Positions 1 through 64,000 of a DNA stretch of 64,000 nucleotides are shown in pieces. Below the pieces are notes generated by a model. The model was given only the letters and a program-made list of their open reading frames with translations, ran no database searches and had not been told where the DNA came from. Made by a program: the position numbers and the translations under genes. The DNA is from Nitrospirota bacterium. GTDB lineage: Bacteria > Nitrospirota > Thermodesulfovibrionia > UBA6902. The first letter of the stretch is position 1; each line of letters begins with the position of its first letter. The DNA is taken from assembly GCA_016234115.1 (NCBI GenBank), contig JACRHD010000035.1, forward strand, positions 1 through 64,000, read 5' to 3'.

Positions 1-955
1 ATTTGAACCACGCCATGCGCGGGTCGTGAATATGGTGCGCCTCGTCATTCAACACCATCAGTTCGTCTATATCCCGGACAATCATGCCCAAATCCACCTT
101 GGAATCCGTGGTGGCGCCTGTGGGCCGCTTGCCCAGAAAATAATCCCTCATATCTTCATCATCAGGAGACGGTGGAATGTCTTCACCCGAATAAACCCGG
201 TGTATGTTCGTCAGGAAGATGTTGCCCGTAGGCCGGGTGATACGGACCTCGTCCTGCAGATGCAGCGTCAGTTGAAAATCGTCGCGCCAGTTGCGCCCGT
301 CAAATCCGTTATCCGGCAACACCGGATCATCGAAGAAGATACGGAGGCCCTGAAAATCCCGGTAAACACGGTCCAGGACAATGATGTTGGGCGTAATGAC
401 CAGGAAATTGCGCGCCAGTTCGGATTCCGGCTCGTACAATTTGTGATAAAAACTCCACGCCAGCGCCAGGCTCAGCACCTTGGTCTTGCCGCTGCCCGTC
501 GCCATCTTCACCACGAACCGCCGCCAGGTCTCATCGAACATGCTCCCTGATACAAGGCCGCTTGCATCGAAGCGCATCATATCGTGTTTGTCTTTTACCC
601 CCGCAACATCGTAGAGGTAGACAATCGTCTCCAATGCCTCACGCTGGGCGAAGTAGTATTCAAACTCCACCATGCCCTCACCCCCGGCCCCTCTCCCATA
701 GGGCGAGGGGAGATAAGCCTTCGGCAGCAGGTGCGGCGTCTTGAACCACCAATTGAGCAGGCTCCGGCTGGTGTCCGTAGCGTCCGCGTACTCAGCGTCC
801 CGGAACTCTTTCACCTTGCGGCGCAGCTCCGCCACAAGCGGCGGCATGAGCTTTTCCATGCTGGTCTCGCGCAAAGCCTCATCGGCGGGAAACCAGCGGA
901 TGCCCGGATCGACAATCGCGTGCGGGGATTGCGGAAAGTCTTTATGCAATGCCAT
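1..955 (-). CDS. res: Type III restriction enzyme, helicase/nuclease subunit Res (N-terminal part)
   Basis: The first 318 codons of a gene that continues past the left edge. The reading shows a Walker A motif MATGSGKT at residues 151-158, the TPN-type helicase segment near 186 and a DEAHH box near residue 305, as in the SF2 helicase core of type III Res subunits. Res translocates on DNA and, with Mod, cleaves between inversely oriented unmethylated sites. The ATG overlaps the stop of the upstream KilA-N gene (TAATG), so translation is probably coupled. Residues about 82-94 (SPYGRGAGGEG) are encoded by a palindromic element resembling intergenic repeats, inserted in frame ahead of the conserved MVEFEYYFAQREA segment. 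The C-terminal PD-(D/E)XK nuclease is outside the window. Confidence 0.92.
   Translation of the reverse strand, partial: MALHKDFPQSPHAIVDPGIRWFPADEALRETSMEKLMPPLVAELRRKVKEFRDAEYADATDTSRSLLNWWFKTPHLLPKAYLPSPYGRGAGGEGMVEFEYYFAQREALETIVYLYDVAGVKDKHDMMRFDASGLVSGSMFDETWRRFVVKMATGSGKTKVLSLALAWSFYHKLYEPESELARNFLVITPNIIVLDRVYRDFQGLRIFFDDPVLPDNGFDGRNWRDDFQLTLHLQDEVRITRPTGNIFLTNIHRVYSGEDIPPSPDDEDMRDYFLGKRPTGATTDSKVDLGMIVRDIDELMVLNDEAHHIHDPRMAWFK
675..712. repeat. Palindromic repeat element inside res
   Basis: A C-rich stretch closes into a hairpin of the form CCCCTCTCCC-ata-GGGCGAGGGG (one mismatch). Elements of this form are usually intergenic. Here it is read in frame and adds a glycine-rich segment to Res between the N-terminal region and the helicase core. 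Confidence 0.6.
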
Positions 956-1779
956 TATTTGTCCTTTCCCTCAAGCCGCTTGATGCTTGCGTCGTCTGTC
1001 AGCAGTTTCATTTGATGTATGGCAATCTGGTTCAACTTGCGAAGCCGTTCCGCCTGCGGTGCATTCTCCCGAATGAACAGGGCGTTCAGATTCTCCAGGT
1101 TGGACAGGCACACAAGCTGCGACATGTCCGCATCGTCCCGAATATTGCCTTTCCTGCCCGGATTCTTGTCGCGCCAGTCTTTTGCTGTCATACCGAAGAG
1201 CGCCATATTCAGTACATCCGCCTCTGAGGCATATACCAGATTAGTTTGGCGCACGCTCAGTTCCGGCGGCACAAGGTTATCTTTAATCGCGTCGGTGTGG
1301 ATTCGGTAGTTGATCTTGGCCAGATTGCGCCGGATATCCCATCCAAGTTGCTTGTATTCCTCGTCCTTGAGCCGCTGAAATTCCTTGATCAGATATAACT
1401 TGAATTCGACGGATATCCAAGATGCGAACTCGAAGGCAATGTCTTTGTGCGCGTAGGTACCGCCGTAGCGTCCGGGCTTGGATATGATGCCGGTGGCGTT
1501 CGTTTCGCTTGTCCATTGCTTCGGGGTCAAGACAAAACTATTGAGTCCTGCTTTTCTTCTAAACCCCTCGAATTCGAGGGGTTTAAAATTCGGGTTGTTC
1601 AATTGCTCCCATATCCCTAAAAATTCGACCGTATTGCGGTTTCTCATCCAATTTTGAATAACGTGATCCGTTCGGTCCGGTTCTTTGTAGTGGGCTATAT
1701 CGGTCAAAGAGATGTAGTCACTCTCTTCTTTTGTCAGGATTCTTACATTCGTCCCTTTTACTTCGATGTTTTTACCCAT
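955..1779 (-). CDS. KilA-N domain protein within the type III RM operon
   Basis: A 274-aa protein whose first half matches the KilA-N fold: YISLTDIAHY, VIQNWMRNRNTVEFLGIWE, a Tyr/Gly-rich stretch and FASWISVEFKLYLIKEFQR (about residues 20-140). KilA-N domains bind DNA and occur in phage antirepressors and in genes carried by defence islands. The second half is helical with no family I can name. It lies 87 bp after mod, and its stop overlaps the start of res, so it is part of the RM operon. It may be a DNA-binding regulator or an accessory protein; the exact role is unknown. A perfect 26-bp palindrome lies inside the coding sequence and encodes part of the KilA-N region. Confidence 0.85.
   Translation of the reverse strand: MGKNIEVKGTNVRILTKEESDYISLTDIAHYKEPDRTDHVIQNWMRNRNTVEFLGIWEQLNNPNFKPLEFEGFRRKAGLNSFVLTPKQWTSETNATGIISKPGRYGGTYAHKDIAFEFASWISVEFKLYLIKEFQRLKDEEYKQLGWDIRRNLAKINYRIHTDAIKDNLVPPELSVRQTNLVYASEADVLNMALFGMTAKDWRDKNPGRKGNIRDDADMSQLVCLSNLENLNALFIRENAPQAERLRKLNQIAIHQMKLLTDDASIKRLEGKDK
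1560..1585. repeat. Perfect 26-bp palindrome inside the KilA-N gene
   Basis: An 11-bp arm TAAACCCCTCG, centre AATT and arm CGAGGGGTTTA form a perfect palindrome in coding sequence (encoding KPLEFEGF). A related element with the same GAATTC centre lies just upstream of this gene, at 1819-1846. Confidence 0.8.
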
Positions 1780-1801
1780 TTAAAACTCCCATTTTAATTA
1801 T

Positions 1802-1846
1802 GGCGAATTCGCCGCAATTTAATCCCGTCGAATTCAACGGGATTAA
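1802..1846. repeat. Two palindromes upstream of the KilA-N gene
   Basis: GGCGAATTCGCC (1802-1813) is a perfect 12-bp palindrome. It is followed by arms TTAATCCCGT and ACGGGATTAA (1819-1846) around a GAATTC centre with one mismatched pair. They lie in the 87-bp mod/KilA-N gap and could be an operator or a mobile palindromic element. Confidence 0.6.
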
Positions 1847-1866
1847 CATGATGAAAGTGTACGCCA

Positions 1867-4035
1867 TTACTTCTTCCCTCCGCTCTTCCCCACGCTCACC
1901 TCGACAATCGTCATTGTATCATTGCCGAAGATGTCCACCACCTTCACGGCGATCTTGCGCCGTCCCGGCATGCATTCGTGAAAGACGCTTTTCAGCTCCA
2001 GCGAACGGTCTTTCTTCGTGCGGAAGGTCTGCCACTCGTTCTCGAAGATGTAATCCCCGGTCCAGCGTTCTTCCCATGCGCCGGTGTCCTCATCCTTAAC
2101 CCGGATAATCTCACGTTTGCTCTCAAAGTTGAAGTCCACCGCCCAGTAATCAATCCAGTCCGTCCATTGTTTCGTGAGCACCTCGCGGGTGACTATCCCG
2201 TCTTTGTCCTTGCTCACCTTCACGATCTGCCCCTTCTCCACCACTATCCGGCTTCCCTTGTTCTTGATCGCCGACTCGGCATTGGCAATCGAGTCCTGCG
2301 AATAGAAGACCGAGAAGTCCGTCAGCTCCACCGCTACGGTATTTTTTGAGACATGCGGTTTAACTTCGATGAACGACACGTCATGGAACACCACCTGGTT
2401 CTTTTCCACCGCCCGTTTGTCGAAGACATCGGCGGGAATGTACTTCGGCGCTATGTCGATCCCCTTGCTCCGCGCCTCGTCCAGCACGTTGGGGAATAGC
2501 CCCATCTCGAACTCAAAGCCCAGGATGTCCACCTTGGTGATGTGCTTCTTCCTGCATTCGAGGATAATCTCTTCGACGAACAGGCGCGTCACCGGAAGGT
2601 TCACAGGCCCCACAGCCACCAGCCGCGCAGCCTTCTTCCCGTGGAACGCCGCAAAGCCCGTCGTCTTCTCCGCACGGTAGGCCCGCAGGATCAGGTCGAG
2701 GAACGCCGCCTCTTTTTCTTCTAATTGCTTCTGCTGTTCCGCCTCGCGCAGGTTGGGGTTCACGCCGATGTAATGCTGGCGCTCGTATTTGCCCAGGTTG
2801 AGGATTTCGAAGGCGCGGTAGTCTTTGCCGTCAGCCTTGAGCGCGCGTTGTACGCCGATCATGCGCTTGCGCGTTGTGTGGATGCCGAACTTGCCAAGGT
2901 CGGTAGCGATCCACTTGCGGCCCAGTCTCTCCGCAACTGCTGCCGTGGTGCCGGAGCCGCAGAAGAAATCGGCCACTATGTCGCCTTCGTTGGAGGAGGC
3001 ATTTATGATACGTTCAAGTAATATGAATGGCTTCTGGGTTGGATATCCCAACGCTTCTTTAGCTGAATTGTTGATTTTGTCTAAATTCCAGACATCATCA
3101 ACAACTACACCCTGTTCCATAACTTCATCAAGGTATCGTTTTATTCTTTGTCCACCACCTGCATCAGATAAGACAAACTCGCGTCCATCGTCATCTATTC
3201 TGATCTTTTGTTTTCTGGCTTTGACATAAGCTTCTTTTGATTCCCAAGGTTCAAAGAAAGAGTTGAAGATAGGTTGATCTGACTTTGCATAGAAATAAAT
3301 TGTATCGTGTCTTCGTTCAAAAGAGGTCGATAACTTCTTATTCCATCCGCTATAGTGCCAAGCTATTGCATTATTGAAATGTCCTTTCCCGAAAACCTCA
3401 TCAAGCACAAGTCTTATATATCCATTCACCCGCCAATCACAATGCACATAAATGCTCCCATCCTCGGACAGCAGATCACGCATCAACGCCAGCCGCTCGT
3501 AAATCATCGCAATGAAGGAATCCGCACCTCTGCCCCACGTGTCGCGGTAGGCGGTCTCTTCCAGGATGTTGGGCTTCTTGGTGAAGGTGGCAGAGGTCCC
3601 GTCGGAAGACGGGATCTCGATGTCCATGCTAAAATCGTAGCCCACGTCGAACGGTGGATCTATGTAGATCAGCTTGAGGCCGCCCTGCTTCTCAATCTCC
3701 TCACGCAACGGGCCGTTCTTCAGCGATGAGAGTATGAGCTTGTTGTCTCCCCAGATCAGTTTATTGGTCCATCCCCTGAGCTGACGTCCTCGTTCATCAA
3801 AAAGAGATGACTGTATCGCTGTATCTTCCGGCTTCTCCGCGCGCGGCTCGTCCACCTGCTCGATGACCTGAAAGGGCAGGACGATATTGCAGACCTCGCT
3901 CGTCTTCCCGTTCCAGACCAGCTCCACCTCCCGCTTGTCCTCGAACAGCAGAAAGCGATATTTGTCCGGCAGGGGTTTGTCCGCCTCAATGTAGCGCAGG
4001 ATTTCCTGCCGTTCCTGTTCAGTCAGTCGTGGCAT
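1867..4035 (-). CDS. mod: Type III RM adenine methyltransferase Mod
   Basis: A 722-aa N6-adenine DNA methyltransferase of the beta class used by type III systems: catalytic DPPF at residues 126-129 precedes the SAM-binding FCGSGTT at 358-364, with motif X-like YPTQKP at 331-336. Mod recognises the target site and methylates one strand; it also provides specificity to Res. The segment between about residues 202 and 344, where the target recognition domain lies, is clearly more AT-rich than both flanks, which suggests allele replacement by recombination. It is first in the mod, KilA-N, res operon. The ATG is preceded by an AGGAAC purine stretch. Family assignment is secure; the recognition sequence cannot be read from the protein. 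Confidence 0.95.
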   Translation of the reverse strand: MPRLTEQERQEILRYIEADKPLPDKYRFLLFEDKREVELVWNGKTSEVCNIVLPFQVIEQVDEPRAEKPEDTAIQSSLFDERGRQLRGWTNKLIWGDNKLILSSLKNGPLREEIEKQGGLKLIYIDPPFDVGYDFSMDIEIPSSDGTSATFTKKPNILEETAYRDTWGRGADSFIAMIYERLALMRDLLSEDGSIYVHCDWRVNGYIRLVLDEVFGKGHFNNAIAWHYSGWNKKLSTSFERRHDTIYFYAKSDQPIFNSFFEPWESKEAYVKARKQKIRIDDDGREFVLSDAGGGQRIKRYLDEVMEQGVVVDDVWNLDKINNSAKEALGYPTQKPFILLERIINASSNEGDIVADFFCGSGTTAAVAERLGRKWIATDLGKFGIHTTRKRMIGVQRALKADGKDYRAFEILNLGKYERQHYIGVNPNLREAEQQKQLEEKEAAFLDLILRAYRAEKTTGFAAFHGKKAARLVAVGPVNLPVTRLFVEEIILECRKKHITKVDILGFEFEMGLFPNVLDEARSKGIDIAPKYIPADVFDKRAVEKNQVVFHDVSFIEVKPHVSKNTVAVELTDFSVFYSQDSIANAESAIKNKGSRIVVEKGQIVKVSKDKDGIVTREVLTKQWTDWIDYWAVDFNFESKREIIRVKDEDTGAWEERWTGDYIFENEWQTFRTKKDRSLELKSVFHECMPGRRKIAVKVVDIFGNDTMTIVEVSVGKSGGKK

Positions 4036-4205
4036 AAAGTTCCTCTTCTTGTCAGTGTGCTACCTAGGTTAAGCCCCAGGGGCACAATAGAAATTATAAC
4101 ACTGAGTTAAGCGGCTTGGCCGCTTGAACAGCTGGTTGGCATTCACACAATCGGACGTCAATCTGAGATTGTTCAACAATGCATCTTTTAGCCACATCAG
4201 GTTTC

Positions 4206-5255
4206 TCACTCACGAGGTTTGAACTCCGACTGAATAGTCTTTGATAACTTTGTGCAGCCATTTTCAACCAAGCGGATAAAGTCCTGCGCGTCCGAAAAGT
4301 AGTTTTTGAAGGCTAATCTCACCTCATCGCTTGTGTCAGCGCGAACGAGAACAATGTCTCTATCTGGCAACTGCTTCTCAAGTTCGAACAAGGCGCGGAG
4401 AGCTTCGGTAGAGTCACGATAAGTTTTAATCTCAAGTTCTCGTGTCCCAGAAAAGATGAGGATTGCATTTCGATTCTCGGTTACAGCCTTGTCTGCAGCA
4501 TTAAGACCCCGAAGCGTGGTTAAGAGGGACAACTCTTTGTCTAAAGCCAGGAACTGTTTAACAACCTCGCGGTCGTCGATATCTGGAAATGAACCCTTCA
4601 AATTCTCAAAGGCTCTTGCCAGGATTTCGCTGGCTAATGCCATTACTTGCTCATAGCGCTTATCGCCTTTCTGAAATTTCGGTTGACTTTCTGTAATGAA
4701 TCCTATGACTTCGACTGAGGTGGCCCAAGCATGCTGTACCAATGTCCTATATTGAAGCTCAACAAATAAACCGGTTAGGTTTTTTCCGACATCAGATTTG
4801 ACGTCATATTCGTATACGTCATGAATTCCCCTGTATCCAGTAGCTTTAGGGGTCTTTATATAGTCATACTTGTCTATATTATTTCGTCGCTTGTGGTTGA
4901 AATGCGCCTTATGAAACTTGTTTCGGAATGAATATAGGTCTTTAATGTTGTCGAAAATCAGTCGGCAACCAGCAATGTCGTCCATGCGGGACAACTGCAT
5001 GCCCGGGAGCCTCCAAAGTTTGTCGAAAATGGTTCTTTTACGCTTATGCCGTTGCGCAACTGTTATTTGTGTCTTGCGAGTTCGGTTTCGCAAAATTGCC
5101 TGAAATGTGTTGAGGACGCCACGGTGAGCAGCTCGCCATTCGTCGATCACCTGAAGATCCTCGGCTGTTGGCGTTCCGACACGCACATTGTTGCCAGCTT
5201 GGTTCACTCTTGATTTTGAACCACCGGGATATACAATTTGTTTCGTATCGATCAT
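4206..5255 (-). CDS. RelA/SpoT-domain protein (alarmone synthetase-like)
   Basis: A 349-aa protein with the nucleotidyltransferase motifs of (p)ppGpp synthetases: RMDDIAGCR at residues 90-98, YIKTPKATGYRGIH at 132-145 and VELQYRTLVQHAWA at 165-178. There is no HD hydrolase or TGS domain, so it is not the housekeeping Rel. The roughly 170-residue C-terminal half is mostly helical and unassigned. Stand-alone synthetases act in stress signalling, and several in defence islands are growth-arresting toxins or phage sensors (ToxSAS, CapRel). Its position between a type III RM system and a YhcG-type nuclease makes that role plausible, but this is inferred from context. No adjacent antitoxin is visible. 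It is a single gene with 170-185 bp gaps on either side. Confidence 0.85.
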   Translation of the reverse strand: MIDTKQIVYPGGSKSRVNQAGNNVRVGTPTAEDLQVIDEWRAAHRGVLNTFQAILRNRTRKTQITVAQRHKRKRTIFDKLWRLPGMQLSRMDDIAGCRLIFDNIKDLYSFRNKFHKAHFNHKRRNNIDKYDYIKTPKATGYRGIHDVYEYDVKSDVGKNLTGLFVELQYRTLVQHAWATSVEVIGFITESQPKFQKGDKRYEQVMALASEILARAFENLKGSFPDIDDREVVKQFLALDKELSLLTTLRGLNAADKAVTENRNAILIFSGTRELEIKTYRDSTEALRALFELEKQLPDRDIVLVRADTSDEVRLAFKNYFSDAQDFIRLVENGCTKLSKTIQSEFKPRE

Positions 5256-5440
5256 TTCTGTATCACTCCACTAACCAGTTCTTATCCCGATCTGTCCAAC
5301 ATCCCCAATGAAATATTATCCGAGTTCATATTCAATTGCTGTTAATTTCATGGAAATATTAGCATACTATGTTAAAGTTACACAAAAAAGCGGCTTTACT
5401 AACCGCATTCATGGATTCTGGATACAGTTGGGGATCACCC

Positions 5441-6565
5441 TCACTCAACACATCCCAACTCCGCCCGAACGATTCCGGCAAGCTGCTTGGCTGTCGGCAG
5501 TTTCCCTTTCAGTTCGCCCGGCAGTTTCGACTGCAAGTGATACGCGGCCACGCCGATAGGGTTTGCCTTTGTTCTCAAGGCGTATTCCACCTCCACATCG
5601 TCCTTTTCCGCGCATAGGATGATGCCTATGGAGGGCTGGTCATCGGGTCCGCGGTCCTTGTCGTTGAGCAGGTTCAGGTAGAAATCCATCTTCCCGGCGA
5701 ACTCCGGCTCGAACGGCCCGACTTTCAACTCAAAGGCCACCAGCGCCTTGAGAAAGCGGTGGTAGAACAGCAGATCGATGAAATATTCCTTGCTGCCGAG
5801 GGCAATGCGATACTGGCGACCGACAAAGCAGAAACCATAGCCGAGTTCGAGGATGAACGCTTGCAGTCGGGAGATGAGCCGGTCTTCGAGTTCCCGCTCC
5901 TTAACCTCCCGGCGGATGCCGAGAAAGTCCAGGTTGTAGGAACTCTTCATCATTTCTTCGGCCTGCCCGGCCAGATGCTCCGGCAGGGCGAGTGGGAAGT
6001 TATGCGTCTTTTTTTCCAAAACGGCGCGTTCGTAGGCCCTGGCTTTGATCTGGTTAAGTAGGACGTTCCGGCTCCAGCCGAAGCGGGCGGTGGCGCGGAG
6101 ATAATAAAGGCGGGCAGCTGGATCGATTAGCTTGGCCAAAACGTTTGCATGATGGCCCCATGGAACTGCCGCAATCAATTCTCTCACAAGCTGTGAGAGT
6201 TCTTCGGGGCTCGGTGTTTTCTGCCCTTTCTTTTTCAATTCTCTCACAGCCTGTGAGAGAAACAGGTTGTCCGTATACGTTCTGAAAAACTGGAGCATCC
6301 GCCATACATTTTGCGGAGAAAAACCGAAAGAGCCTGGGAATGCCTTTCGTAAGTCCGCCGAAACCATCTCGACAATCGAATCGCCCCATCCCAACGTCTG
6401 CTGTTTCTCCACGATGCCGCGCCCGATGTCCCAGTAAAGCAGTATGACATTTCGGTTCACAGCCCGTACTGCGGAGAGGCGGGCGGATAACACGCGTTCC
6501 TTCAACTGCCCAATGAACTGCCGGTATTCCGGTGCTGAGATAGATACATCTTGTGACTTTTTCAT
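5441..6565 (-). CDS. YhcG-type PDDEXK nuclease (DUF1016)
   Basis: A 374-aa protein with the N-terminal DUF1016 helical domain (VILLYWDIGRGIVEKQ near residue 40, GFSPQNVWRMLQFF near 81) and a C-terminal PD-(D/E)XK nuclease fold. Candidate catalytic residues are D264 in YFIDLLFYH and E279/K281 in FELKVG. Members are common beside RM systems and toxin-antitoxin genes and are thought to act on nucleic acid. Residues about 101-130 contain two near-identical segments, LSQAVREL and LSQLVREL, encoded by two palindromes 60 bp apart, so the protein carries an in-frame repeat insertion in the linker ahead of the conserved PWGHH region. No operon partner is evident. Confidence 0.9.
   Translation of the reverse strand: MKKSQDVSISAPEYRQFIGQLKERVLSARLSAVRAVNRNVILLYWDIGRGIVEKQQTLGWGDSIVEMVSADLRKAFPGSFGFSPQNVWRMLQFFRTYTDNLFLSQAVRELKKKGQKTPSPEELSQLVRELIAAVPWGHHANVLAKLIDPAARLYYLRATARFGWSRNVLLNQIKARAYERAVLEKKTHNFPLALPEHLAGQAEEMMKSSYNLDFLGIRREVKERELEDRLISRLQAFILELGYGFCFVGRQYRIALGSKEYFIDLLFYHRFLKALVAFELKVGPFEPEFAGKMDFYLNLLNDKDRGPDDQPSIGIILCAEKDDVEVEYALRTKANPIGVAAYHLQSKLPGELKGKLPTAKQLAGIVRAELGCVE
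6175..6260. repeat. Duplicated palindrome inside the DUF1016 gene
   Basis: Two copies of TCAATTCTCTCACA followed by a TGTGAGAG arm start exactly 60 bp apart (6175 and 6235). The second is a perfect palindrome, TCTCTCACAG-c-CTGTGAGAGA. The 60-bp offset is 20 codons, which keeps the frame. Confidence 0.75.
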
Positions 6566-6688
6566 TTAGCCAGTCCCTCCAACATCCCCAAGCGAATCCC
6601 CTGCAATATATTCAAAGATAACCTTAAGGCCGACTAATGCAGGTTCTGTCCACGTGACGTGAGCCATGTCCTCACCCTTTTCTCAGCC

Positions 6689-7132
6689 TCATCCGCGGAC
6701 CCTTCCTTTTTTCATGGAGTCAAGAAACGCCTTTGCGGTCATGACCATAACTGCTTCCCTAACATCCTCGGCAGAAAAATGGGCATCGCCGGTGAGAAAA
6801 TAATCAGGGCTTGCTGAAAGCACTGCGGCAAGGATAGGGACGTCCTTCTTATGCGTTATCAATCGTTCTGCATCCGGAAGCAACCGGCGGTACGATGCTC
6901 GTTTAAGGACCGTAATGTCGCTGATTGCGCGATTGACTTCGAGCATCGCAATTTCCAGGGTCCGGTCTTTAAGGTACTTCAACTTCTTGTGTACTACTTT
7001 GTGGAGCTCTTCAATAACGTCTTCACACGTAATAAGGTCGGCCTCCACAAGATCGAGAATTTTAGACTCGTTTCCTTCAAAGAATATGCCGGAGAGAAGG
7101 ATATTTGTATCGAGAAAAATGCGGTATCTCAT
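6689..7132 (-). CDS. PIN-domain toxin
   Basis: A 147-aa PIN-fold ribonuclease: the first acidic residue sits in IFLDTNILLSG (D8), with further acidic positions in HKKDVPILAA and LTGDAHF, as in VapC-type and PIN_3 toxins. Such toxins cleave RNA in a Mg2+-dependent way and are held inactive by the partner antitoxin. Its ATG overlaps the antitoxin stop by four bases (ATGA), which implies translational coupling. The target RNA cannot be predicted. Confidence 0.86.
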   Translation of the reverse strand: MRYRIFLDTNILLSGIFFEGNESKILDLVEADLITCEDVIEELHKVVHKKLKYLKDRTLEIAMLEVNRAISDITVLKRASYRRLLPDAERLITHKKDVPILAAVLSASPDYFLTGDAHFSAEDVREAVMVMTAKAFLDSMKKGRVRG

Positions 7133-7344
7133 TTGCGGAGCGCCGCAAGCTCCTTCAGCATGTCCGCTTCATTGATCCCCTCTTTTTTAACCAGCCACTT
7201 GAGGAATGTTCTGCTTTTCCCGGCGTACGCTTTTTTAAGCGCTGAATTTATCGCTTCCGAGGCGTTGGAAAAGATCCCAAGCTTCACCTCTTCAGCAATG
7301 TTCTTGTAAATTTTTTCGGGCACTTCAGCCGTTATTTTAGGCAT
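7129..7344 (-). CDS. Ribbon-helix-helix-type antitoxin
   Basis: A 71-aa protein beginning MPKITAEVPEKIYKNI, with the short beta strand and two-helix pattern of ribbon-helix-helix antitoxins (ASEAINSALKKAY). The ATG at 7344 is chosen over an upstream in-frame codon because a perfect AGGAGGT lies four bases before it. The C-terminal half would wrap the PIN toxin encoded by the next, overlapping gene. Such antitoxins normally repress their own promoter. A T/A-rich stretch directly upstream (about 7360-7385) is a candidate promoter region, but I cannot fix the boxes. Confidence 0.82.
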   Translation of the reverse strand: MPKITAEVPEKIYKNIAEEVKLGIFSNASEAINSALKKAYAGKSRTFLKWLVKKEGINEADMLKELAALRK

Positions 7345-7455
7345 GTCTACCTCCTGCGATGTGTTTGAAATATAGTATAACAGACGGTGTCTGCAAATAT
7401 CGGCATACCCAAGCTCTTTATTCTCGGAATGAATATCTTCCCAATATAACAAATA

Positions 7456-10089
7456 CTACAGTGGAACAACAGCAGCCTCCCCAATAAAAGCATACCTCTC
7501 AGGAACACAGGTAAAGATAACAATCTGGCATTCCCTGGCGGCTACCGCCAATACAGCGCCCATCAATTTCAGACGCTCCGGGTCAGTATAACCCAGTGCA
7601 TCATCCAAAATGACCGGTGTTCCGCCATCCTTTGCCACTATCATGGAACACGACAACCGGTACATCAAAGAAAGTTGTTCTCTTGTACCCCCGCTAAGAG
7701 AATCGAAGGGGACCGTGACACCAGAGACCGTTCTGCTGGTAATTTTCAAACCATCGTCGATAGTCACCTGGAATGAAGGGTCAAAGACCAAACGACCGAG
7801 TCTTTCGATTCTATCCTTAAGCGGGGCGACATAAGCCCGGCTCGCCTTGTCCCGCTCTTCGCACATGGTATCAAAAAGGCATTTGGCCGCGTTGGCTCTA
7901 CGTGTGATCGCCCGGTTTTTGAACTCCAATTGTTCAAGTTGATTCTCTGCCGCGTTTAATTTTTCGTGAAGGCCCTCTTCGCCCATTATTTTAAGACGGG
8001 TTTGGACCTCTGTCAGTACCTTGTCTTTTGACTCATAACTGGTTTTTATTGTTTTCAAGGAACCTTTGGCGGATTCTACCAGGGCTCTTGCTTGTTCAGG
8101 GTTGCAAGCCTCTAAGGAGGCGGTGGCTAAACGGTATGCAGTATCTTCTGAAAGCACAGCCCTATCGGCAGAGGTCAGGTCGGCTTCCAGTGTTTCATCG
8201 GATTTTTCCTTGCGGCCCTTATCGAGGTTTTCTTGAGTCTGCTTGAGGTCTTTGGCCAACTGCTCAAGTTTTGCCACAGCGACACTATGTTTTAAATTTT
8301 CACCTTCGTAGAAAGAGCCTGCTGACACGAAAACTTTACGCCTGCTTTCCCATTCGCTTTTTGCAGCCTGAAGATTTGCTTCGGCCTTTGTCCATTCCTT
8401 TTTTGCCGTGTCGAAATCCGGGCAAATCGCAGGGTCTTTAACCCGCCCGGCCAGGTAGTTCGGCACGCTTTGCTGAAGATTGTGCAACCTTTGTTCAACG
8501 CTTTCGTAAGTAATATCTCTAAGGTTTTCCTTTTCGACCCGGTCTTTGTTTTCAACAACCCGCAATGCCTCCTGGCGTTCGTCATACGCTTTTCTGGCCT
8601 CATCGGGGTCTGCCACAGTGGCGGCGGCACAGGCAGCCTGGAGAGTCTGACGCGCGTCTTCAACCTTTCGGGCAAGCCCTTCTATGCTGGAGCCTGCGGT
8701 TATTTCGATATCAAGGGTTCCCGGAATAGACACCGTGGTCTTATCTGAGACGGATATTTTACGGACTTCATTAGTGTCGAGGACAGCCTCCGTACCGTCG
8801 ATGGAGAGACGACATTTAGAGATGGAACGAAGGAGAACACTTGGCGAACCTATTTCCATTCGGGCACAGGCGGTCTTATACCCGAGTTCAGCTTCCTTTA
8901 TCCCGTCTAAGGCGAGGGCATCCACCTTATTCTTAGCCAACGCAATCTCTGCCTCGGCAGCGTCTTTACGGGCTTGGTCAATCCGTTGTTTGCGCTCGAA
9001 TAACTGGTCCAGATCGAGCTTGTCGTGATAATAGTCGAAATCCGCCCTCTTCAAGGCGGCAAGAGATTCCGCTTCCTTTCTTTTCCTTTCGGCTTCGTCT
9101 GCCGCAGCCCTGGCTTTTTTAAGAGCGTCCTGGGCCTGAGACAAAGCAGGAAGGGCCATCGCACTACTTTCTTGAAGGTCCCTGTGGACCTTGGCAGCAT
9201 TTTCTACCGCACTAATTATCTCCTGGCGGATTTCTTTAGCGTGCTGAGCTGCCTGAAGAGTTTTTTGAGCAACTTCCTGTTTTAAAGCGGCTGCTGAAAG
9301 AGTGTTTTCGAGCAAGCTGATTTGCTCAAGCTTTGCGGTGAGGTCTATCAGTTGTTGAGACAGCTCTTCTTCCTGCTTCTTGAGCTGGGCCAACTCCCTT
9401 TGCAATACAGGGACACGGTCGATATCGGTTTCGAGCTCACGGATGGCCTGTTCAATCGACCTAACCTCAGTCTGCTTTTCGGCCAGGGTGTTCCGCAGGT
9501 CCTGGAGTTCCTTCTTCTCGGTCCCACGGCCAATCGTATAGTAGAGTTCATATTCCTGCGAAACCCTTTTGAACAAACTGATCTCTTGCGGGGCGGCAGG
9601 ATGGACCCCTGCGGCTTTGTCGAGGGCTGCAGACAATGCCTGTTTGTTTTTAAGGTCCGGTTGCCCAATTGCCTCACCCTGCAGGATAGACACGGCCTTC
9701 CACAAATCGACATCGAGTGTTTCCTTGAGAATTTCATTGGCCCGGTCGTGCGCCTGGCGACCGGTGAAATTTTCGGGGTTCGGTTTTGTAATAGTAAACC
9801 TGGTCTCGGGCTTTTTTAAAAAACGCTTGAAATAGGTAAACACATATTTGCCAGTTTCCAGTTCCAGTTCAATTTCAGGACCCACATCCTGATGAACAGG
9901 CTGGATGGCTAAGATGTCCTGTTTTTTGCTGTTGTCCGGGTAGTCCAGGATCGTGTTTATGGCCTCTCCGAGACTGGACTTCCCTGACTCGTTCGGGCCT
10001 TCTATGCGGGTAATCCCCATGGGACTAAACTTTACCTCACGTGTATTGATGCCCCGGTAATTGACCACCTTAAGACGAAGGAGCTTCAT
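7456..10089 (-). CDS. Rad50/SbcC-like ATPase
   Basis: An 877-aa SMC-type ATPase. Walker A GPNESGKSS lies at residues 31-39, a long coiled-coil-rich middle contains ALARKVEDARQ-like heptads, and the C-terminal lobe has the signature SLSGGTREQL and Walker B PVILDDALGYTD. It is shorter than E. coli SbcC (about 1050 aa) and closer to YhaN/Rad50-like repair ATPases. No zinc-hook CxxC was seen in the middle. It overlaps the upstream nuclease gene by four bases, so the two are co-translated and should form an Mre11-Rad50-type complex acting on DNA ends or hairpins. The location in a defence island fits a role against foreign DNA, but housekeeping repair is equally possible. Confidence 0.87.
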   Translation of the reverse strand: MKLLRLKVVNYRGINTREVKFSPMGITRIEGPNESGKSSLGEAINTILDYPDNSKKQDILAIQPVHQDVGPEIELELETGKYVFTYFKRFLKKPETRFTITKPNPENFTGRQAHDRANEILKETLDVDLWKAVSILQGEAIGQPDLKNKQALSAALDKAAGVHPAAPQEISLFKRVSQEYELYYTIGRGTEKKELQDLRNTLAEKQTEVRSIEQAIRELETDIDRVPVLQRELAQLKKQEEELSQQLIDLTAKLEQISLLENTLSAAALKQEVAQKTLQAAQHAKEIRQEIISAVENAAKVHRDLQESSAMALPALSQAQDALKKARAAADEAERKRKEAESLAALKRADFDYYHDKLDLDQLFERKQRIDQARKDAAEAEIALAKNKVDALALDGIKEAELGYKTACARMEIGSPSVLLRSISKCRLSIDGTEAVLDTNEVRKISVSDKTTVSIPGTLDIEITAGSSIEGLARKVEDARQTLQAACAAATVADPDEARKAYDERQEALRVVENKDRVEKENLRDITYESVEQRLHNLQQSVPNYLAGRVKDPAICPDFDTAKKEWTKAEANLQAAKSEWESRRKVFVSAGSFYEGENLKHSVAVAKLEQLAKDLKQTQENLDKGRKEKSDETLEADLTSADRAVLSEDTAYRLATASLEACNPEQARALVESAKGSLKTIKTSYESKDKVLTEVQTRLKIMGEEGLHEKLNAAENQLEQLEFKNRAITRRANAAKCLFDTMCEERDKASRAYVAPLKDRIERLGRLVFDPSFQVTIDDGLKITSRTVSGVTVPFDSLSGGTREQLSLMYRLSCSMIVAKDGGTPVILDDALGYTDPERLKLMGAVLAVAARECQIVIFTCVPERYAFIGEAAVVPL

Positions 10090-11213
10090 GCGCTCCCCTT
10101 TGAAAGGCGGAGAAAGAGCATGAATGCATCGCGGGCAACCGCCCCTTCGTTTCCTCCCTGGTCTATTTTATCCCGAAGCCTTTTTACCGTTGCATCGGCA
10201 AAGCCGGAAAAACCAAGATCGGTGAAGTCCGTATCATTGGGAATCACGAGGAGGTTGTCTTCGTTGATCACGGAACCCGCCAGGACATCCCTGGCTGCAA
10301 GAAGGTGGCTTTGAAAAACCCCATGCAAAGAAAGTGTGAGCGAACCTTTAAGCTCCAGTTTTACAACTGCCAGTTCCCTGTTCGGGATGTCTTCCAGCTT
10401 TTTTCGGAGCGCTTCCACATCGTCTTTGGTATTCAGGTCAACCAGCTCTTCGATAAAACGCCATTTTCCGATTTTCACTTCTTCGGTAGTGACATCATCG
10501 CCATCCATTTCGACAATTTGACAGAACCCTGAATGGTCTTCGCAAAAATCGGTGGATTCGGGGGTCCCGGAATACCAGATTCTGTCGCCGGAACCCACTT
10601 TCGTGAGAGAATGACGATCGCCTAAAGCTATAAAATGGAACTTGCCTTCCGAAATTGCTGCTTCAAGCTTGGAAACCGCAATCACATTTTCTGCTTCTTT
10701 ATCGGGAGTAAATATGTCAATAATACCATGCCCCGCACAGATACGCTTTATACTCCCTGCCGGAGGAAGCGCATTGAGCAAATCAACAATCGGGTTGCCG
10801 TTCGGCCGTTTAGACAGCCAAGGAGCACCTACCAGTTCGAACCCCTCACCCACTTGAACAGGAGTCGTGTCCTCGATGATGTGGACATGAGCTGGTTTCT
10901 TTTCTACGAAAGTGCTGGAGCAGTAAACGGAAGCAGCATTCAAAGGGTCATGATTACCGGGAAGGAGATAAACAGGGACTGTAACCTCTTTGAATGCTTC
11001 GATTGCCCGTGCGACGGTTTTACGGTCCACCTGGTTTGACTCAAAGGAATCGCCGCACGCCAAAATAAACTGACATTGTTTTTCTTCGGCAATGCGGCCC
11101 ATTGTTCGTATAGCATCAAACCGCGCTTGGGTATAGCGAGCCTGGGCCTCTTCCGAAAGGAAGCGGCGGGTCATACCCAATTGCCAGTCGCTGGTATGAA
11201 GGAAACGAATCAC
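10086..11213 (-). CDS. Mre11/SbcD-like metallophosphoesterase
   Basis: A 375-aa calcineurin-like phosphoesterase with motifs in order: FLHTSDWQLG (residues 4-13), ILACGDSFE (about 50-58), LPGNHDP (about 88-94), CAGHG and ALGDRHS. The first motif has Gln where many family members have the metal-binding His (D-x-H); this DWQ variant is known in YhaO/SbcD-like repair nucleases. It starts with GTG overlapping the previous stop (GTGA), and its own stop overlaps the ATPase start. It should be the Mn-dependent nuclease subunit of the Rad50-like complex. Confidence 0.86.
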   Translation of the reverse strand: MIRFLHTSDWQLGMTRRFLSEEAQARYTQARFDAIRTMGRIAEEKQCQFILACGDSFESNQVDRKTVARAIEAFKEVTVPVYLLPGNHDPLNAASVYCSSTFVEKKPAHVHIIEDTTPVQVGEGFELVGAPWLSKRPNGNPIVDLLNALPPAGSIKRICAGHGIIDIFTPDKEAENVIAVSKLEAAISEGKFHFIALGDRHSLTKVGSGDRIWYSGTPESTDFCEDHSGFCQIVEMDGDDVTTEEVKIGKWRFIEELVDLNTKDDVEALRKKLEDIPNRELAVVKLELKGSLTLSLHGVFQSHLLAARDVLAGSVINEDNLLVIPNDTDFTDLGFSGFADATVKRLRDKIDQGGNEGAVARDAFMLFLRLSKGSA

Positions 11214-11518
11214 GGAGTATAATCCTTTCGATCTAACTGATAAGTACGTTCCAGCGTGGGGTTAAGTATTGTTTCTTGTATGTTGCATTCTCCCTTCAAC
11301 TTAATTCCCCATATCATCACCCTCAGTGCCCCGCCATTATCCACATTCCTCTCAAAAGTCTGAGTATAAAACAGTGCACAAATGCATAAGTCCGGAAGAG
11401 CTGAAGCATCCTTGGTAAGGGTGCGCTGATAGACAGGAATAATGAACTGCTTCAGCCCCTTCAGAAAATTCATCAGATTAACGGCTTGCGCTATCACTGT
11501 TTCTCTGGTCCCCCTCAA
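11210..11518 (-). CDS. Small hypothetical protein, possible DUF262 remnant
   Basis: A 102-aa open frame that starts with TTG and overlaps the nuclease gene by four bases. Residues about 20-32 (KGLKQFIIPVYQR) match the signature at the N-terminus of DUF262/GmrS-type proteins of type IV restriction systems. The rest of that domain is absent and the following 70 residues resemble nothing I recognise. It may be a decayed fragment whose end now serves as the upstream coupling frame for the nuclease, or a short genuine protein. An internal ATG at codon 16 or 17 is an alternative start. Low confidence in function. Confidence 0.4.
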   Translation of the reverse strand: MRGTRETVIAQAVNLMNFLKGLKQFIIPVYQRTLTKDASALPDLCICALFYTQTFERNVDNGGALRVMIWGIKLKGECNIQETILNPTLERTYQLDRKDYTP

Positions 11519-11660
11519 AAAGGTTTAATAATGATAATACGAAAGGCCATTAAAAACAAGAACTATTCATTTCGTCAGTAAGCCTTCAGTTATAGGGAAC
11601 TTCAAACGTGTGATTAGATGAGAAATGATGGATTCCGGACAATGCCGGGATGACAGTATC

Positions 11661-12992
11661 TTACTCTTCCTTCAAAATCTTCCACAAACTCGTCCTCGAC
11701 ATGCCCAGCACCTCCGCGGCCCTGGTCCTGTTGCCGCCTAACATCTTCAGCACCTTTTCAGCGTAGTCTTTAATAAGCTCATCGGCGGTCTTCAGTTTGT
11801 CGGGATCGAGGGTCTCTATCTTCAGCAGGCGTATGCTTTGAGGGATGCTTTCAGGATTGATCATAGGGGTCTTTTCGAGGATGATCGCCCTTTCTATGAT
11901 ATTTTCAAGCTCCCTGACATTTCCCGGGAAACTGTACTTCAGCAGGATGTCCATGGCCTCCTCTGAGATTCCCGTTATTTTTTTGCCGGCCTTCGGGAGA
12001 TGTTTCTGAAGAAAAAATGCGCTCAGGGGTTTGATATCTTCTATCCTCTCCCGCAGGGGTGGGATGTTTATCTCCATGACGTTCAGCCTGTAGTACAGGT
12101 CTTCGCGGAACCTGCCGTCGGATATGATGCGCTTGACGTCCTGGTTGGTGGCGGCTATGAATCTCACATCGACCTTCATGGGCCTGGTCCCGCCGACCCT
12201 GTAAAATTCCCCTTCTTCAACTACTTTCAGGAGCTTGGCCTGGAGGTTCGTGGACAGTTCGGAAATTTCGTCAAGGAAGAGTGTGCCGGTGTCCGCTATC
12301 TCGACGAGTCCCTGTTTGGTCGTGACCGCGCCGGTGAAGGCCCCTTTCTCATGTCCGAACAATTCACTGGAAAGGAGCTCCTCGGTCAGGGTCGCGCAGT
12401 TTATCGAGAGAAAAGGCCTGTCCTTCCTTTTACTCGTGGAATGTATTATCTTGGCCAGGAGGCTCTTGCCGACCCCGCTTTCCCCTGTGAGCAGCACGCT
12501 GCAGTCCGACTCTTTCATGCCGTCAATGACTGATAATATTTTCTGCATGCGCCGGCTCTTTGCTATAATACGGACCTCCCTGTTCATGCCCAGATACGTC
12601 TTTAACGCGATATTCTCTTTCTTCAGCGTCTTTCGTTCATGAATCTTCGCCACGCGCAGCGTCAGTTCGTCCAGGTCGAAAGGTTTTGTAATGTAGTCGT
12701 AGGCCCCTTTCTTCATGGCCTCCACCGCGGAGCCGATGCTCCCGAAGCCGGTGATTATTATTACCTCGATCCCGGGATTTTTTTCTTTTACCTTTACCAA
12801 AAGATCGAGGCCGTTCATATAAGGCATTTTTATGTCGGTGATGAGCACGTCGAAATAACCGCCCCCGGCCTTCTCCAGCGCCTCCCATCCGTCTTTCGCC
12901 GCTACGGCGTCATAGCCTTCTTCCCGTAACGTATCAACGATATTGTTCAGGGTGATTTCTTCGTCCTCCGCTACAAGTATTTTAAAGCTCAT
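11661..12992 (-). CDS. NtrC-family sigma-54-dependent response regulator (copy 1)
   Basis: A 443-aa regulator: receiver domain (acidic pocket EDEE near residue 10, phospho-acceptor D54 in VLITDIKMP), AAA+ domain with Walker A GESGVGKS, the sigma-54 contact loop GAFTGA and Walker B GTLFLDEI, and a C-terminal Fis-type helix-turn-helix (NRTRAAEVLGMSRTSLWKIL). It activates sigma-54 promoters when phosphorylated, most likely by the kinase encoded 139 bp upstream. It is closely similar to the regulator at 18334-19719 but lacks that protein's 18-residue linker insertion. Both pairs flank the TauE/UspA operon, which carries a sigma-54-like promoter and is a likely target. Confidence 0.95.
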   Translation of the reverse strand: MSFKILVAEDEEITLNNIVDTLREEGYDAVAAKDGWEALEKAGGGYFDVLITDIKMPYMNGLDLLVKVKEKNPGIEVIIITGFGSIGSAVEAMKKGAYDYITKPFDLDELTLRVAKIHERKTLKKENIALKTYLGMNREVRIIAKSRRMQKILSVIDGMKESDCSVLLTGESGVGKSLLAKIIHSTSKRKDRPFLSINCATLTEELLSSELFGHEKGAFTGAVTTKQGLVEIADTGTLFLDEISELSTNLQAKLLKVVEEGEFYRVGGTRPMKVDVRFIAATNQDVKRIISDGRFREDLYYRLNVMEINIPPLRERIEDIKPLSAFFLQKHLPKAGKKITGISEEAMDILLKYSFPGNVRELENIIERAIILEKTPMINPESIPQSIRLLKIETLDPDKLKTADELIKDYAEKVLKMLGGNRTRAAEVLGMSRTSLWKILKEE

Positions 12993-13013
12993 GGTTTTGA
13001 TTTCAAAAGATTG

Positions 13014-13112
13014 AACCGCAAAGGCGTGAAGGACGCGAAGGACGCGAAGAATAAAATAATTTTTTTATTTTTTTTGTACTTGTCTTCTTTGCGCTCTTTG
13101 CGCCTTTGCGGT
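13014..13112. repeat. Long imperfect inverted repeat between kinase and regulator genes
   Basis: The left arm contains AAGGACGCG repeated at 9-nt spacing. The right arm contains CTTTGCG/CTCTTTGCG at similar spacing and is roughly complementary. An AT-rich loop with T-runs separates them. The architecture matches the other word-built hairpins of the window but with a 9-nt period. Confidence 0.65.
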
Positions 13113-13131
13113 AAAGTTCTTTTCATTTTTT

Positions 13132-14682
13132 TCAACGCGGCAATGTGATGGTAAACTTCGTGCCTTTTCCTTCTTCGCTCTCGACGGTGATATGTCCGTT
13201 ATGCTTCTGGATGATATTAAATACTATGGCAAGCCCTAACCCGGTGCCCTGGTCCTTTGTGGTAAAAAACGGTTCAAATATCTTCTCGACTGTCCCGGGC
13301 GACATGCCTGAGCCGGTGTCGGACACCGTTATCTTTAATGTTGAATTTACAGGCACGACCCTTACCTTCAAACTGCCTTCGCCGGGCATCGCGTCAAGCG
13401 CGTTGACGAACAGGTTGATAAAGACCTGCTCCATCTGCTCTCTGTCGGCATATAATTGTATGTCATCGGGCCCTGAGTCAAGGGTAAATTTTACGCTTCC
13501 GGACCTCGCGGCATTTCCAAGCTGTTTGTAGGCCCCGATTATGAGGTCTATCAGCTCCACTTCTTTCTTCTGCGGCTCCCGCCCTCTTGCAAACTCAAGG
13601 AGATCACCGACGATCTTCTTGACCCTCATGGACTGGCTGAAAATATCATCGAGTCCTTTCATTACAAAAGGCGGGCATTCACGGCCCGCTTTCCTGATAA
13701 GCCTCTGCGCGGTCGTGTAAATGTTGTTGAGAGGATTGTTCAGCTCATGCGCGACTCCTGACGCGAGTGTCCCTATGGACGCGAGTTTCCTGCTCTGAAG
13801 CAGCTCCTCATTCTTTTTTACAAGCTCCCTGTCCCGCGCGATCAGGTCGGTCTCCATCCTGTTGAAGGCGCTGATGAGCGCGCCTACTTCATCCTGCTTG
13901 TCCGGCACCGACAACATCGAAAAATCTCCCTTGCCCGTCCTTTCTATCGCGTCCGACAATATCTTCAGACGTTTCACGACGCCGTGGCTCACCGCAAACA
14001 GCGCGAGCAGGCCGATCCCGAAAAACAGCGGCAGCAGTACCAATGCCGTTGTTTGCGACAGGCCTATGAATCTTTCCGCATTTTCCCTCGCCGACCGGTC
14101 CAGCTCCCTGGAAATGGTCAGGATCTCCTCGCCGTCCTTTCTGAGCGCCGACGTTAGGGTGTGAAGTTCACGCAGGGATGTTATCAGAGGGTCCCCTTCG
14201 CGCAGCAGGAAGGTCTTCTGCAGGAGCTCTGCATTGGCAAGGGGGCGTTCGAGAAATGTCGATTCGACAAGCCGGAAAAGGACGGCATGATCGGAATTCC
14301 GAGGTTTGATCCGGGCAAGTTTCTCCAGGACCCCGTTGAAGATATTTTCAATGCGGTAGAATTTTTGCTCATATTCGCCTATTCTTTTTTCAAGGACGGC
14401 CAATTCATTATTTTTATACGTGCGCCTGGCCTGGGTCAGGAGGTTTTTCAGGTCTCTGAGGTACGCGTAAACGCCCTTGATTTCTTTCAGCTCGCAGTAG
14501 AGGAGGAAGTTTTTCTCATGCCTCCGGAGCTGGAGGGACTTGCCCCTGAGATTGTCCGATAATTCAAGGTAGCGGATCTCTTTCCTGATTTCGATAAAGC
14601 TTATCAGCCCGAATATCGCGAGGACCGCGATGATTACGGAGCTTGTCAGAAAGCCGAGGATTATTTTTTTCTTGAGCGACAC
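13132..14682 (-). CDS. Sensor histidine kinase (copy 1, partner of NtrC copy 1)
   Basis: A 516-aa membrane kinase. One transmembrane helix lies near residues 7-28 and a second near 213-235, enclosing a roughly 185-residue helical periplasmic domain with the RRHEKNFLL motif seen in four-helix/HBM-type sensors. Then come a HAMP linker, a HisKA dimerisation helix with H-box GVAHELNNPLNN, and a HATPase domain (N-box INLFVNALDAM, G1 DTGSGMSPG, G2 GTGLGLAIV). It would autophosphorylate on the H-box His and pass phosphate to the NtrC protein encoded downstream. The ligand is not predictable. The same domain order and motif RRNEKNF occur in the kinase at 19795-21483, so the pairs are duplicates. Confidence 0.94.
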   Translation of the reverse strand: MSLKKKIILGFLTSSVIIAVLAIFGLISFIEIRKEIRYLELSDNLRGKSLQLRRHEKNFLLYCELKEIKGVYAYLRDLKNLLTQARRTYKNNELAVLEKRIGEYEQKFYRIENIFNGVLEKLARIKPRNSDHAVLFRLVESTFLERPLANAELLQKTFLLREGDPLITSLRELHTLTSALRKDGEEILTISRELDRSARENAERFIGLSQTTALVLLPLFFGIGLLALFAVSHGVVKRLKILSDAIERTGKGDFSMLSVPDKQDEVGALISAFNRMETDLIARDRELVKKNEELLQSRKLASIGTLASGVAHELNNPLNNIYTTAQRLIRKAGRECPPFVMKGLDDIFSQSMRVKKIVGDLLEFARGREPQKKEVELIDLIIGAYKQLGNAARSGSVKFTLDSGPDDIQLYADREQMEQVFINLFVNALDAMPGEGSLKVRVVPVNSTLKITVSDTGSGMSPGTVEKIFEPFFTTKDQGTGLGLAIVFNIIQKHNGHITVESEEGKGTKFTITLPR

Positions 14683-14736
14683 AGTGGCCTATAATATCAC
14701 CAAAAGATGAAAACGGGTAGTCCGCGACCGAGAAAT

Positions 14737-14816
14737 AGTAGTTAGTAGTTAGCAGTAAGTAGTTAAGGGGGGAACATGTCCCTTAGCTACCAACTACTAA
14801 CTACTTGCTACTGACT
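14737..14816. repeat. Heptamer-built palindrome (AGTAGTT family)
   Basis: The left arm reads as consecutive 7-nt words AGTAGTT, AGTAGTT, AGCAGTA, AGTAGTT. The right arm is their approximate reverse complement in 7-nt steps (AACTACT, AACTACT, TGCTACT). It fills the gap between the kinase start and the UspA stop. A second copy of the family lies at 53425-53510. Confidence 0.85.
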
Positions 14817-14817
14817 G

Positions 14818-15672
14818 TTACGACTTTGCGATCAGCACGGGACACGGGGCATGGCCGATGACTTTTTCAGTTACGCTCCCCATAATAAATTTCCCAAAAC
14901 CCGACCGCCCGTGGCTGCCCATGATAATGACGTCCGCCTTTTCATTCCCCGCAAAATCCGTTATTACCCTGAAGGCCTCCCCTTCGCCTACATAAGTTGA
15001 AGCCTCTACTCCGGAGTCGTCCGCTGTTTTTTTCACGCCGGCAACAAACCCTCTCGCCTTTTTAATAAGGTCGTCAACGGCCTTCGGCGCCTCCGCGTAA
15101 AATTCGGAAGGGACGTCCACAATAGAGATCACCTTGAGTCTCCCCCCGTATGATTTGGCAAATGTTATTGCCTTGCCGGCAGCGGCGGAGCTGTACCTGG
15201 AGCCGTCCGTGGCAAAAAGAATATTCTTCCACACGATATGAGCATCCTCCGGCACCACCAGGACGTCCCGCACGCTCTGTCCTATAACGCGGGCCGTCAC
15301 GCTTCCGACAAAGGCCTTCTCAATGCGGGATTTGCCGCGTCTGCCCATGACGATGACGCCGCAGTTTTCCGCTTCAGCGATGTCCGCCAATTTTTCATAC
15401 GGGACCCCTTCTTCGAGCACGGTCTTTATGAGCACCTTTTCTTTCTCGGCAATCTCGTTTGCCCTAAGCAGGATTTCTTCTCCCGTGTGCCTCAGTGTCC
15501 TGTGTATGTCATGCACTCCCGTGAGGTCCAGGTCGCCTTCATAGGAGGGCACGACATTGGCCACCGTGATCCAGCATTTCTCGTCGTTCGCAAGCGTGAA
15601 TGCCTGCATGAGGGCATTCACGCCTGAGTCCGATCCGTCAAATGCTACAAGTATCTTCCTGTACATACCCAT
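14818..15672 (-). CDS. Universal stress protein with two UspA domains
   Basis: A 284-aa protein with tandem UspA folds: MYRKILVAFDGSDSG opens the first and WKNILFATDGSRYSS the second (about residue 145). Both carry the G-x2-G-x9-GS nucleotide-binding pattern (VMGRRGKSRIEKAFVGSV and IMGSHGRSGFGKFIMGSV), so ATP-binding type. The start at 15672 is chosen because the upstream in-frame extension is encoded by a palindromic repeat and an AGG lies seven bases before this ATG. It is the last gene of the apparent operon after the TauE-type permease, 77 bp away. The role is probably stress adaptation linked to that transporter. Confidence 0.9.
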   Translation of the reverse strand: MGMYRKILVAFDGSDSGVNALMQAFTLANDEKCWITVANVVPSYEGDLDLTGVHDIHRTLRHTGEEILLRANEIAEKEKVLIKTVLEEGVPYEKLADIAEAENCGVIVMGRRGKSRIEKAFVGSVTARVIGQSVRDVLVVPEDAHIVWKNILFATDGSRYSSAAAGKAITFAKSYGGRLKVISIVDVPSEFYAEAPKAVDDLIKKARGFVAGVKKTADDSGVEASTYVGEGEAFRVITDFAGNEKADVIIMGSHGRSGFGKFIMGSVTEKVIGHAPCPVLIAKS

Positions 15673-15690
15673 TATTATACCTGTCTTAAG

Positions 15691-15758
15691 AAGTGAAGAA
15701 GGCAGAAAGTGATGAAGTGATGCCTTCATGCCTTTCTGCCTTCATGCCTTCATCCCTT
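15691..15758. repeat. Inverted repeat overlapping the 3' end of the TauE gene
   Basis: GAAGGCAGAAAG (left) faces CTTTCTGCCTTC (right), with further GAAG/CTTC words at about 7-nt spacing. The right arm runs into the last codons of the permease gene. Confidence 0.7.
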
Positions 15759-16838
15759 AACATGTTCAAAAGCTTCCTGTGCGGCAAGCCGCTGCTCCCT
15801 GCGTCCCTGCCACATGGCCTTAAGCACAATAAACGCCCCGAGAGCCAGCGCGAATATCATTATGCCGAAGCTCACACCCTTTATCAGCTTTGCCGAGCTT
15901 TCGCTGATTTCCTGAATTAATCCAAGTTGTGACATATATACCGGGACCATCAGGCCTCGGCTGAAAAGCACGATGACCATGATAACGCCCATGACCACTT
16001 TGATCATGTACGGTTTCACGTAAGTTGTCCCTATCGCGCCCAACTGGATGCCGAAGAGAGAGCCCGCAAGGATGACCATCGCAAGCCGGATATCGACCAG
16101 TCCGCTCATGGCATATTTAAAGGACCCGCCTAATCCCATTACAAAGGCGATGACCAGCTCGGTCGCGGATGCCATAAGACTTGGAGCGCCGAGCACGTAA
16201 ATCATTGAAGGCACGCCGACAAACCCTCCCACGGCAATGGTAGCCGCCAGCATCCCTGTCGCAAAACCCAGGGGAATGGTGAACAGGACAGAGACCTTCG
16301 CGTTCAGGCTTTTGAAATATACCATAGTGCCCGGGATGTTAATAGACTGCACCCATCGGGCAAGTTTGGTAACTTTTTCTTCCGCGTTTGTATTCCCGGA
16401 CTTTTTGGTTTTCCAGGCATCAAGCAGGACAAATGTACCGACAATTGCGAGTATCACAACAAACGCCGAGCTCACATAAAGATTTGAACCTGATTCTCCA
16501 AAAGACTTCTTGATGCCTTCCTGAATGTGAGCGCCGTAAAGGACGCCGGCCTCCGCCGAGATGCCTAAGACTATGCCTAACTTAACGTCAACCTGTCCGT
16601 ATTTTGCGCGTTTGATAGCTCCGATAAGAGCTTTAGGAAACTTGTGGCACATGTTGCTTGCCACTGCTACAAGGCCGGGGACCCCCATACTCATCATGGC
16701 CGGCGTAAGCACAAACGCGCCGCCCGAACCTATGAATCCGCTTACGAGTCCGCCGACAAAACCGACAAGGAAAAGATAAATGATATTAACGGTATCGAGA
16801 TTTATGAAATTTGACGCCGCCTGAGCTATATCGTGCAT
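15750..16838 (-). CDS. Sulfite exporter TauE/SafE family membrane protein
   Basis: A 362-aa polytopic protein with the duplicated TauE/SafE signature: glycine-rich FVGGLVSGFIGSGGAFVLTPAMM (first repeat, from about residue 26) and GMLAATIAVGGFVGVPSMIYVLG (second repeat, about 195-217), and eight or so hydrophobic segments. The family exports or imports sulfonates, sulfite and related anions across the inner membrane. It starts one base after the stop of the small membrane protein gene, so the two are co-translated. Neighbouring UspA proteins and NtrC/kinase pairs suggest stress- or electron-acceptor-dependent expression. The substrate is not determined by sequence. Confidence 0.9.
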   Translation of the reverse strand: MHDIAQAASNFINLDTVNIIYLFLVGFVGGLVSGFIGSGGAFVLTPAMMSMGVPGLVAVASNMCHKFPKALIGAIKRAKYGQVDVKLGIVLGISAEAGVLYGAHIQEGIKKSFGESGSNLYVSSAFVVILAIVGTFVLLDAWKTKKSGNTNAEEKVTKLARWVQSINIPGTMVYFKSLNAKVSVLFTIPLGFATGMLAATIAVGGFVGVPSMIYVLGAPSLMASATELVIAFVMGLGGSFKYAMSGLVDIRLAMVILAGSLFGIQLGAIGTTYVKPYMIKVVMGVIMVIVLFSRGLMVPVYMSQLGLIQEISESSAKLIKGVSFGIMIFALALGAFIVLKAMWQGRREQRLAAQEAFEHVKG

Positions 16839-16839
16839 G

Positions 16840-17091
16840 TTACCTTACCTCCTTTTTCTTTTTGGCGGCCTCTATGCCCATTACGGTCCAGAAGTCACCT
16901 GTGAATGAGCCGTGAACGATTGAGAATACAAACGCCGTAATTATCGGCAGGAATGCGTATACCCCGCCTTTTCCGAAAACCTCATTTAAAAAATCCTGTT
17001 TCATAAGCAGCGCCGCATAAAGCGCTACTGAGATGACGCCCATGAAAAGCATCTTCCCGATGGGCTTTTTCTTGACATTGCTTCCCGACAT
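16840..17091 (-). CDS. Small two-helix membrane protein preceding TauE
   Basis: An 83-aa protein with a basic N-terminus, two hydrophobic helices (about residues 14-30 and 43-62) and a lysine-rich tail. I do not recognise a named family. The start is supported by an AAAGGAGG about six bases before the ATG, and its stop lies one base before the permease start. The tight spacing suggests an accessory subunit of the permease. Confidence 0.75.
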   Translation of the reverse strand: MSGSNVKKKPIGKMLFMGVISVALYAALLMKQDFLNEVFGKGGVYAFLPIITAFVFSIVHGSFTGDFWTVMGIEAAKKKKEVR

Positions 17092-17128
17092 GTTTCCTCC
17101 TTTTGAAATTAAGCTTGTTTAATTTATA

Positions 17129-17222
17129 GATCCGGGGTCCGGGGTCCAAGATTCAGGGGCCGGGGTCCGGGAAAAACTTTCATCCTGGACCCTGGACCCT
17201 GGCCGCTGGACCCTGGACCCTT
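17129..17222. repeat. Heptamer-built palindrome (GGTCCGG/CCCTGGA family)
   Basis: Left arm words at 7-nt steps: GATCCGG, GGTCCGG, GGTCCAA, GATTCAG, GGGCCGG, GGTCCGG. Right arm: TCCTGGA, CCCTGGA, CCCTGGC, CGCTGGA, CCCTGGA. The arms are approximately complementary and lie between two genes of the apparent operon. Confidence 0.8.
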
Positions 17223-17227
17223 ATTGA

Positions 17228-17395
17228 TTAGTTCGCCCTCATTCCCGGACGCTGCTCTTTGTCCGCTCTTTTCCGGAGCTGCTTTTCAACCGTCTTTCTC
17301 CCACTGATGATCTCCCGCGCGGTTTCAGTCTCGCCGGCCTCGGCAAACGCTGCGGCAGCATAAATGTCCTCTAATTTCCTGAAAAGTTTTTTCAT
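17228..17395 (-). CDS. 55-aa protein with the AFAEAG motif
   Basis: A short gene reading MKKLFRKLEDIYAAAAFAEA followed by GETETAREIISGRK and a basic tail, ending at TAA. It is supported by a strong AAGGAGGAG seven bases before the ATG. The motif [AV]AFAEAG-[ED]-x-[ED]-T also occurs in the UspA-like protein encoded 79 bp upstream (VAFAEAGDLDTVKEL), so the small protein looks like a free-standing copy of that helical insert. Function unknown. It may bind the UspA-like protein or compete with its helix. Confidence 0.75.
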   Translation of the reverse strand: MKKLFRKLEDIYAAAAFAEAGETETAREIISGRKTVEKQLRKRADKEQRPGMRAN

Positions 17396-17474
17396 GTTGT
17401 TCTCCTCCTTGTTATTTATGGTCCGGCAGCCAGCTCCGGGACCTGTTTCTCTCCCTGGCCCCTTGACCCTTTCC

Positions 17475-17954
17475 TTATGCCTCTACCGGCCTCGAAATGG
17501 TAACGATTGGTTTTGTTATGTTCTTCAGTAGTTTCTTGAGATCGATGCCCTTTTTGCCGGATGAAAGATTCGGGCTTAAAAGCACCATGTCAACGTCGTG
17601 CCTGCTTTTCAGGTAATTCTTTATCGCTGTCACCGTGTCATCGCTGACTGTCTGATGCGTGAAAGGCACAGAATTCTCCCTGCACTTTTCAGTCATCTCC
17701 CCGATCTTTTTTTCCGCGGCTTCCCTGATTTCCTTCTCCTGCGCCTGCATGAGCTCCTTCACCGTATCGAGGTCTCCGGCCTCCGCAAACGCAACAGCGG
17801 CCATCACATCTTCATAGGCATTCATCATTCCTTTTTGCCAGACCATCAGCATTGCGACCCCTGCATCGAGGTTCTTTGCAAGCTCAAGGATATAGGCGAA
17901 ACCGTTATCGCAATCCTCACCTCCTTTTGTTACGAATAAGAGTGTTTCTTTCAT
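17475..17954 (-). CDS. UspA-like protein with helical insert
   Basis: A 159-aa protein starting MKETLLFVTKGGEDC, with an alternating strand/helix pattern of the UspA superfamily, ending LLKNITKPIVTISRPVEA. Between the first and second halves it carries a charged helical insert with AFAEAGDLDTVKELMQ. The usual GS nucleotide-binding pattern is not obvious, so it may not bind ATP. The ATG at 17954 lies seven bases after AAGGAGGT; ATG at 17957 and TTG at 17960 are alternatives. It is the first gene after a sigma-54-like promoter and probably heads the operon that runs through the permease. Confidence 0.8.
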   Translation of the reverse strand: MKETLLFVTKGGEDCDNGFAYILELAKNLDAGVAMLMVWQKGMMNAYEDVMAAVAFAEAGDLDTVKELMQAQEKEIREAAEKKIGEMTEKCRENSVPFTHQTVSDDTVTAIKNYLKSRHDVDMVLLSPNLSSGKKGIDLKKLLKNITKPIVTISRPVEA

Positions 17955-17960
17955 CATCAA

Positions 17961-18333
17961 GACCTCCTTCAGGCTTTACACCTGTATAAATCCAAAAGGC
18001 GTGCCAGCTTGTAACCTCTTAAAAAAACGGGATTGTGATAACAGTGAGGCTAATTATGGTGTTTCAGATATAAACAGAGGTGAACGAATAAAAGACAGGG
18101 GCAGGGGGCAAGGGTCAAAGCTCGTGGAAGCGCAAAGGGGAGCCTGCGGAGGAATTTCTATACGACACCTTTAAAAAAGAGTCAGGAGTTAGCGTAGGGG
18201 CGAAATCAGTATGAGGCATATTGACAGTGGATCGATTTCGGGAAGGATTCCCGAAATACAAAAGGCGGTACACAAAAACCGTAGCGTCGGGGTTTATCCC
18301 CGACGAAAAAGCCGCCCCCAGTAAATGAGGGCG
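17961..18333. other. Intergenic region, 373 bp
   Basis: It holds the sigma-54-like promoter at its left end, G-rich heptamer-like words (GCAGGGG, GCAAGGG) near 18095-18115 and, at the right end, a compound palindrome overlapping the NtrC stop. No gene with a ribosome binding site and family match was found. Confidence 0.6.
17991..18006 (-). promoter_or_regulatory. Sigma-54-like promoter (-24/-12) of the UspA/TauE operon
   Basis: On the minus strand the sequence reads TGGCACG-CCTT-TTGGA. The -24 element matches the consensus TGGCACG perfectly. The -12 element matches TTGCA except for G instead of C. Spacing is exact. Transcription would begin near 17980, about 25 bases before the ATG. Two NtrC-type activators are encoded within 6 kb on either side. 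Confidence 0.6.
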
Positions 18334-18337
18334 CTAC
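18281..18337. repeat. Compound palindrome at the 3' side of NtrC copy 2
   Basis: GTAGCGTCGGGG-tttat-CCCCGACG, followed by TAAATGAGGGCGCTAC, which overlaps the stop codon of the regulator gene. The same two modules occur in inverted orientation at 19736-19782. Confidence 0.75.
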
Positions 18338-19719
18338 TTCTTCAATATCCTCCAGAGGCTCGTCCGTGAAATGCCTAAGAGCTCCGCCGCCTTTGATTTA
18401 TTGTCCTCGGCGAATTCAAGGACCTTCTCCGCGTATTCCCTGTCGATCTCATCGAGGGTCCTGATGTTCTGGGGATTGATGGTCTCGATCTGATACAGCT
18501 TGATGCTCTGGGGAAGGCTTTCGGGAGTGATGGTCGAAGTCCGTTCAAGGATTACGGCCCTCTCGATAATATTTTCGAGTTCCCTCACGTTGCCGGGGAA
18601 TCCATACGTCATGAGCATCTCAATTGTCTCTTCGGCAAAGCCGGTTATCTTTTTGCCGGACTTTCTGGCATGTTTTTCCAGGAAATGTTCGCTCAAAGGT
18701 AGAATGTCCCTTTTTCTTTCCCTGAGGGGCGGGATATAAATATCCATAACATTGAGACGATAATATAAATCTTCCCTGAACCTGCCGCCTGATACCAGGG
18801 TCTTTATATTCTGGTTCGTTGCGGCTATAAACCTGACGTCTACTTTGATGGTCCTCGTGCCGCCTACCCGGAGGAATTCTTTGTCCTCAATTACCTTCAA
18901 TAATTTCGCCTGAAGGTTCGGCGGCATCTCCGCTATTTCATCAAGGAATATAGTCCCCTTATTGGCAATCTCGATGAGTCCCTGCTTTGTCGCGACGGCG
19001 CCGGTGAACGCCCCTCTCTCGTGTCCGAACAGCTCGCTCGCAAGGAGCTCTTCAGTAAAGATCGCGCAGTTTATAGCCAAAAAAGGCTTGTCTTTTCTCA
19101 GACCCGTGTAATGAACGATCTTTGCAACAAGCCCCTTGCCGACCCCGCTTTCTCCCGTCAGCAATACGTTACAGTCGGAACCGGTTATGCTGGCGATGAT
19201 TTCGACGACCCTCTGCACTGATTTGCTTTTTGCGACGAACGGCAAGTCCCCCCACGGGCCGCCTTTTTCCCGCCACGGCAAGTCGCCTGCCGAGGCCAGG
19301 GGCGGAGACGGGGGGTTGAGGGAGGCCTTAAGCGCCAGGTTCTCTTTCTCTAATGTTTTTTTTTCCCGGATTTTATTGATCTTCAGGTTCAGCTCATCGA
19401 GGTTGAAGGGTTTGGTGATATAGTCGGTTGCGCCCCGTTTCATCGCATTCACCGCCGATTCGATGCTGCCGAAGCCTGTGATGATTATTACTTCGACGCC
19501 GGGATATTTTTCTTTTACATTCTCTAACAGCGTGATCCCGTCCATCTTCGGCATCTTTATGTCGGCGACGAGGATGTCGAACTCTTCCCCCCCGAGTTTG
19601 TCGAGGGCGTCGGCCCCGTTGTTGACGCACGTCACCGCGAACCCTTCTTTTTCAAGGGAGTGCCTCAAATGTTTGAGTGTTATTTCTTCGTCTTCAGCGA
19701 CAAGGATTTTAAGGCTCAT
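18334..19719 (-). CDS. NtrC-family sigma-54-dependent response regulator (copy 2)
   Basis: A 461-aa paralogue of the regulator at 11661-12992 with the same order: receiver (D54 in ILVADIKMP), AAA+ domain (GESGVGKG, GAFTGA, GTIFLDEI) and Fis-type HTH (NKSKAAELLGISRTSLWRIL). It is 18 residues longer. The extra length lies in the receiver-AAA+ linker, a proline/glycine/tryptophan-rich stretch containing SAGDLPWREKGG and PWGDLP that is encoded by a direct/inverted repeat element. The partner kinase gene lies 75 bp upstream. It would activate sigma-54 promoters, possibly the same UspA/TauE operon. Confidence 0.94.
   Translation of the reverse strand: MSLKILVAEDEEITLKHLRHSLEKEGFAVTCVNNGADALDKLGGEEFDILVADIKMPKMDGITLLENVKEKYPGVEVIIITGFGSIESAVNAMKRGATDYITKPFNLDELNLKINKIREKKTLEKENLALKASLNPPSPPLASAGDLPWREKGGPWGDLPFVAKSKSVQRVVEIIASITGSDCNVLLTGESGVGKGLVAKIVHYTGLRKDKPFLAINCAIFTEELLASELFGHERGAFTGAVATKQGLIEIANKGTIFLDEIAEMPPNLQAKLLKVIEDKEFLRVGGTRTIKVDVRFIAATNQNIKTLVSGGRFREDLYYRLNVMDIYIPPLRERKRDILPLSEHFLEKHARKSGKKITGFAEETIEMLMTYGFPGNVRELENIIERAVILERTSTITPESLPQSIKLYQIETINPQNIRTLDEIDREYAEKVLEFAEDNKSKAAELLGISRTSLWRILKK
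19240..19318. repeat. Repeat element inserted in the NtrC copy 2 linker
   Basis: CGGCAAGTC occurs at 19240 and again at 19276, with CCCACGG/GCCACGG and C/G-rich surroundings. It encodes the extra 18 residues relative to the paralogue and keeps the frame. Confidence 0.7.
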
Positions 19720-19735
19720 TTATTTACTTTCATTT

Positions 19736-19782
19736 CGCCGGGGATAAACCCCGGCGCTACGTTTTCGTAGCGCCCTCATTTA
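19736..19782. repeat. Compound palindrome between NtrC copy 2 and its kinase
   Basis: CGCCGGGG-ataaa-CCCCGGCG, then GCTACG, then CGTAGCGCCCTCATTTA. This is the reverse complement of the modules found at 18281-18337, so the regulator gene is flanked by inverted copies. Confidence 0.75.
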
Positions 19783-19794
19783 TTGGGAGCGTCT

Positions 19795-21483
19795 TCAACA
19801 CGGCAGTGTTATCGTAAACATCGTGCCCTTGTTCTCTTCACTTGTTACGTCTATTTCACCCTTATGCTTCTTTATTATACTGTATACTATAGCAAGTCCC
19901 AACCCGGAGCCCTTCTCCTTCGTGGTAAAGAACGGATCAAAGATCTTCAGCATATTCTCCGACGGAATGCCCTTGCCGGTGTCGGAGATCCTTATCCTGA
20001 CGTACGAGTCCGGTTTGTCCAATGTAATGTTCAGCGCCCCGTCGCCGTCCATGGCGTCTATAGCATTCGTAAAGAGGTTTATAAAAACCTGTTCCAGCAT
20101 CAGGCTGTCGGCGGGCGCTTCAATATAGTCATCTGCGGTGAGAGTGTATTTCACATTAGCGATCTCGCCTGTCGCCGTCATCTGTTTAAGGACCTTCCTG
20201 ATTATGCCGGCGATATCGGTCTCCTTCAGCTCGGCGCCCTTCCCCCTGGCAAATTCAAGCAGGTCTCCCACAATTCTTTTCACCCTGAGCGTCTGTGAAA
20301 AAATGTCTCTTACGCTTTCATTCACGATTTCAGGCGTGTTCTCCTGGTCGATTTCATTGAACAGCGTCTGCGACGCCAGATAAATGTTGTTCAGCGGGTT
20401 ATTCAGCTCATGCGCCACCCCGGAGGCGAGTGTGCCGAGAGAGGCCAGTTTTTCGGACTCGACCAACTGCGCCTGTTTCTCGCGAAGGAGCGCCATGCTC
20501 TTTTCGAGGGACCTCTGCGTATGCTGCAGATGATCTAACATCTTGTTGAAGGACACGGCCAGGGAATAGGTCTCGTCGTGCTCCTTTATGGGCGCCCTCA
20601 GCGTCAGGTCCCCTTCCGTAATTTTTTTCGTTATATCGTCAAGCCTCTTGATCGGGGCGACGATATGGGTCGCCGTTTTATATATAAAGAAAGGGCCCAG
20701 CGTACAGATCAGCACGAGCGCTATCAGCAGGTTGCGCTGCGTCAGGGTAAGAAAGGAGCCGATCTTCCGCCGTTCACTCCCGGCCAATTTATTTGTAATT
20801 TCCTCGAACTTTCCGCCGACCACCTGCAGATCATTCACGAGTGCGTCGCTCTTGCGGTAGATCGAAAAGAGATCATGAATGGCGTTCGTGTACTGCCTGC
20901 ACTCGATGCAGACGATGTCGGTGTCATCCAGCTCAGACAGGGCGCCGTTGAGCCTGTCGAAGGACACCACGTCCCGGAATAGCATGTAATTCTTTTCCAG
21001 TCTCCTGAGGTTGAGGATAAAATCCGTTGAAAGACCGGCGGCGCGCTTACCCTGCTCGACAAAGGACTCCAGTTTTCTCCCTTCTTCCCTGACGCGCTCG
21101 ATGATCCCGGCCTCCTGCCGGTAATTGTCGAGCAGGGCCAGGGTAAGGCCGGAATATTTATTGATGGAGTTGCGCAGGAGCGAGAAATCCTCCTGCCCTA
21201 TCTGGACGACGATCTCGGAAGATATGCTGTTGACGGAATTACTGAACGTGCCGACGGCTTCCTGACAGTGCTGGTAATATTCATCGGTTTTATGGATTAT
21301 GAAATTTTTTTCATTACGCCTCACTTCAAGCGCCCGCTCTCTGAGGTCGTCGGCGATCTGGACGAATGCCTGCCTGTTTTTCACCTGGTTGATATATTCG
21401 TAACTCAGGACGGCGACCGCTATTATGATCAGGGACGGGATGGCGATGCCGATTATCATCTTATGCCAGATCTTCAGGTTCAT
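19795..21483 (-). CDS. Sensor histidine kinase (copy 2, partner of NtrC copy 2)
   Basis: A 562-aa membrane kinase. It has an N-terminal transmembrane helix (about residues 9-29), a roughly 220-residue helical sensor domain with RRNEKNFI, a second helix near 252-273, HAMP, a short coiled coil, H-box GVAHELNNPLNN, and HATPase motifs (INLFTNAIDAM, DTGKGIPSEN, GSGLGLAIV). It is homologous to the kinase at 13132-14682 and presumably phosphorylates the adjacent NtrC protein. Two overlapping ATG codons occur at the start and no strong ribosome binding site is visible. It is divergent from the GGDEF gene. Confidence 0.94.
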   Translation of the reverse strand: MNLKIWHKMIIGIAIPSLIIIAVAVLSYEYINQVKNRQAFVQIADDLRERALEVRRNEKNFIIHKTDEYYQHCQEAVGTFSNSVNSISSEIVVQIGQEDFSLLRNSINKYSGLTLALLDNYRQEAGIIERVREEGRKLESFVEQGKRAAGLSTDFILNLRRLEKNYMLFRDVVSFDRLNGALSELDDTDIVCIECRQYTNAIHDLFSIYRKSDALVNDLQVVGGKFEEITNKLAGSERRKIGSFLTLTQRNLLIALVLICTLGPFFIYKTATHIVAPIKRLDDITKKITEGDLTLRAPIKEHDETYSLAVSFNKMLDHLQHTQRSLEKSMALLREKQAQLVESEKLASLGTLASGVAHELNNPLNNIYLASQTLFNEIDQENTPEIVNESVRDIFSQTLRVKRIVGDLLEFARGKGAELKETDIAGIIRKVLKQMTATGEIANVKYTLTADDYIEAPADSLMLEQVFINLFTNAIDAMDGDGALNITLDKPDSYVRIRISDTGKGIPSENMLKIFDPFFTTKEKGSGLGLAIVYSIIKKHKGEIDVTSEENKGTMFTITLPC

Positions 21484-21591
21484 TCATGAACAGGATACAA
21501 TATTTTCGGGATTTTGCGAAAGGGTCACGACCCTTCCTCTCCCCGCCCTTATTAATGCATTCCTGTCGAATACGCGCTACAATATAATCAT

Positions 21592-22908
21592 ATGAAAACC
21601 GTACGCTCTTTTTTCCGCTTTACCATCGTCAAGGAAATACTCCTCGGGTATCTCGTTATGGCCGGGCTGATTATCGCCATCTCGGTCTTCTCGCTTGTTA
21701 ATCTCGAAAAGATGAACGAGATAAACGAAAGCATAGTCCGGCAGGACGTGCAGGTCATTAAAACGGCTGAAGAGATGATCGACAATATCTTCGAGCAGGA
21801 ACAGTACGCAAACCGCTACCGTATTTTCGACAGCGGCGAAATGCTCGATCTGTTCCGGGCGAAGAGCATGGAGTTCGAAAAGATGGTCCGGAACATGCGC
21901 GCGCTCGCCGGCAGATACGCCGAACAGACCGACCGCCTCCTCTCCATTCATAAAGAATACGGTTCGCTCATTTTGAACAGACCTGGGGCTGTTGACGTAA
22001 AGACGTACGGCGCGCAAGTCAAACAGAAACAGAATGAGCTGGTCTCGTTGATCAGGGGGATAGCCGCCGAGGCCGAAAGCTCCCACCACAGGAAACTGGT
22101 CAGGATAGAGCAGATCGGGGCAAAGGCGGTAAGGGTGGCGGGGATATTGAGCGTCGCCGGCATCGTCCTCAGCATAGGCGCCTCGCTGCTCATCACCGGC
22201 AGCATTTCCCGCTCCGTCGGCAAACTGAAGCAGGCCACGGAGGAAATCTCCACGGGTAAATTCGATTATACGATGAACATCAATAGAAAGAACGAATTCG
22301 GCGACCTCTCGCGCTCCTTTATGGAAATGACGCAGCGGTTGAAGCGGCTTGAGGAGATGTATCTGGACGCCAGCCCGCTGACGTATTTGCCTGGCGGCCT
22401 CGCCGTGGAAAAGGAGATCAGGAAGAGGCTGGAAGAGGGTTCCCGGTCGGCCTTCTGCTTTGCCGACCTCGACAATTTCAAGGCATATAATGACCGGTAC
22501 GGCTATACAAAAGGCAGCGAGATGATCAAGGCCTCGGCGCGGCTGATAGAGGAAATCGTCAAAGGGCCCGAAAACTTCGTAGGCCACATCGGGGGCGACG
22601 ACTTTGTATTTATCGTCGCCACAGACCTCTACCGCAAGACATGCGACAAAGTCATAGCCAGGTTCGATGAAATGGTCCGGTCCTTTTATGACCCGGACGA
22701 CATCGCGCGCGGTTACATAACCAGCAAGACCCGCACCGGGCAGGAGTCCCGGTTCCCGGTAATGACGATCTCCATAGCGGTCGTGATAAACCGGCCCGGC
22801 AGGATAAGAGACCCCATACAGGTCGGGGAGATAGCCTCGGAGCTGAAGGCGTACGCGAAATCCAAACCCCGCAGCATATGCGTGGCCGACAGAAGGTGCG
22901 AGACTTGA
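21592..22908 (+). CDS. Membrane GGDEF-family protein with degenerate GGDDF motif
   Basis: A 438-aa protein: transmembrane helices at about residues 13-36 and 183-203, a periplasmic helical sensor, a HAMP linker (about 205-255) and a C-terminal GGDEF fold (FCFADLDNFKAYNDRYG at 288-304). The signature reads GGDDF at 334-338, so the Glu expected at the fourth position is Asp. The RxxD inhibitory site upstream is missing. It could be a weak diguanylate cyclase or a non-catalytic sensor. It starts 108 bp from the divergent kinase gene. A TATAAT lies only four bases before the ATG, too close to be its promoter. Confidence 0.85.
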   Translation: MKTVRSFFRFTIVKEILLGYLVMAGLIIAISVFSLVNLEKMNEINESIVRQDVQVIKTAEEMIDNIFEQEQYANRYRIFDSGEMLDLFRAKSMEFEKMVRNMRALAGRYAEQTDRLLSIHKEYGSLILNRPGAVDVKTYGAQVKQKQNELVSLIRGIAAEAESSHHRKLVRIEQIGAKAVRVAGILSVAGIVLSIGASLLITGSISRSVGKLKQATEEISTGKFDYTMNINRKNEFGDLSRSFMEMTQRLKRLEEMYLDASPLTYLPGGLAVEKEIRKRLEEGSRSAFCFADLDNFKAYNDRYGYTKGSEMIKASARLIEEIVKGPENFVGHIGGDDFVFIVATDLYRKTCDKVIARFDEMVRSFYDPDDIARGYITSKTRTGQESRFPVMTISIAVVINRPGRIRDPIQVGEIASELKAYAKSKPRSICVADRRCET

Positions 22909-22929
22909 GAACGGCCCCTCAATTACTGC

Positions 22930-22957
22930 TTGCGGTCCGTGAAAATCAGTGTATAAT
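22930..22957 (+). promoter_or_regulatory. Possible sigma-70 promoter of the NarX-type kinase
   Basis: TTGCGG and TATAAT separated by 16 bp, about 68 bp before the kinase start. Confidence 0.45.
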
Positions 22958-23024
22958 TTTATTATCAGATAGACTATAACGGTCTTTACCTTCGGGCTAA
23001 TGTGGTGTAAAGAGTGGAGACGGG

Positions 23025-24560
23025 ATGAATAAAGTATCCATAAGAAGCCGGATCATGATAGGGAACTGGTACGTAATGCCGGTAGCCGTCCTCGTCCTCG
23101 GCATTATTTCAACCGGTCTTCTCTTCTGGACCACTGCGATCATCGAAAAGCAGCATATGAATTTTGCTTTTCTCAGCTCGCTCGAAGATCTCCAGATCAG
23201 GGCTTCAACCGCTCACTTCATGCTTGAGGAGGCGATCACACTGCAGGATACCGCTAAAGCTGAAAGGGCCATGCGTGAACTGGACCATGCCGTCAGGCTC
23301 TCTGAGGCGATCATGCAGGGCGGCAAGTCCGATCACGGCCTGTTTTTAAGTCCTCTGACGAATTCAGCGTTCAGGAAGCCGGCAGAAGACGTCAGGCGCC
23401 TGCTCTACAAATTCAGAGACATCGCGCAGGAGAGAAGGCTCGACCCCCGGTCCGCGAAAATCGGCTCGGACATCGACAAAAGCTTCGACATGGTTTTTGC
23501 CGAATTCCGTCACAGCGCCGAAACGCTGGACACGCTTTTCCAGAACAAGCAGGTGTCCTACAATTTGAAGACGGACCGTCTCATTTTCTGGATCTTCCTG
23601 GTATGGTCGCTCATCATTATCGGCGCAACAATCGGGCTCTCGACCCGGGAACTGAAGAAGAGACACGCCGAGGAAGAGCTGCTGAAGGTAAACCGGCAAT
23701 TGCTGTCAAAGACCGTAGAATTGAGAGAACACCGTGAGCACCTGTCGGAGCTTGTCGCCACACGCACTTCCGAGCTGACCGCCACGAATGAACGTCTCCG
23801 CACGGAGATCGCCGAGCGCACGCGCGCTGAAGCCGCATTGAAGGAATCGGCTCTGCAGCTCCAGTATCTTTCCGACCGGCTGATGACTGCCCAGGAAACA
23901 GAGAGGAGGCATATTTCAAAAGAATTGCACGATGAATTCGGGCACTCCCTGGCCCTTATGAAAATGAGGATAAACTCCATCAGGAACGGCTTGCCGGACC
24001 ACACACAGGGCGCGATCGAAGATGATTTTAAAGAGATCATGAGTTATATGGACGACGTCATCGAAAATGTGCGGGACCTCTCACGGGAGCTGAGCCCGTC
24101 CATACTTGAAGATATCGGCCTCACCGCGGCCCTTCAATGGCTCATCGACAACTTCAGGAAGGGTTTTGACGGCAACGTATCATCAGACCTCGAGGACATC
24201 GACCATTTGTTCTCGGGGGGCTCCCGTATAATGATCTACAGGATCCTCCAGGAAGCCCTGACGAACATCGGAAAACACTCAGGGGCGAAAAACATGTCGC
24301 TGGTCGTTCGGGAAACAGGAGACGCCGTCTCATTCCTCATAGAAGACGACGGAAGGGGTTTCAAGGCGCTGCCAAATGGAAAGTGTCCGGCAAAACCGGG
24401 CCTGGGACTCATAATTATGCAGGAGCGGGTGCGGATGCTTGGAGGGGTCCTTGAAATCAGGGCACAGGAGGGAAAAGGGACGCGCATATCCTTCAGTGTC
24501 CCGGCCGGCCTCCGGGAGAAATACGCATTGCGCAGCGAAGGCGGAAAGGACGCCAGGTAA
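23025..24560 (+). CDS. NarX-type sensor histidine kinase (HisKA_3)
   Basis: A 511-aa kinase with transmembrane helices at about 17-38 and 186-205 enclosing a roughly 145-residue periplasmic helical domain. A coiled coil follows, then the HisKA_3 box RRHISKELHDEFGHSL with phospho-acceptor H302, and a HATPase domain (QEALTNIGKHSGA, EDDGRGF, GLGLIIMQERV). Such kinases partner LuxR/NarL-type regulators; one is encoded 41 bp downstream. Together they form a complete two-component system directly upstream of the multicopper-oxidase locus. The signal is unknown. Confidence 0.93.
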   Translation: MNKVSIRSRIMIGNWYVMPVAVLVLGIISTGLLFWTTAIIEKQHMNFAFLSSLEDLQIRASTAHFMLEEAITLQDTAKAERAMRELDHAVRLSEAIMQGGKSDHGLFLSPLTNSAFRKPAEDVRRLLYKFRDIAQERRLDPRSAKIGSDIDKSFDMVFAEFRHSAETLDTLFQNKQVSYNLKTDRLIFWIFLVWSLIIIGATIGLSTRELKKRHAEEELLKVNRQLLSKTVELREHREHLSELVATRTSELTATNERLRTEIAERTRAEAALKESALQLQYLSDRLMTAQETERRHISKELHDEFGHSLALMKMRINSIRNGLPDHTQGAIEDDFKEIMSYMDDVIENVRDLSRELSPSILEDIGLTAALQWLIDNFRKGFDGNVSSDLEDIDHLFSGGSRIMIYRILQEALTNIGKHSGAKNMSLVVRETGDAVSFLIEDDGRGFKALPNGKCPAKPGLGLIIMQERVRMLGGVLEIRAQEGKGTRISFSVPAGLREKYALRSEGGKDAR

Positions 24561-24601
24561 GGCTGAAAGAGAAGCTTTGACACGATAATAAGGAGCAGAA
24601 C

Positions 24602-25249
24602 TTGGAGCACACGTATAATATAATAATAGCCGACGACCATGTCCTGTTCAGGCGCGGGTTAAGGGCCATTCTCGAAAAGAGGGCCGGCATCCGCGTGTCC
24701 GGAGAGGCCGGAGACGGCAGCGAGCTTCTGGCCATTTTAGGCAAGTCTTCCCCGCATATGGTGATCCTCGATATTTCAATGCCGAACCTCAGGGGGATCG
24801 AAACACTCCGTGAGATCAAGGAGAACTATCCGGACATAAAGGTGCTGATGCTGACCATGCACAAAGACCGGGAATACCTCCGGCAGTCCATCGCCGCGGG
24901 CGCCGACGGCTACATGCTTAAAGAAGAGGCCGACCCGGCGCTCTTTATGGCGATAGATAAGCTTCGTCAGGACAAAGTTTATGTTTCCCCCCCCCTTGCC
25001 GATGACATGTTCAAGCATTGGTCCGGCGGGCGTAAAGGCAACGCGGATATCGAGACTGAATTACTTTCAGCAAGGGAGAAGGAGGTCCTGATGCTCATAG
25101 CCGAAGGCAAGTCGAGCAGGGAGATCGCGGGTCTTCTTAATATAAGCGTCCGCACCGTGGACCGTCATCGCATCAATATCAGTGATAAATTAAATATCAA
25201 AAAAATTGCGGACCTCGTAAGATATGCAATTCAGAAAGGGTATATTTGA
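24602..25249 (+). CDS. LuxR/NarL-family response regulator
   Basis: A 215-aa regulator with an N-terminal receiver (IIIADDHVLFRRG, phospho-acceptor D in MVILDISMP) and a C-terminal LuxR-type HTH (LSAREKEVLMLIAEGKSSREIAG, VRTVDRHRINI). It starts with TTG, supported by AAGGAGC seven bases earlier and by the normal family length. It is the cognate regulator of the preceding kinase. NarL-type proteins bind heptamers related to TACYYMT; TACCCAT/ATGGGTA sites occur in the intergenic regions on the downstream side, including the one before the first oxidase gene. Confidence 0.93.
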   Translation: MEHTYNIIIADDHVLFRRGLRAILEKRAGIRVSGEAGDGSELLAILGKSSPHMVILDISMPNLRGIETLREIKENYPDIKVLMLTMHKDREYLRQSIAAGADGYMLKEEADPALFMAIDKLRQDKVYVSPPLADDMFKHWSGGRKGNADIETELLSAREKEVLMLIAEGKSSREIAGLLNISVRTVDRHRINISDKLNIKKIADLVRYAIQKGYI

Positions 25250-25315
25250 GCAATCAGCTATCAGCAGTCAGCTATCAGACAGGAGTTTTTCTTGAGCTGA
25301 GAGCTGATTGCTGAA
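25249..25315. repeat. Heptamer-built palindrome (GCTATCA family, copy 1)
   Basis: Left arm words GCAATCA, GCTATCA, GCAGTCA, GCTATCA. Right arm words TTGAGCT, GAGAGCT, GATTGCT. Together with the copy at 25849-25929 it flanks the receiver-only gene. Confidence 0.8.
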
Positions 25316-25438
25316 AACTTAAGAATGGGTAATTATACTCATGGGACCGGCGAAAATTATTTCCCATCAAAATCGATACAATCTATGAATAATGGGTACT
25401 CATGCGAATAGACACCGGGGGGCTCTGTGTGATAAGAG

Positions 25439-25843
25439 ATGACTATGGACAATTTGTACCGCATCGTGCTGGCTGACAATCATTGGTTGTTCCGGCGCGT
25501 TGTAAAATATTTCATCGACAAAATGCCGGGTATCAAGGTGGTCGGCGAGGCCGGTGACGGCGTTGAAATGCTGAATCTCGTAAATGACATGGACCCGGAC
25601 ATGGCCATCCTCGACATAACCATGCCGCACCTTAACGGCCTCGAAACAGCGCGCGCAATCGAGGACAAGCACCCCGATGTGAAAGTATTGATGCTGACCC
25701 ATCATAATGATAATGCCTATCTTCAGCGCGCTATCTCCGCCGGCGCCAAGGGATACGTGCTCAAACAAAACGCGGACAGGGACCTCTTCCCCGCCATATC
25801 GACGATCAGACAGGGCCGCGTCTGGTACCCGCAATCCTTTTGA
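25439..25843 (+). CDS. Receiver-only response regulator
   Basis: A 134-aa protein equal to the receiver half of a NarL-type regulator (YRIVLADNHWLFRR, phospho-acceptor in MAILDITMP, LKQNADRDLFPAI). It is clearly homologous to the receiver of the regulator at 24602 but stops where the linker to the HTH would begin. It may be a phosphate sink or modulator for the neighbouring kinase, or a truncated duplicate. ATG at 25439 or 25445 could be used; neither has a strong ribosome binding site. Word-built palindromes lie on both sides. Confidence 0.85.
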   Translation: MTMDNLYRIVLADNHWLFRRVVKYFIDKMPGIKVVGEAGDGVEMLNLVNDMDPDMAILDITMPHLNGLETARAIEDKHPDVKVLMLTHHNDNAYLQRAISAGAKGYVLKQNADRDLFPAISTIRQGRVWYPQSF

Positions 25844-25848
25844 AAAAA

Positions 25849-25929
25849 GCTTTCAGCGATCAGCAGTCGGCAATCAGCTAAGCCAGTCTGTTTCTTTGAG
25901 CTGACCGCTGAAAGCTGATAGCTGAAAGC
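25849..25929. repeat. Heptamer-built palindrome (GCTATCA family, copy 2)
   Basis: 7-nt words GCTTTCA, GCGATCA, GCAGTCG, GCAATCA on the left and AGCTGA-containing words on the right (GAGCTGA, CCGCTGA, AAGCTGA, TAGCTGA). Confidence 0.8.
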
Positions 25930-25957
25930 CGGGTTATCGCCCCTGCAATGCGTACAT

Positions 25958-25979
25958 TTACCCATATAAAAATGGGTAA
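25958..25979. promoter_or_regulatory. Operator-like inverted repeat upstream of the oxidase locus
   Basis: TTACCCAT-N6-ATGGGTAA is a perfect 8-bp inverted repeat 131 bp before the first oxidase gene. The half-site TACCCAT fits the NarL heptamer consensus TACYYMT. Single half-sites ATGGGTA occur at 25324 and 25392, upstream of the receiver-only gene. Confidence 0.5.
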
Positions 25980-26029
25980 TTATCTGAATTGTCCCCCTGC
26001 CTCTTTGGTGATTGAATGGTTTCAGGAAT

Positions 26030-26092
26030 AGTAACAAGTGACAAGTGACGGGAACCGCTTACAAGTCACTCGTTACTCGTAACTTGTTACTT
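26030..26092. repeat. Heptamer-built palindrome (AGTAACA/AGTGACA family)
   Basis: Left arm words AGTAACA, AGTGACA, AGTGACG. Right arm words ACAAGTC, ACTCGTT and ACTTGTT on complementary steps. It lies just before the ribosome binding site of the first oxidase gene. The same words encode part of a signal peptide at 46357-46384. Confidence 0.8.
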
Positions 26093-26110
26093 AATTAATA
26101 GGAGGAGGAT

Positions 26111-27667
26111 ATGAAAAACATCAACAGACGAGACTTTCTTAAGTATTCAGGCGGAGGGCTTGCCGCCATTGTGATAGGCAGCCAGATGCCGGGACTTTCA
26201 AATCAGGCCCACGCTGCCGTCTCGGCGCTGGACATCACCATCACGGACACCATCAAGGAGATGGTGACCCACAACGCGATAAACACCGCGGAATGTTATT
26301 ACTGGGTTTTCAAGGAGGCGAGGCTCCCCGCGGATTGTCCGGGACCTATCATTTACGCCCACACCGGGGACACCGTCAATATCACGGTGCACAATACCCT
26401 GGATGAACCCCATGCGTTTTACATACCCGGGATGTTTGACAGCGGGCCGATTCAACCGGGTGACACCTTCATCGGAGCGTTTACGGCTACTAAAGGGGGA
26501 ACTCATTTGTACTACGACAACCTGAATGAACCGGTCAACCGGGTAATGGGGCTTCACGGCTGCCTCATAGTCCAGCCGCTGGTTCCTGTGGCAGGGCACA
26601 AGTTAACGCCCTATGACAATCCGACTGCTCAGGTGCAGTTGCTCTTTGACGAATTCGGCTCTGCCGCCCACTGGCCCGGCCTTGGGTGGGCAGATGAGAA
26701 TCCGGCCACGCTGACCACGGGCTCCAGGCAGGGCGTCTGGCTTCTGAGCCAGTCCAGCCCCAACCTTTTCGCTGAAGTAGGCGACTACCCGCCCGGCCAG
26801 GACTTTCCGGCTGAGGAATTCGTGCAGAGGTTCAGACGTGACGCGTTCAGCCACAACAGTCATGACCTGTCTATCGCCAGCGACATCCCCCAATACTTCA
26901 CCATGGGCGGACAGTCCGGGCACTTCTGTCACAATAATCCAGTTTCAGTCCCCATGGCGCGGGTGGGCGAGCCTTACTTGCTCCGTGTACTGAACGCCGG
27001 GCTGATGGCCCATTCCATGCATATACACTGCAACCACTTTTATATCCTGTCGGTGGACGGAGTGGTCCAGGGCGCACCAGTCGGCAATATCCCAAGCGGA
27101 GCGACCCTGCTGCGGCCCGGCCTTATATGGGTCGATACCTTCACGGCGAACCCATGGGGCGTCTCGTCTCACAAGTATGACCTTATTCTGCCCTTCATGC
27201 GGCCCCCGGATGTCCCCAATGTCAGGGGCATCGGACGAGGTGGATGCCCGGATGCCGGGAGCGCCACTATCGCAGGCGGAACTACATGGCCGCCGTATGA
27301 AGAATTTGACAGGGCCATGGGTAAGACTATCCTTGTGAGGCAGTCGCCGCTTTGCTATCCGGCCCACGACCATTCGGAGCCTTCACAGACTTCACAGGGA
27401 GGCAACTACAACTGCGGTGTGATAGGAGGACAATATATCATAGGCGACCTGAACGTTGCGCTGCCGACCTATCCCAACCCCTTCTTGGGAGGGAACCTTC
27501 CCCCTCAGACCTTCCCTATGGACGAAGACTTCGCGATGATGATATTCCGAGAGGACGGGACGATTACTTACGGGTGTAACGAGGCGGAGGTCAACGGCAT
27601 CCAGCAGGACTGCAGGGACTCGGGACTGCGTTCCCAGGACGACAGGCCCGACTTTCCACCGGTATAA
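26111..27667 (+). CDS. Multicopper oxidase subunit A1 (Tat-exported)
   Basis: A 518-aa cupredoxin-fold protein with a twin-arginine signal (NRRDFLKYSGGG, cleavage after AHA near residue 35). Copper-ligand-like motifs are HSMHIHCNHF at 301-310 (the HxxHxH of the last MCO domain) and CYPAHDHSEP at 415-424. The first-domain HxHG pair expected in a full laccase is absent; the corresponding region reads HAFYIPGMFDSG and LYYDNLNEPVNRVMGLHG. The missing motifs are in the next gene, 37 bp downstream. It likely oxidises a metal or organic substrate outside the inner membrane. The start follows GGAGGAGG. It is the first gene of the A-B-A-B array. Confidence 0.85.
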   Translation: MKNINRRDFLKYSGGGLAAIVIGSQMPGLSNQAHAAVSALDITITDTIKEMVTHNAINTAECYYWVFKEARLPADCPGPIIYAHTGDTVNITVHNTLDEPHAFYIPGMFDSGPIQPGDTFIGAFTATKGGTHLYYDNLNEPVNRVMGLHGCLIVQPLVPVAGHKLTPYDNPTAQVQLLFDEFGSAAHWPGLGWADENPATLTTGSRQGVWLLSQSSPNLFAEVGDYPPGQDFPAEEFVQRFRRDAFSHNSHDLSIASDIPQYFTMGGQSGHFCHNNPVSVPMARVGEPYLLRVLNAGLMAHSMHIHCNHFYILSVDGVVQGAPVGNIPSGATLLRPGLIWVDTFTANPWGVSSHKYDLILPFMRPPDVPNVRGIGRGGCPDAGSATIAGGTTWPPYEEFDRAMGKTILVRQSPLCYPAHDHSEPSQTSQGGNYNCGVIGGQYIIGDLNVALPTYPNPFLGGNLPPQTFPMDEDFAMMIFREDGTITYGCNEAEVNGIQQDCRDSGLRSQDDRPDFPPV

Positions 27668-27704
27668 CCTTATGATTACAAAAATATAAAAAAGGAGAAA
27701 GATT

Positions 27705-29951
27705 ATGTCATTCACAAATCCAGCAAACAGGACCTTGAGAAGGAGTGTTGCGGGCATGGAGGGTATGCACAGCAAGATGTTCGACCCCCCGACCGAGAGC
27801 CCGACAACACCTGAAGAGATGATACCGACCAACCCGGTGCCTGAGGTCATGGCAGCGGCAGGTCTTTTAGGCGTAAACCCTCCCACCGTCCCGAATACGG
27901 TGCAGCGACAGCTCATGCACGGGATGAAGCTGCCCACGTGGGACGGTCAGGATATGGAATTCTTTGTCTTCCGGGACACAGACGGCATCGATAACGGATT
28001 AGACGCCATAAATCCGGGGCAGCCTCAATTTAACCCCAAGCAGGGCAGTTTCCCCGCGCCCATCATCCGTGTGCCGCGCGGGTGCATCTATCATTGCGAA
28101 ACAGAGGGCAGCGGACCACCGCCGCATACCATACACTGGCACGGGCAGGAGCCGACGCCCATGAACGACGGTGTCGGTCACTGCTCCATGGAGCTGGGCC
28201 ACTATACTTATCAATGGCAGCCCAACTTTATAGGCAGCTATTTTTACCACTGCCACAGGAACACGATGCAGCACTTCGAGTTCGGATTGTACGGCTTTAC
28301 CATCATCGACCCGCCGGACGCTTTTTTCGCATCCATCGACTCAGTCAATCCTGATGGCTCCGTCAACCTCAATGATATTCCTATCGGCGCGGGACGGGAT
28401 GGTAAGCGCAGGGCACAGGCCAACCTTGCGGCGTTTCCACAGTTCGGACAGGACAACTTTAACCCTATTGATTCGCCGGACCCTGAGGCTGATAATTCCA
28501 ATCTCCCTGACTCGCTGAAGTTCGCCACGGACCCGCATGCCTATACCGTGCCTTATGACGTTGAAGCCCTCTGGGTCCCCGATGACCGCGACATCACTTG
28601 GTCGAACCTTGCATCAAATGCAAGGGCCACCTTCCCTGCGGAAGGAAGCCTCCCAGGGGTAAACGACAATTTCTACGGCAACGCAGGCGGCAGCGCCGGA
28701 CCCAATGATTTCTTCGCCTTCAACGACTTCCGCTCCACACACTTTTGCATCACCGGCGTTCCTGTGCCGGATGATTCAGGCGTGCTGCGGATACCGGGGG
28801 CAGGTCAATTACCCTCCGGGCTTCTTGTGCCGCCGGAGATGATGAGCGGCGTTTCAGGAGTTCAGGTCTCTATCAATGCCCAGGTAAATCAGAATATCCT
28901 GCTCAGGATACTGTGCGCGGCTTACAATAACATCAGGGTGACCTTCCCCGTGGATATAGTAATCATCGCGTGGGACGGACGGGCGCTCGGGGTGCCGCCT
29001 TACGGCAATTACAATGCGCCGGTCCTCGTGCCCGCAGGCACGCCCATCGAGTGGAGCGTTGCAAGACGCTTTGATTGCATGATCAGATCGGAGACGCCGG
29101 TAAACAGCTTTGCCTCGGTGGAGTTCATAGACACACTCAGGCGCGACGTGAGGTTTACCGCCCGCATCCCTGTCAACATCTTCGTGCCTTCGACGATCTC
29201 AGGGAAAGTGACCAAACAGTCGGGCGCTCCGATGGCCGGAGTAACCATGACCCTGACCGGTCCTGTAAACGTAACGGTGACAACGGGGGCCGACGGCAAT
29301 TACAGCATGTCCGGGCTGCCTGCAGGGCATTACGTAGTCACTCCTTCCCTTGCCGGTTTTGTGTTCGCGCCGGCAAACATAAATGTCACACTTAACAGTG
29401 TTGACGTGATCGGGGCGGACTTTGTCGCAACACAGGTCGCTTTCGCTGTCTCGGGCGGGGTGACCAACAGGACAGGAGGGCCGGCTGCGGGAGTCACAAT
29501 CAACGCCATCGGTCCCGTTAACGCGACAACCGTGACGGACGCCTCGGGTAATTACAGCCTGGCCGGTCTGCCCAACGGACTCTATGAGATCATTCCTTCT
29601 TTAGCGGGTTTCAGGTTCACTCCGTTGAGCAGGGATGTGACCATAAATAACGCCGATGTGACCGGACAGAATTTCCTGGAGACACAGGTCGCCTTTGCGA
29701 TATCCGGCAGAGTGACCGACCGCTCAGGCAATGCGCTTCCGGGGGTCACCATGACCCTGATCGGCCCTGTAAGCAAGAAGGTGTCGACCGACGCCTCGGG
29801 CAATTACAGTATACCCGGTCTGACCAACGGACTCTATGAGGTCATCCCTTCTTTGGCCGGCTTCAGGTTCTCCCCGCTCAGCAGGGACGTGACCATAAAC
29901 AATGCCGACGCGACGGGAAGGAATTTCCGGGGGGCGAGCAGAACGAGATAA
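27705..29951 (+). CDS. Multicopper oxidase subunit B1 with C-terminal carboxypeptidase-regulatory-like repeats
   Basis: A 748-aa protein starting MSFTNPANRT with no signal peptide; AAAAAAGGAGAAAG before the ATG fixes the start. It has the first-domain MCO motifs HTIHWHG (141-147) and YHCHRNTMQHFEFGLYG (181-197). After the cupredoxin region, from about residue 497, come three CarboxypepD_reg-like beta-sandwich repeats of about 80 residues (ISGKVT...GLPAGHY type), ending in NFRGASRTR. With no signal of its own, it would need to be carried across the membrane with Tat-exported subunit A1. The C-terminal domain is of a kind found on surface proteins. Function as a split oxidase with A1 is inferred. 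Confidence 0.85.
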   Translation: MSFTNPANRTLRRSVAGMEGMHSKMFDPPTESPTTPEEMIPTNPVPEVMAAAGLLGVNPPTVPNTVQRQLMHGMKLPTWDGQDMEFFVFRDTDGIDNGLDAINPGQPQFNPKQGSFPAPIIRVPRGCIYHCETEGSGPPPHTIHWHGQEPTPMNDGVGHCSMELGHYTYQWQPNFIGSYFYHCHRNTMQHFEFGLYGFTIIDPPDAFFASIDSVNPDGSVNLNDIPIGAGRDGKRRAQANLAAFPQFGQDNFNPIDSPDPEADNSNLPDSLKFATDPHAYTVPYDVEALWVPDDRDITWSNLASNARATFPAEGSLPGVNDNFYGNAGGSAGPNDFFAFNDFRSTHFCITGVPVPDDSGVLRIPGAGQLPSGLLVPPEMMSGVSGVQVSINAQVNQNILLRILCAAYNNIRVTFPVDIVIIAWDGRALGVPPYGNYNAPVLVPAGTPIEWSVARRFDCMIRSETPVNSFASVEFIDTLRRDVRFTARIPVNIFVPSTISGKVTKQSGAPMAGVTMTLTGPVNVTVTTGADGNYSMSGLPAGHYVVTPSLAGFVFAPANINVTLNSVDVIGADFVATQVAFAVSGGVTNRTGGPAAGVTINAIGPVNATTVTDASGNYSLAGLPNGLYEIIPSLAGFRFTPLSRDVTINNADVTGQNFLETQVAFAISGRVTDRSGNALPGVTMTLIGPVSKKVSTDASGNYSIPGLTNGLYEVIPSLAGFRFSPLSRDVTINNADATGRNFRGASRTR

Positions 29952-30009
29952 GACGGCTCGGGGGAAGGGTCCGGAAAATAATTTCAACTCCTGATACCCT
30001 CCCTCTGAC

Positions 30010-30037
30010 TTGACATCCGAATCAAAAGTGCTATCCT
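30010..30037 (+). promoter_or_regulatory. Promoter of the second oxidase unit (TTGACAT-N12-TGNTA type)
   Basis: TTGACA, 16-bp spacer and TATCCT with an extended -10 TGC, about 68 bp before the ATG of A2. The layout TTGACAT-N12-TGNTANNCT is shared with the promoters at 40542 and 42821. Confidence 0.65.
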
Positions 30038-30105
30038 GATTTCTAAGTAGTATTACTTTTTTCTTATCGTGCTAACTCTGTGGATTAGAAATCGGGGAGG
30101 AGACT

Positions 30106-31548
30106 ATGAACAATGAAATTAACAGAAGAGATTTTCTGAAGTACGGCATCGGCGGGGTAGCGACCATTGTAGTCGGGAGCAAAATTCCGGGGTTCCTGAC
30201 AAGTGAGGCCCATGCCGCGGTCCAAACATTAAATGTCACGATAACCGATGCGATGAAGGGCATGGTGACTGATAACGCCATAAATCCGGCAAAGTGCTAC
30301 TTCTGGGTTTACAAGATGACCGCGGACGGAATAGATATCCCCGCCGATTGTCCGGGCCCCAACATCATTGCCACGCTTGGCGACACCGTTTCACTCAGCA
30401 TAACCAATGGCCTGGACGAGCCCCACGCCTTTCACGTGCCGGGCATGTTCGACAGCGGGCCCATCAATCCGGGGCAAACAGTTACAAGGAGCTTTACGGC
30501 AAACTTGTCGGGCGCCCATCTGTATTACGACAACCTGAACAGCCCGGTGAACAGGGTCATGGGTCTGCACGGCGCGTTGATCGTCATGCCGAAGTCGCCG
30601 AAGTCCGGGCATAAATTCACGCCGTACGACAACCCGACTCCACACGTACAGGCAATCTATGACGCCTTCGGCTCTACAGCGCACTGGCCGGGCCTTGCCT
30701 GGGAGGAGGGCGATCCGTTGACGAACACACCGCCGTTCCGCCAGTATGTATGGCTGACGCATCAGGCCAGCCCGAACCTGTTTGAGGAAGTGGGGGGCCT
30801 GCCGGCAGGAGTTATCTACGACCCGCAGCAGTTCATGAACGCCTTCCTGCGGGACCCGTTCAGCCCCGACCCCAACACCAACCGGATACCGCAGTTCTTC
30901 ACTATCAACGGGCAATGCGGCCACTTCTGCCACAACAATTGTTACATTACTCCCTCGGGCCGTGTAGGCGAACCGGTGGTAGTGCACATCCTGAATGCAG
31001 GGCTGTGGACGCATTCCATGCATCTTCATGCCAACCACATGTACGTCACCAGCGTCAACGACGTGGTGCAGACAAACCCGATATGGGTGGACGTATTCAC
31101 CGTGCATCCCATGGACAAGGTCGATTACACGATCCCGTTCATGAGACCGCCGGACCTTCCCAACGTAAGAGGCATAGGCAGGCCGGACACGCCCCTCACC
31201 AGCCTCAACGGCAGACCTGTGTGGCCGCCTACCGAGGAGTTTGACGTATTCATGCCCGCGCCGGGACAGGACCTCGGCAGAGACCTTAATGGAAATATTA
31301 TCGATCTCACGCAGCGGCAGTCGCCGTTATGCTATCCCATGCATGACCATTCGGAGCCGAGCCAGACTGCGCAGGGCGGCAATTACAACTGCGGACTGAT
31401 ATCCGGGATTTATTTTGTCGGCGACCGGAACACAGCGGGGTGGATGGACTTCCCGATGGAAGAGGACTTCAGGATGATGTACGGCACCGGCATCGACCGA
31501 GGTTGCCAACACACGGATTGGTCGGCGCGGCCGTCGAGGCATGAGTGA
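30106..31548 (+). CDS. Multicopper oxidase subunit A2 (Tat-exported)
   Basis: A 480-aa paralogue of A1. Twin-arginine signal NRRDFLKYGIGG with cleavage after AHA (about residue 37), HAFHVPGMFDSG, LYYDNLNSPVNRVMGLHG, the HxxHxH motif HSMHLHANHM and CYPMHDHSEPSQTAQGG. It is shorter than A1 mainly by lacking a segment after the HxxHxH motif. The start is preceded by GGGGAGGAG. It heads the second A-B unit and has its own promoter. Same inferred role as A1. Confidence 0.85.
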   Translation: MNNEINRRDFLKYGIGGVATIVVGSKIPGFLTSEAHAAVQTLNVTITDAMKGMVTDNAINPAKCYFWVYKMTADGIDIPADCPGPNIIATLGDTVSLSITNGLDEPHAFHVPGMFDSGPINPGQTVTRSFTANLSGAHLYYDNLNSPVNRVMGLHGALIVMPKSPKSGHKFTPYDNPTPHVQAIYDAFGSTAHWPGLAWEEGDPLTNTPPFRQYVWLTHQASPNLFEEVGGLPAGVIYDPQQFMNAFLRDPFSPDPNTNRIPQFFTINGQCGHFCHNNCYITPSGRVGEPVVVHILNAGLWTHSMHLHANHMYVTSVNDVVQTNPIWVDVFTVHPMDKVDYTIPFMRPPDLPNVRGIGRPDTPLTSLNGRPVWPPTEEFDVFMPAPGQDLGRDLNGNIIDLTQRQSPLCYPMHDHSEPSQTAQGGNYNCGLISGIYFVGDRNTAGWMDFPMEEDFRMMYGTGIDRGCQHTDWSARPSRHE

Positions 31549-31616
31549 AAAAAGAGGGCATAGGTCCTATACGACTTATATGACTTATATTATTTTCTAA
31601 GAAAGGAGAAACCAAG

Positions 31617-34076
31617 ATGTCATTCGCAAATCCAGCATACATAGTTCCCCGCCAGGATGTTGTCGGGATGGAAGGGATGCACAGCAAGATGTTCGACCCG
31701 CCGACGGAGAGCCCGGCTACGCCGGACCCATTGACGCCGACCAACCCGGTCCCGGAGGTAATGGCCGCGGCAGGTCATCAGGACTTCCCGAGCACGCCTC
31801 ATACGGTCCAGCGCGACCTCTTGCACGGCATGACCATGCTCACATGGGACGGGCAGAAGAACATGACGTTCTTTACCTTCAGGGACAAGGACAATCCGGC
31901 CACAGGCGATGGGAATTACCCGGCAGCCACTATACGCGTACCGAGAGGGGTAATTTTCCACGGCGAGACCAGCGCGCAGGGGCCCCCGCCGCACACTATC
32001 CACTGGCACGGCATCGAGCCGACCCCCATGAACGACGGTGTGGGGCACTGCTCCATGGAGTTAGGCCACTATACATATCAGTGGCAGCCTAATTTTATAG
32101 GGACATATTTCTGCCACTGCCACAGAAACACCATGCAGCATTTTGAATTCGGGCTGTTCGGACTGCTCCTCATTGAGCCGCCCGACGCCTACTTCTCATC
32201 CATAGGGTCTACGAACCCGGACGGGTCCGTCAATCTCAACAACATCCCTATCGGCCATTGCAGGGACGGCAAACGCAGGACAGCAGCCGGCCTTGCCGGC
32301 TTCCCGCAGTTCCCGGGATTTAATGCGAACCCGTTGGATACTCCTGATCCGCTTGGACAATATACGACTGATCCGCATGCCCATACTGTTCCTTATGACG
32401 TGGAAGCGTTATGGGTGCTTGACGACCGCGACTCCGTATGGAGCGACATGGCGCCTAATGCGAAGGCCACTTTCCCGAAACACGCTCATATCGATTTTGC
32501 GGACCCGCTGAACAGTTCCGAGACACCCGGCGTCGACGATAAATTTCATGAGAACCCCGGCGTCAACGGTTTCTTCGCCTTCAACGACTTCAACGCCGAT
32601 TACTGGTACATCACGGGCGTTCCGGTCCCCGGGCATAAGGGAGAAACCGCCGCCATTCCGGCCGGAATAGTCATTCCCCCTGAATTAAACAGCGGGGTAA
32701 CAGGGACGCAAATATCGATTGAAGCCAAAGTAGGGCAGACTATTCTCATCAGGTGCCTCGACGCCGCCTACAATTGCACGACGATTACATTCCCCGTGGA
32801 CGTCGTGATCATCGCGTGGGACGGGCGCGCGTTAGGCGTGCCGCCTTACGGGTATAACGAGGCGTACATGGTCCCGGCGAATACTCCCATTCACACGAGC
32901 ACCGCGCGGCGCTTTGACGCCCTCATCAGGACGACCCAGCCCATGAGCTCTTTCGCCACCGTGGAATTCATCAATACGCGCGGGCAGGTCCCGGGCTTCC
33001 CGGAGGATGTCCTCATGACCGCAAAAATCCCGATCAACGTCGCCGGGGGGTTCGCGATATCAGGCACAGTGAAAGAGCAGTCCGGCCTGGCAATCCCGGG
33101 AGCGATAATGAGCGTAACAGGGCCTGTGAACCAGACCTCGGTTGCGGACTCCTCGGGTAATTACAATATAAGCGGACTGGTTGACGGCAACTATACAGTG
33201 ACGCCTTCCCTGGCCGGTTATACCTTCACGCCCCCAAGCTGCGGCATAACAATAACTAACGCTGATGCTGCCGGGTGCGACTTTATCGGAACGCAGGCTG
33301 CCGCGACTTTTGCGATATCGGGAAGAATAACCGACCAGACAGGCGCGGCCCTCGCGGACGCTGTTATTACTCTGAGCGGACCGGTAAATGGGACCGCCGT
33401 CTCTGACGCAGCCGGTAATTACATCCTGAGCGGATTGACCGACGGCGTCTATACGGCAACGCCGTCCCTTACCGGCTATACGTTTGCGCCGACGGCAGGG
33501 AACGTGACCGTCAGCGGCGCCGATGTGACCGGACAAAACTTTTCGGGGACCCTTACACCCGTAGTTTTCACTATATCAGGCAGGGCGGTTGAGCGGACAG
33601 GCGATCCGTCCATAGGGACCACCCTTACCCTGATCGGGCCTGTAAACAGGACAACGAGCGTCGATACCACGGGTTTCTACAGCTTTGCCGGTCTGCCAAA
33701 CGGCAATTATGAGATCATACCTTCGCTTGCCGGTTGCAGGTTCTCTCCGCTGAGCAGGGATGTGACCATCAATAACAGAGACGTGTCCGGCCAGGACTTC
33801 GTGTGCACGAGGACCTCTTTCGCGATATCGGGCACAGTGACCGACAGGCTCGGCGCGCCCCTTTCCGGAGTCACGATCTCCGTATACGGGACCGCGACAA
33901 AGACAGCGGTGACGGACGCCGCAGGGTTTTACAGTGTCGCAGGGCTTTCACCGGGGGATTACGAGGTCATGCCTTCCCGCAGCGGCTACAGGTTTAGTCC
34001 GTTATCCAGGGACGTGTCCGTAAGGAATGCTGATATTACAGGCAGAAATTTCAGAGGCGTCAGCAGGACGAGATAA
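31617..34076 (+). CDS. Multicopper oxidase subunit B2 with four C-terminal repeats
   Basis: An 819-aa paralogue of B1, again without a signal peptide (MSFANPAYIV, strong AAAGGAGA before the ATG). Motifs HTIHWHGIEPTPMNDGVGHC and FCHCHRNTMQHFEFGLFG are retained. From about residue 479 it carries four CarboxypepD_reg-like repeats, one more than B1, and ends NFRGVSRTR. The shared GMEGMHSKMFDPPTESP segment near the N-terminus is nearly identical in B1 and B2. It probably pairs with A2. The repeat number difference indicates expansion by recombination. Confidence 0.85.
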   Translation: MSFANPAYIVPRQDVVGMEGMHSKMFDPPTESPATPDPLTPTNPVPEVMAAAGHQDFPSTPHTVQRDLLHGMTMLTWDGQKNMTFFTFRDKDNPATGDGNYPAATIRVPRGVIFHGETSAQGPPPHTIHWHGIEPTPMNDGVGHCSMELGHYTYQWQPNFIGTYFCHCHRNTMQHFEFGLFGLLLIEPPDAYFSSIGSTNPDGSVNLNNIPIGHCRDGKRRTAAGLAGFPQFPGFNANPLDTPDPLGQYTTDPHAHTVPYDVEALWVLDDRDSVWSDMAPNAKATFPKHAHIDFADPLNSSETPGVDDKFHENPGVNGFFAFNDFNADYWYITGVPVPGHKGETAAIPAGIVIPPELNSGVTGTQISIEAKVGQTILIRCLDAAYNCTTITFPVDVVIIAWDGRALGVPPYGYNEAYMVPANTPIHTSTARRFDALIRTTQPMSSFATVEFINTRGQVPGFPEDVLMTAKIPINVAGGFAISGTVKEQSGLAIPGAIMSVTGPVNQTSVADSSGNYNISGLVDGNYTVTPSLAGYTFTPPSCGITITNADAAGCDFIGTQAAATFAISGRITDQTGAALADAVITLSGPVNGTAVSDAAGNYILSGLTDGVYTATPSLTGYTFAPTAGNVTVSGADVTGQNFSGTLTPVVFTISGRAVERTGDPSIGTTLTLIGPVNRTTSVDTTGFYSFAGLPNGNYEIIPSLAGCRFSPLSRDVTINNRDVSGQDFVCTRTSFAISGTVTDRLGAPLSGVTISVYGTATKTAVTDAAGFYSVAGLSPGDYEVMPSRSGYRFSPLSRDVSVRNADITGRNFRGVSRTR

Positions 34077-34080
34077 AAAT

Positions 34081-34163
34081 ACGGGGACCAGGGGGAAGGG
34101 GCCAGGGGGAAAATTGAATGTGCCCCCTTCCCTGACCACTGACCCCTGACCCTTGACCCTTGA
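34081..34163. repeat. Heptamer-built palindrome (CCAGGGG/ACCCTTG family)
   Basis: Left arm words CCAGGGG, GAAGGGG, CCAGGGG. Right arm words TTCCCTG, ACCACTG, ACCCCTG, ACCCTTG, ACCCTTG. Between B2 and the peroxidase-like gene. Confidence 0.8.
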
Positions 34164-34183
34164 TGCTCAAAAAGGAGATTACC

Positions 34184-37156
34184 ATGAGACGGAATTCTTC
34201 ATTCATATCGCAAGGGGCATTGTTGTTGTCGGCAATCGCCCTCATTTGCATAGCATCGGGGAGCGCGGCCTGGGGACAGATAATAGTGCCTCCGTTCGAT
34301 CTGCTCCCCCTTAACCAGTCGGCCATCCCTCAACCCCCGAACCTGTATCAATATGTCGAGAATGAGACCGTAGCTACCCAACTTGGAAAGGCCTTTTTCT
34401 GGGACATGCAGGTCGGCAGCGATGGAATAATGGCATGCGCCACCTGCCACTTTCACGCGGGCGCGGACAACAGGATGAAGAACTCGGTCAACCCGGGGAC
34501 CCGCGCCGGAGACACCACCTTTCAGGTGACCGGCCCTAACGGCACGCTCCTGCCGTCCGATTTCCCGTTTCATTTGCGTGGGGGGAGCGCTGAATTTCAG
34601 ACCGACCCCGTCATCCGGAACTTCAATGACGTTGTCGGCTCGCAGGGGGTGCGTCTCGCCGATTTTATAGACATCGTCCCCGGCTCTGCGGTTGACGACA
34701 TGGTCCCCGTTTATGATCCGGTATTCAATGTCAACGGAGTCAATACGCGGCGGGTGACTGCGCGCAATACACCGACTGTTATCAATGCCATCTTCAACTT
34801 CTATCAGTTCTGGGACGGACGGGCTCACTACATTTTTAATGGTGAAACCCCCTTCGGTCCCACTGACCCCAATGCCGGCGTGTGGTTCAATGACCCGGTC
34901 GAGGGACTCGTGAAGAAGCCGGTGCAACTGCTGTTCGGCAGCATAGCCTCCCAGGCAACGGGACCGCCGCTTGACGACATCGAGATGTCGGCAAGGGGTC
35001 GCACGTTCCCGCACTTGGGCAGAAAGTTGTTAAGCCTTGTGCCGCTGGGGAAGCAGGTCGTCAGCCACGACGACAGCTTGTTAGGCGGCCTCGCGCGCTC
35101 CGCGTTTATCCCCGGCGCGACAGGTCTTCATACCGGTTATGAGCAGTTGATAAAAGAAGCCTTTCATAATCACTTATGGGATTCCGACCAGCTTGTTACC
35201 ATGGCTCTGCCCAACGGCCGGACCGCGCAATTCACGCAGATGGAGGCGAACTTTGCCTTTTTCTGGGGGCTGGCTATCCAGTGGTACATGTCGACCCTGG
35301 TCTCGGACCAGACACCCTTCGACGAGTGGCTCGGCGGCAACAGCGCTGCCATGACCGATGAGCAGAAGCAGGGCTTTGCCCTGTTCAGCGGAATTGCCGG
35401 ATGTACGATTTGCCACGGAGGCATAGAACTGACCAATGCCTCGGTCGCAAACTCCGGATTTATCAATAATGACGTTCATTTCCTGATAGACCTGATGTTT
35501 GTCGCGGACGGCACGCAGGTCATTTACGATACGGGCTTTAACAACACCGCTGTGACCCCGACAACCGAGGATATCGCAAGGGGCGGGACCGCGCCGTTCA
35601 TCAACCCGCTGACGGGCCAGTTTTATCCGCTTTCAGTCTCGCACATGTCCGAGCTTTCCGCGAGCCATCTGCTGCCCTTCCCTGCGCCTATATTGCCACC
35701 CGGGGTCCCGGCGAACATGCAGCTCAACGCAAACGGCGCCTTTAAAGTCGCAGGCCTGCGGAACGTAGAGCTGACAGCTCCTTTTTTTCATAACGGCAGC
35801 ATTATGGATATGGACGATATGATGGACTTCCTGATCCGGGGTGGAAACTTCCCGTTGGAAAACATCCATGACCTGGACCCCGACATCGGCTCCGGGATAC
35901 CATTTATGGTTGGCAATGAGCCCATGGAGCACGCGATAATCGAATTCATGAAATCCCTTACCGACCCTCGTGTCATAATCCAGGCGGCGCCCTTCGACCA
36001 TCCGGAGCTCCTGGTCCCCGAAGGCGACCCGGAGGTGCTGCGCAGAATACCGGCCACGGATTCCAACGGGGTCCCTGTTCCCTCGCAGGTCCTCACGATC
36101 AACGCGTTCATTACCCCGACCATGTCCCCGGACCAGACCCTTTCCGGGACCGTGGAGGCCGGGCTGGTCCCTGAAGTCACGGTCAATACATCCGCCGCTG
36201 CCGGCCCTGTCGCCGTCAACGGCATTGAATGGAGCGTCCTTATCAGCAACATGCCTGCCGGGGTCAACGAGGTCACGGTAAGCGTCACGGACAACTCCGG
36301 CGTGCTGACGTCGCTGACGGACACGATTTACGTCATCCTCAACGACCCGCCTTCAATCACATCAGTCCCTGTTGTTGCCGTTGATGAGGGAGACAACTAC
36401 CTTTATCAGGTCTCCGCCTCCGACCCGAACGAGGGAGATGAGCTTGCGTTTTCGCTCGATACCGCGCCTGCGGACATGACAATCGACGGCGTTACAGGCC
36501 TGATCGAATGGCCGGTCCCCTTCTTCGGGCAGACCGGGACCCACCCGGTGTCCGTGCGCGTGACGGACGCGGGAGGCCTGTCCGCGACACAGACCTTCAG
36601 CATCACGGTCATGCCTCTGCTGCATGCCCCGGTCATTACCTCAAGCCCTGTGACTACGGCGTTGGCCGGACAGCTTTACGCCTACCAGGTGAAGGCCTCC
36701 GATCTCAACCCCGCTGATCTGCTGACGTACTCGTTCGACGCGTCGCCTTCCGGGATGACGATCAACAGCGCCACTGGACTGATACAGTGGACCCCGACCC
36801 TGTCTCAGGCCGTAACGCACCCGGTGTTCGTGCGTGTGACTGATTCAAGCGGATTGTTCTCTACCCAGAGCTTTACAATTTCCGTCGGCGTCAGCGCTTT
36901 CAGCAATATTTCGGGCACGGTGACGGACAGGAACAACGCGCCGATGCCGGGCGTTACCATGACCCTGATCGGCAAGGTAAACAAGACTGTCACGACGGAC
37001 CCGTCCGGCGGATACATATTTACGGGGCTGCCCATCGGCACTTATGAAGTCATCCCTTCGCGTACCGGTTACAGATTCAACCCCGTGAGCAAGGACGTGA
37101 CCATAAACGGCGTCAACAGGGTCCAGAATTTCAAGGGAGGGTCGAGATCGAGATAA
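34184..37156 (+). CDS. MauG/di-heme cytochrome c peroxidase-like protein with Ig-like and regulatory-like C-terminal domains
   Basis: A 990-aa exported protein with a Sec signal (RRNSSFISQGALLLSAIALI). Two c-type heme motifs, CATCH (85-89) and CTICH (about 412-416), with LGKAFFWDMQVGSDG before the first, place it in the bacterial cytochrome c peroxidase/MauG superfamily. From about residue 690 come two He_PIG/cadherin-like repeats and a final CarboxypepD_reg-like domain ending NFKGGSRSR. The start is set at the ATG preceded by AAAGGAGATTACC; an earlier in-frame ATG lies in the repeat. It may exchange electrons with, or modify, the oxidases upstream. The domain fusion is unusual for this superfamily. 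Confidence 0.88.
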   Translation: MRRNSSFISQGALLLSAIALICIASGSAAWGQIIVPPFDLLPLNQSAIPQPPNLYQYVENETVATQLGKAFFWDMQVGSDGIMACATCHFHAGADNRMKNSVNPGTRAGDTTFQVTGPNGTLLPSDFPFHLRGGSAEFQTDPVIRNFNDVVGSQGVRLADFIDIVPGSAVDDMVPVYDPVFNVNGVNTRRVTARNTPTVINAIFNFYQFWDGRAHYIFNGETPFGPTDPNAGVWFNDPVEGLVKKPVQLLFGSIASQATGPPLDDIEMSARGRTFPHLGRKLLSLVPLGKQVVSHDDSLLGGLARSAFIPGATGLHTGYEQLIKEAFHNHLWDSDQLVTMALPNGRTAQFTQMEANFAFFWGLAIQWYMSTLVSDQTPFDEWLGGNSAAMTDEQKQGFALFSGIAGCTICHGGIELTNASVANSGFINNDVHFLIDLMFVADGTQVIYDTGFNNTAVTPTTEDIARGGTAPFINPLTGQFYPLSVSHMSELSASHLLPFPAPILPPGVPANMQLNANGAFKVAGLRNVELTAPFFHNGSIMDMDDMMDFLIRGGNFPLENIHDLDPDIGSGIPFMVGNEPMEHAIIEFMKSLTDPRVIIQAAPFDHPELLVPEGDPEVLRRIPATDSNGVPVPSQVLTINAFITPTMSPDQTLSGTVEAGLVPEVTVNTSAAAGPVAVNGIEWSVLISNMPAGVNEVTVSVTDNSGVLTSLTDTIYVILNDPPSITSVPVVAVDEGDNYLYQVSASDPNEGDELAFSLDTAPADMTIDGVTGLIEWPVPFFGQTGTHPVSVRVTDAGGLSATQTFSITVMPLLHAPVITSSPVTTALAGQLYAYQVKASDLNPADLLTYSFDASPSGMTINSATGLIQWTPTLSQAVTHPVFVRVTDSSGLFSTQSFTISVGVSAFSNISGTVTDRNNAPMPGVTMTLIGKVNKTVTTDPSGGYIFTGLPIGTYEVIPSRTGYRFNPVSKDVTINGVNRVQNFKGGSRSR

Positions 37157-37238
37157 TGGACCGACTATAAATCAAACAATGCAAACGGCAGACAGATGAG
37201 AGGCATTTGTCTGCTGTCTTAAAAAAAGGAGAGCAGCC

Positions 37239-40200
37239 ATGAACCGTCAGAAGAATATATTACTATCACTATTGACGGTCTTTTTCGCACTGGCGCAAGC
37301 GTCCGTCTATGGAGCGCAGATGGCGCCGGTCAGCGGAGAGATCGAACAAATCTATATTAATAACGCCGGCGACCACTGGTCCGGCGGCGAGATAGTTGTG
37401 GGAGGACAGCACGTGATCCTTCCCCGCAATCTGCTTATCGACCTGCCCGCAAACAGGCTGACCCTGAAGCAGCTCTTCGATCAGGCGCCCGCGTCATGCG
37501 TGACCGCCGGTGAGAGCGGTCTCGCCAAGGGAGATTCATGCAACACAAGCGGCGCAGGCGGGATTGCGACCATATCCGCAAATATTACGAATAACGGCGA
37601 CGTCATCGCCGGCGACGTCCTGATCGACAAGGGCATAGAAGCGGTGACCGGACGCGTCAGCTATATCGACTACGCCGACGGTTACTTCCGCATCAACGGC
37701 ATACTGAACGACCCGACCACCGGGGTCATGGTGCGACTCAACGACCCCACGGGACGACATACCGTGCAGCAGGGATTGGGCTGCGCGGCGGGAGCGCCCA
37801 ATTGCAGCCCTGACCCGCGCTTCACCCTCGATCCGGACAATTACACCAATACCTTCAGCACCGGCTATCCGTTTTGTATACCGAGCACAACGCAGCGCGC
37901 CTTCACGGACGTGCTCCAATTAGGGACGACAACGGCCCAGGCCCTGGCCGACGGCACGGGCGACGTCCTGTGTCCGGTCACAAACAGGACCGTCAACGGC
38001 GGGGCGCCCGTAGATGATTCGAGACGCTTTGCGCCTGTCATGATCGGCGACAGCGTTACAGCCGAAGGCAATTTTGAGACAGTCAACGGCGTGCGGTTTT
38101 TGTCCACTCATACCATTATGGTGGGAACGGCGCTGACGACGAAGACCGATCCTGCCCAGCCGGATTATATCTTCCTTGCTGAGGTGGAAGTAGACGCGCC
38201 CGGCTTTCAGAACCAGCGCGTACGCACGCTCTTTATCGGCTTCGCAACTCTCGCCCCGGCAGACGTCCTCATCTGGTCGCTGCACCGGGATCCGGTCACA
38301 AACGAGGCGCATGAGTTCCCGCTGGCGACCGTAAGCGGATGTGATATAGCCGCGGGAGCGGGCACCTGCGGCAATCAGGGTATTGTGGGCGCCGGAGCTA
38401 ATATATGGAAAATCCGTCACGATGTAGACTTTATCCAGGGCGCAGATGCGAAGCTCGACCCCTGCGCCCATCTCAGGGCCGACGCGAGAATGGGCAGCGG
38501 CATATGCCCGCTGGGCGGTACCCCCGCCGAGATGTTCAGCGTCCTGAGCCCCATCCCCCATGAGATACAGGCAAGGACCGGACACAGCCTGGCAAACCCC
38601 GGACTCATTACAATCGACATTGCCGGCAATGAGGCGACCAACGGACAGTATCTCTTCCCGTTCGGAATGAACCTCGGCGGCGTCTCGACACCCGAGATGG
38701 TTGAGATCGACCTTAATGCGCTTGCCATTCCGTTCAGCTTCTCCGGGATACCGTGGAACCTTGACAGGCGTCTCTCTCCGGGCGGCTGCAATGGTCCCTG
38801 CGAAGCGGCCCCTCAGCCACTTGACCCGTTCCCGTTTGAAGGGCCCAACATGGACCCACGCACACTGGCAAGCGTGCCTCAAGGCGCTTATAACGACCCT
38901 AATTTTACGAACACCTCACTCACAAGGGCAAGCAACAGGATATTATCTTACGTAAGCGGAACGCCCTTTCAGGGAGGCAAATTCAATTTCGACGGCGACA
39001 ATACGCTCCTCGCATGGCCGCCTGCGGACCCGGCTGCCGTAGGAATAATACCCACGGTCCCGTTGACCTTCGCTTGCGGCGCGCCTGTTGTCAATCCCGA
39101 CGCCCCTCAGATCATTTCAACGCCTGTATCTTCAGCCTTGACGGGGCAGCTTTACAGTTACCAGGTGCTTGCTACGGACCCGAACCCCGGAGATACGATT
39201 TCATATTCGCTGGATGTATCTCCGGCTGGGATGACTATCAACAGCGCGACCGGATCGGTCCAGTGGACCCCCTCCGCGGCCCAGGCCGGAGTGAACCCTG
39301 TGACTGTTCGGGCGACAGACCAGGGCGGCCTGTTCGCAGCGCAAACCTTTACCGTGACCGTGGTTGTCCAGCAAAGCCCGCAGCCGCCGGTCATAACGTC
39401 CACACCTGTGACCACGGCAACAGCCGGACAGCTTTTTAACTACCAGGTGACCGCTTCCGATCCGAACCCCGGCGACACCCTGACGTACTCACTCGACGCG
39501 GCCCCTGCGGGAATGATAATCATCAGCTCAACGGGTCTGCTCCAGTGGGCCCCCCAGGCGGCGCATGCCGGGACACACCCGGTGACCGTACGGGTGACCG
39601 ACACGGCCGGACTCTTCGCGGTCCAGTCCTTCTCAGTTACAGTGCCCATAGTCCTGCACCCCCCTGCCTTCACTTCCATTCCCGTGACCTCGGTAGTAGT
39701 CGGGCTGCTCTATAGTTATCAGACGACCGCTGCTGATCCGAACGCGGCGGATGTCCTGACGTTCTCCCTGGACGCTGCTCCCCTGGGGATGACGATAAAC
39801 AATCTTACGGGACTGATAGAGTGGACCCCCGCGCTGGACCAGGTGGGCCCTCAGGTTGTAACGGCAAGGGTGACCGATGCAGGAGGATTGTTCGCAACAC
39901 AGAGTTTCAGCATTGCCGTGTCGCCACTTCTGCAGGCCCCGGTCATTACCTCAAATCCTGTAACTAATGCGATTGCGGGACAGCCTTATGCCTACCAGAT
40001 GACGGTTTCCGATCTCAACGCCACAGACGTGCCGACGTACTCGCTTGACGCGCCCGTGCCTGCCGGAATGACAATAAACAGCGTCACCGGATTGATCCAG
40101 TGGACCCCCACACTGGCGCAGACCGGCGCGCAGGCGGTGTTCGCGCGCGTTACCGATTCAGGCGGCCTGTTCTCCACACAATCGTATACCGTTACTGTCG

Positions 40201-40469
40201 GCATCAATGCGCTGAACAATATCTCAGGCACGGTGGTTGACAGGAACAACGCGGCCTTGTCAGGCGTCACCATGACCCTGATCGGTCCCGTCAACAGGAC
40301 TGTCACTACGACCGCATCCGGCGGATACATTTTTACAGGGCTGCCCATCGGCACTTATGAAATCATACCTTCTCTTACCGGTTACAGATTCAATCCGGTG
40401 AGCAAGGATGTGACCATAAACGGAGTCAGCATGATCCAGAATTTCAGAGGAGAATCAAGAACGAGGTAG
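37239..40469 (+). CDS. Large exported protein with four Ig-like repeats and the shared C-terminal domain
   Basis: A 1076-aa protein with a Sec signal (MNRQKNILLSLLTVFFALAQ). The N-terminal roughly 600 residues are rich in Gly, Asn and paired Cys and match no family I can name. Four He_PIG-type repeats of about 90 residues follow (pattern VITS-PVT-A-AGQLY-YQV). The final CarboxypepD_reg-like domain ends NFRGESRTR. RBS AAAAAAGGAG. Followed by a rho-independent terminator. Likely an extracellular or surface-attached partner of the oxidase/peroxidase proteins; function unknown. Confidence 0.85.
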   Translation: MNRQKNILLSLLTVFFALAQASVYGAQMAPVSGEIEQIYINNAGDHWSGGEIVVGGQHVILPRNLLIDLPANRLTLKQLFDQAPASCVTAGESGLAKGDSCNTSGAGGIATISANITNNGDVIAGDVLIDKGIEAVTGRVSYIDYADGYFRINGILNDPTTGVMVRLNDPTGRHTVQQGLGCAAGAPNCSPDPRFTLDPDNYTNTFSTGYPFCIPSTTQRAFTDVLQLGTTTAQALADGTGDVLCPVTNRTVNGGAPVDDSRRFAPVMIGDSVTAEGNFETVNGVRFLSTHTIMVGTALTTKTDPAQPDYIFLAEVEVDAPGFQNQRVRTLFIGFATLAPADVLIWSLHRDPVTNEAHEFPLATVSGCDIAAGAGTCGNQGIVGAGANIWKIRHDVDFIQGADAKLDPCAHLRADARMGSGICPLGGTPAEMFSVLSPIPHEIQARTGHSLANPGLITIDIAGNEATNGQYLFPFGMNLGGVSTPEMVEIDLNALAIPFSFSGIPWNLDRRLSPGGCNGPCEAAPQPLDPFPFEGPNMDPRTLASVPQGAYNDPNFTNTSLTRASNRILSYVSGTPFQGGKFNFDGDNTLLAWPPADPAAVGIIPTVPLTFACGAPVVNPDAPQIISTPVSSALTGQLYSYQVLATDPNPGDTISYSLDVSPAGMTINSATGSVQWTPSAAQAGVNPVTVRATDQGGLFAAQTFTVTVVVQQSPQPPVITSTPVTTATAGQLFNYQVTASDPNPGDTLTYSLDAAPAGMIIISSTGLLQWAPQAAHAGTHPVTVRVTDTAGLFAVQSFSVTVPIVLHPPAFTSIPVTSVVVGLLYSYQTTAADPNAADVLTFSLDAAPLGMTINNLTGLIEWTPALDQVGPQVVTARVTDAGGLFATQSFSIAVSPLLQAPVITSNPVTNAIAGQPYAYQMTVSDLNATDVPTYSLDAPVPAGMTINSVTGLIQWTPTLAQTGAQAVFARVTDSGGLFSTQSYTVTVGINALNNISGTVVDRNNAALSGVTMTLIGPVNRTVTTTASGGYIFTGLPIGTYEIIPSLTGYRFNPVSKDVTINGVSMIQNFRGESRTR

Positions 40470-40492
40470 AAGTCCGACAGATGCCTGCAAAA

Positions 40493-40523
40493 GGTCTGCG
40501 CCGCAGGGCGCAGGCCTTTTTTT
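40493..40523 (+). terminator. Rho-independent terminator
   Basis: Stem GGTCTGCGCC-gcag-GGCGCAGGCC followed by seven T. The same hairpin recurs at 42757-42788. Confidence 0.9.
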
Positions 40524-40541
40524 AAAAGTTAGCAGTTCCCA

Positions 40542-40569
40542 TTGACATGACTGGAAGAAGTGATAAGCT
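40542..40569 (+). promoter_or_regulatory. Promoter (TTGACAT-N12-TGATAAGCT)
   Basis: TTGACA, 16-bp spacer, -10 TAAGCT with extended TGA, about 92 bp before the next gene. It has the same layout as the promoters at 30010 and 42821. Confidence 0.6.
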
Positions 40570-40660
40570 TGAAAACAGGAAACAATAAAGCTCAAACAGG
40601 GCGAACTAAACCTGATAATCCACACGCGATATCTTTGTGGAGTTATAAAAAGGAGGAACC

Positions 40661-42733
40661 ATGTATCGACACAAAAAAATATTACTGACATTATTCATTG
40701 TCTTTTGCGCGTTAGCTCACATGGCAAATGCGCAGACAGTGGGACCTGTCGATCCTTCTAACGGATTTCCAGTGTACTACCAGGACCAGAGAGGACTTGC
40801 TCTTGCGCTTTGCCTCGATCCTGTCAACTGCGTGTTCGATCCTGTTAACCCCGTCTTTCCCTTTTCAGTGACAACCGGTTTCGGCGCCGAGGCCTTCTGG
40901 TGGGGCGCCGATGCAATAATACCGGCCGCGGATTGTCCCGCCTGCGTGCCGGCTGTTCTGGTCCTTGCACTGGAAGCCGCGTATGGCGGGTTCGGTGATC
41001 CGGTCGATGGGCAACAAGTTTCGTTCAGCCGGGTGAGGATACGCGTAGACGCCCCTGTTGCAGGGACCTATACGGTTACACATCCTTACGGTGTTGAGGT
41101 ATTTGATGTTGTGACCCCCGGGGTCAGATCGATCGACTTCACTAATGACGTCGGTATCGGAGCTCCGGGCACTTTCACGGGAGCCCTTGCCGGCCCGACC
41201 TTCCCGTTCCTTACGCAGGCGGTCCCGCCCCCGCCTCCGGGTTTTATCGGTAATGCATTAGGTGCGACCGTAACAGGCAGCCCCGACGGGACGAACTTTT
41301 TCCGTGTCGAGGGACCTCCCGGCTCGAACCTCGACGGACTGGGAAACAACGTCATGCAAACAAACCTTTTCAGCGTGCAGGGACAGATCTTCTCAGGCGT
41401 AGTGCCTATGCCGCTCACCGTGCAGCGCTCGACTTATGCCCGCGCCGCCGCCGGCGGGCAGGTTGATGTCTTTGCGACTTCGTCTCCCGCGGCCGCTGTT
41501 GACGTATCCGGCGGAGCGGTCTTTCCTGTAACTCCCCTTGCAGGCGATGCGGACGGTTTTTTCTTCGCTCATATTTCTCTGTCCGATGCGAGTGTCCTGC
41601 CCGCGACTGTCACCGTGACCGTAAATCGGGGCCTGCCGGACGAGGCGCAGGTCACGAAAAATCTCACGGACGTTGTTTTAATAACAAAGGCGGAGTATGA
41701 CACAACATTATCCAGTCTGATCGTCGAAGCTGCTTCGGGCGATCAGCTCGCTCCGCCGACCCTGACCGTTTCTGAATTTGCGCCGGGGACCATGACCCCG
41801 GTCGCAGGAAGCACGCTCAGCAGGCTTGTGGTCGGTGGTTTGATTGCGCCGCCTTATGCGGTCACTGTTACATCCTCGGCCGGCGGTCAGGACTCCGCGA
41901 ACGTTGCAATTGTCACGCAGATGCCTCCTGTCATCACCTCAGCGCCTGTAACCAGTGCCGCTGCGGAACAGCTTTACTCTTACCAGGTCACGGCTTCAGA
42001 CCCGAACCCCGGAGACGTTCTGTCATATTCTCTGACCGTATCGCCGGCGGGGATGACGGTCAACAGCGCGACGGGATTAATCCAGTGGACGCCCACGGCG
42101 GCGCAGCCCGGAATACACCCGGTGACCGTCAGTGTCGCCGACCCGTCGGGCTTGTCGGCAACACAGAGTTTTAACATTACAGTGCCGCTGCTGCTGCACG
42201 CCCCGGTCATCACCTCGACCCCGGTAACTACCGCACTCGCGGGACAGCTTTACACTTACCAGATGACCGCTACCGATCTCAACCCTGCAGACTCGCCGAC
42301 GTTCTCGCTTGACACGCCCGCGCCCGCCGGGATGACGATCAACAGCGCAACAGGGTTGATACAGTGGACCCCCACACTGTCGCAGACCGGCGCGCAGGCG
42401 GTGTTCGCACGCGTGACCGACTCGAGCGGCCTGTTCTCCACACAATCGTATACCGTTACCGTCGGCGTCAATGCGCTCAACAGTATTTCAGGCATAGTGA
42501 CGGACAGGAACAACGCGCCTATCCCAGGCGTCACCATCTCCCTGATCGGTCCCGTTAACAGTACTGTCACGACGGACGCATCCGGCGCATACATTTTTTC
42601 AGGGCTGCCCAACGGCACTTACGAAGTCATACCTTCGTTTACCGGTCTAAGATTCAATCCCGTAAGCAAGGACGTGACGATAAGCGGCGTCGGCAGGACC
42701 CAGAATTTCAGAGGAGAATCAAGAACAAGGTAG
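40661..42733 (+). CDS. Exported protein with two Ig-like repeats and the shared C-terminal domain
   Basis: A 690-aa protein with a Sec signal (MYRHKKILLTLFIVFCALAH, cleavage near ANA). An unassigned beta-rich N-terminal half includes SFSRVRIRVDAPVAGTYTVT and PYGVEVFDV. Two He_PIG-type repeats (about 418-600) and a CarboxypepD_reg-like domain ending NFRGESRTR complete it. The last roughly 500 bp are very similar to the 3' end of the preceding gene and include the same terminator. Ribosome binding site AAAAGGAGG. Function unknown; presumably part of the same surface system. Confidence 0.85.
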   Translation: MYRHKKILLTLFIVFCALAHMANAQTVGPVDPSNGFPVYYQDQRGLALALCLDPVNCVFDPVNPVFPFSVTTGFGAEAFWWGADAIIPAADCPACVPAVLVLALEAAYGGFGDPVDGQQVSFSRVRIRVDAPVAGTYTVTHPYGVEVFDVVTPGVRSIDFTNDVGIGAPGTFTGALAGPTFPFLTQAVPPPPPGFIGNALGATVTGSPDGTNFFRVEGPPGSNLDGLGNNVMQTNLFSVQGQIFSGVVPMPLTVQRSTYARAAAGGQVDVFATSSPAAAVDVSGGAVFPVTPLAGDADGFFFAHISLSDASVLPATVTVTVNRGLPDEAQVTKNLTDVVLITKAEYDTTLSSLIVEAASGDQLAPPTLTVSEFAPGTMTPVAGSTLSRLVVGGLIAPPYAVTVTSSAGGQDSANVAIVTQMPPVITSAPVTSAAAEQLYSYQVTASDPNPGDVLSYSLTVSPAGMTVNSATGLIQWTPTAAQPGIHPVTVSVADPSGLSATQSFNITVPLLLHAPVITSTPVTTALAGQLYTYQMTATDLNPADSPTFSLDTPAPAGMTINSATGLIQWTPTLSQTGAQAVFARVTDSSGLFSTQSYTVTVGVNALNSISGIVTDRNNAPIPGVTISLIGPVNSTVTTDASGAYIFSGLPNGTYEVIPSFTGLRFNPVSKDVTISGVGRTQNFRGESRTR

Positions 42734-42756
42734 AAGTGTAACGGATGTCGGAAAAA

Positions 42757-42788
42757 GGTCTGCGCCGCAGGGCGCAGGCCTTTTTTTT
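42757..42788 (+). terminator. Rho-independent terminator (duplicate)
   Basis: Stem GGTCTGCGCC-gcag-GGCGCAGGCC followed by eight T, identical in stem and loop to the terminator at 40493. Confidence 0.9.
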
Positions 42789-42820
42789 GCGCCCATAAGT
42801 AGCATTACCCATTATGCATA

Positions 42821-42848
42821 TTGACATCAACGATAAACGTGATAATCT
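42821..42848 (+). promoter_or_regulatory. Promoter of the Fap-like cluster (TTGACAT-N12-TGATAATCT)
   Basis: TTGACA, 16-bp spacer, -10 TAATCT with extended TGA. An ATTACCCATT motif lies directly upstream (42806), resembling the half-sites near the first oxidase gene. Confidence 0.65.
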
Positions 42849-42905
42849 GGAATTAAGAAGCAGGGGCGATCCGATGGGTCGCCCGGTGGAAGGAGGTGCA
42901 GCGAG

Positions 42906-43376
42906 ATGAAAAATCTCTCTTACATAATAGCAATAACGGCATTGACGCTTTTACCGGTATTTAATGCCCCGGCATGGGCGGGTTCCGATATAAACAGCGG
43001 AGAAGTCCCGGTGACCGGCATCGATAACTCGGTGCAGGATGTCGTCAGTGACGCCTTGACGGTAGATGGAGACGAAGTTGCCGCAGCGGCGCAGTTCAAC
43101 AGCTCCGCGACCGCTACGGAAATAAACCTCGATGACAGCGCCTACATGGTCTCTGAGCCGGACCTCGAGCAGACCATCTCCGTTGTTCTGACAGGCACTG
43201 CTGATTCTTCAGGCGACGGCATAGATTTCAGCGATTCTCACCTGGATTCACACGTCGACAACAACGTAGGGTTGATAATGGTCAACAATGCCTCCGGGCA
43301 TTTCAACAATCAGGCGACCCAGAACAGTATCGTAGTAAACGTCATCGACGACGATGTCCTGGGCATCAGCCCGTAA
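42906..43376 (+). CDS. Exported Asn/Asp-rich protein, candidate fibre subunit
   Basis: A 156-aa protein with a Sec signal ending near PAWAG and an acidic, Asn/Asp/Ser-rich mature part. The segment VNNASGHFNNQATQNSIVVN resembles the Gly/Asn/Gln motifs of functional-amyloid repeats of the Fap type. No enzyme motif. It is first in a run with a C39 peptidase and a beta-barrel protein. RBS GGAAGGAGG. Assignment as amyloid-type subunit is an inference from composition and neighbours. Confidence 0.65.
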   Translation: MKNLSYIIAITALTLLPVFNAPAWAGSDINSGEVPVTGIDNSVQDVVSDALTVDGDEVAAAAQFNSSATATEINLDDSAYMVSEPDLEQTISVVLTGTADSSGDGIDFSDSHLDSHVDNNVGLIMVNNASGHFNNQATQNSIVVNVIDDDVLGISP

Positions 43377-43382
43377 GACTCA

Positions 43383-43475
43383 TTCCCCCTTTGATAAAGG
43401 GGGAGGAAGGGGGATTTTGAGATAAAGACATTTATCATAAAATCTCCCCTTCCCCTCTTTGCCAAAGAGGGGACT
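43383..43475. repeat. Compound palindromic repeat (CCCCTTTG family, copy 1)
   Basis: CCCCCTTTgataAAGGGGG, then AGGGGGATTTT, then AAAATCTCCCC, then CCCCTCTTTG-c-CAAAGAGGGG. The same element in longer form is at 58603-58720. Confidence 0.75.
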
Positions 43476-43487
43476 CATGTTTAAGCC

Positions 43488-44189
43488 ATGATACCCATCA
43501 AAAACATACTGATAATCTGTATACTGTACGCGGCTGCCTTCCCGAACATGAATACTGCATCATCTGCGATCATCGAAGCGAAAACCGGGGGTATGACCTT
43601 TACAAAGAAGAATATAAGCAGCCTGAAGGATTTGAAGTTTAAGAATGTAATCAGGCAGACCAAGGATTACAGTTGCGGGGCCGCGGCGCTGGCGACAATT
43701 CTCACTCATTATTTCGGAAAAGAGACCTCCGAGGCGGAAGTCCTCGACAGCGTCCTCAGCATCAACGACAGTGACAAGGTGGAAATTATAAAGCATAAAG
43801 GGGTCTCCCTCCTGGACCTCAAGAGATACGGCGAGGCCCTCGGCTATGAAGGCAAAGGTTACAGGCTGCCGGACGGACTGTTAAAGGACCTCGGCAGGCC
43901 GGCGATAGCCCTTATAACCAATAATGGCTATTCACATTTTATCGTGCTCAAAGGCGTGAAGAATGACAGGGTCTATTTTGCCGACCCCGCAAGGGGAAAC
44001 ATGGCATGGAGTCTCGGGGAGCTGAGGAAGAGATGGAACGGGATACTGCTGATTTTCAGAGACCCGTCAGGGGGAGAGACAAACAATGATTTCCTCGGCG
44101 CGGACTCCTATGACACTAAAAACAGACTCGGACTGCTTGCCACGCAGGACTATTTATTAAGGTCCGTAATCGGCCAGTCCGAGTTTTAA
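43488..44189 (+). CDS. C39-family peptidase (FapD-like)
   Basis: A 233-aa exported protein (hydrophobic N-terminus to about residue 28). The papain-like C39 core has Cys in QTKDYSCGAAALAT, a middle SLLDLKRYGEALGY segment, His in YSHFIVLKG and Asp in YFADPARGN. C39 peptidases cleave after double-glycine leaders or process exported subunits; in Fap systems the homologue FapD is needed for fibre export. The next gene encodes a protein with a VRGG motif that could be its substrate. No strong ribosome binding site before the ATG. Confidence 0.85.
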   Translation: MIPIKNILIICILYAAAFPNMNTASSAIIEAKTGGMTFTKKNISSLKDLKFKNVIRQTKDYSCGAAALATILTHYFGKETSEAEVLDSVLSINDSDKVEIIKHKGVSLLDLKRYGEALGYEGKGYRLPDGLLKDLGRPAIALITNNGYSHFIVLKGVKNDRVYFADPARGNMAWSLGELRKRWNGILLIFRDPSGGETNNDFLGADSYDTKNRLGLLATQDYLLRSVIGQSEF

Positions 44190-44192
44190 GAA

Positions 44193-44290
44193 ACCCGTTT
44201 GAGCCGCTTGACGGCTTGAGCCGCTTGAGCCGCTTGAACCGCTTGAGGCGCTTGAGCCGTTTGAACAGTTTGAACGGCTTGAACGGTTAT
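44193..44290. repeat. Nonamer tandem repeat array
   Basis: Degenerate words GAGCCGCTT, GAACCGCTT, GAGGCGCTT, GAGCCGTTT, GAACAGTTT, GAACGGCTT follow each other at 9-nt steps (one 8-nt step). The array ends 20 bp before the next start codon. It is open in one plus-strand frame but there is no reason to think it is translated. Confidence 0.8.
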
Positions 44291-44311
44291 TTGAAAGGAA
44301 GTGAGATAGTT

Positions 44312-44866
44312 ATGAAGATATTTATTGTCATAACATTAACACTTGCTGTAATTATTCCCGCAGCTCATGCATCAGATGCGGATTCAGACATCGCCGGCGT
44401 CCCGCTCTCCGACCAGGAGATGGACGAGGTCCGCGGGGGCTTTTCAGCGCCCGATGGGAATTTCATCTACTTTTCGATGGACCTCATGCAGGTGAGGTTT
44501 CTTTCCCATAACGAACCGGGCAGCGCCGATGCGACGGCATTTGTGAATTCCCTGTCACAGAGGACTTTTATCACAAAAGACGGAATGGGCATTGAACTGC
44601 AGGTAATTCAGGCGGGTAACGCCGTCAATGAAACGGGGCCGCCGTCGTCGCCGGACAGTATCCTCGATTCGGGCGGAGCGAATCTGCCGCCGTCCTCCCA
44701 GATAACTTTTACCGGCAACAGCGGGATTTCCAGTCTCATCGGCATTAACGGGAATTTCAATACCGCTGTCATCGGCAACGTCCTGAATATCAACATATTC
44801 AACATCAGCGTGCAGGACGCCTCGCAGTTACAGCCCCTGATGCAAAACTGGATGCTTCCCTTTTAG
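44312..44866 (+). CDS. Exported protein with double-glycine motif, possible C39 substrate
   Basis: A 184-aa protein with a Sec signal (MKIFIVITLTLAVIIPAAHA). Shortly after it, the segment VPLSDQEMDEVRGGF looks like a double-glycine leader of the L-S-x-x-E-x-x-x-V-x-G-G kind. The rest is beta-rich (FTGNSGISSLIGINGN, VLNINIFNIS). The start at 44312 is chosen because AAGGAAGTGA precedes it and a signal peptide follows; the upstream frame is tandem repeat. Similar proteins sit beside C39 peptidase genes in Fap-like loci, from memory. Function inferred. Confidence 0.7.
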   Translation: MKIFIVITLTLAVIIPAAHASDADSDIAGVPLSDQEMDEVRGGFSAPDGNFIYFSMDLMQVRFLSHNEPGSADATAFVNSLSQRTFITKDGMGIELQVIQAGNAVNETGPPSSPDSILDSGGANLPPSSQITFTGNSGISSLIGINGNFNTAVIGNVLNINIFNISVQDASQLQPLMQNWMLPF

Positions 44867-44925
44867 ATTACAATTCGTTTAAAATGTCCGGCGGGCAGTC
44901 AACCGTCATCAGCATGGAGGCATGT

Positions 44926-45909
44926 ATGAAGAACCTTATTGCGGCTTTGCTGTCGGCTATTATTCTCTGTTCTGCGGCTTTACCGGTCAGGGCGGAAGAG
45001 AAACTGAAGACAGCGCCTGTTGCGGAATCTACGGTCGGCGAGAAAGGCGGCGTGCTCATCGACAGGGGCAGGCTCATTTTTGAGCCGGGATTCGCGTATT
45101 CCCATATCACGACGCAAAGGCTGGACATCGCGGGTCTCTTTGTTGTGCCCGCCCTGGCAGTTGGAATTATCCAGGTAGAAAAAATAAAGAGGGACATCCT
45201 GGTCCCGTCCGCGTCTTTCAAATACGGGCTCACGGATTCGGTGGAGCTAGACATAAAAATCCCCTATTCCGTGAGATACGATGAATATACAATCGGAGAG
45301 TCGCCCGACTTCGAGAGCAAGAGGGTGAATGAAGCGGGCTTCGGGGACATTGAAGGCATGGCGCTTATTCATTTAGTCCGTGAAAAAGGCACAAGACCGG
45401 ATGTGATAGCCGGAATAAAAATAAAGTCCCGGACCGGCAAGGACCCTTATGGCGTTCCCACCGAAACAGTCAGCGGCAGCGTAATCCCGACGGAGCTTCC
45501 CCTCGGAAGCGGGCACTGGGCGCTTGAGCCCGGCTTCACCTTTGTCAGGACGTCCGATCCCGCTATCCTTTTTGCCAATATCAGTTATTTCTGGCATATG
45601 AAAAGGGACGTGGGTTCGGACCTCGGAAAGGTGGACCCGAGCGACAGCATAAACTACAGCGCCGGTTTCGCGTACGCGCTTAACGATGAGCTTGTCCTCA
45701 GCTCAGCTTTTGAGCAGAAATTTTTCACAAAGGCGAAGATCGGCGGGGAAAAGCAGGAGGGGACGAACATAAATGTGGCCTCTCTGCTACTGGGAGCTTC
45801 ATACGTCCTCAGCAGCAGGACCACCTTCGGTTTCATACTCGGGGTAGGTCTGACCGAGAACTCTCCGGACGTCCAGGTCACCTTGAGAATGCCGACGAAC
45901 ATTTTATAA
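44926..45909 (+). CDS. Outer-membrane beta-barrel protein (FapF/transporter-like)
   Basis: A 327-aa protein with a Sec signal (cleavage near VRAEE) and regularly spaced amphipathic strands through to a C-terminal LRMPTNIL. The pattern (GRLIFEPGFAYSHI, ASFKYGLTDSVELDIKIPY, LLGASYVLSSRTTFGFILG) matches the phenol-degradation/transporter-type barrel superfamily to which FapF belongs. The ATG at 44926 is preceded by GGAGG at five bases. It would provide the outer-membrane channel for the neighbouring exported proteins. Its stop overlaps the 3' end of the convergent SurA-like gene by six bases. Confidence 0.75.
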   Translation: MKNLIAALLSAIILCSAALPVRAEEKLKTAPVAESTVGEKGGVLIDRGRLIFEPGFAYSHITTQRLDIAGLFVVPALAVGIIQVEKIKRDILVPSASFKYGLTDSVELDIKIPYSVRYDEYTIGESPDFESKRVNEAGFGDIEGMALIHLVREKGTRPDVIAGIKIKSRTGKDPYGVPTETVSGSVIPTELPLGSGHWALEPGFTFVRTSDPAILFANISYFWHMKRDVGSDLGKVDPSDSINYSAGFAYALNDELVLSSAFEQKFFTKAKIGGEKQEGTNINVASLLLGASYVLSSRTTFGFILGVGLTENSPDVQVTLRMPTNIL

Positions 45910-46428
45910 CTGCACCCTGATATACGCCTTTCTCCGCAGCTCCTCAAGGTGCCACTGGAGCTTCTTCTCAAGCGCCTCGTTCACCAGGCGGTCTTCTATC
46001 TCATCTTTGACTTCATAGAATTCCCTGTCCCGGAACCGCTCCCTGTTTTTTTCGTAATAGGATTCGATGGCGCCAATCGGGATGTGTATGAAGGATTTTA
46101 TTCTTCTGTCGATATATTCCGTTACGAGCGCGTCTTCATCGTTGATGACGTCCGGTCCGGGCGAGCTCCCCAGTCTCAGTCTCTCTGCCTGTTTCAGGAG
46201 CAGGACCCTGTCTATCATGCCGTTGAGGACTTTTTCCCCGGACGCCTCCGGACCGGATTTTCCGGCGTCCTGAAGGGCCTCCTCATATTCGCTCATGAGA
46301 ATAATTTCGTCATCCACAATCGCGACGATCCGTTCGAGGACTTCGGCGCGGACGACAGTAACAAGTGACAAGTAACAAGTGACGAGCAAAAAAATTATGA
46401 CAATTCTTTTGATCTGTTCTTTCTTCAT
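45904..46428 (-). CDS. SurA-like periplasmic chaperone domain protein
   Basis: A 174-aa protein resembling the N-terminal chaperone part of SurA (VLERIVAIVDDEIILMSEYEEAL) and its C-terminal helix, without a parvulin PPIase domain. The hydrophobic core of its signal peptide (VTCYLSLVTV) is encoded by four AGTRACA-type heptamers identical to an intergenic family. It lies upstream of no gene on its strand but downstream of an Omp85 and TamB gene, suggesting a role in outer-membrane protein delivery. Short length and missing PPIase domain are notable. Confidence 0.75.
   Translation of the reverse strand: MKKEQIKRIVIIFLLVTCYLSLVTVVRAEVLERIVAIVDDEIILMSEYEEALQDAGKSGPEASGEKVLNGMIDRVLLLKQAERLRLGSSPGPDVINDEDALVTEYIDRRIKSFIHIPIGAIESYYEKNRERFRDREFYEVKDEIEDRLVNEALEKKLQWHLEELRRKAYIRVQL
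46357..46384. repeat. Heptamer array inside the SurA-like gene
   Basis: AGTAACA, AGTGACA, AGTAACA, AGTGACG in direct succession (plus-strand reading). On the coding strand they supply the signal-peptide core. Confidence 0.85.
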
Positions 46429-46439
46429 TCTTAACCCTC

Positions 46440-46465
46440 GCGGGCGGGTTTTAAACCCGCCCCTA
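46440..46465. repeat. GGGCGGG palindrome (copy 1)
   Basis: GGGCGGGTTTTAAACCCGCCC palindromic core followed by CCTACT. It lies between the SurA-like and Omp85 genes. The minus-strand sequence matches the element at 53707-53732. Confidence 0.8.
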
Positions 46466-46489
46466 CTGAATCTTTGACCCTTGACCCTT

Positions 46490-49201
46490 TTAAAAGGCGT
46501 GCCCGAAGCTGAAATGGACCTCTCCGGAGCTTTCGCCTTCCTCCTTTCTGAGTTTGTGTCCGTAGTCCACCCTTATGGGGCCGACCGGCGTGCCGTATCT
46601 CAACCCGAGCCCGGTCGTATATTTTAGGTCCCAGTTGACGTCTTCAGGCAATTGCCAGACATTGCCGGCATCCACAAATGTCACAAGACCGAAGCCCTTT
46701 CCGACTGAGAACCTGACCTCCCCGTTGGTAAGGGCGAAGATATTGCCTCCCGTAGGAGAATTATCGGCGCCCCTCGGGCCGAGGCTGTCGTTATTGTACC
46801 CTCTGACAGTGGTCCTTCCTCCAAGAAAAAATCTTTCTACGAGCGGCAGCACCTTTACATCGCCGTAGCCGTAAGCCGCTCCGCCGCGCAGAGAAAAGGC
46901 GAAGACGACCTTCTCGAGTAACTTGAAATACCAGGAGCTCTGGGCCGTTCCCTTGATAAATTCACTCTCGGAAAACAGCGTCTTTGAAGCTACCTTCAGG
47001 ACGATGCCGTGCAGGGAGCCGGAAGCGGGGTCAAAGGGGTCGTCCCGCGTATCATAAAATATCGAAGGCGACACGCTGCCTATGCCCAATCTTCCGGTGT
47101 CCTCCCGGTCCAGCACCACACCGGGCGACACGTTGGTAGTCTCAACGGACGAGTATTCATAATTCAGGGCGGTCTTCCATCTGTCGCTTATCTCTTTTTC
47201 AACCCCGACGACCAGTCCCAGTCTGTCGATCTCATAAAGCACATTCTTGGTATCGATGTTCACGGGCCTTTTATTTTCCCGCGTCAGCGTTACGGTCAGC
47301 GGCAGATCGGGCGTATTCAGGAGCCTCGGCTCCCTGAAGCTCAGCACATACCGCTTCTCCACGGAGCTTGCTTCAGCCCTGAAACCGGCCTGCCTGTTAT
47401 ATCCGCCTATGTTGCGGTAATTGATGTCCAGCGCCCCCCTGAACCTCTCGTAGTCGCCGTAGCCGACGCTTACTTCCACAGAGCCCGCGTTGGCCTCCCT
47501 CAGCGTCACAAGTATGTCCCTTACGAGCCTTCCCCCTCCCGCGTCACGGGGCTGAAGCGAATCTATATCTACTTCACTGAACAGGCCCAGCCTGTAAAGA
47601 CGCTGCTTTATCGCCAGCAGCTCTTCATAATTGTACGTGTCGCCTTCCTTTACGGTAAATTCACGGTCGATGATCTTGGTCTTTGTCCTCAGGTTGCCCC
47701 GGTAGATGGTCTTTCCAAAAACCGAAGGCGGCCCCTCGGTTATTTTAAACGACAAATACGCGCCGTCTTCCCTGAGCTCGCTTTCCACTTCCACACGGGC
47801 GTCTATATGGCCGCGCCTGCCGTAGAGGGAAAGCACCCTGTACCGGGCGTCCCCGATATCGACGATGTTATACGCGGTTTCATCGGGCAGTTGGATCGCG
47901 TCCCTTATTTCGGCGTCGCTGATAGCAGCGTTGCCCGAGATGTCCGTCTTTTTGATCGTCGTATGCGGTCCCTCGCTGATCCTGACGGTCAGCTCAAGTC
48001 CGCCGCCTTCCTCCGTGAATTTCTTTTCCACCCCGGTCACTTCGGCCCTCAGATATCCGAGCGCATTGTAAAATCTTACTATCGATTCCCCGGCGGCCTC
48101 TAATTGCGTATCATCGTAAGGCTTGTCTTCCGTAAGAGGTATGATGTTCTTCAGGACCTCGTCTGAAAGGCCTGTCCCCTCGAAGTTTATCTTCTTCAGA
48201 ATTACCTTTTTCCCCTCAAAAAAAATAAATGCGACCTTTATGTCTTCCCCTTCGCTCTCGATCCCGGCGGCGATCTGGGCGTGATAATATCCACTGCTCA
48301 GGTAAACGCCCCTCATGCGGTCTATAGCTTCCTGTATGGTTTCATCCGACACCTCGCGGCTGTCGAAAAAGGGGACCTCCTTCCTGAGCCGCTTTGCGCT
48401 GACGGAGGAGTTGCCGGCAAAGGACATCTCAAGCCTCGGGCCCTTCCTGACCGGGACCATGAGAACCCCGTCGCTGAACTCATACGGCCCGGCCTGGGGA
48501 TTAATGTAGTCCTGCTTCCTCAGATACTCCTCTACCTTCTTCATGTCCGCGTCGAGTATGTCCATGTCCAATATGTCCCCCTCCGAAAGCCGGATTGTCC
48601 TTTTCACGTCATCCGGGGCCTCAATGGTCCTGATGATGAGGGGCCGTCCTTCGTCTATGCGGATGAGAATATCGACTTCGGGCCCCTCCCCTGCGCGCCC
48701 GGCGCCGACAGAGACCGAGGCATCAGGGAACCCTTTCCTTCCGTAAAGCACGAGGAGGCTGTTTCTCGCCCCGTCCAGATACTCTTCCCTGAAATCGCCC
48801 CCTTCCTTATAGGGGACCATTTTCCTGATGTCCTTCCCTGATATGCCGCTGTTGCCTTCAATAATTACTTTGTCGATGAGCGGGACTTCTTTGACTATAT
48901 ACTTCAGCGCGATACCATCTTCCCTGGACGACGACACGACCTCGAGGTCGTAGAAAATCCCTTTCGCAAAGGCCCTCCTGAGGCCGTCTTTCAGGGCCTT
49001 CCCCTCAAAGACGAGCCCGGGCTTGAAACATATGATGTCAATGAGCTCTTTCTCCGGAATGCGGGTCAAGCCCTCAACCTCAATCGCCCTGATCACCTGC
49101 GGCGGCCCTTCGGCAAAGGCAATTGAACAGAGAACGAACAAGATAAGGCCCGTTAAGTTGATGATGATCAATTTCCTGTATAAATTTTCCATATCAAACA
49201 C
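46490..49201 (-). CDS. Omp85/BamA-family outer-membrane assembly protein with seven POTRA domains
   Basis: A 903-aa protein with a signal peptide (LTGLILFVLCSIAFAEG) and a series of POTRA openings: VIRAIEVEG, LIDKVIIEGN, LIIRTIEAP, LEMSFAGNSS, ILKKINFEG, TIKKTDISGN and VFGKTIYRGN. That makes seven, against five in BamA and three in TamA. A 16-stranded barrel follows with the conserved RGYNNDSLGPRG loop and a C-terminal VHFSFGHAF. Translation could begin at GTG 49201 or ATG 49192. It lies directly downstream of tamB, so it may act as the TamA partner or be the cell's BamA. Confidence 0.9.
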   Translation of the reverse strand: MFDMENLYRKLIIINLTGLILFVLCSIAFAEGPPQVIRAIEVEGLTRIPEKELIDIICFKPGLVFEGKALKDGLRRAFAKGIFYDLEVVSSSREDGIALKYIVKEVPLIDKVIIEGNSGISGKDIRKMVPYKEGGDFREEYLDGARNSLLVLYGRKGFPDASVSVGAGRAGEGPEVDILIRIDEGRPLIIRTIEAPDDVKRTIRLSEGDILDMDILDADMKKVEEYLRKQDYINPQAGPYEFSDGVLMVPVRKGPRLEMSFAGNSSVSAKRLRKEVPFFDSREVSDETIQEAIDRMRGVYLSSGYYHAQIAAGIESEGEDIKVAFIFFEGKKVILKKINFEGTGLSDEVLKNIIPLTEDKPYDDTQLEAAGESIVRFYNALGYLRAEVTGVEKKFTEEGGGLELTVRISEGPHTTIKKTDISGNAAISDAEIRDAIQLPDETAYNIVDIGDARYRVLSLYGRRGHIDARVEVESELREDGAYLSFKITEGPPSVFGKTIYRGNLRTKTKIIDREFTVKEGDTYNYEELLAIKQRLYRLGLFSEVDIDSLQPRDAGGGRLVRDILVTLREANAGSVEVSVGYGDYERFRGALDINYRNIGGYNRQAGFRAEASSVEKRYVLSFREPRLLNTPDLPLTVTLTRENKRPVNIDTKNVLYEIDRLGLVVGVEKEISDRWKTALNYEYSSVETTNVSPGVVLDREDTGRLGIGSVSPSIFYDTRDDPFDPASGSLHGIVLKVASKTLFSESEFIKGTAQSSWYFKLLEKVVFAFSLRGGAAYGYGDVKVLPLVERFFLGGRTTVRGYNNDSLGPRGADNSPTGGNIFALTNGEVRFSVGKGFGLVTFVDAGNVWQLPEDVNWDLKYTTGLGLRYGTPVGPIRVDYGHKLRKEEGESSGEVHFSFGHAF

Positions 49202-49240
49202 TTACTATGCAATTAATAGGCGACTCCCCTATGATTGTCA

Positions 49241-49370
49241 TGCCCGAAATTCTTAATCGGGCATCCACCCTTCGCCCTTCGACAAGCTCAGTGCCTCAGG
49301 GTGACACAGCTTGTCATGGTGAGTCTGTCGAACCATGGATTCCCGCTTACTGACTGCGGGAATGACGGTC
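49241..49370. repeat. Intergenic repeat cluster
   Basis: It contains CCCTTCGACAAGCTCAG with CAGGGTGA, then GGATTCCCGC facing GCGGGAATGACGG. Such elements are common intergenic repeats in environmental genomes. They fill most of the gap between the Omp85 and tamB genes. Confidence 0.65.
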
Positions 49371-49412
49371 TTTTCACATAATTCACCGGAAAGTCTATAA
49401 TTTGTTTCCGCG

Positions 49413-52400
49413 CTATTTAAATTCAAACCTGTACTTTACGTCTCCCCCGACGCTCCCTATTTCATCCTTGGACCCGACGAGAGAGATATTTTTGCTTACT
49501 CTGTATTCAAGCCTGATGACATTCTCTTCGGTCGTTCCCACGGACGTGGAATATATCACGAACAGTCTGTCCTCAAGCAGGCGCTTCCCTATAGTTATCC
49601 TGGGGGCTATCGCGCCGGCGGCCGTCGTGTTGGGCTCGATCTTGAACCGCTCAAACCCGGTTATGCCCTTGAACTTCTCCTGGACCACGTCCTGAAGTCC
49701 CCCTGCCAGGATCGACGCCGCTTCGCTCGCCGCGATGCCGCTTTCGAGTCCCTTTGACGCCTTTCTGGTCTGCCCGAAGGTAAGAAGGTTTAGTATCTCC
49801 ATCTCGCTCAGGGGAGGATCGGAAAAAAGAGACAATGTAAATTTGTCTATTGTACCGTCGAGATTCATCTTTATAAAGTAGTCGCCCGTGTAGGTCTCGG
49901 CCAGGAGATGGAAAACAGGGGTGATCCTGCTTGCGTCCACGAAATCCACGCTGCTGCCTTCGAGTATCCTGAATTCATTGCTCCTGAAATATATGGTCCC
50001 TTCCTGCGCTTCGATCCTGCCTATCAGTCCGGGTCTCGCGATATTCCCGGTAAGCGTTACGGCAAGATTCACCGGCGCCTTCGCGAGATTGTTGTCGATG
50101 GTTATGTTGTCCGCCCCGGAGATATAAACGTTGAACTCGGTGTTTTTGAGGAACGCGGGATAACGCACGGCCTCCCTGTTTATCTCCCTGAGATCGATAA
50201 GCCACTTGCTGAACTCGAGGTCCTTGCCGTACCGCGCCTTCTTTACATCGAGGCTGCCCGAAAGAACGGCGCCCTTGTCCGAGGTCTCATAAAAAAGCCT
50301 GCCGTCGAAGGAAGCGCTCACGTCATCCATGGGCCGCACGTTGATCCCCGTAAGCGATGAAGAAAGAAAGACCCTCTTTACCGAAACCCCGCTGAGGTAT
50401 CCGACCCCGGACATGGTAATTTTTCCACCGCCGAAAACGGTCTTCACGTCGTCAAAGGCAAACCTGTCTTTCTTCAGAAAAACCGTCCCGTTCACCGGCC
50501 CGATCTTGTAGGGATATTCAGTAAGGGAAGCTGCCGCGTCAATGACATTTACCTCTCCGGTGACATCGGGCTTTTCCCACGGGCCGATGATGTCTACGGA
50601 AATATCGCCCCGTCCTTTTAAAGAGGCGAATTTGTCGGACAATACCTTCAAGGGGGCCAGGTCCAGGCTCCCTTTCACCTTTACGTCAAGCTGTTTGTCC
50701 GGCTTCAGCTCCCCCCCGACGGACAGTTTCGCATGATCGCCCGTCAACGCAAACGATTTTATCGCCAGCCCCCTGTCAGCAAGCTCCACAACAATATCTC
50801 CGGCATTTCTCAAAGTAAATCCGTATGCGGAGCAATTCAGATAAGCGAACCTCGACGTCAGCGATAACCTGCTCCCCTCCCCTTTCATTTTCACTTTCCC
50901 CTCAAGAGAAAGGGCGAGGTCTTCCGGGGGGCTTTTCATGAAACCCGAAAGGAGGAAATCATAGTTCCCCTTGCGAAAGTCGATATCGGCGCTCCACGTC
51001 CGTCGAGGGGAAATGACGGCGCTTGCGTCCGCGGTTATCCGGCCGTCCATAAAGGCCCCTTTTGCGGAGACTTCCTTACCCTTCAGCCTTCCTTCGATGT
51101 CCCCCTTGCCGGCCCGCATGCCTTTGAAGGTGACTTCCCGCAGGCGCGCGGAAAATCCTATATCGGGTTTTTCAAAGGTCCCTGACCCTTCAACGCTCAG
51201 GGCGGCGCTGCCGCCAAGAGGCAGGTCCCGGAACAGGTTGATATCGGAGAGGCTGGTCCCGGCGGAAGAAGCGTCAAGAGTGAATTTTCCGTCAAAGGAC
51301 AGCTTCCCCTTCGCATTCAGGACCGAATCACCCCTTTGCGCGGTCACTGAATAAAATTCCACGCGCCCGGGATGCAGGTCCGCCCTGACGGAGACCCTGT
51401 CAAACTGCTGCCCGTATACGACGCCGTCCCTGACGACAAGATCTCCGCTGGAGACGAATTTCTCATGGTCGCCCTCGAACGAAAGGGTCCCGTCAACGGG
51501 GCCCGATACGGGAATGTCCCTGTAAAGCATCGTGACGAACGGTTTCAGCTCCGCGCCTTTTACCTCCGCTGTCGCCTTGTAATAAGGCCCCTTAAAGGAA
51601 AAAAGTCCCTCCGCTTTTCTGAATTCAATCGTTCCGGAGGCTTCATAAGTCGCTTTCCCGCCGGCTATATCGAGCCTTGAGACCGACAGGGAGCTCATGC
51701 GGTAATTAAGGTCGGCGGACGCCCGCGTAAACATCAATCCGTGGATGCTGCCCGGCCCCGCTTCGAGCGTCCCGGTTATTTCAGGGTCCTTGAGCGCGCC
51801 TGCCGCCCTGCCCCTGAAGCTTGCAGGGGCGATAAATTTCGAATAATACGGGGCCGTAATATCGGAGACTTCCCTGCTGTCGAGCCGCACGTCAAGACTC
51901 ATCATATTGTTCGCGAGGTCTATGCTGCCGTCAAGCAGCAGTTCCGAAACCGCGGTGGAAAGCGCTGTCTGCTTAAGCCGCAGGACATCGTCTTTGAGAT
52001 GGAGCCTGCACCTTATCGTATTCAGCCTGCTGAGCAGGTCCCCTTCCTTCTTCGTGGTATTGTGATAGGACGCGTCGGCCTCTACTTCGACGCCTTCTCC
52101 GTGATTATGCGTCAGCAGAAAGCGCCCGTTGATCTCTCCGGCGGGAAACGGCGGCTCCCATTTTATGAATTTAAAAAATTCCGGACTGCCGGCGTGAGAG
52201 ACTTCCGCGTCGACCATGTAATCTCCGTAAGGCAATAAAAGGGACGCCCTGCCCTCCATTTCCCCGCCGTAAGCGCGCGCCTTGAACCTGCTGAGGGAAA
52301 ATTTGTTTTCCCCGTATGCGATGTCTCCATCGAGGTCCCCTATCCGCAGGCCTCCCAATACCCCGTCATGAAATTTCACGGTCCCGCTGCCGGAAAGTTC

Positions 52401-53384
52401 CGGGAAGGTCCCGGATATTTTCCCCTTCACGGCGATCTCGCCGCTGATATCTTCTTTGACCTTCACAAGCTCCATCAGGGTTTCAAGCCGGAATTTACTG
52501 TCGGTCTCCAGATCAACGGTAAACCTCGGACTTTTCGCTTCCTCATCGACAGTCATCCCGACCCTGCCGTCAAACGACAGTACGCCCTCTCTTTCCGTCT
52601 TTAAATCAAAAAAATGGCGGAAGGCGTCTTCATGTATCTCGGCGCTTCCCGACAGGGAACCTCCCTTCAGCGCCCCCCCGGGACCAAGCAGGACCTGCCC
52701 CTTCGCTTTGAGAAATGATTTCGAGGACCTTATATCGACCTCGTTTATCTGAATGCCGCCGTCCGTTATCTTAACGCTCCCACCAAGGTCCCCCCGGACC
52801 TCGGCAAGACCCGGCGACCTGAGGATGCCCTCTTTCACCCGGAGCCGGGCGGCAACGTCGTTCTTTGTAGTCATCTCAAAGAAAACGCCGCTGCCCGAGA
52901 CTGCCGTCCCTTTTTCATTCCTGACGGCAAACCTGCCGTCCGTAAGATCGATATTCCTGACGCTGAGCCGGCGGCTCTTCACTCCGTCGCGGGCGACATT
53001 CTTTTTTACATTTTCAATTATCCTCCGGATGTCCGCTTCGGATACGGTCAGTTCGGGCTCCTTGAGCGACAGCTTTCTTATCCTCACCTCGCCGGACAGC
53101 AGGCTGGACAGATCGATATACGCGCGGGTCTTTGTGAGCCAGAGCAGCCTGTTGCCGTCTTTGTCGAAGACCTTGAATCCCTTGGCCTGGATATAAAAGG
53201 GAAAAAGATTGATGACGGCATTATCAATAATAATCCTCTCCCCTGTCGCGTTTTCGAGGGCGGGGATGATGAGCCTCTTTGTGTAGTTCGACAGGTAGGG
53301 TCCCCTGAGAAGAAAAAATATGACCGCAAACGCGAGCGCCGCGCCGGCAATTATGGTCAATCTCTTTTTGATGCTTCCCTGCAA
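49413..53384 (-). CDS. tamB: Translocation and assembly module protein TamB
   Basis: A 1323-aa protein with one N-terminal membrane anchor (KRLTIIAGAALAFAVIFFLL), long beta-helical AsmA/DUF490-like repeats and a conserved C-terminal DUF490 domain (GRIEAQEGTIYFRSNEFRI, DPPLSEMEILNLLTFGQ). TamB spans the periplasm and works with an Omp85 partner in protein insertion and lipid transport. The TTG start is supported by AGGAG seven bases before it. A 211-bp repeat-filled gap separates it from the Omp85 gene. Confidence 0.9.
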   Translation of the reverse strand: MQGSIKKRLTIIAGAALAFAVIFFLLRGPYLSNYTKRLIIPALENATGERIIIDNAVINLFPFYIQAKGFKVFDKDGNRLLWLTKTRAYIDLSSLLSGEVRIRKLSLKEPELTVSEADIRRIIENVKKNVARDGVKSRRLSVRNIDLTDGRFAVRNEKGTAVSGSGVFFEMTTKNDVAARLRVKEGILRSPGLAEVRGDLGGSVKITDGGIQINEVDIRSSKSFLKAKGQVLLGPGGALKGGSLSGSAEIHEDAFRHFFDLKTEREGVLSFDGRVGMTVDEEAKSPRFTVDLETDSKFRLETLMELVKVKEDISGEIAVKGKISGTFPELSGSGTVKFHDGVLGGLRIGDLDGDIAYGENKFSLSRFKARAYGGEMEGRASLLLPYGDYMVDAEVSHAGSPEFFKFIKWEPPFPAGEINGRFLLTHNHGEGVEVEADASYHNTTKKEGDLLSRLNTIRCRLHLKDDVLRLKQTALSTAVSELLLDGSIDLANNMMSLDVRLDSREVSDITAPYYSKFIAPASFRGRAAGALKDPEITGTLEAGPGSIHGLMFTRASADLNYRMSSLSVSRLDIAGGKATYEASGTIEFRKAEGLFSFKGPYYKATAEVKGAELKPFVTMLYRDIPVSGPVDGTLSFEGDHEKFVSSGDLVVRDGVVYGQQFDRVSVRADLHPGRVEFYSVTAQRGDSVLNAKGKLSFDGKFTLDASSAGTSLSDINLFRDLPLGGSAALSVEGSGTFEKPDIGFSARLREVTFKGMRAGKGDIEGRLKGKEVSAKGAFMDGRITADASAVISPRRTWSADIDFRKGNYDFLLSGFMKSPPEDLALSLEGKVKMKGEGSRLSLTSRFAYLNCSAYGFTLRNAGDIVVELADRGLAIKSFALTGDHAKLSVGGELKPDKQLDVKVKGSLDLAPLKVLSDKFASLKGRGDISVDIIGPWEKPDVTGEVNVIDAAASLTEYPYKIGPVNGTVFLKKDRFAFDDVKTVFGGGKITMSGVGYLSGVSVKRVFLSSSLTGINVRPMDDVSASFDGRLFYETSDKGAVLSGSLDVKKARYGKDLEFSKWLIDLREINREAVRYPAFLKNTEFNVYISGADNITIDNNLAKAPVNLAVTLTGNIARPGLIGRIEAQEGTIYFRSNEFRILEGSSVDFVDASRITPVFHLLAETYTGDYFIKMNLDGTIDKFTLSLFSDPPLSEMEILNLLTFGQTRKASKGLESGIAASEAASILAGGLQDVVQEKFKGITGFERFKIEPNTTAAGAIAPRITIGKRLLEDRLFVIYSTSVGTTEENVIRLEYRVSKNISLVGSKDEIGSVGGDVKYRFEFK

Positions 53385-53424
53385 TCCGACACTCCTGTTA
53401 AATACAGATGCTGGCCGTCAATTT

Positions 53425-53510
53425 TCAGTAGTTAGTAGCAGGTAGTTAGCAGTTAGGGGGAAGCACTGAAGCCCCTCCCCTTAACTGCTAACTACTAACT
53501 ACTTGCTGCC
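53425..53510. repeat. Heptamer-built palindrome (AGTAGTT family, copy 2)
   Basis: AGTAGTT, AGTAGCA, GGTAGTT, AGCAGTT on the left, and AACTGCT, AACTACT, AACTACT, TGCTGCC on the right. Same family as 14737-14816. Confidence 0.85.
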
Positions 53511-53652
53511 TCAAAAATTCGTAATTAGGCTTATTCAGCGTCTGCCGCACTTTTATTCCTGGTTTGGACTATTATGATCTTAAACGGATATGCTACTATT
53601 ACATAGTGAATTCACCAAATGTTATAATACCTGATCAAAAAGTAAGCGTCAA

Positions 53653-53701
53653 TTTAGAGTTTAGAGTTTAGAGTTTAGAGTTTAGAGTTTAGAGTTTAGA
53701 G
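53653..53701. repeat. (TTTAGAG)7 tandem repeat
   Basis: Seven perfect head-to-tail copies of TTTAGAG. The same word in reverse complement (CTCTAAA) is repeated at 54769-54796, beyond the tRNA and coiled-coil genes. Confidence 0.95.
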
Positions 53702-53706
53702 GTTGG

Positions 53707-53732
53707 AGTAGGGGCGGGTTTAAAACCCGCCC
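53707..53732. repeat. GGGCGGG palindrome (copy 2)
   Basis: AGTAGGGGCGGG-tttaaaa-CCCGCCC, identical over 26 bp to the minus-strand reading of the element at 46440-46465. It ends 14 bp before the tRNA. Confidence 0.8.
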
Positions 53733-53746
53733 TTGCAAAATCAGGA

Positions 53747-53822
53747 GGGCGGTTAGCTCAGCTGGGAGAGCACCACGTTCGCAACGTGGGGGTCGGGGGT
53801 TCGAATCCCCTACCGTCCACCA
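53747..53822 (+). tRNA. tRNA-Ala (anticodon CGC)
   Basis: A full cloverleaf can be drawn: acceptor GGGCGGT/ACCGTCC (one G-T pair), D arm GCTC/GAGC, anticodon stem CCACG/CGTGG with loop TTCGCAA (anticodon CGC), T arm GGGGG/CCCCT with TTCGAAT, and encoded CCA. 76 nt including CCA. It reads GCG alanine codons. Confidence 0.97.
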
Positions 53823-53886
53823 TTTTTTCAGGAAAATGCATCAGCTTGATAAATTGGACGACGAGTAAGCTTAAAAGGAGCGAAGA

Positions 53887-54591
53887 GTGAACGACAATTT
53901 TCCCGAGCTTGAAAATGTCCGCAAGAAGTGCGAGACGCTGGACAACGAATTAAACTCCTTCTTTGAGTCGATAAAGGAAATCCGTTCAGTGAGGGATTCC
54001 GTTGCCGGGCTGCCCGACAGGCTGAAACAGAATGAGGCGGAGCTCGAGCAGCAGAAGATGGAAATGGACAATATGCTTTCCTCGACCCGCAATCTGCTGA
54101 TTTCCTTTGAAGAGCAGGCGAAGGGCCTGTTCTTTGACCTCGAAAAAAAGACGGACGCCCTTGCCGGTAATGTGACAACGAGCATATCCGAGCTCGGGAA
54201 TGTCTTCGAGACGGGCAGCGGGAGATTGATCGAAGAGCAGAAAGAAAGGCTCGGACAGATCATCAAGGCTTATGATCAGATACAGATGACTTTCGAAGGC
54301 ATGAAGCATACGATCACCCTGCATGATCAGTCGATCGCCGCCCTGCAAAACAACTATGCGGAGGCTCTGAAGATACTTGAAAAGTCGGACCTGTCTTTCA
54401 GGGACATCAGGAAGTCACTGTCCGACCTTCAGAAGAGACCTTCCGAGATGGAAAACAGGATAAAGGGAATGGAAAGCAGACTGCGGGAGCAGTTTTTTTC
54501 CAGGCTTGAAAGACAGAAGTATGTAATCCTCGCAATGCTGGCGGTGATGATCGCCGCCGTGGTCCTTTTTCTCTTATATCCCGGGCAGTAA
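53887..54591 (+). CDS. Coiled-coil protein with C-terminal membrane anchor
   Basis: A 234-aa protein starting at GTG, with AAAAGGAG six bases before. Residues 1-205 are almost continuously helical with heptad patterns (LDNELNSFFESIKEI, QKMEMDNMLSSTRNLL, LSDLQKRPSEMENRI). A single hydrophobic helix (YVILAMLAVMIAAVVLFLLY) ends the protein. No family recognised. It would be a tail-anchored inner-membrane protein with a long cytoplasmic coiled coil. It follows the tRNA by 64 bp. Confidence 0.75.
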   Translation: MNDNFPELENVRKKCETLDNELNSFFESIKEIRSVRDSVAGLPDRLKQNEAELEQQKMEMDNMLSSTRNLLISFEEQAKGLFFDLEKKTDALAGNVTTSISELGNVFETGSGRLIEEQKERLGQIIKAYDQIQMTFEGMKHTITLHDQSIAALQNNYAEALKILEKSDLSFRDIRKSLSDLQKRPSEMENRIKGMESRLREQFFSRLERQKYVILAMLAVMIAAVVLFLLYPGQ

Positions 54592-54691
54592 ACCGGCTAA
54601 CGGAGCATTATCTCAGCAGCGGCAAGGTGGAGATGATCGACCTCGAAGCGCCCGCAGCAGCAGGGCACGGACATCACTGAAATACCGAGCT

Positions 54692-54796
54692 TGGAGTACG
54701 GAGTCCGGAGTTCAGAGTTTGGTACCAGTTTCATACTAAACCCCGAACTCCAAACTCCAAACTCCAAACTCTAAACTCTAAACTCTAAACTCTAAC
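54692..54796. repeat. Heptamer-built palindrome (GGAGTNC / AAACTCC-CTCTAAA family)
   Basis: Left words GGAGTAC, GGAGTCC, GGAGTTC, AGAGTTT. Right words GAACTCC, AAACTCC (two), then CTCTAAA (three) and CTCTAAC. The CTCTAAA words are the reverse complement of the TTTAGAG tandem at 53653-53701. Confidence 0.85.
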
Positions 54797-54802
54797 GCGG
54801 GG

Positions 54803-54832
54803 TTTACCTCTTCAAACATAATTTCGTATAAT
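54803..54832 (+). promoter_or_regulatory. Possible promoter of etfBA
   Basis: TTTACC, 18-bp spacer, perfect -10 TATAAT, 67 bp before the etfB start. The -35 match is weak. Confidence 0.45.
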
Positions 54833-54898
54833 ACCAGCCTGAATTTTGCAAGGGTGTATCGCATCATGCCCTGCCATAATCCTGGAGGAAACAAGCGT

Positions 54899-55681
54899 TT
54901 GAACATCATCGTCTGCATAAAGCAGGTACCCGACACTGCTGAGATCAGGATCAATCCCGAGACAAACACGCTCATGCGTGAAGGCGTGCCGAGCATCATA
55001 AATCCATTCGACCTTCACGCTCTCGAGGAGGCCTTGCAGATCAGGGAAAGATCCGGCGGCAAAGTGACCGTCCTTACCATGGGGCCCCCTCAGGCGGAAA
55101 CGGCGTTGAGAGAAGCCATTTCCATGGGAGCCGACGAGGCCGTGCTCCTTTCCGACAGGGCCTTTGCCGGCTCCGATACGTGGGCGACTTCTTATACGCT
55201 TGCCCAGGCGGTCAGGAAGCTCGGCGCAGACGTCATTTTTTGCGGCAAGCAGGCGATAGACGGCGACACAGCGCAGGTCGGCCCGGAGACCGCGGAATTC
55301 CTGGGCATCCCTCATATCTCCTATATAAGAAAGATCGAAGAGATAAAAGACAATCATATAACAGTGCAGAGGCTCATGGATGAGGGATATGACGTCGTGG
55401 AGTCTTCCCTTCCCGTGCTGCTCACCGTCGTAAAGGAATTAAACCAGCCCAGGATGCCTTCATTAAAGGGAAAGATGGCCGCGAAGAAAGCGGAGATCAG
55501 GAAGATGAATAAAGACGATATCCAGGCGGACGAGGACTGTCTCGGACTCAAGGGCTCACCCACACAGGTGAAGAGGATCTTCGCCCCGGAAATAAAGGCT
55601 GAAAGAAAAATACTCGAGGGGACTCCCGAAGAACAGTCGGACGCCCTCATTCAGGAGTTGAGGAACGTTAAATGTCTATAG
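54899..55681 (+). CDS. etfB: Electron transfer flavoprotein subunit beta
   Basis: A 260-aa EtfB-type protein: NIIVCIKQVPDTAEIRI at the start, GGKVTVLTMGPP, REAISMGADEAVLLSD and GKQAIDGDTAQVGPETAEFLG (nucleotide-binding region). TTG at 54899 is chosen because it gives the usual family start; GGAGG lies ten bases upstream. ATG at 54866 is an alternative. EtfB binds AMP or FAD, depending on type, and with EtfA transfers electrons from dehydrogenases or ferredoxin. It overlaps the alpha subunit gene by ten bases. Confidence 0.92.
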   Translation: MNIIVCIKQVPDTAEIRINPETNTLMREGVPSIINPFDLHALEEALQIRERSGGKVTVLTMGPPQAETALREAISMGADEAVLLSDRAFAGSDTWATSYTLAQAVRKLGADVIFCGKQAIDGDTAQVGPETAEFLGIPHISYIRKIEEIKDNHITVQRLMDEGYDVVESSLPVLLTVVKELNQPRMPSLKGKMAAKKAEIRKMNKDDIQADEDCLGLKGSPTQVKRIFAPEIKAERKILEGTPEEQSDALIQELRNVKCL

Positions 55682-56871
55682 TGGTAAGAGTGGACAAATG
55701 CAGCGGCTGCGAGACGTGTCTGGCCTCCTGCCCCTTTGACGCCATTGTGATGAAAGAGGGGAAGGCATTTATAAATGAGTATTGCAATTACTGCAAGACC
55801 TGCATCTCGGTATGTCCCGAAGGCGCGATCATTGAGACTGAAGAAATTTCAAATTTCAAATCTCAGATTTCAAATCTCCTGGACTATAAGGACGTGCTGA
55901 TATTCGCGGAACAGAGAGAAGGCAAAGCAGCGCCCGTTGCCCTGGAGCTCCTCGGGGCAGGCAGGAGGCTTGCCGATGAGTTAGGCGTGAAATTATTAGC
56001 GGTATTGCCGGGCGCGGACGAACCGGAGGCAAAAGAGCTTGTCAAATGGGGCGCGGACAGGGTATACCTGTGCAGCGACGCGCGCCTGCGGAAATTCAAT
56101 GATGATTCATACGCGGACCTTCTCACGCTGATAATTAACGAGCAGAGACCCTCTATCGTTCTCGCGGGGGCCACGCCGGTCGGAAGGTCCTTTATCCCCC
56201 GTGTCGCGGCGAGGTTGAGAACGGGTCTCACCGCGGACTGTACGTCACTGGAAATAGACGGGGAGACAGGAAACCTGCTCCAGATACGCCCTGCCTTCGG
56301 CGGAAATATCATGGCCACGATCCTGTGTCCGGATTACAGGCCGCAGATGGCGACAGTCAGACCTCGCGTCATGAAAAGGGGAGAATACAATGAAACCAGG
56401 ACCGGCGAAATTGTAAGTATTCAGCTTGATGAGATCAGGACGAGAACGAACGTACTGGAGACCGTCAAGGAGGTGTCGGAAGTAAGCGTCAACCTTCACG
56501 AGGCTGAATATATCATCGCAGGTGGAAGGGGGGCAGGCGGAGACAAGGGCTTCAGGCTGCTTTCAGAGCTTGCGCAGGCGCTTGGCGGCGTTGTCGGCGC
56601 GTCAAGGGCCGCGGTCGACGAGGGCTGGATTTCGTACAGCCACCAGGTCGGACAGACTGGAAAGACGGTAAACCCCAAAATATATATCGCCTGCGGGATC
56701 TCGGGCGCAGTCCAGCACCTCGTGGGCATGCAGTCCTCGGACATTATTATCGCGATCAATACAAACCCCGAAGCGCCTATCTTCAACGTCGCGACTTATG
56801 GAATTGTCGGGGATTTGTTTGAAATAGTGCCGCTGCTGACGAAAAAGATTAAAGAGTTAAAAGGGATCTAA
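55672..56871 (+). CDS. etfA: Electron transfer flavoprotein subunit alpha with N-terminal 2[4Fe-4S] ferredoxin
   Basis: A 399-aa protein. Residues 9-51 hold two [4Fe-4S] motifs (CSGCETCLASCP and CNYCKTCISVCP). The EtfA domain follows, with the FAD-binding C-terminal part (GGRGAGGDKGF, VGQTGKTVNPKIYIACGISGAVQH). The ferredoxin fusion occurs in anaerobes whose Etf handles ferredoxin or bifurcating electron flow. The linker ISNFKSQISNLL between the two domains is encoded by five degenerate AAATTTC-type heptamers, so a repeat forms the junction. Translationally coupled to etfB. Confidence 0.95.
   Translation: MSIVVRVDKCSGCETCLASCPFDAIVMKEGKAFINEYCNYCKTCISVCPEGAIIETEEISNFKSQISNLLDYKDVLIFAEQREGKAAPVALELLGAGRRLADELGVKLLAVLPGADEPEAKELVKWGADRVYLCSDARLRKFNDDSYADLLTLIINEQRPSIVLAGATPVGRSFIPRVAARLRTGLTADCTSLEIDGETGNLLQIRPAFGGNIMATILCPDYRPQMATVRPRVMKRGEYNETRTGEIVSIQLDEIRTRTNVLETVKEVSEVSVNLHEAEYIIAGGRGAGGDKGFRLLSELAQALGGVVGASRAAVDEGWISYSHQVGQTGKTVNPKIYIACGISGAVQHLVGMQSSDIIIAINTNPEAPIFNVATYGIVGDLFEIVPLLTKKIKELKGI
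55844..55878. repeat. Heptamer array encoding the EtfA interdomain linker
   Basis: AAATTTC, AAATTTC, AAATCTC, AGATTTC, AAATCTC in succession (35 nt), in frame within the coding sequence. Confidence 0.85.
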
Positions 56872-56879
56872 GCCCTGTC

Positions 56880-57016
56880 ATGTCGTCATTCCCGAGGTAG
56901 TTATCGGGAATCCATTGCCTTTAAAAGCACTCAGCACCCTGGATTCCCGCCTTCGCGGGAATGACGCCCTCCGACGTCACTCATTCCTGACTCTTAACTC
57001 CTGACTCTTAACTCTT
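56880..57016. repeat. Intergenic repeat cluster between etfA and dsrC
   Basis: An inverted pair GTCATTCCCG ... CGGGAATCCA facing TGGATTCCCG ... CGGGAATGAC, followed by heptamers CCTGACT, CTTAACT, CCTGACT, CTTAACT. Confidence 0.7.
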
Positions 57017-57048
57017 TACCCCGGCTTCCAGCCGGCTCATATGCAGTA

Positions 57049-57411
57049 TCATGTGCACCCCTCGGGCTCCGGCACTCCCGCATATTTGCAGGCATGCCTC
57101 ACCGGCGCCGGCGGGAACAATTTATAGAGATATCTGATGCCGTATCTGTCCGTATGTTTGATGTCGTTCAGTCTGTTGATAATGACCCTGGGCATGGGCG
57201 TCATCTTAAACTGAGTGTAATATTCCCGCATGAACATGATTACGTCCCAATGGTCTTGCGTAAGTTTAATGCCGTCCTGTTCACATAAATATCGCGCGAG
57301 GTCCTCAGACCATTCCCCGAAATTCTTCAGATACCCGCCGGAAGTGAATTCGATGTTCCTGCCCCGGAATTCTATAAAAACGGATTCATCGTTCATGATC
57401 TCTATGAGCAT
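57049..57411 (-). CDS. dsrC: DsrC/TusE-family sulfur relay protein
   Basis: A 120-aa protein matching DsrC: FGEWSEDLARYLCEQDGIKLT, DHWDVIMFMREYY and the C-terminal arm ACKYAGVPEPEGCT. The arm holds both redox cysteines spaced C-x10-C (third from the C-terminus region and at the penultimate residue), the pattern of true DsrC, which carries sulfur between DsrAB and membrane complexes, rather than TusE. No dsr genes lie nearby. ATG at 57411 or at 57396 could be the start. Confidence 0.9.
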   Translation of the reverse strand: MLIEIMNDESVFIEFRGRNIEFTSGGYLKNFGEWSEDLARYLCEQDGIKLTQDHWDVIMFMREYYTQFKMTPMPRVIINRLNDIKHTDRYGIRYLYKLFPPAPVRHACKYAGVPEPEGCT

Positions 57412-57430
57412 TTTAGCCTATGGCGGAGGT

Positions 57431-57460
57431 TTGTCAAGGCGGACCGGGATTGTATATAAT
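57431..57460 (+). promoter_or_regulatory. Possible promoter of fabD
   Basis: TTGTCA, 18-bp spacer, perfect TATAAT, 97 bp before the fabD start. An inverted repeat (GCTTTATAGCG ... CGCTATAACGC) lies between promoter and gene. Confidence 0.55.
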
Positions 57461-57556
57461 TACGGCGTGTCGCGTTTGTCGCTTTATAGCGTTGGCTTAT
57501 CCGCGTTGAGGGTGTTCACGCTATAACGCTTTACCCCATCATAAAAAGGAGACTGC

Positions 57557-58483
57557 ATGAAAACAGCATTCGTGTTCCCCGGACAGGGCTCGCAGCATGT
57601 CGGCATGGGGAAAGACTTGTATGACAATTTCGGAGAAGTAAGAGAGATATACAGGGAAGCGTCGGAGGCCCTGGGATATGATGTCGCGGAACTGAGTTTT
57701 AACGGACCGGACAGTGAACTGAACAGGACCTTCAGGACCCAGCCGTGTCTTTTGACCGCAAGCTTCGCTGCCTTTAAGGTCCTCGCCTCCAAAGGCATTT
57801 CCCCCTTTTGCGTTGCCGGGCACAGTCTCGGGGAATATACCGCTGTTACGGCAGCAGGTGTTTTTTCATTTGCGGACGCCGTAAGGATTACGGAGAAAAG
57901 AGGACAGTTCATGCAGGAGTCTGTGCCCGAAGGCAAAGGGCTCATGGCCGCGGTAATCGGCCTTGATAAGGACGCGATCAATAAGGTCTGTTCCTCGGTG
58001 ACTTCCGGCTACGTCGCCCCCGCAAATTACAATTGCCCCGGACAGATCGTTATCGCCGGTGAAAAAATTGCAGTTGAAGAAGCGATCAAACTCGCTGAGG
58101 CGAACGGCGCCAGAAGGGCGATGGCCCTGGCGGTATCAGCGCCTTCACATTGCGCGCTCATGAAAGACGCCTCGGAAAAGCTCGCGGCCCTGCTGGATAA
58201 CACGCAACTGCACCCGGCGCAGGTCCCGGTTGTAAACAATGCGGACGCCGCCTTCCTGAGAGATCCGCAGGAGATTAAATCTTCGCTCGTGCGCCAGCTC
58301 AATCAGCCGCTGCTGTGGGAGGATTCAATCAGGGTAATGGTCCAAAACGGCGTGGACACGTTTATTGAAACAGGCCCCAAAAGAGTCCTTTCGGGTCTGA
58401 TAAAAAGGATAGAGGGCGGCGTGAAGATATTTAATGTCGAAGATGCAAAGAGTCTTGAGGAGACACTCAAGGCACTCGCCTGA
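57557..58483 (+). CDS. fabD: Malonyl-CoA:acyl carrier protein transacylase
   Basis: A 308-aa FabD: FVFPGQGSQHVGMG at the start, the nucleophile serine in GHSLGEYTAV, the arginine in TEKRGQFMQ, and the catalytic His in APSHCALM. It loads malonyl groups on ACP for fatty acid synthesis. AAAAAGGAG precedes the ATG. It is not followed by other fab genes, which is unusual. Confidence 0.95.
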   Translation: MKTAFVFPGQGSQHVGMGKDLYDNFGEVREIYREASEALGYDVAELSFNGPDSELNRTFRTQPCLLTASFAAFKVLASKGISPFCVAGHSLGEYTAVTAAGVFSFADAVRITEKRGQFMQESVPEGKGLMAAVIGLDKDAINKVCSSVTSGYVAPANYNCPGQIVIAGEKIAVEEAIKLAEANGARRAMALAVSAPSHCALMKDASEKLAALLDNTQLHPAQVPVVNNADAAFLRDPQEIKSSLVRQLNQPLLWEDSIRVMVQNGVDTFIETGPKRVLSGLIKRIEGGVKIFNVEDAKSLEETLKALA

Positions 58484-58602
58484 GGGGACTGCGATATCAT
58501 GTCCGTGTCCACACTATTCCAGGCTGGACAGCATCAGCAGAGCTTTCAATTTCAGAATAAGATGTATCTTAAAAAATCTTGTAGCCCCTCACTTATTGTG
58601 GG

Positions 58603-58720
58603 AGACAATCCCCCCCTTTGGCAAAGGGGGGCGAGGGGGGATTTTTCAATTCATTCTATAAAATCTCCCCTAACCCCTGCTTAAGGCACCTACTGTTGGT
58701 CTTTGCCAAAGAGGGGAATC
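58603..58720. repeat. Compound palindromic repeat (CCCCTTTG family, copy 2)
   Basis: CCCCCTTTGGCAAAGGGGG, AGGGGGATTTTT, AAAATCTCCCCT, and a closing CTTTGCCAAAGAGGGG arm, interrupted by about 30 bp of extra sequence compared with the copy at 43383. Confidence 0.75.
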
Positions 58721-58793
58721 GTTAAATCACCCCACGTAACTAAACGCTTACAAAATCTTAAAAATTCTTTGATATTTTTTTGATATTTTTTTC

Positions 58794-58822
58794 TTGACAA
58801 TTATTTGTATTGCTTATAGAAT
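58794..58822 (+). promoter_or_regulatory. Promoter of the giant secreted protease gene
   Basis: Perfect TTGACA, 17-bp spacer and TAGAAT. A 7-4-7 inverted repeat (GCTTATA-gaat-TATAAGC, 58812-58829) covers the -10 and could be an operator. Confidence 0.8.
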
Positions 58823-58829
58823 TATAAGC

Positions 58830-58859
58830 GTCTTGATAGGGTTCTGGTTAGATCAAGAC
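58830..58859 (+). promoter_or_regulatory. Leader hairpin
   Basis: GTCTTGAT-N14-ATCAAGAC forms a perfect 8-bp stem at the very start of the predicted transcript. It resembles no riboswitch class I know; it may protect the 5' end. Confidence 0.5.
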
Positions 58860-58988
58860 ATTTTCTCCACCTCTAACATTTAAGTATAAAAACGTAACAG
58901 CGTGTACTTTTATTTTCATCTGAAAAGATGAGATTAGTATAAACAATAACTGTCTCTAACAAAAAACTATCAGGAGAGGAAGGTCACG

Positions 58989-61900
58989 ATGTTAAAAAAA
59001 GGGTGTCTTTTTGTCTTTCTTGCGGCAGTTCTTCTGGTTCAGTGTCTTTGGGTCTCGGAAGTTTTATCTGCACAGGCGGTACAAAAAAGTGCAATCGTAA
59101 TTTTATCGACAGATACAATAGGAGAGATGCAGACGGCCCGGAAAACTCTTACTCAACAAGGCGTGAAGATACTTAATGTTTTTCCTCCCAGCGCATTTAT
59201 AGTAAGCGCATCTGAAGAGACATTATTACAGGCGACCAGCCTGGATTTTATCCAGCTTATTTCTTCCAAAGAAGTTATTCCATCAGCAGTCACCCATGGC
59301 GAATCGTCAGTCTATGATGCTATCAGGGTCTGGAATAAATCACTGACACAACCGGCGGAACCGGTTGTTTCCGATGAGAGGCCATTTGAAGACGACGTGA
59401 TTATTCCCACTGACCTTCCAAAAACAAAAGAAGAAAAGGAAAGAAAGGAAAAGGAATATCGCGATCGCTGGAAAATCAAAAAAGAGGAACTTGAAAAACA
59501 GGAGAGGGAAAAGAAAGCCAAAAGGCAGAACCGGAGCGGAACAACATCCGACATCGGCAGCGGCATAATCGCATATGCGCCGGGCTCCGGTGGCGGTAGC
59601 GCCGGTGCTTCCTCTTTTGGAGCAGGATATGGCGCTGGTTTGTATGATACAAGTCTTTATATGGCAGGGGATATAGCGGTGGGGTTCTTTTTTGTCCCTG
59701 GTACGTCCGGAAACTGGACAACAGAGGAAATAAATACTTTTTTTGATAGCAAGACAACTGCTCTTAACCAGTTTATTGCTGATGAGCCTAATGCAAATAT
59801 TACTTTTACATTTGTTAAGGAATTAGGAAGTCTGCCTTCTGATGAAAGAGCATATGTAAATGACCTGAGGAATGCAAATCATACCCATTGGGCTTATATG
59901 ATAATGGCCAGACATGATTGTCAAAGAGCAAATGCAAACCTTTGGGGACCGACTGTGTATATGTGCATAGGTGACGATGACACGACTTTACGTCATGAGA
60001 CTATGCATATATTCGGGGTCCAGGATCAATATTGTCCCGATCAATGTATAAGTCCGATTGGAAGGTGGGGATATTTGAATGCTGTAAACGCCAATTCTCA
60101 AGGTAATGATGGTATGGGTTATTTTTTGGGAGCAGGCGAAGGAAAGCCTGATATCATGATAAATAACATCTCTATTTTTGGAGCATTCACCAGGGGGCAG
60201 GTCGGATGGAGGGACGCAGATGGCGACGGCATATTGGATCCCCTGGATACATATCCAGATACAAGCATACTTACGAAGACAGGCTCGGAAGTCCTGACCT
60301 ATACCGGTACCGCTATAGACCAAGTCCTGTTCAATGAAAAATACTATTCTACATTCGGCGATGTGACATTAAACACTATCACTTCTGTTGAATACCGTAT
60401 AAATGGCGGGGCATGGGTTAGGGCAACACCTTCTGACGGTGTGTTTGACAGCGGGGAAGAGCAGTTTACATTTACAACACCATCTCTTTCAAATGATACG
60501 TACACTATTGAGATCAGAGCCACCAACTCTGTCGGCAATACAGAGATCTCTTTCGCAAAGGACACTGCTGTAATAACATCAAGCGCTGTGACTAATGTTG
60601 TGCCGTCTGCCGCTTTTAACGTGTCTCCGTCTGAGGGAAGTATTGCAACTACCTTTACTTTTGATGCCTCTCAGAGCAGTGATATTGAGGACGTGCCGAC
60701 TCAAATAGAAGTGAGATGGGACTTTGAAAACGACGGTACATGGGACACTTCATTTTCTCCGATTAAAACAGTCTCACAATCTTATCTATATTCCGGAACA
60801 AAGACAGCGCGGCTTGAGATTAAAGACAGCGCCGGCTCAATATCGACAATAACAAAGCAGGTAAATGTATCTGCCATGAATTTATCGCCAAAGGCATTAT
60901 TCACTGCTTCCTCTGAAAACCAGCATGGATTTTATATTGACTTCCCTGTGACGATGGACGCTTCCGGTTCGTGGGACGGAGAGGATGCAGCAAATAATCT
61001 GCAGGTGAGATGGGACTTTGAAGATGATGGAACATGGGACACACCATATTCTTATGATAAGACGGCAGCTACAGACTATCAATTTCCGCAGTCACTTTTA
61101 TTTATCGGAGGTATTGGTGCACAAGGAGGCTGGCAGAATAATCTTGACACTGAAGACATATTGGTTTCAGGGAACTATGCATATGTTGCAAGACAATTAA
61201 AGGGTATAGAGATAATAGATGTATCCAATCCTTATTCTCCAGTCATTGTAACTACATACAATACCCCCGGTGAAGCATTGAAAAGCTTTGTATCCGGGAA
61301 TTATTTATATGTAGCAGATGGTAGTGCCGGCTTGCAAATAATTGATATAACAAATCCAATAAATCCTTTATTCAAAGGAAGTCTTGACACCCAGGGATCA
61401 GCGAAGGGTATCTTTGTAGCAGGCAATTACGCTTTTATTGCAGATGGCAGTTACGGATTGCAAATTTTCAATATTAGTGATCCGGCTAATCCCTCTTTTG
61501 CCGGAAGTTTTGATACACCAGGTGATGCCTATGACGTGTATGTGTCGGGGAATTATGCTTACGTCGCAGACGGTACTTCTGGCTTGCAAATAATAAATGT
61601 TGCAATGCCGGAAACCCCTGGGCCTGCAACAAATTATGATGCAGACTCTTATGAATTGCGAAATATATATGTAACCGGTAATTATGTTTATTTGGGGGAT
61701 GGGGGCTCAGGTATGAAAATTATCAATATCGAAAATCCGACAACCCCCGTTCTTACTGGCACATATAATTCATTTGATGTATCAGAAATATATGTATCCG
61801 GTAATTATGCTTATGTCGCAACTGCGGCAACAGTTAACGGATGGCGAGAAATTCATATAGTTGATATATCAAATCCGGTTACCCCATCTTTTGCAGGCAG

Positions 61901-64000
61901 ATACTCTTTCGGTTATTTTCATAATATAACCGGCATATATATGTCAGGCAATAATCTGTTTATATCCGATCAAATGAATGGATTGCAGATTGCAGATGCA
62001 TCACAGCCTTTTAATTTTGTACCGGAATATACTTCACTTAAGAAGAGAATCCGGTTAGAAGTTAAAGACGGAAACGATAACACATCGCAGGCAACCAGAG
62101 ACGTCTGGGCAGTAACTTATAACAATCCCCCTGTAATAAACAATATCACAATCGAAAATGTACCAGAGATAAGTCTTGTCGGAGAATTTGCGACTGCGGA
62201 TTCATTTTTTGAAGTTGATGTCATAGATAGTCATGCTTATATCGCAACTTCTGCCGGCTTAAAGATTGCTGATATAACCAACCCCGCAAGCCCGGTTTCA
62301 GCCGGTAATTATAATACTCCCGGATCAGCTCAGGGGGTTTATGTATCAGGAAACAATGCCTACATTGCGGGAAGTCTTTACGGCTTGTATATAATAGACA
62401 TCAGCAATCCAAATGATCCTTCTCTCAGGGGATACTATGATACCCCGGGCATTGCAAGAGATGTATATGTCCAGGGGAATTATGCATATATAGCAGATTA
62501 TGGTTCTTTACAGATAATTAATATAACCGATCCCGGCAATCCGATTTTTACCGGCAGCTATGCTGATGATGGTAATGCTTCTGGTATCTTTGTATCTGGT
62601 AGTTATGCGTATCTTGCGAGTAGTAGCTATGGATTACTGGTAATTGATGTTTCTAATCCAACATCTCCTCAATTTGCGGCTAATCGTAATATCGGCCCTC
62701 AGGCTTCAGGTATATATATCTCAGGCAATTATGCATATATAACTGATGCCGCAGGATTAAAAATATTTGATGTCACTTACCCTGCCAATCCTGTTTTAAT
62801 AGGCAGCTATAACACGTCAAGCACGGCTTATCAGGTTTACGTATCCGGTTCATATGCCTATTTAACAGATAGCACAGGAGTAACTCTTATTGATATTTCA
62901 AATCCTTCAAATCCGGCCTTTAGAAACAGATACAATTTAACAACTCAAGGACGGGGCATTGATCTATCATCTGGTTATGTCTATGTGTCTAACGGCGTTG
63001 AGGGATTGAAAATATTTAATTTGCAGAATATAAACACGTTTATTGCTTCTACAGTTGCTATCGATCCGGATATAGCAACTACATGGGACGGGCTGCTGGA
63101 ATATCGGTGGGACATAGATAATGATGGAGTTTGGGACACAAGTTTTTCATCAAATCCGGAAATAGATTTAGGAGTTATTACTGATCCGGTAACTGTGGTG
63201 TGTGAAGCAAAAGACAGGTTCCATGCTACGGATATCATGTCAGTGGTTTATGACCCATGCACTGACAATGATAATGACAATGATACATATTCCACGTCAG
63301 GGGGGAATTGCGGGCCGGTTGATTGCAATGACAGCGACGCTTCAATTAATCCCGGAGCAGCGGATGCCAACTGCAACGGTATAGATGAAAACTGTTCCGG
63401 CGCCGCAGATGAGGGTTATACCCCAACAGAAACTTCATGCGGCATCGGCGCATGCGCGGCAACAGGACAGAACGTCTGCCAGAGCGGAGTAATTGTGGAC
63501 ACCTGTGCGCCCGGAACTCCCGGTACAGAGATATGTAACAGTATAGATGACAATTGCAATGGGGAGACAGACGAGATATGTGTAATTATTACTACGCCGA
63601 GTCTGCCGGCAGGCACCAGAGGGGCTGCTTACAGCCAGACACTGACTGCAAGCAATGGACAGCCCCCTTACACATGGTCAATCGTTTCAGGAAGCCTGCC
63701 GCCCGGCGTATCACTAAGCAGCACGACCGGAGTAATATCAGGAACCCCTACGACAAGTAATACCTATTCATTTACTGTACATGTCCTGGAAACAAACGGG
63801 ACTACGGCGACCAGGGACTTTTCAATCGGAATATACGAGCCGCTCGACATCATAACAATATTCCCTCCTTCAGGGGTGATCGGGACTGCATATGATTATA
63901 CGTTGTGGGCAGGCGGCGGGCTGGCTCCTTATACCTGGTCAGTCCTCTCAGGGGACCTGCCTCCGGGATTAAGCATGGATTCATCAGGACGCATAACAGG
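58989..64000 (+). CDS. Giant secreted metzincin-like protease with PKD, LVIVD propeller, MopE-type and Ig domains (partial)
   Basis: At least 1670 codons, open to the right edge. It has a signal peptide, a likely prodomain (residues about 30-105), a charged coiled linker, then a metalloprotease region with HETMHIFGVQDQY (residues 336-348), matching HExxHxxGxxD of metzincins. A DADGDGILDPLD calcium-binding motif follows, then PKD-type domains (VRWDFEDDGTWDT), two blocks of LVIVD beta-propeller repeats (SGNYAYVAD-G-LQIIDI), a MopE-like motif (DCNDSDASINPG, DANCNGIDENC) and He_PIG repeats. Each propeller block appears inserted inside a PKD domain. The strong promoter, the AGGAGAGGAAGG before the ATG and the continuous frame support it. 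Confidence 0.88.
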   Translation, partial: MLKKGCLFVFLAAVLLVQCLWVSEVLSAQAVQKSAIVILSTDTIGEMQTARKTLTQQGVKILNVFPPSAFIVSASEETLLQATSLDFIQLISSKEVIPSAVTHGESSVYDAIRVWNKSLTQPAEPVVSDERPFEDDVIIPTDLPKTKEEKERKEKEYRDRWKIKKEELEKQEREKKAKRQNRSGTTSDIGSGIIAYAPGSGGGSAGASSFGAGYGAGLYDTSLYMAGDIAVGFFFVPGTSGNWTTEEINTFFDSKTTALNQFIADEPNANITFTFVKELGSLPSDERAYVNDLRNANHTHWAYMIMARHDCQRANANLWGPTVYMCIGDDDTTLRHETMHIFGVQDQYCPDQCISPIGRWGYLNAVNANSQGNDGMGYFLGAGEGKPDIMINNISIFGAFTRGQVGWRDADGDGILDPLDTYPDTSILTKTGSEVLTYTGTAIDQVLFNEKYYSTFGDVTLNTITSVEYRINGGAWVRATPSDGVFDSGEEQFTFTTPSLSNDTYTIEIRATNSVGNTEISFAKDTAVITSSAVTNVVPSAAFNVSPSEGSIATTFTFDASQSSDIEDVPTQIEVRWDFENDGTWDTSFSPIKTVSQSYLYSGTKTARLEIKDSAGSISTITKQVNVSAMNLSPKALFTASSENQHGFYIDFPVTMDASGSWDGEDAANNLQVRWDFEDDGTWDTPYSYDKTAATDYQFPQSLLFIGGIGAQGGWQNNLDTEDILVSGNYAYVARQLKGIEIIDVSNPYSPVIVTTYNTPGEALKSFVSGNYLYVADGSAGLQIIDITNPINPLFKGSLDTQGSAKGIFVAGNYAFIADGSYGLQIFNISDPANPSFAGSFDTPGDAYDVYVSGNYAYVADGTSGLQIINVAMPETPGPATNYDADSYELRNIYVTGNYVYLGDGGSGMKIINIENPTTPVLTGTYNSFDVSEIYVSGNYAYVATAATVNGWREIHIVDISNPVTPSFAGRYSFGYFHNITGIYMSGNNLFISDQMNGLQIADASQPFNFVPEYTSLKKRIRLEVKDGNDNTSQATRDVWAVTYNNPPVINNITIENVPEISLVGEFATADSFFEVDVIDSHAYIATSAGLKIADITNPASPVSAGNYNTPGSAQGVYVSGNNAYIAGSLYGLYIIDISNPNDPSLRGYYDTPGIARDVYVQGNYAYIADYGSLQIINITDPGNPIFTGSYADDGNASGIFVSGSYAYLASSSYGLLVIDVSNPTSPQFAANRNIGPQASGIYISGNYAYITDAAGLKIFDVTYPANPVLIGSYNTSSTAYQVYVSGSYAYLTDSTGVTLIDISNPSNPAFRNRYNLTTQGRGIDLSSGYVYVSNGVEGLKIFNLQNINTFIASTVAIDPDIATTWDGLLEYRWDIDNDGVWDTSFSSNPEIDLGVITDPVTVVCEAKDRFHATDIMSVVYDPCTDNDNDNDTYSTSGGNCGPVDCNDSDASINPGAADANCNGIDENCSGAADEGYTPTETSCGIGACAATGQNVCQSGVIVDTCAPGTPGTEICNSIDDNCNGETDEICVIITTPSLPAGTRGAAYSQTLTASNGQPPYTWSIVSGSLPPGVSLSSTTGVISGTPTTSNTYSFTVHVLETNGTTATRDFSIGIYEPLDIITIFPPSGVIGTAYDYTLWAGGGLAPYTWSVLSGDLPPGLSMDSSGRIT

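Follow-up and report, generated by a model that had tools for sequence, protein, structure and literature searches.

The A and B proteins encoded by four consecutive genes in the window (the whole 64,000-nucleotide stretch of Nitrospirota DNA that was analysed) are likely the distinct subunits of a single exported multicopper oxidase, whose copper cluster would lie at the interface between the two chains. We put the probability of this reading at about 0.8; the complex, the shared cluster, co-export and the oxidase activity itself are inferred. The genes A1, B1, A2 and B2 are plus-strand ORFs with good ribosome sites (positions 26111-34076; Table 1), and Pfam recognizes multicopper oxidase domains in all four products. 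With identities of 59 % between A1 and A2 and 64 % between B1 and B2, the A-B duplication is, by this measure, old. The C-terminal end of B1 consists of three carboxypeptidase-regulatory-like repeats, and that of B2 has four repeats.

Table 1. Genes, copper-ligand motifs and neighbouring genes in the window
Feature	Position	Strand	Remarks
Histidine kinase, LuxR-type response regulator and receiver-only protein, upstream of A1	23025..25843	+	homologues adjoin A genes in L059, L061
A1, Tat-signal protein, two cupredoxin domains	26111..27667	+	TIGR01409 above cut-off
A1 twin-arginine motif RRDFL	26126..26140	+	
A1 HSMHIHCNH, domain 2 His-x-His pair	27011..27037	+	residues 301-309
A1 PAHDH, second His-x-His pair; Asp at type 1 Cys position	27359..27373	+	residues 417-421
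B1, two cupredoxin domains, no signal peptide	27705..29951	+	
B1 HTIHWHG, type 1 His and domain 1 His-x-His pair	28125..28145	+	residues 141-147
B1 HCHRNTMQHFEFGLYG, type 1 Cys, His, axial Leu and His-x-His pair	28248..28295	+	residues 182-197
A2, second A copy, Tat signal	30106..31548	+	
A2 HSMHLHANH	31012..31038	+	residues 303-311
A2 PMHDH	31336..31350	+	residues 411-415
B2, second B copy, no signal	31617..34076	+	
B2 HTIHWHG	31992..32012	+	residues 126-132
B2 HCHRNTMQHFEFGLFG	32115..32162	+	residues 167-182
Di-haem peroxidase/MauG-like secreted protein, shared C-terminal domain	34160..37156	+	homologues adjoin A-B pairs of L034, L036
Secreted protein, Ig-like repeats, shared C-terminal domain	37239..40469	+	
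Secreted protein ('YQD' N-terminal region), shared C-terminal domain	40661..42733	+	homologues adjoin A-B pairs in L034, L036 and the Arthrobacter plasmid L068

Complementary copper ligands on A and B

Each protein carries the ligands for only one half of a trinuclear copper site. A retains the C-terminal half (HSMHxHxNH and HDH), with domain 1 of A1 devoid of copper ligands and domain 2 supplying the half-site, and B retains the N-terminal half (HTIHWHG and HCHx5HxxxGL) together with a full type 1 site. At the positions of B's sites, A has HAF-[YH]-[IV]-PG and YYDNLN-PVNR; alignments of A and B revealed no A-type ligand sites in B. The initial annotation had assigned last-domain motifs without first-domain ligands to A1 and A2, and the converse to B1 and B2. 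Both assignments held, in that the A motifs were located as described and the B-type sites in A are degenerate, while motif positions and alignments agree for B. HxH motifs number exactly two in each of A1, A2 and B1; B2 has two extra HAH motifs, unique among the B proteins. The whole type 1 site in B had gone unnamed in the initial annotation and is added here.

Seventeen two-gene A-B pairs are distributed over the Nitrospirota-like phylum, a Methanoperedens archaeon and alphaproteobacterial plasmids. All 17 keep HSxHxHxNH and P[MA]HxH in A and HTxHxHG and HCHx5H in B, with no further conserved HxH beyond these sets, and because every ligand is invariant the pattern is not attributable to chance. 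The four His-x-His pairs of a trinuclear site are provided by A and B jointly in each pair, as had been claimed, and by neither protein alone. A complete site of this kind within A or B, which would have refuted the earlier interpretation, is excluded in all 17 pairs, albeit at the level of sequence only.

The type 1 site in domain 1 of B is complete (His, Cys, His and a filled axial Met/Leu position), and in the A alignment the type 1 Cys is mostly lost and the second type 1 His is lost. These features would suit a blue-copper electron carrier composed of B alone, or of B on an inert scaffold formed by A, in which there is no trinuclear cluster and A is a pseudo-enzyme serving export and anchoring. 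Such a carrier would have no need for HWH, HCH, HxH and MHxH to be invariant on both proteins, yet they are so in 17 of 17 pairs, and we consider this explanation quite improbable.

Pairing, distribution and export

In all 17 pairs, A lies directly upstream of B on the same strand, with a gap of 12-236 bp, which, together with the consecutive A1B1A2B2 genes, bears out the description of a duplicated unit of conserved order. Among the 395 phylum genomes, seven contain a full-length A, and full-length B occurs in those seven, adjoining A; an eighth genome (G074) holds a distant pair, L063. Scores for B in the 395 genomes are bimodal, with full-length proteins at 288 bits or more and all other oxidases below 100, and one genome, G373, has two B fragments at contig ends (142 and 173 bits). 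A without B, which if common would have counted against the earlier interpretation, was encountered only as a truncated A (G165) and on plasmid pTC1, where B is a deleted remnant. The identity matrices of A and B are correlated with r = 0.95, exceeding all 5,000 permutations, and the correlation is 0.75 (p 0.0002) and 0.96 inside the two subfamilies. The Methanoperedens pair is as near to A2B2 as A1B1 is, which we count in favour of transfer of A-B as a unit, as these sequence relationships would suggest. No further A was found among 60 genomes of the Methanoperedens order, where weak matches appear to be ordinary oxidases; searches of viral contigs revealed no relatives, and PHROGs contained no matches. 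Public annotation overlooks the system: in Indioceanicola, A is labelled 'hypothetical protein' and B 'multicopper oxidase domain-containing protein'. On the Arthrobacter plasmid, A, which there has no signal, runs into the N-terminus of B with one frameshift. A frameshift artefact or split gene was discarded as an explanation, given separate intact ORFs in 17 pairs and separate ribosome sites in the window.

A twin-arginine signal in A and none in B had been noted at the outset, and this distribution was found in both copies. Twin arginines are present in A1 and A2, and there is no room for a signal ahead of B1 or B2, where the frame is interrupted by a stop codon 18 or 36 bases before the ATG, with a Shine-Dalgarno sequence in between. 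The Tat motif RRx[FV] occurs in 16 of the 17 A proteins. Likewise, 16 of 17 B proteins have no hydrophobic N-terminus or signal peptide and hence none of the hidden signals that would have refuted the earlier interpretation, and all of their A partners have the Tat motif, so that the hitchhiker pattern, a Tat signal on one partner only, is met in 16/17 pairs. The exception is the distant L063 pair, with Sec-like signals on A and on B, and co-export is therefore not universal in the wider group. TatC was found in genomes G000 and G003 and in the Methanoperedens genome. Subunits without a signal are known to hitchhike through Tat in hydrogenases and formate dehydrogenases (PMC10924467). Because only one of the two proteins bears an export signal, A and B are probably exported together, already folded as a pair, the export of B via A being inferred. 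The C-terminal domain of B is also found in three neighbouring secreted proteins, which suggests an extracellular destination common to all four.

Ancestry and proposed mechanism

The A and B profiles are colinear across both domains (hhalign, 99.1 %, E 1e-18), and in their alignment the lost site of one faces the kept site of the other. By this comparison A and B are two-domain paralogues, each without the ligands that its partner kept. The term 'split' oxidase in the initial annotation needs correction in so far as it implies that a single three-domain enzyme was cut in two. The interpretation given there is otherwise supported, with complex formation and co-export remaining inferences. Two cupredoxin domains per chain are indicated by Pfam and profile alignments, in the absence of a usable three-dimensional model. 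AlphaFold2 gave a pLDDT of 30.3 for the Methanoperedens A-B read-through with the window rows and 33.9 for B2 alone; both alignments were very shallow, since they contained only window and L033 sequences. With no interpretable structure model, the A-B complex is inferred.

The nearest solved structures to B are the two-domain oxidases 3g5w and 2zwn, which we take to be type C enzymes and which have identical ligands in domain 1. The second-best structure match of A is also 2zwn, whose domain 2 motifs, HAMHSHGH and HDH, resemble those of A. In two-domain multicopper oxidases the cluster is common to two protomers, and in type C the type 1 copper is in the N-terminal domain (PMC13151041). A type 1 site in domain 1, as type C requires, is found in B only, and the type C arrangement of both half-sites on one chain in a homotrimer does not apply to A-B, there being one half-site per chain. 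Descent from a type C two-domain oxidase is most likely, although this ancestry is inferred.

Nitrite reductases are also among the best sequence matches, and A-B could accordingly be a copper nitrite reductase similar to NirK, in which a single type 2 copper sits between subunits. NirK has fewer His per motif and HCA at the position of HCH in B. A-B does not fit that pattern: HTIHWHG and HCH in B, with two HxH in A, make up an eight-His trinuclear set, and we regard a NirK-like enzyme as extremely unlikely.

A shortened, fissioned six-domain oxidase of the MnxG type, with domains 1-2 giving A and domains 3-4 giving B, is unlikely. In its favour, bacterial six-domain oxidases have their cluster between domains 2 and 3, as is inferred for A-B. 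A single reading path runs through A and B on the Arthrobacter plasmid, and downstream of the Methanoperedens pair a 1691-aa protein is encoded that has a Cu-oxidase domain. However, the type 1 copper of the bacterial six-domain enzymes is in domain 2 (PMC3600357), whereas here it is in domain 1 of B, which would be domain 3. There are no domains 5-6, each gene encoding two domains and each pair four rather than six in one chain, and the structures that match best are those of two-domain oxidases and of copper nitrite reductases.

We propose, as a reasonably probable course of events, that a homotrimeric two-domain oxidase became a heteromer through complementary loss of half-sites, that its O2-reducing cluster is built from two gene products which co-fold before export and pass through Tat as one unit, and that the operon has spread between Bacteria and Archaea. 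The ancestor would have had identical subunits, with a trinuclear cluster between domain 1 of each subunit and domain 2 of its neighbour. After duplication, A would have lost the copper ligands of domain 1 and kept those of domain 2 (HSxHxH and MHxH). In B the loss would have struck domain 2, with domain 1 (HTxHxHG and HCH) and its type 1 site retained, so that a single cluster at the boundary of the two chains could be made up of four His of A and four of B. Electrons from the substrate would enter B at its type 1 copper, and the shared cluster would be the place of O2 reduction. Because B has no signal peptide, it would fold with A in the cytoplasm and ride on A's signal through the Tat translocase; in several relatives A also provides a lipid anchor. 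No biochemical data were found on any A-B member. Mn(II) was dropped as a candidate substrate, since the sole hint came from two actinobacterial plasmids with mntH in the vicinity of A.

Comparison with known oxidases

Type C two-domain oxidases share with A-B two cupredoxin domains per chain, a type 1 copper in domain 1, a cluster (inferred for A-B) between domain 1 of one chain and domain 2 of another and, in 2zwn, the domain 2 motif HDH, but they have one kind of subunit with both half-sites, whereas in A-B these are on two proteins from two genes. The heterodimeric fungal laccase POXA3 is, like A-B, a laccase-type enzyme of two different chains, although to our knowledge its small subunit contributes no cluster ligands. 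That subunit is a stabilising protein (PMC10741624). The MnxEFG Mn(II) oxidase complex is likewise a multicopper oxidase that needs partner subunits, but MnxG is its only multicopper oxidase, and MnxE and MnxF, both small proteins, have no known homologues (PMC5622069). NiFe hydrogenases and formate dehydrogenases show the same pattern as A-B of a Tat signal on one subunit with the partner carried. The tyrosinase MelC1/MelC2 is another Tat hitchhiker complex. In the open-access literature searched, we found neither a Tat-hitchhiking multicopper oxidase of the A-B kind nor a heteromeric oxidase with a shared cluster; subscription journals were outside our scope. Since the type C cluster already lies between subunits, what appears to be new is not site sharing between chains as such but heteromery with complementary loss and co-export, of which complex formation and co-export are inferred. 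If true, our reading would widen Tat co-export to include copper oxidases. It would also prompt one to ask whether pre-assembly in the cytoplasm is necessary for the cluster or at least for the complex. Six-domain oxidases such as MnxG and ceruloplasmin resemble A-B in having kept one cluster while other potential sites were lost, but do so in a single chain. Two-domain oxidases are the presumed source of the three- and six-domain enzymes, in which one cluster was retained and others disappeared (PMC3600357), and the A-B heteromer would then be a living intermediate in which complementary losses can still be read in the sequences.

Division of the copper ligands between A and B

The initial annotation proposed that A carries the last-domain ligands of a multicopper oxidase and B the first-domain ligands, and this division holds across the two-gene pairs, which were collected by searching relatives and then the phylum. 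HSxHxHxNH and P[MA]HxH are kept in A, and HTxHxHG and HCHx5HxExG in B, in 17 of 17 pairs; because different motifs are kept, all eight trinuclear histidines are present only in A and B combined. In the second His pair of A, the middle position is occupied by Asp, Gly, Cys or Ile; with the type 1 His further downstream also missing, A lacks a complete type 1 site. B possesses a full one, with Leu as axial ligand in the long forms (A 467-518 aa, B about 430-490 aa if tail repeats are not counted) and four short forms (A 379-425 aa, B 354-399 aa), and Met in loci L037, L060, L066, L067 and L063.

The window genome (G000) holds four A-B pairs, two in the window plus L034 and L035. Other pairs are found in genomes G003 (L036, L037), G176 (L057, L060), G002 (L038), G034 (L039), G291 (L056), G182 (L058) and G373 (L059, after which comes another A, its B cut off by the contig end). 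G074 has one distant pair (L063), Methanoperedens nitroreducens Mnv1 has one (L033), and Indioceanicola profundi has pairs on two plasmids (L066 and L067).

The duplicated A1-B1-A2-B2 array was likewise recovered, with Cu-oxidase domains in all four genes (Pfam), gaps of 37, 154 and 68 bases and a separate ribosome-binding site for each gene. The duplication is old, as A1 and A2 are only 59% and B1 and B2 64% identical. A scan limited to consensus matches found no plus-strand terminator-like site between A1 and 34160, a weak match at 35768 inside the gene after B2, and further sites at 40505 and 42769; these last two are the same stem-loop, 3′ of consecutive genes.

Export and genomic setting

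The assignment of a Tat signal to A only is supported by a Tat motif at 16 A N-termini and by the lack of a hydrophobic N-terminus in 16 of 17 B proteins. B1 and B2 leave no room for a signal ahead of them, since the closest in-frame stop precedes the ATG by 18 or 36 bases, in keeping with the earlier claim. By direct inspection of the sequences, several A proteins have a lipobox-like Cys after the Tat motif (L034, L036, L038, L035, L039, L037, L060). A TatC gene is present in G000, in G003 and in Methanoperedens. Hitchhiking is established in other Tat complexes (PMC10924467). Both partners of the distant pair L063 have Sec-like signals, and the signal-less B is thus a lineage-specific trait.

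A C-terminal domain of ~80 residues, terminating in SRTR/SRSR, is shared by B1, B2 and the products of the three genes that follow. Elsewhere in the genome it occurs only in one 2119-aa frame (contig C59), and it may serve all five proteins in targeting or assembly. Homologues of the MauG-like protein adjoin two other A-B pairs, those of the 40661 protein three, Arthrobacter included, and those of the upstream histidine kinase and response regulator adjoin A in L059 and L061. From this neighbourhood, A-B probably functions in extracellular or periplasmic oxidation, of a substrate that is unknown. Other observations on flanking genes are listed in the table.

Coordinates of the oxidase array and associated features
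Feature	Locus	Coordinates	Remark
A1-B1-A2-B2 array	window	26111-34076	plus strand
Shared C-terminal domain	window	29196-29948, 33057-34073, 36908-37153, 40221-40466, 42485-42730	B1, B2, three secreted proteins
Terminator-like stem-loops	window	40505-40518, 42769-42782	plus strand
Uncharacterised secreted family, N-terminal WYQD/YYQD region	window	40661-42733	adjoins A-B pairs in several phyla; in Skermanella adjoins a CotA-like oxidase and SCO protein
Same family	L034	10988-13300	
Same family	L036	1-681	
Same family	L068	8512-10482	
Same family	L096	11842-13698	
C39-peptidase-like protein	window	43488-44189	downstream of oxidase cluster; named by eye
Small secreted proteins and outer-membrane-like protein	window	42906-43376, 44216-44866, 44884-45909	around C39-peptidase-like gene; named by eye
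Nramp/MntH metal transporter	L068	2310-3560	upstream of A, actinobacterial plasmid
Nramp/MntH metal transporter	L069	3078-4328	upstream of A, actinobacterial plasmid
1691-aa oxidase-like protein	L033	11294-16369	after Methanoperedens A-B pair

Co-inheritance of A and B

The expectation that A would rarely occur without B was borne out: among 395 genomes of the phylum, inferred to be Nitrospirota, the seven with full-length A (G000, G002, G003, G176, G182, G291, G373) are also the seven with full-length B, which adjoins it, and G074 adds its distant pair. The exceptions are a truncated A without B in G165 and the A of Paenarthrobacter pTC1, whose B remnant, ~7 kb away, is without the copper-site region. 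Pairwise identities of A and of B correlate (r = 0.95). The Methanoperedens A shares 66% identity with A2 and its B 64% with B2, as close to them as A1/B1 or closer, which suggests that the pair moved as a unit; its exact place in the tree has weak support. On the Arthrobacter plasmid, the A frame reads on into B N-terminal sequence (...GRQIPGPTLRLT) and B resumes in a different frame (GDLFNGTVKPSKRVHTIHWHG), the shift lying at a run of four G, which indicates an A-B fusion that is now broken or mis-sequenced.

Relationship to two-domain oxidases

In a comparison of A and B profiles (hhalign), both domains align in order (99.1%, E 1e-18), with HAF-x-[IV]-PG and YYDNLN of A set against HTIHWHG and HCHRNT of B, and HSMHLHANH of A against a stretch of B without ligands. 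The solved structures closest to B are 3g5w and then 2zwn, with identical domain 1 ligands; those closest to A are the nitrite reductase 2dv6 and, second, 2zwn, which matches A in domain 2, HDH included, although the HDH stretch alone is a weak alignment. Two-domain multicopper oxidases are trimers in which the cluster is common to two protomers, and type C enzymes have the type 1 site in the N-terminal domain (PMC13151041). We infer, without a tree that includes outgroup oxidases, that A and B arose from a type C-like ancestor through duplication and complementary loss.
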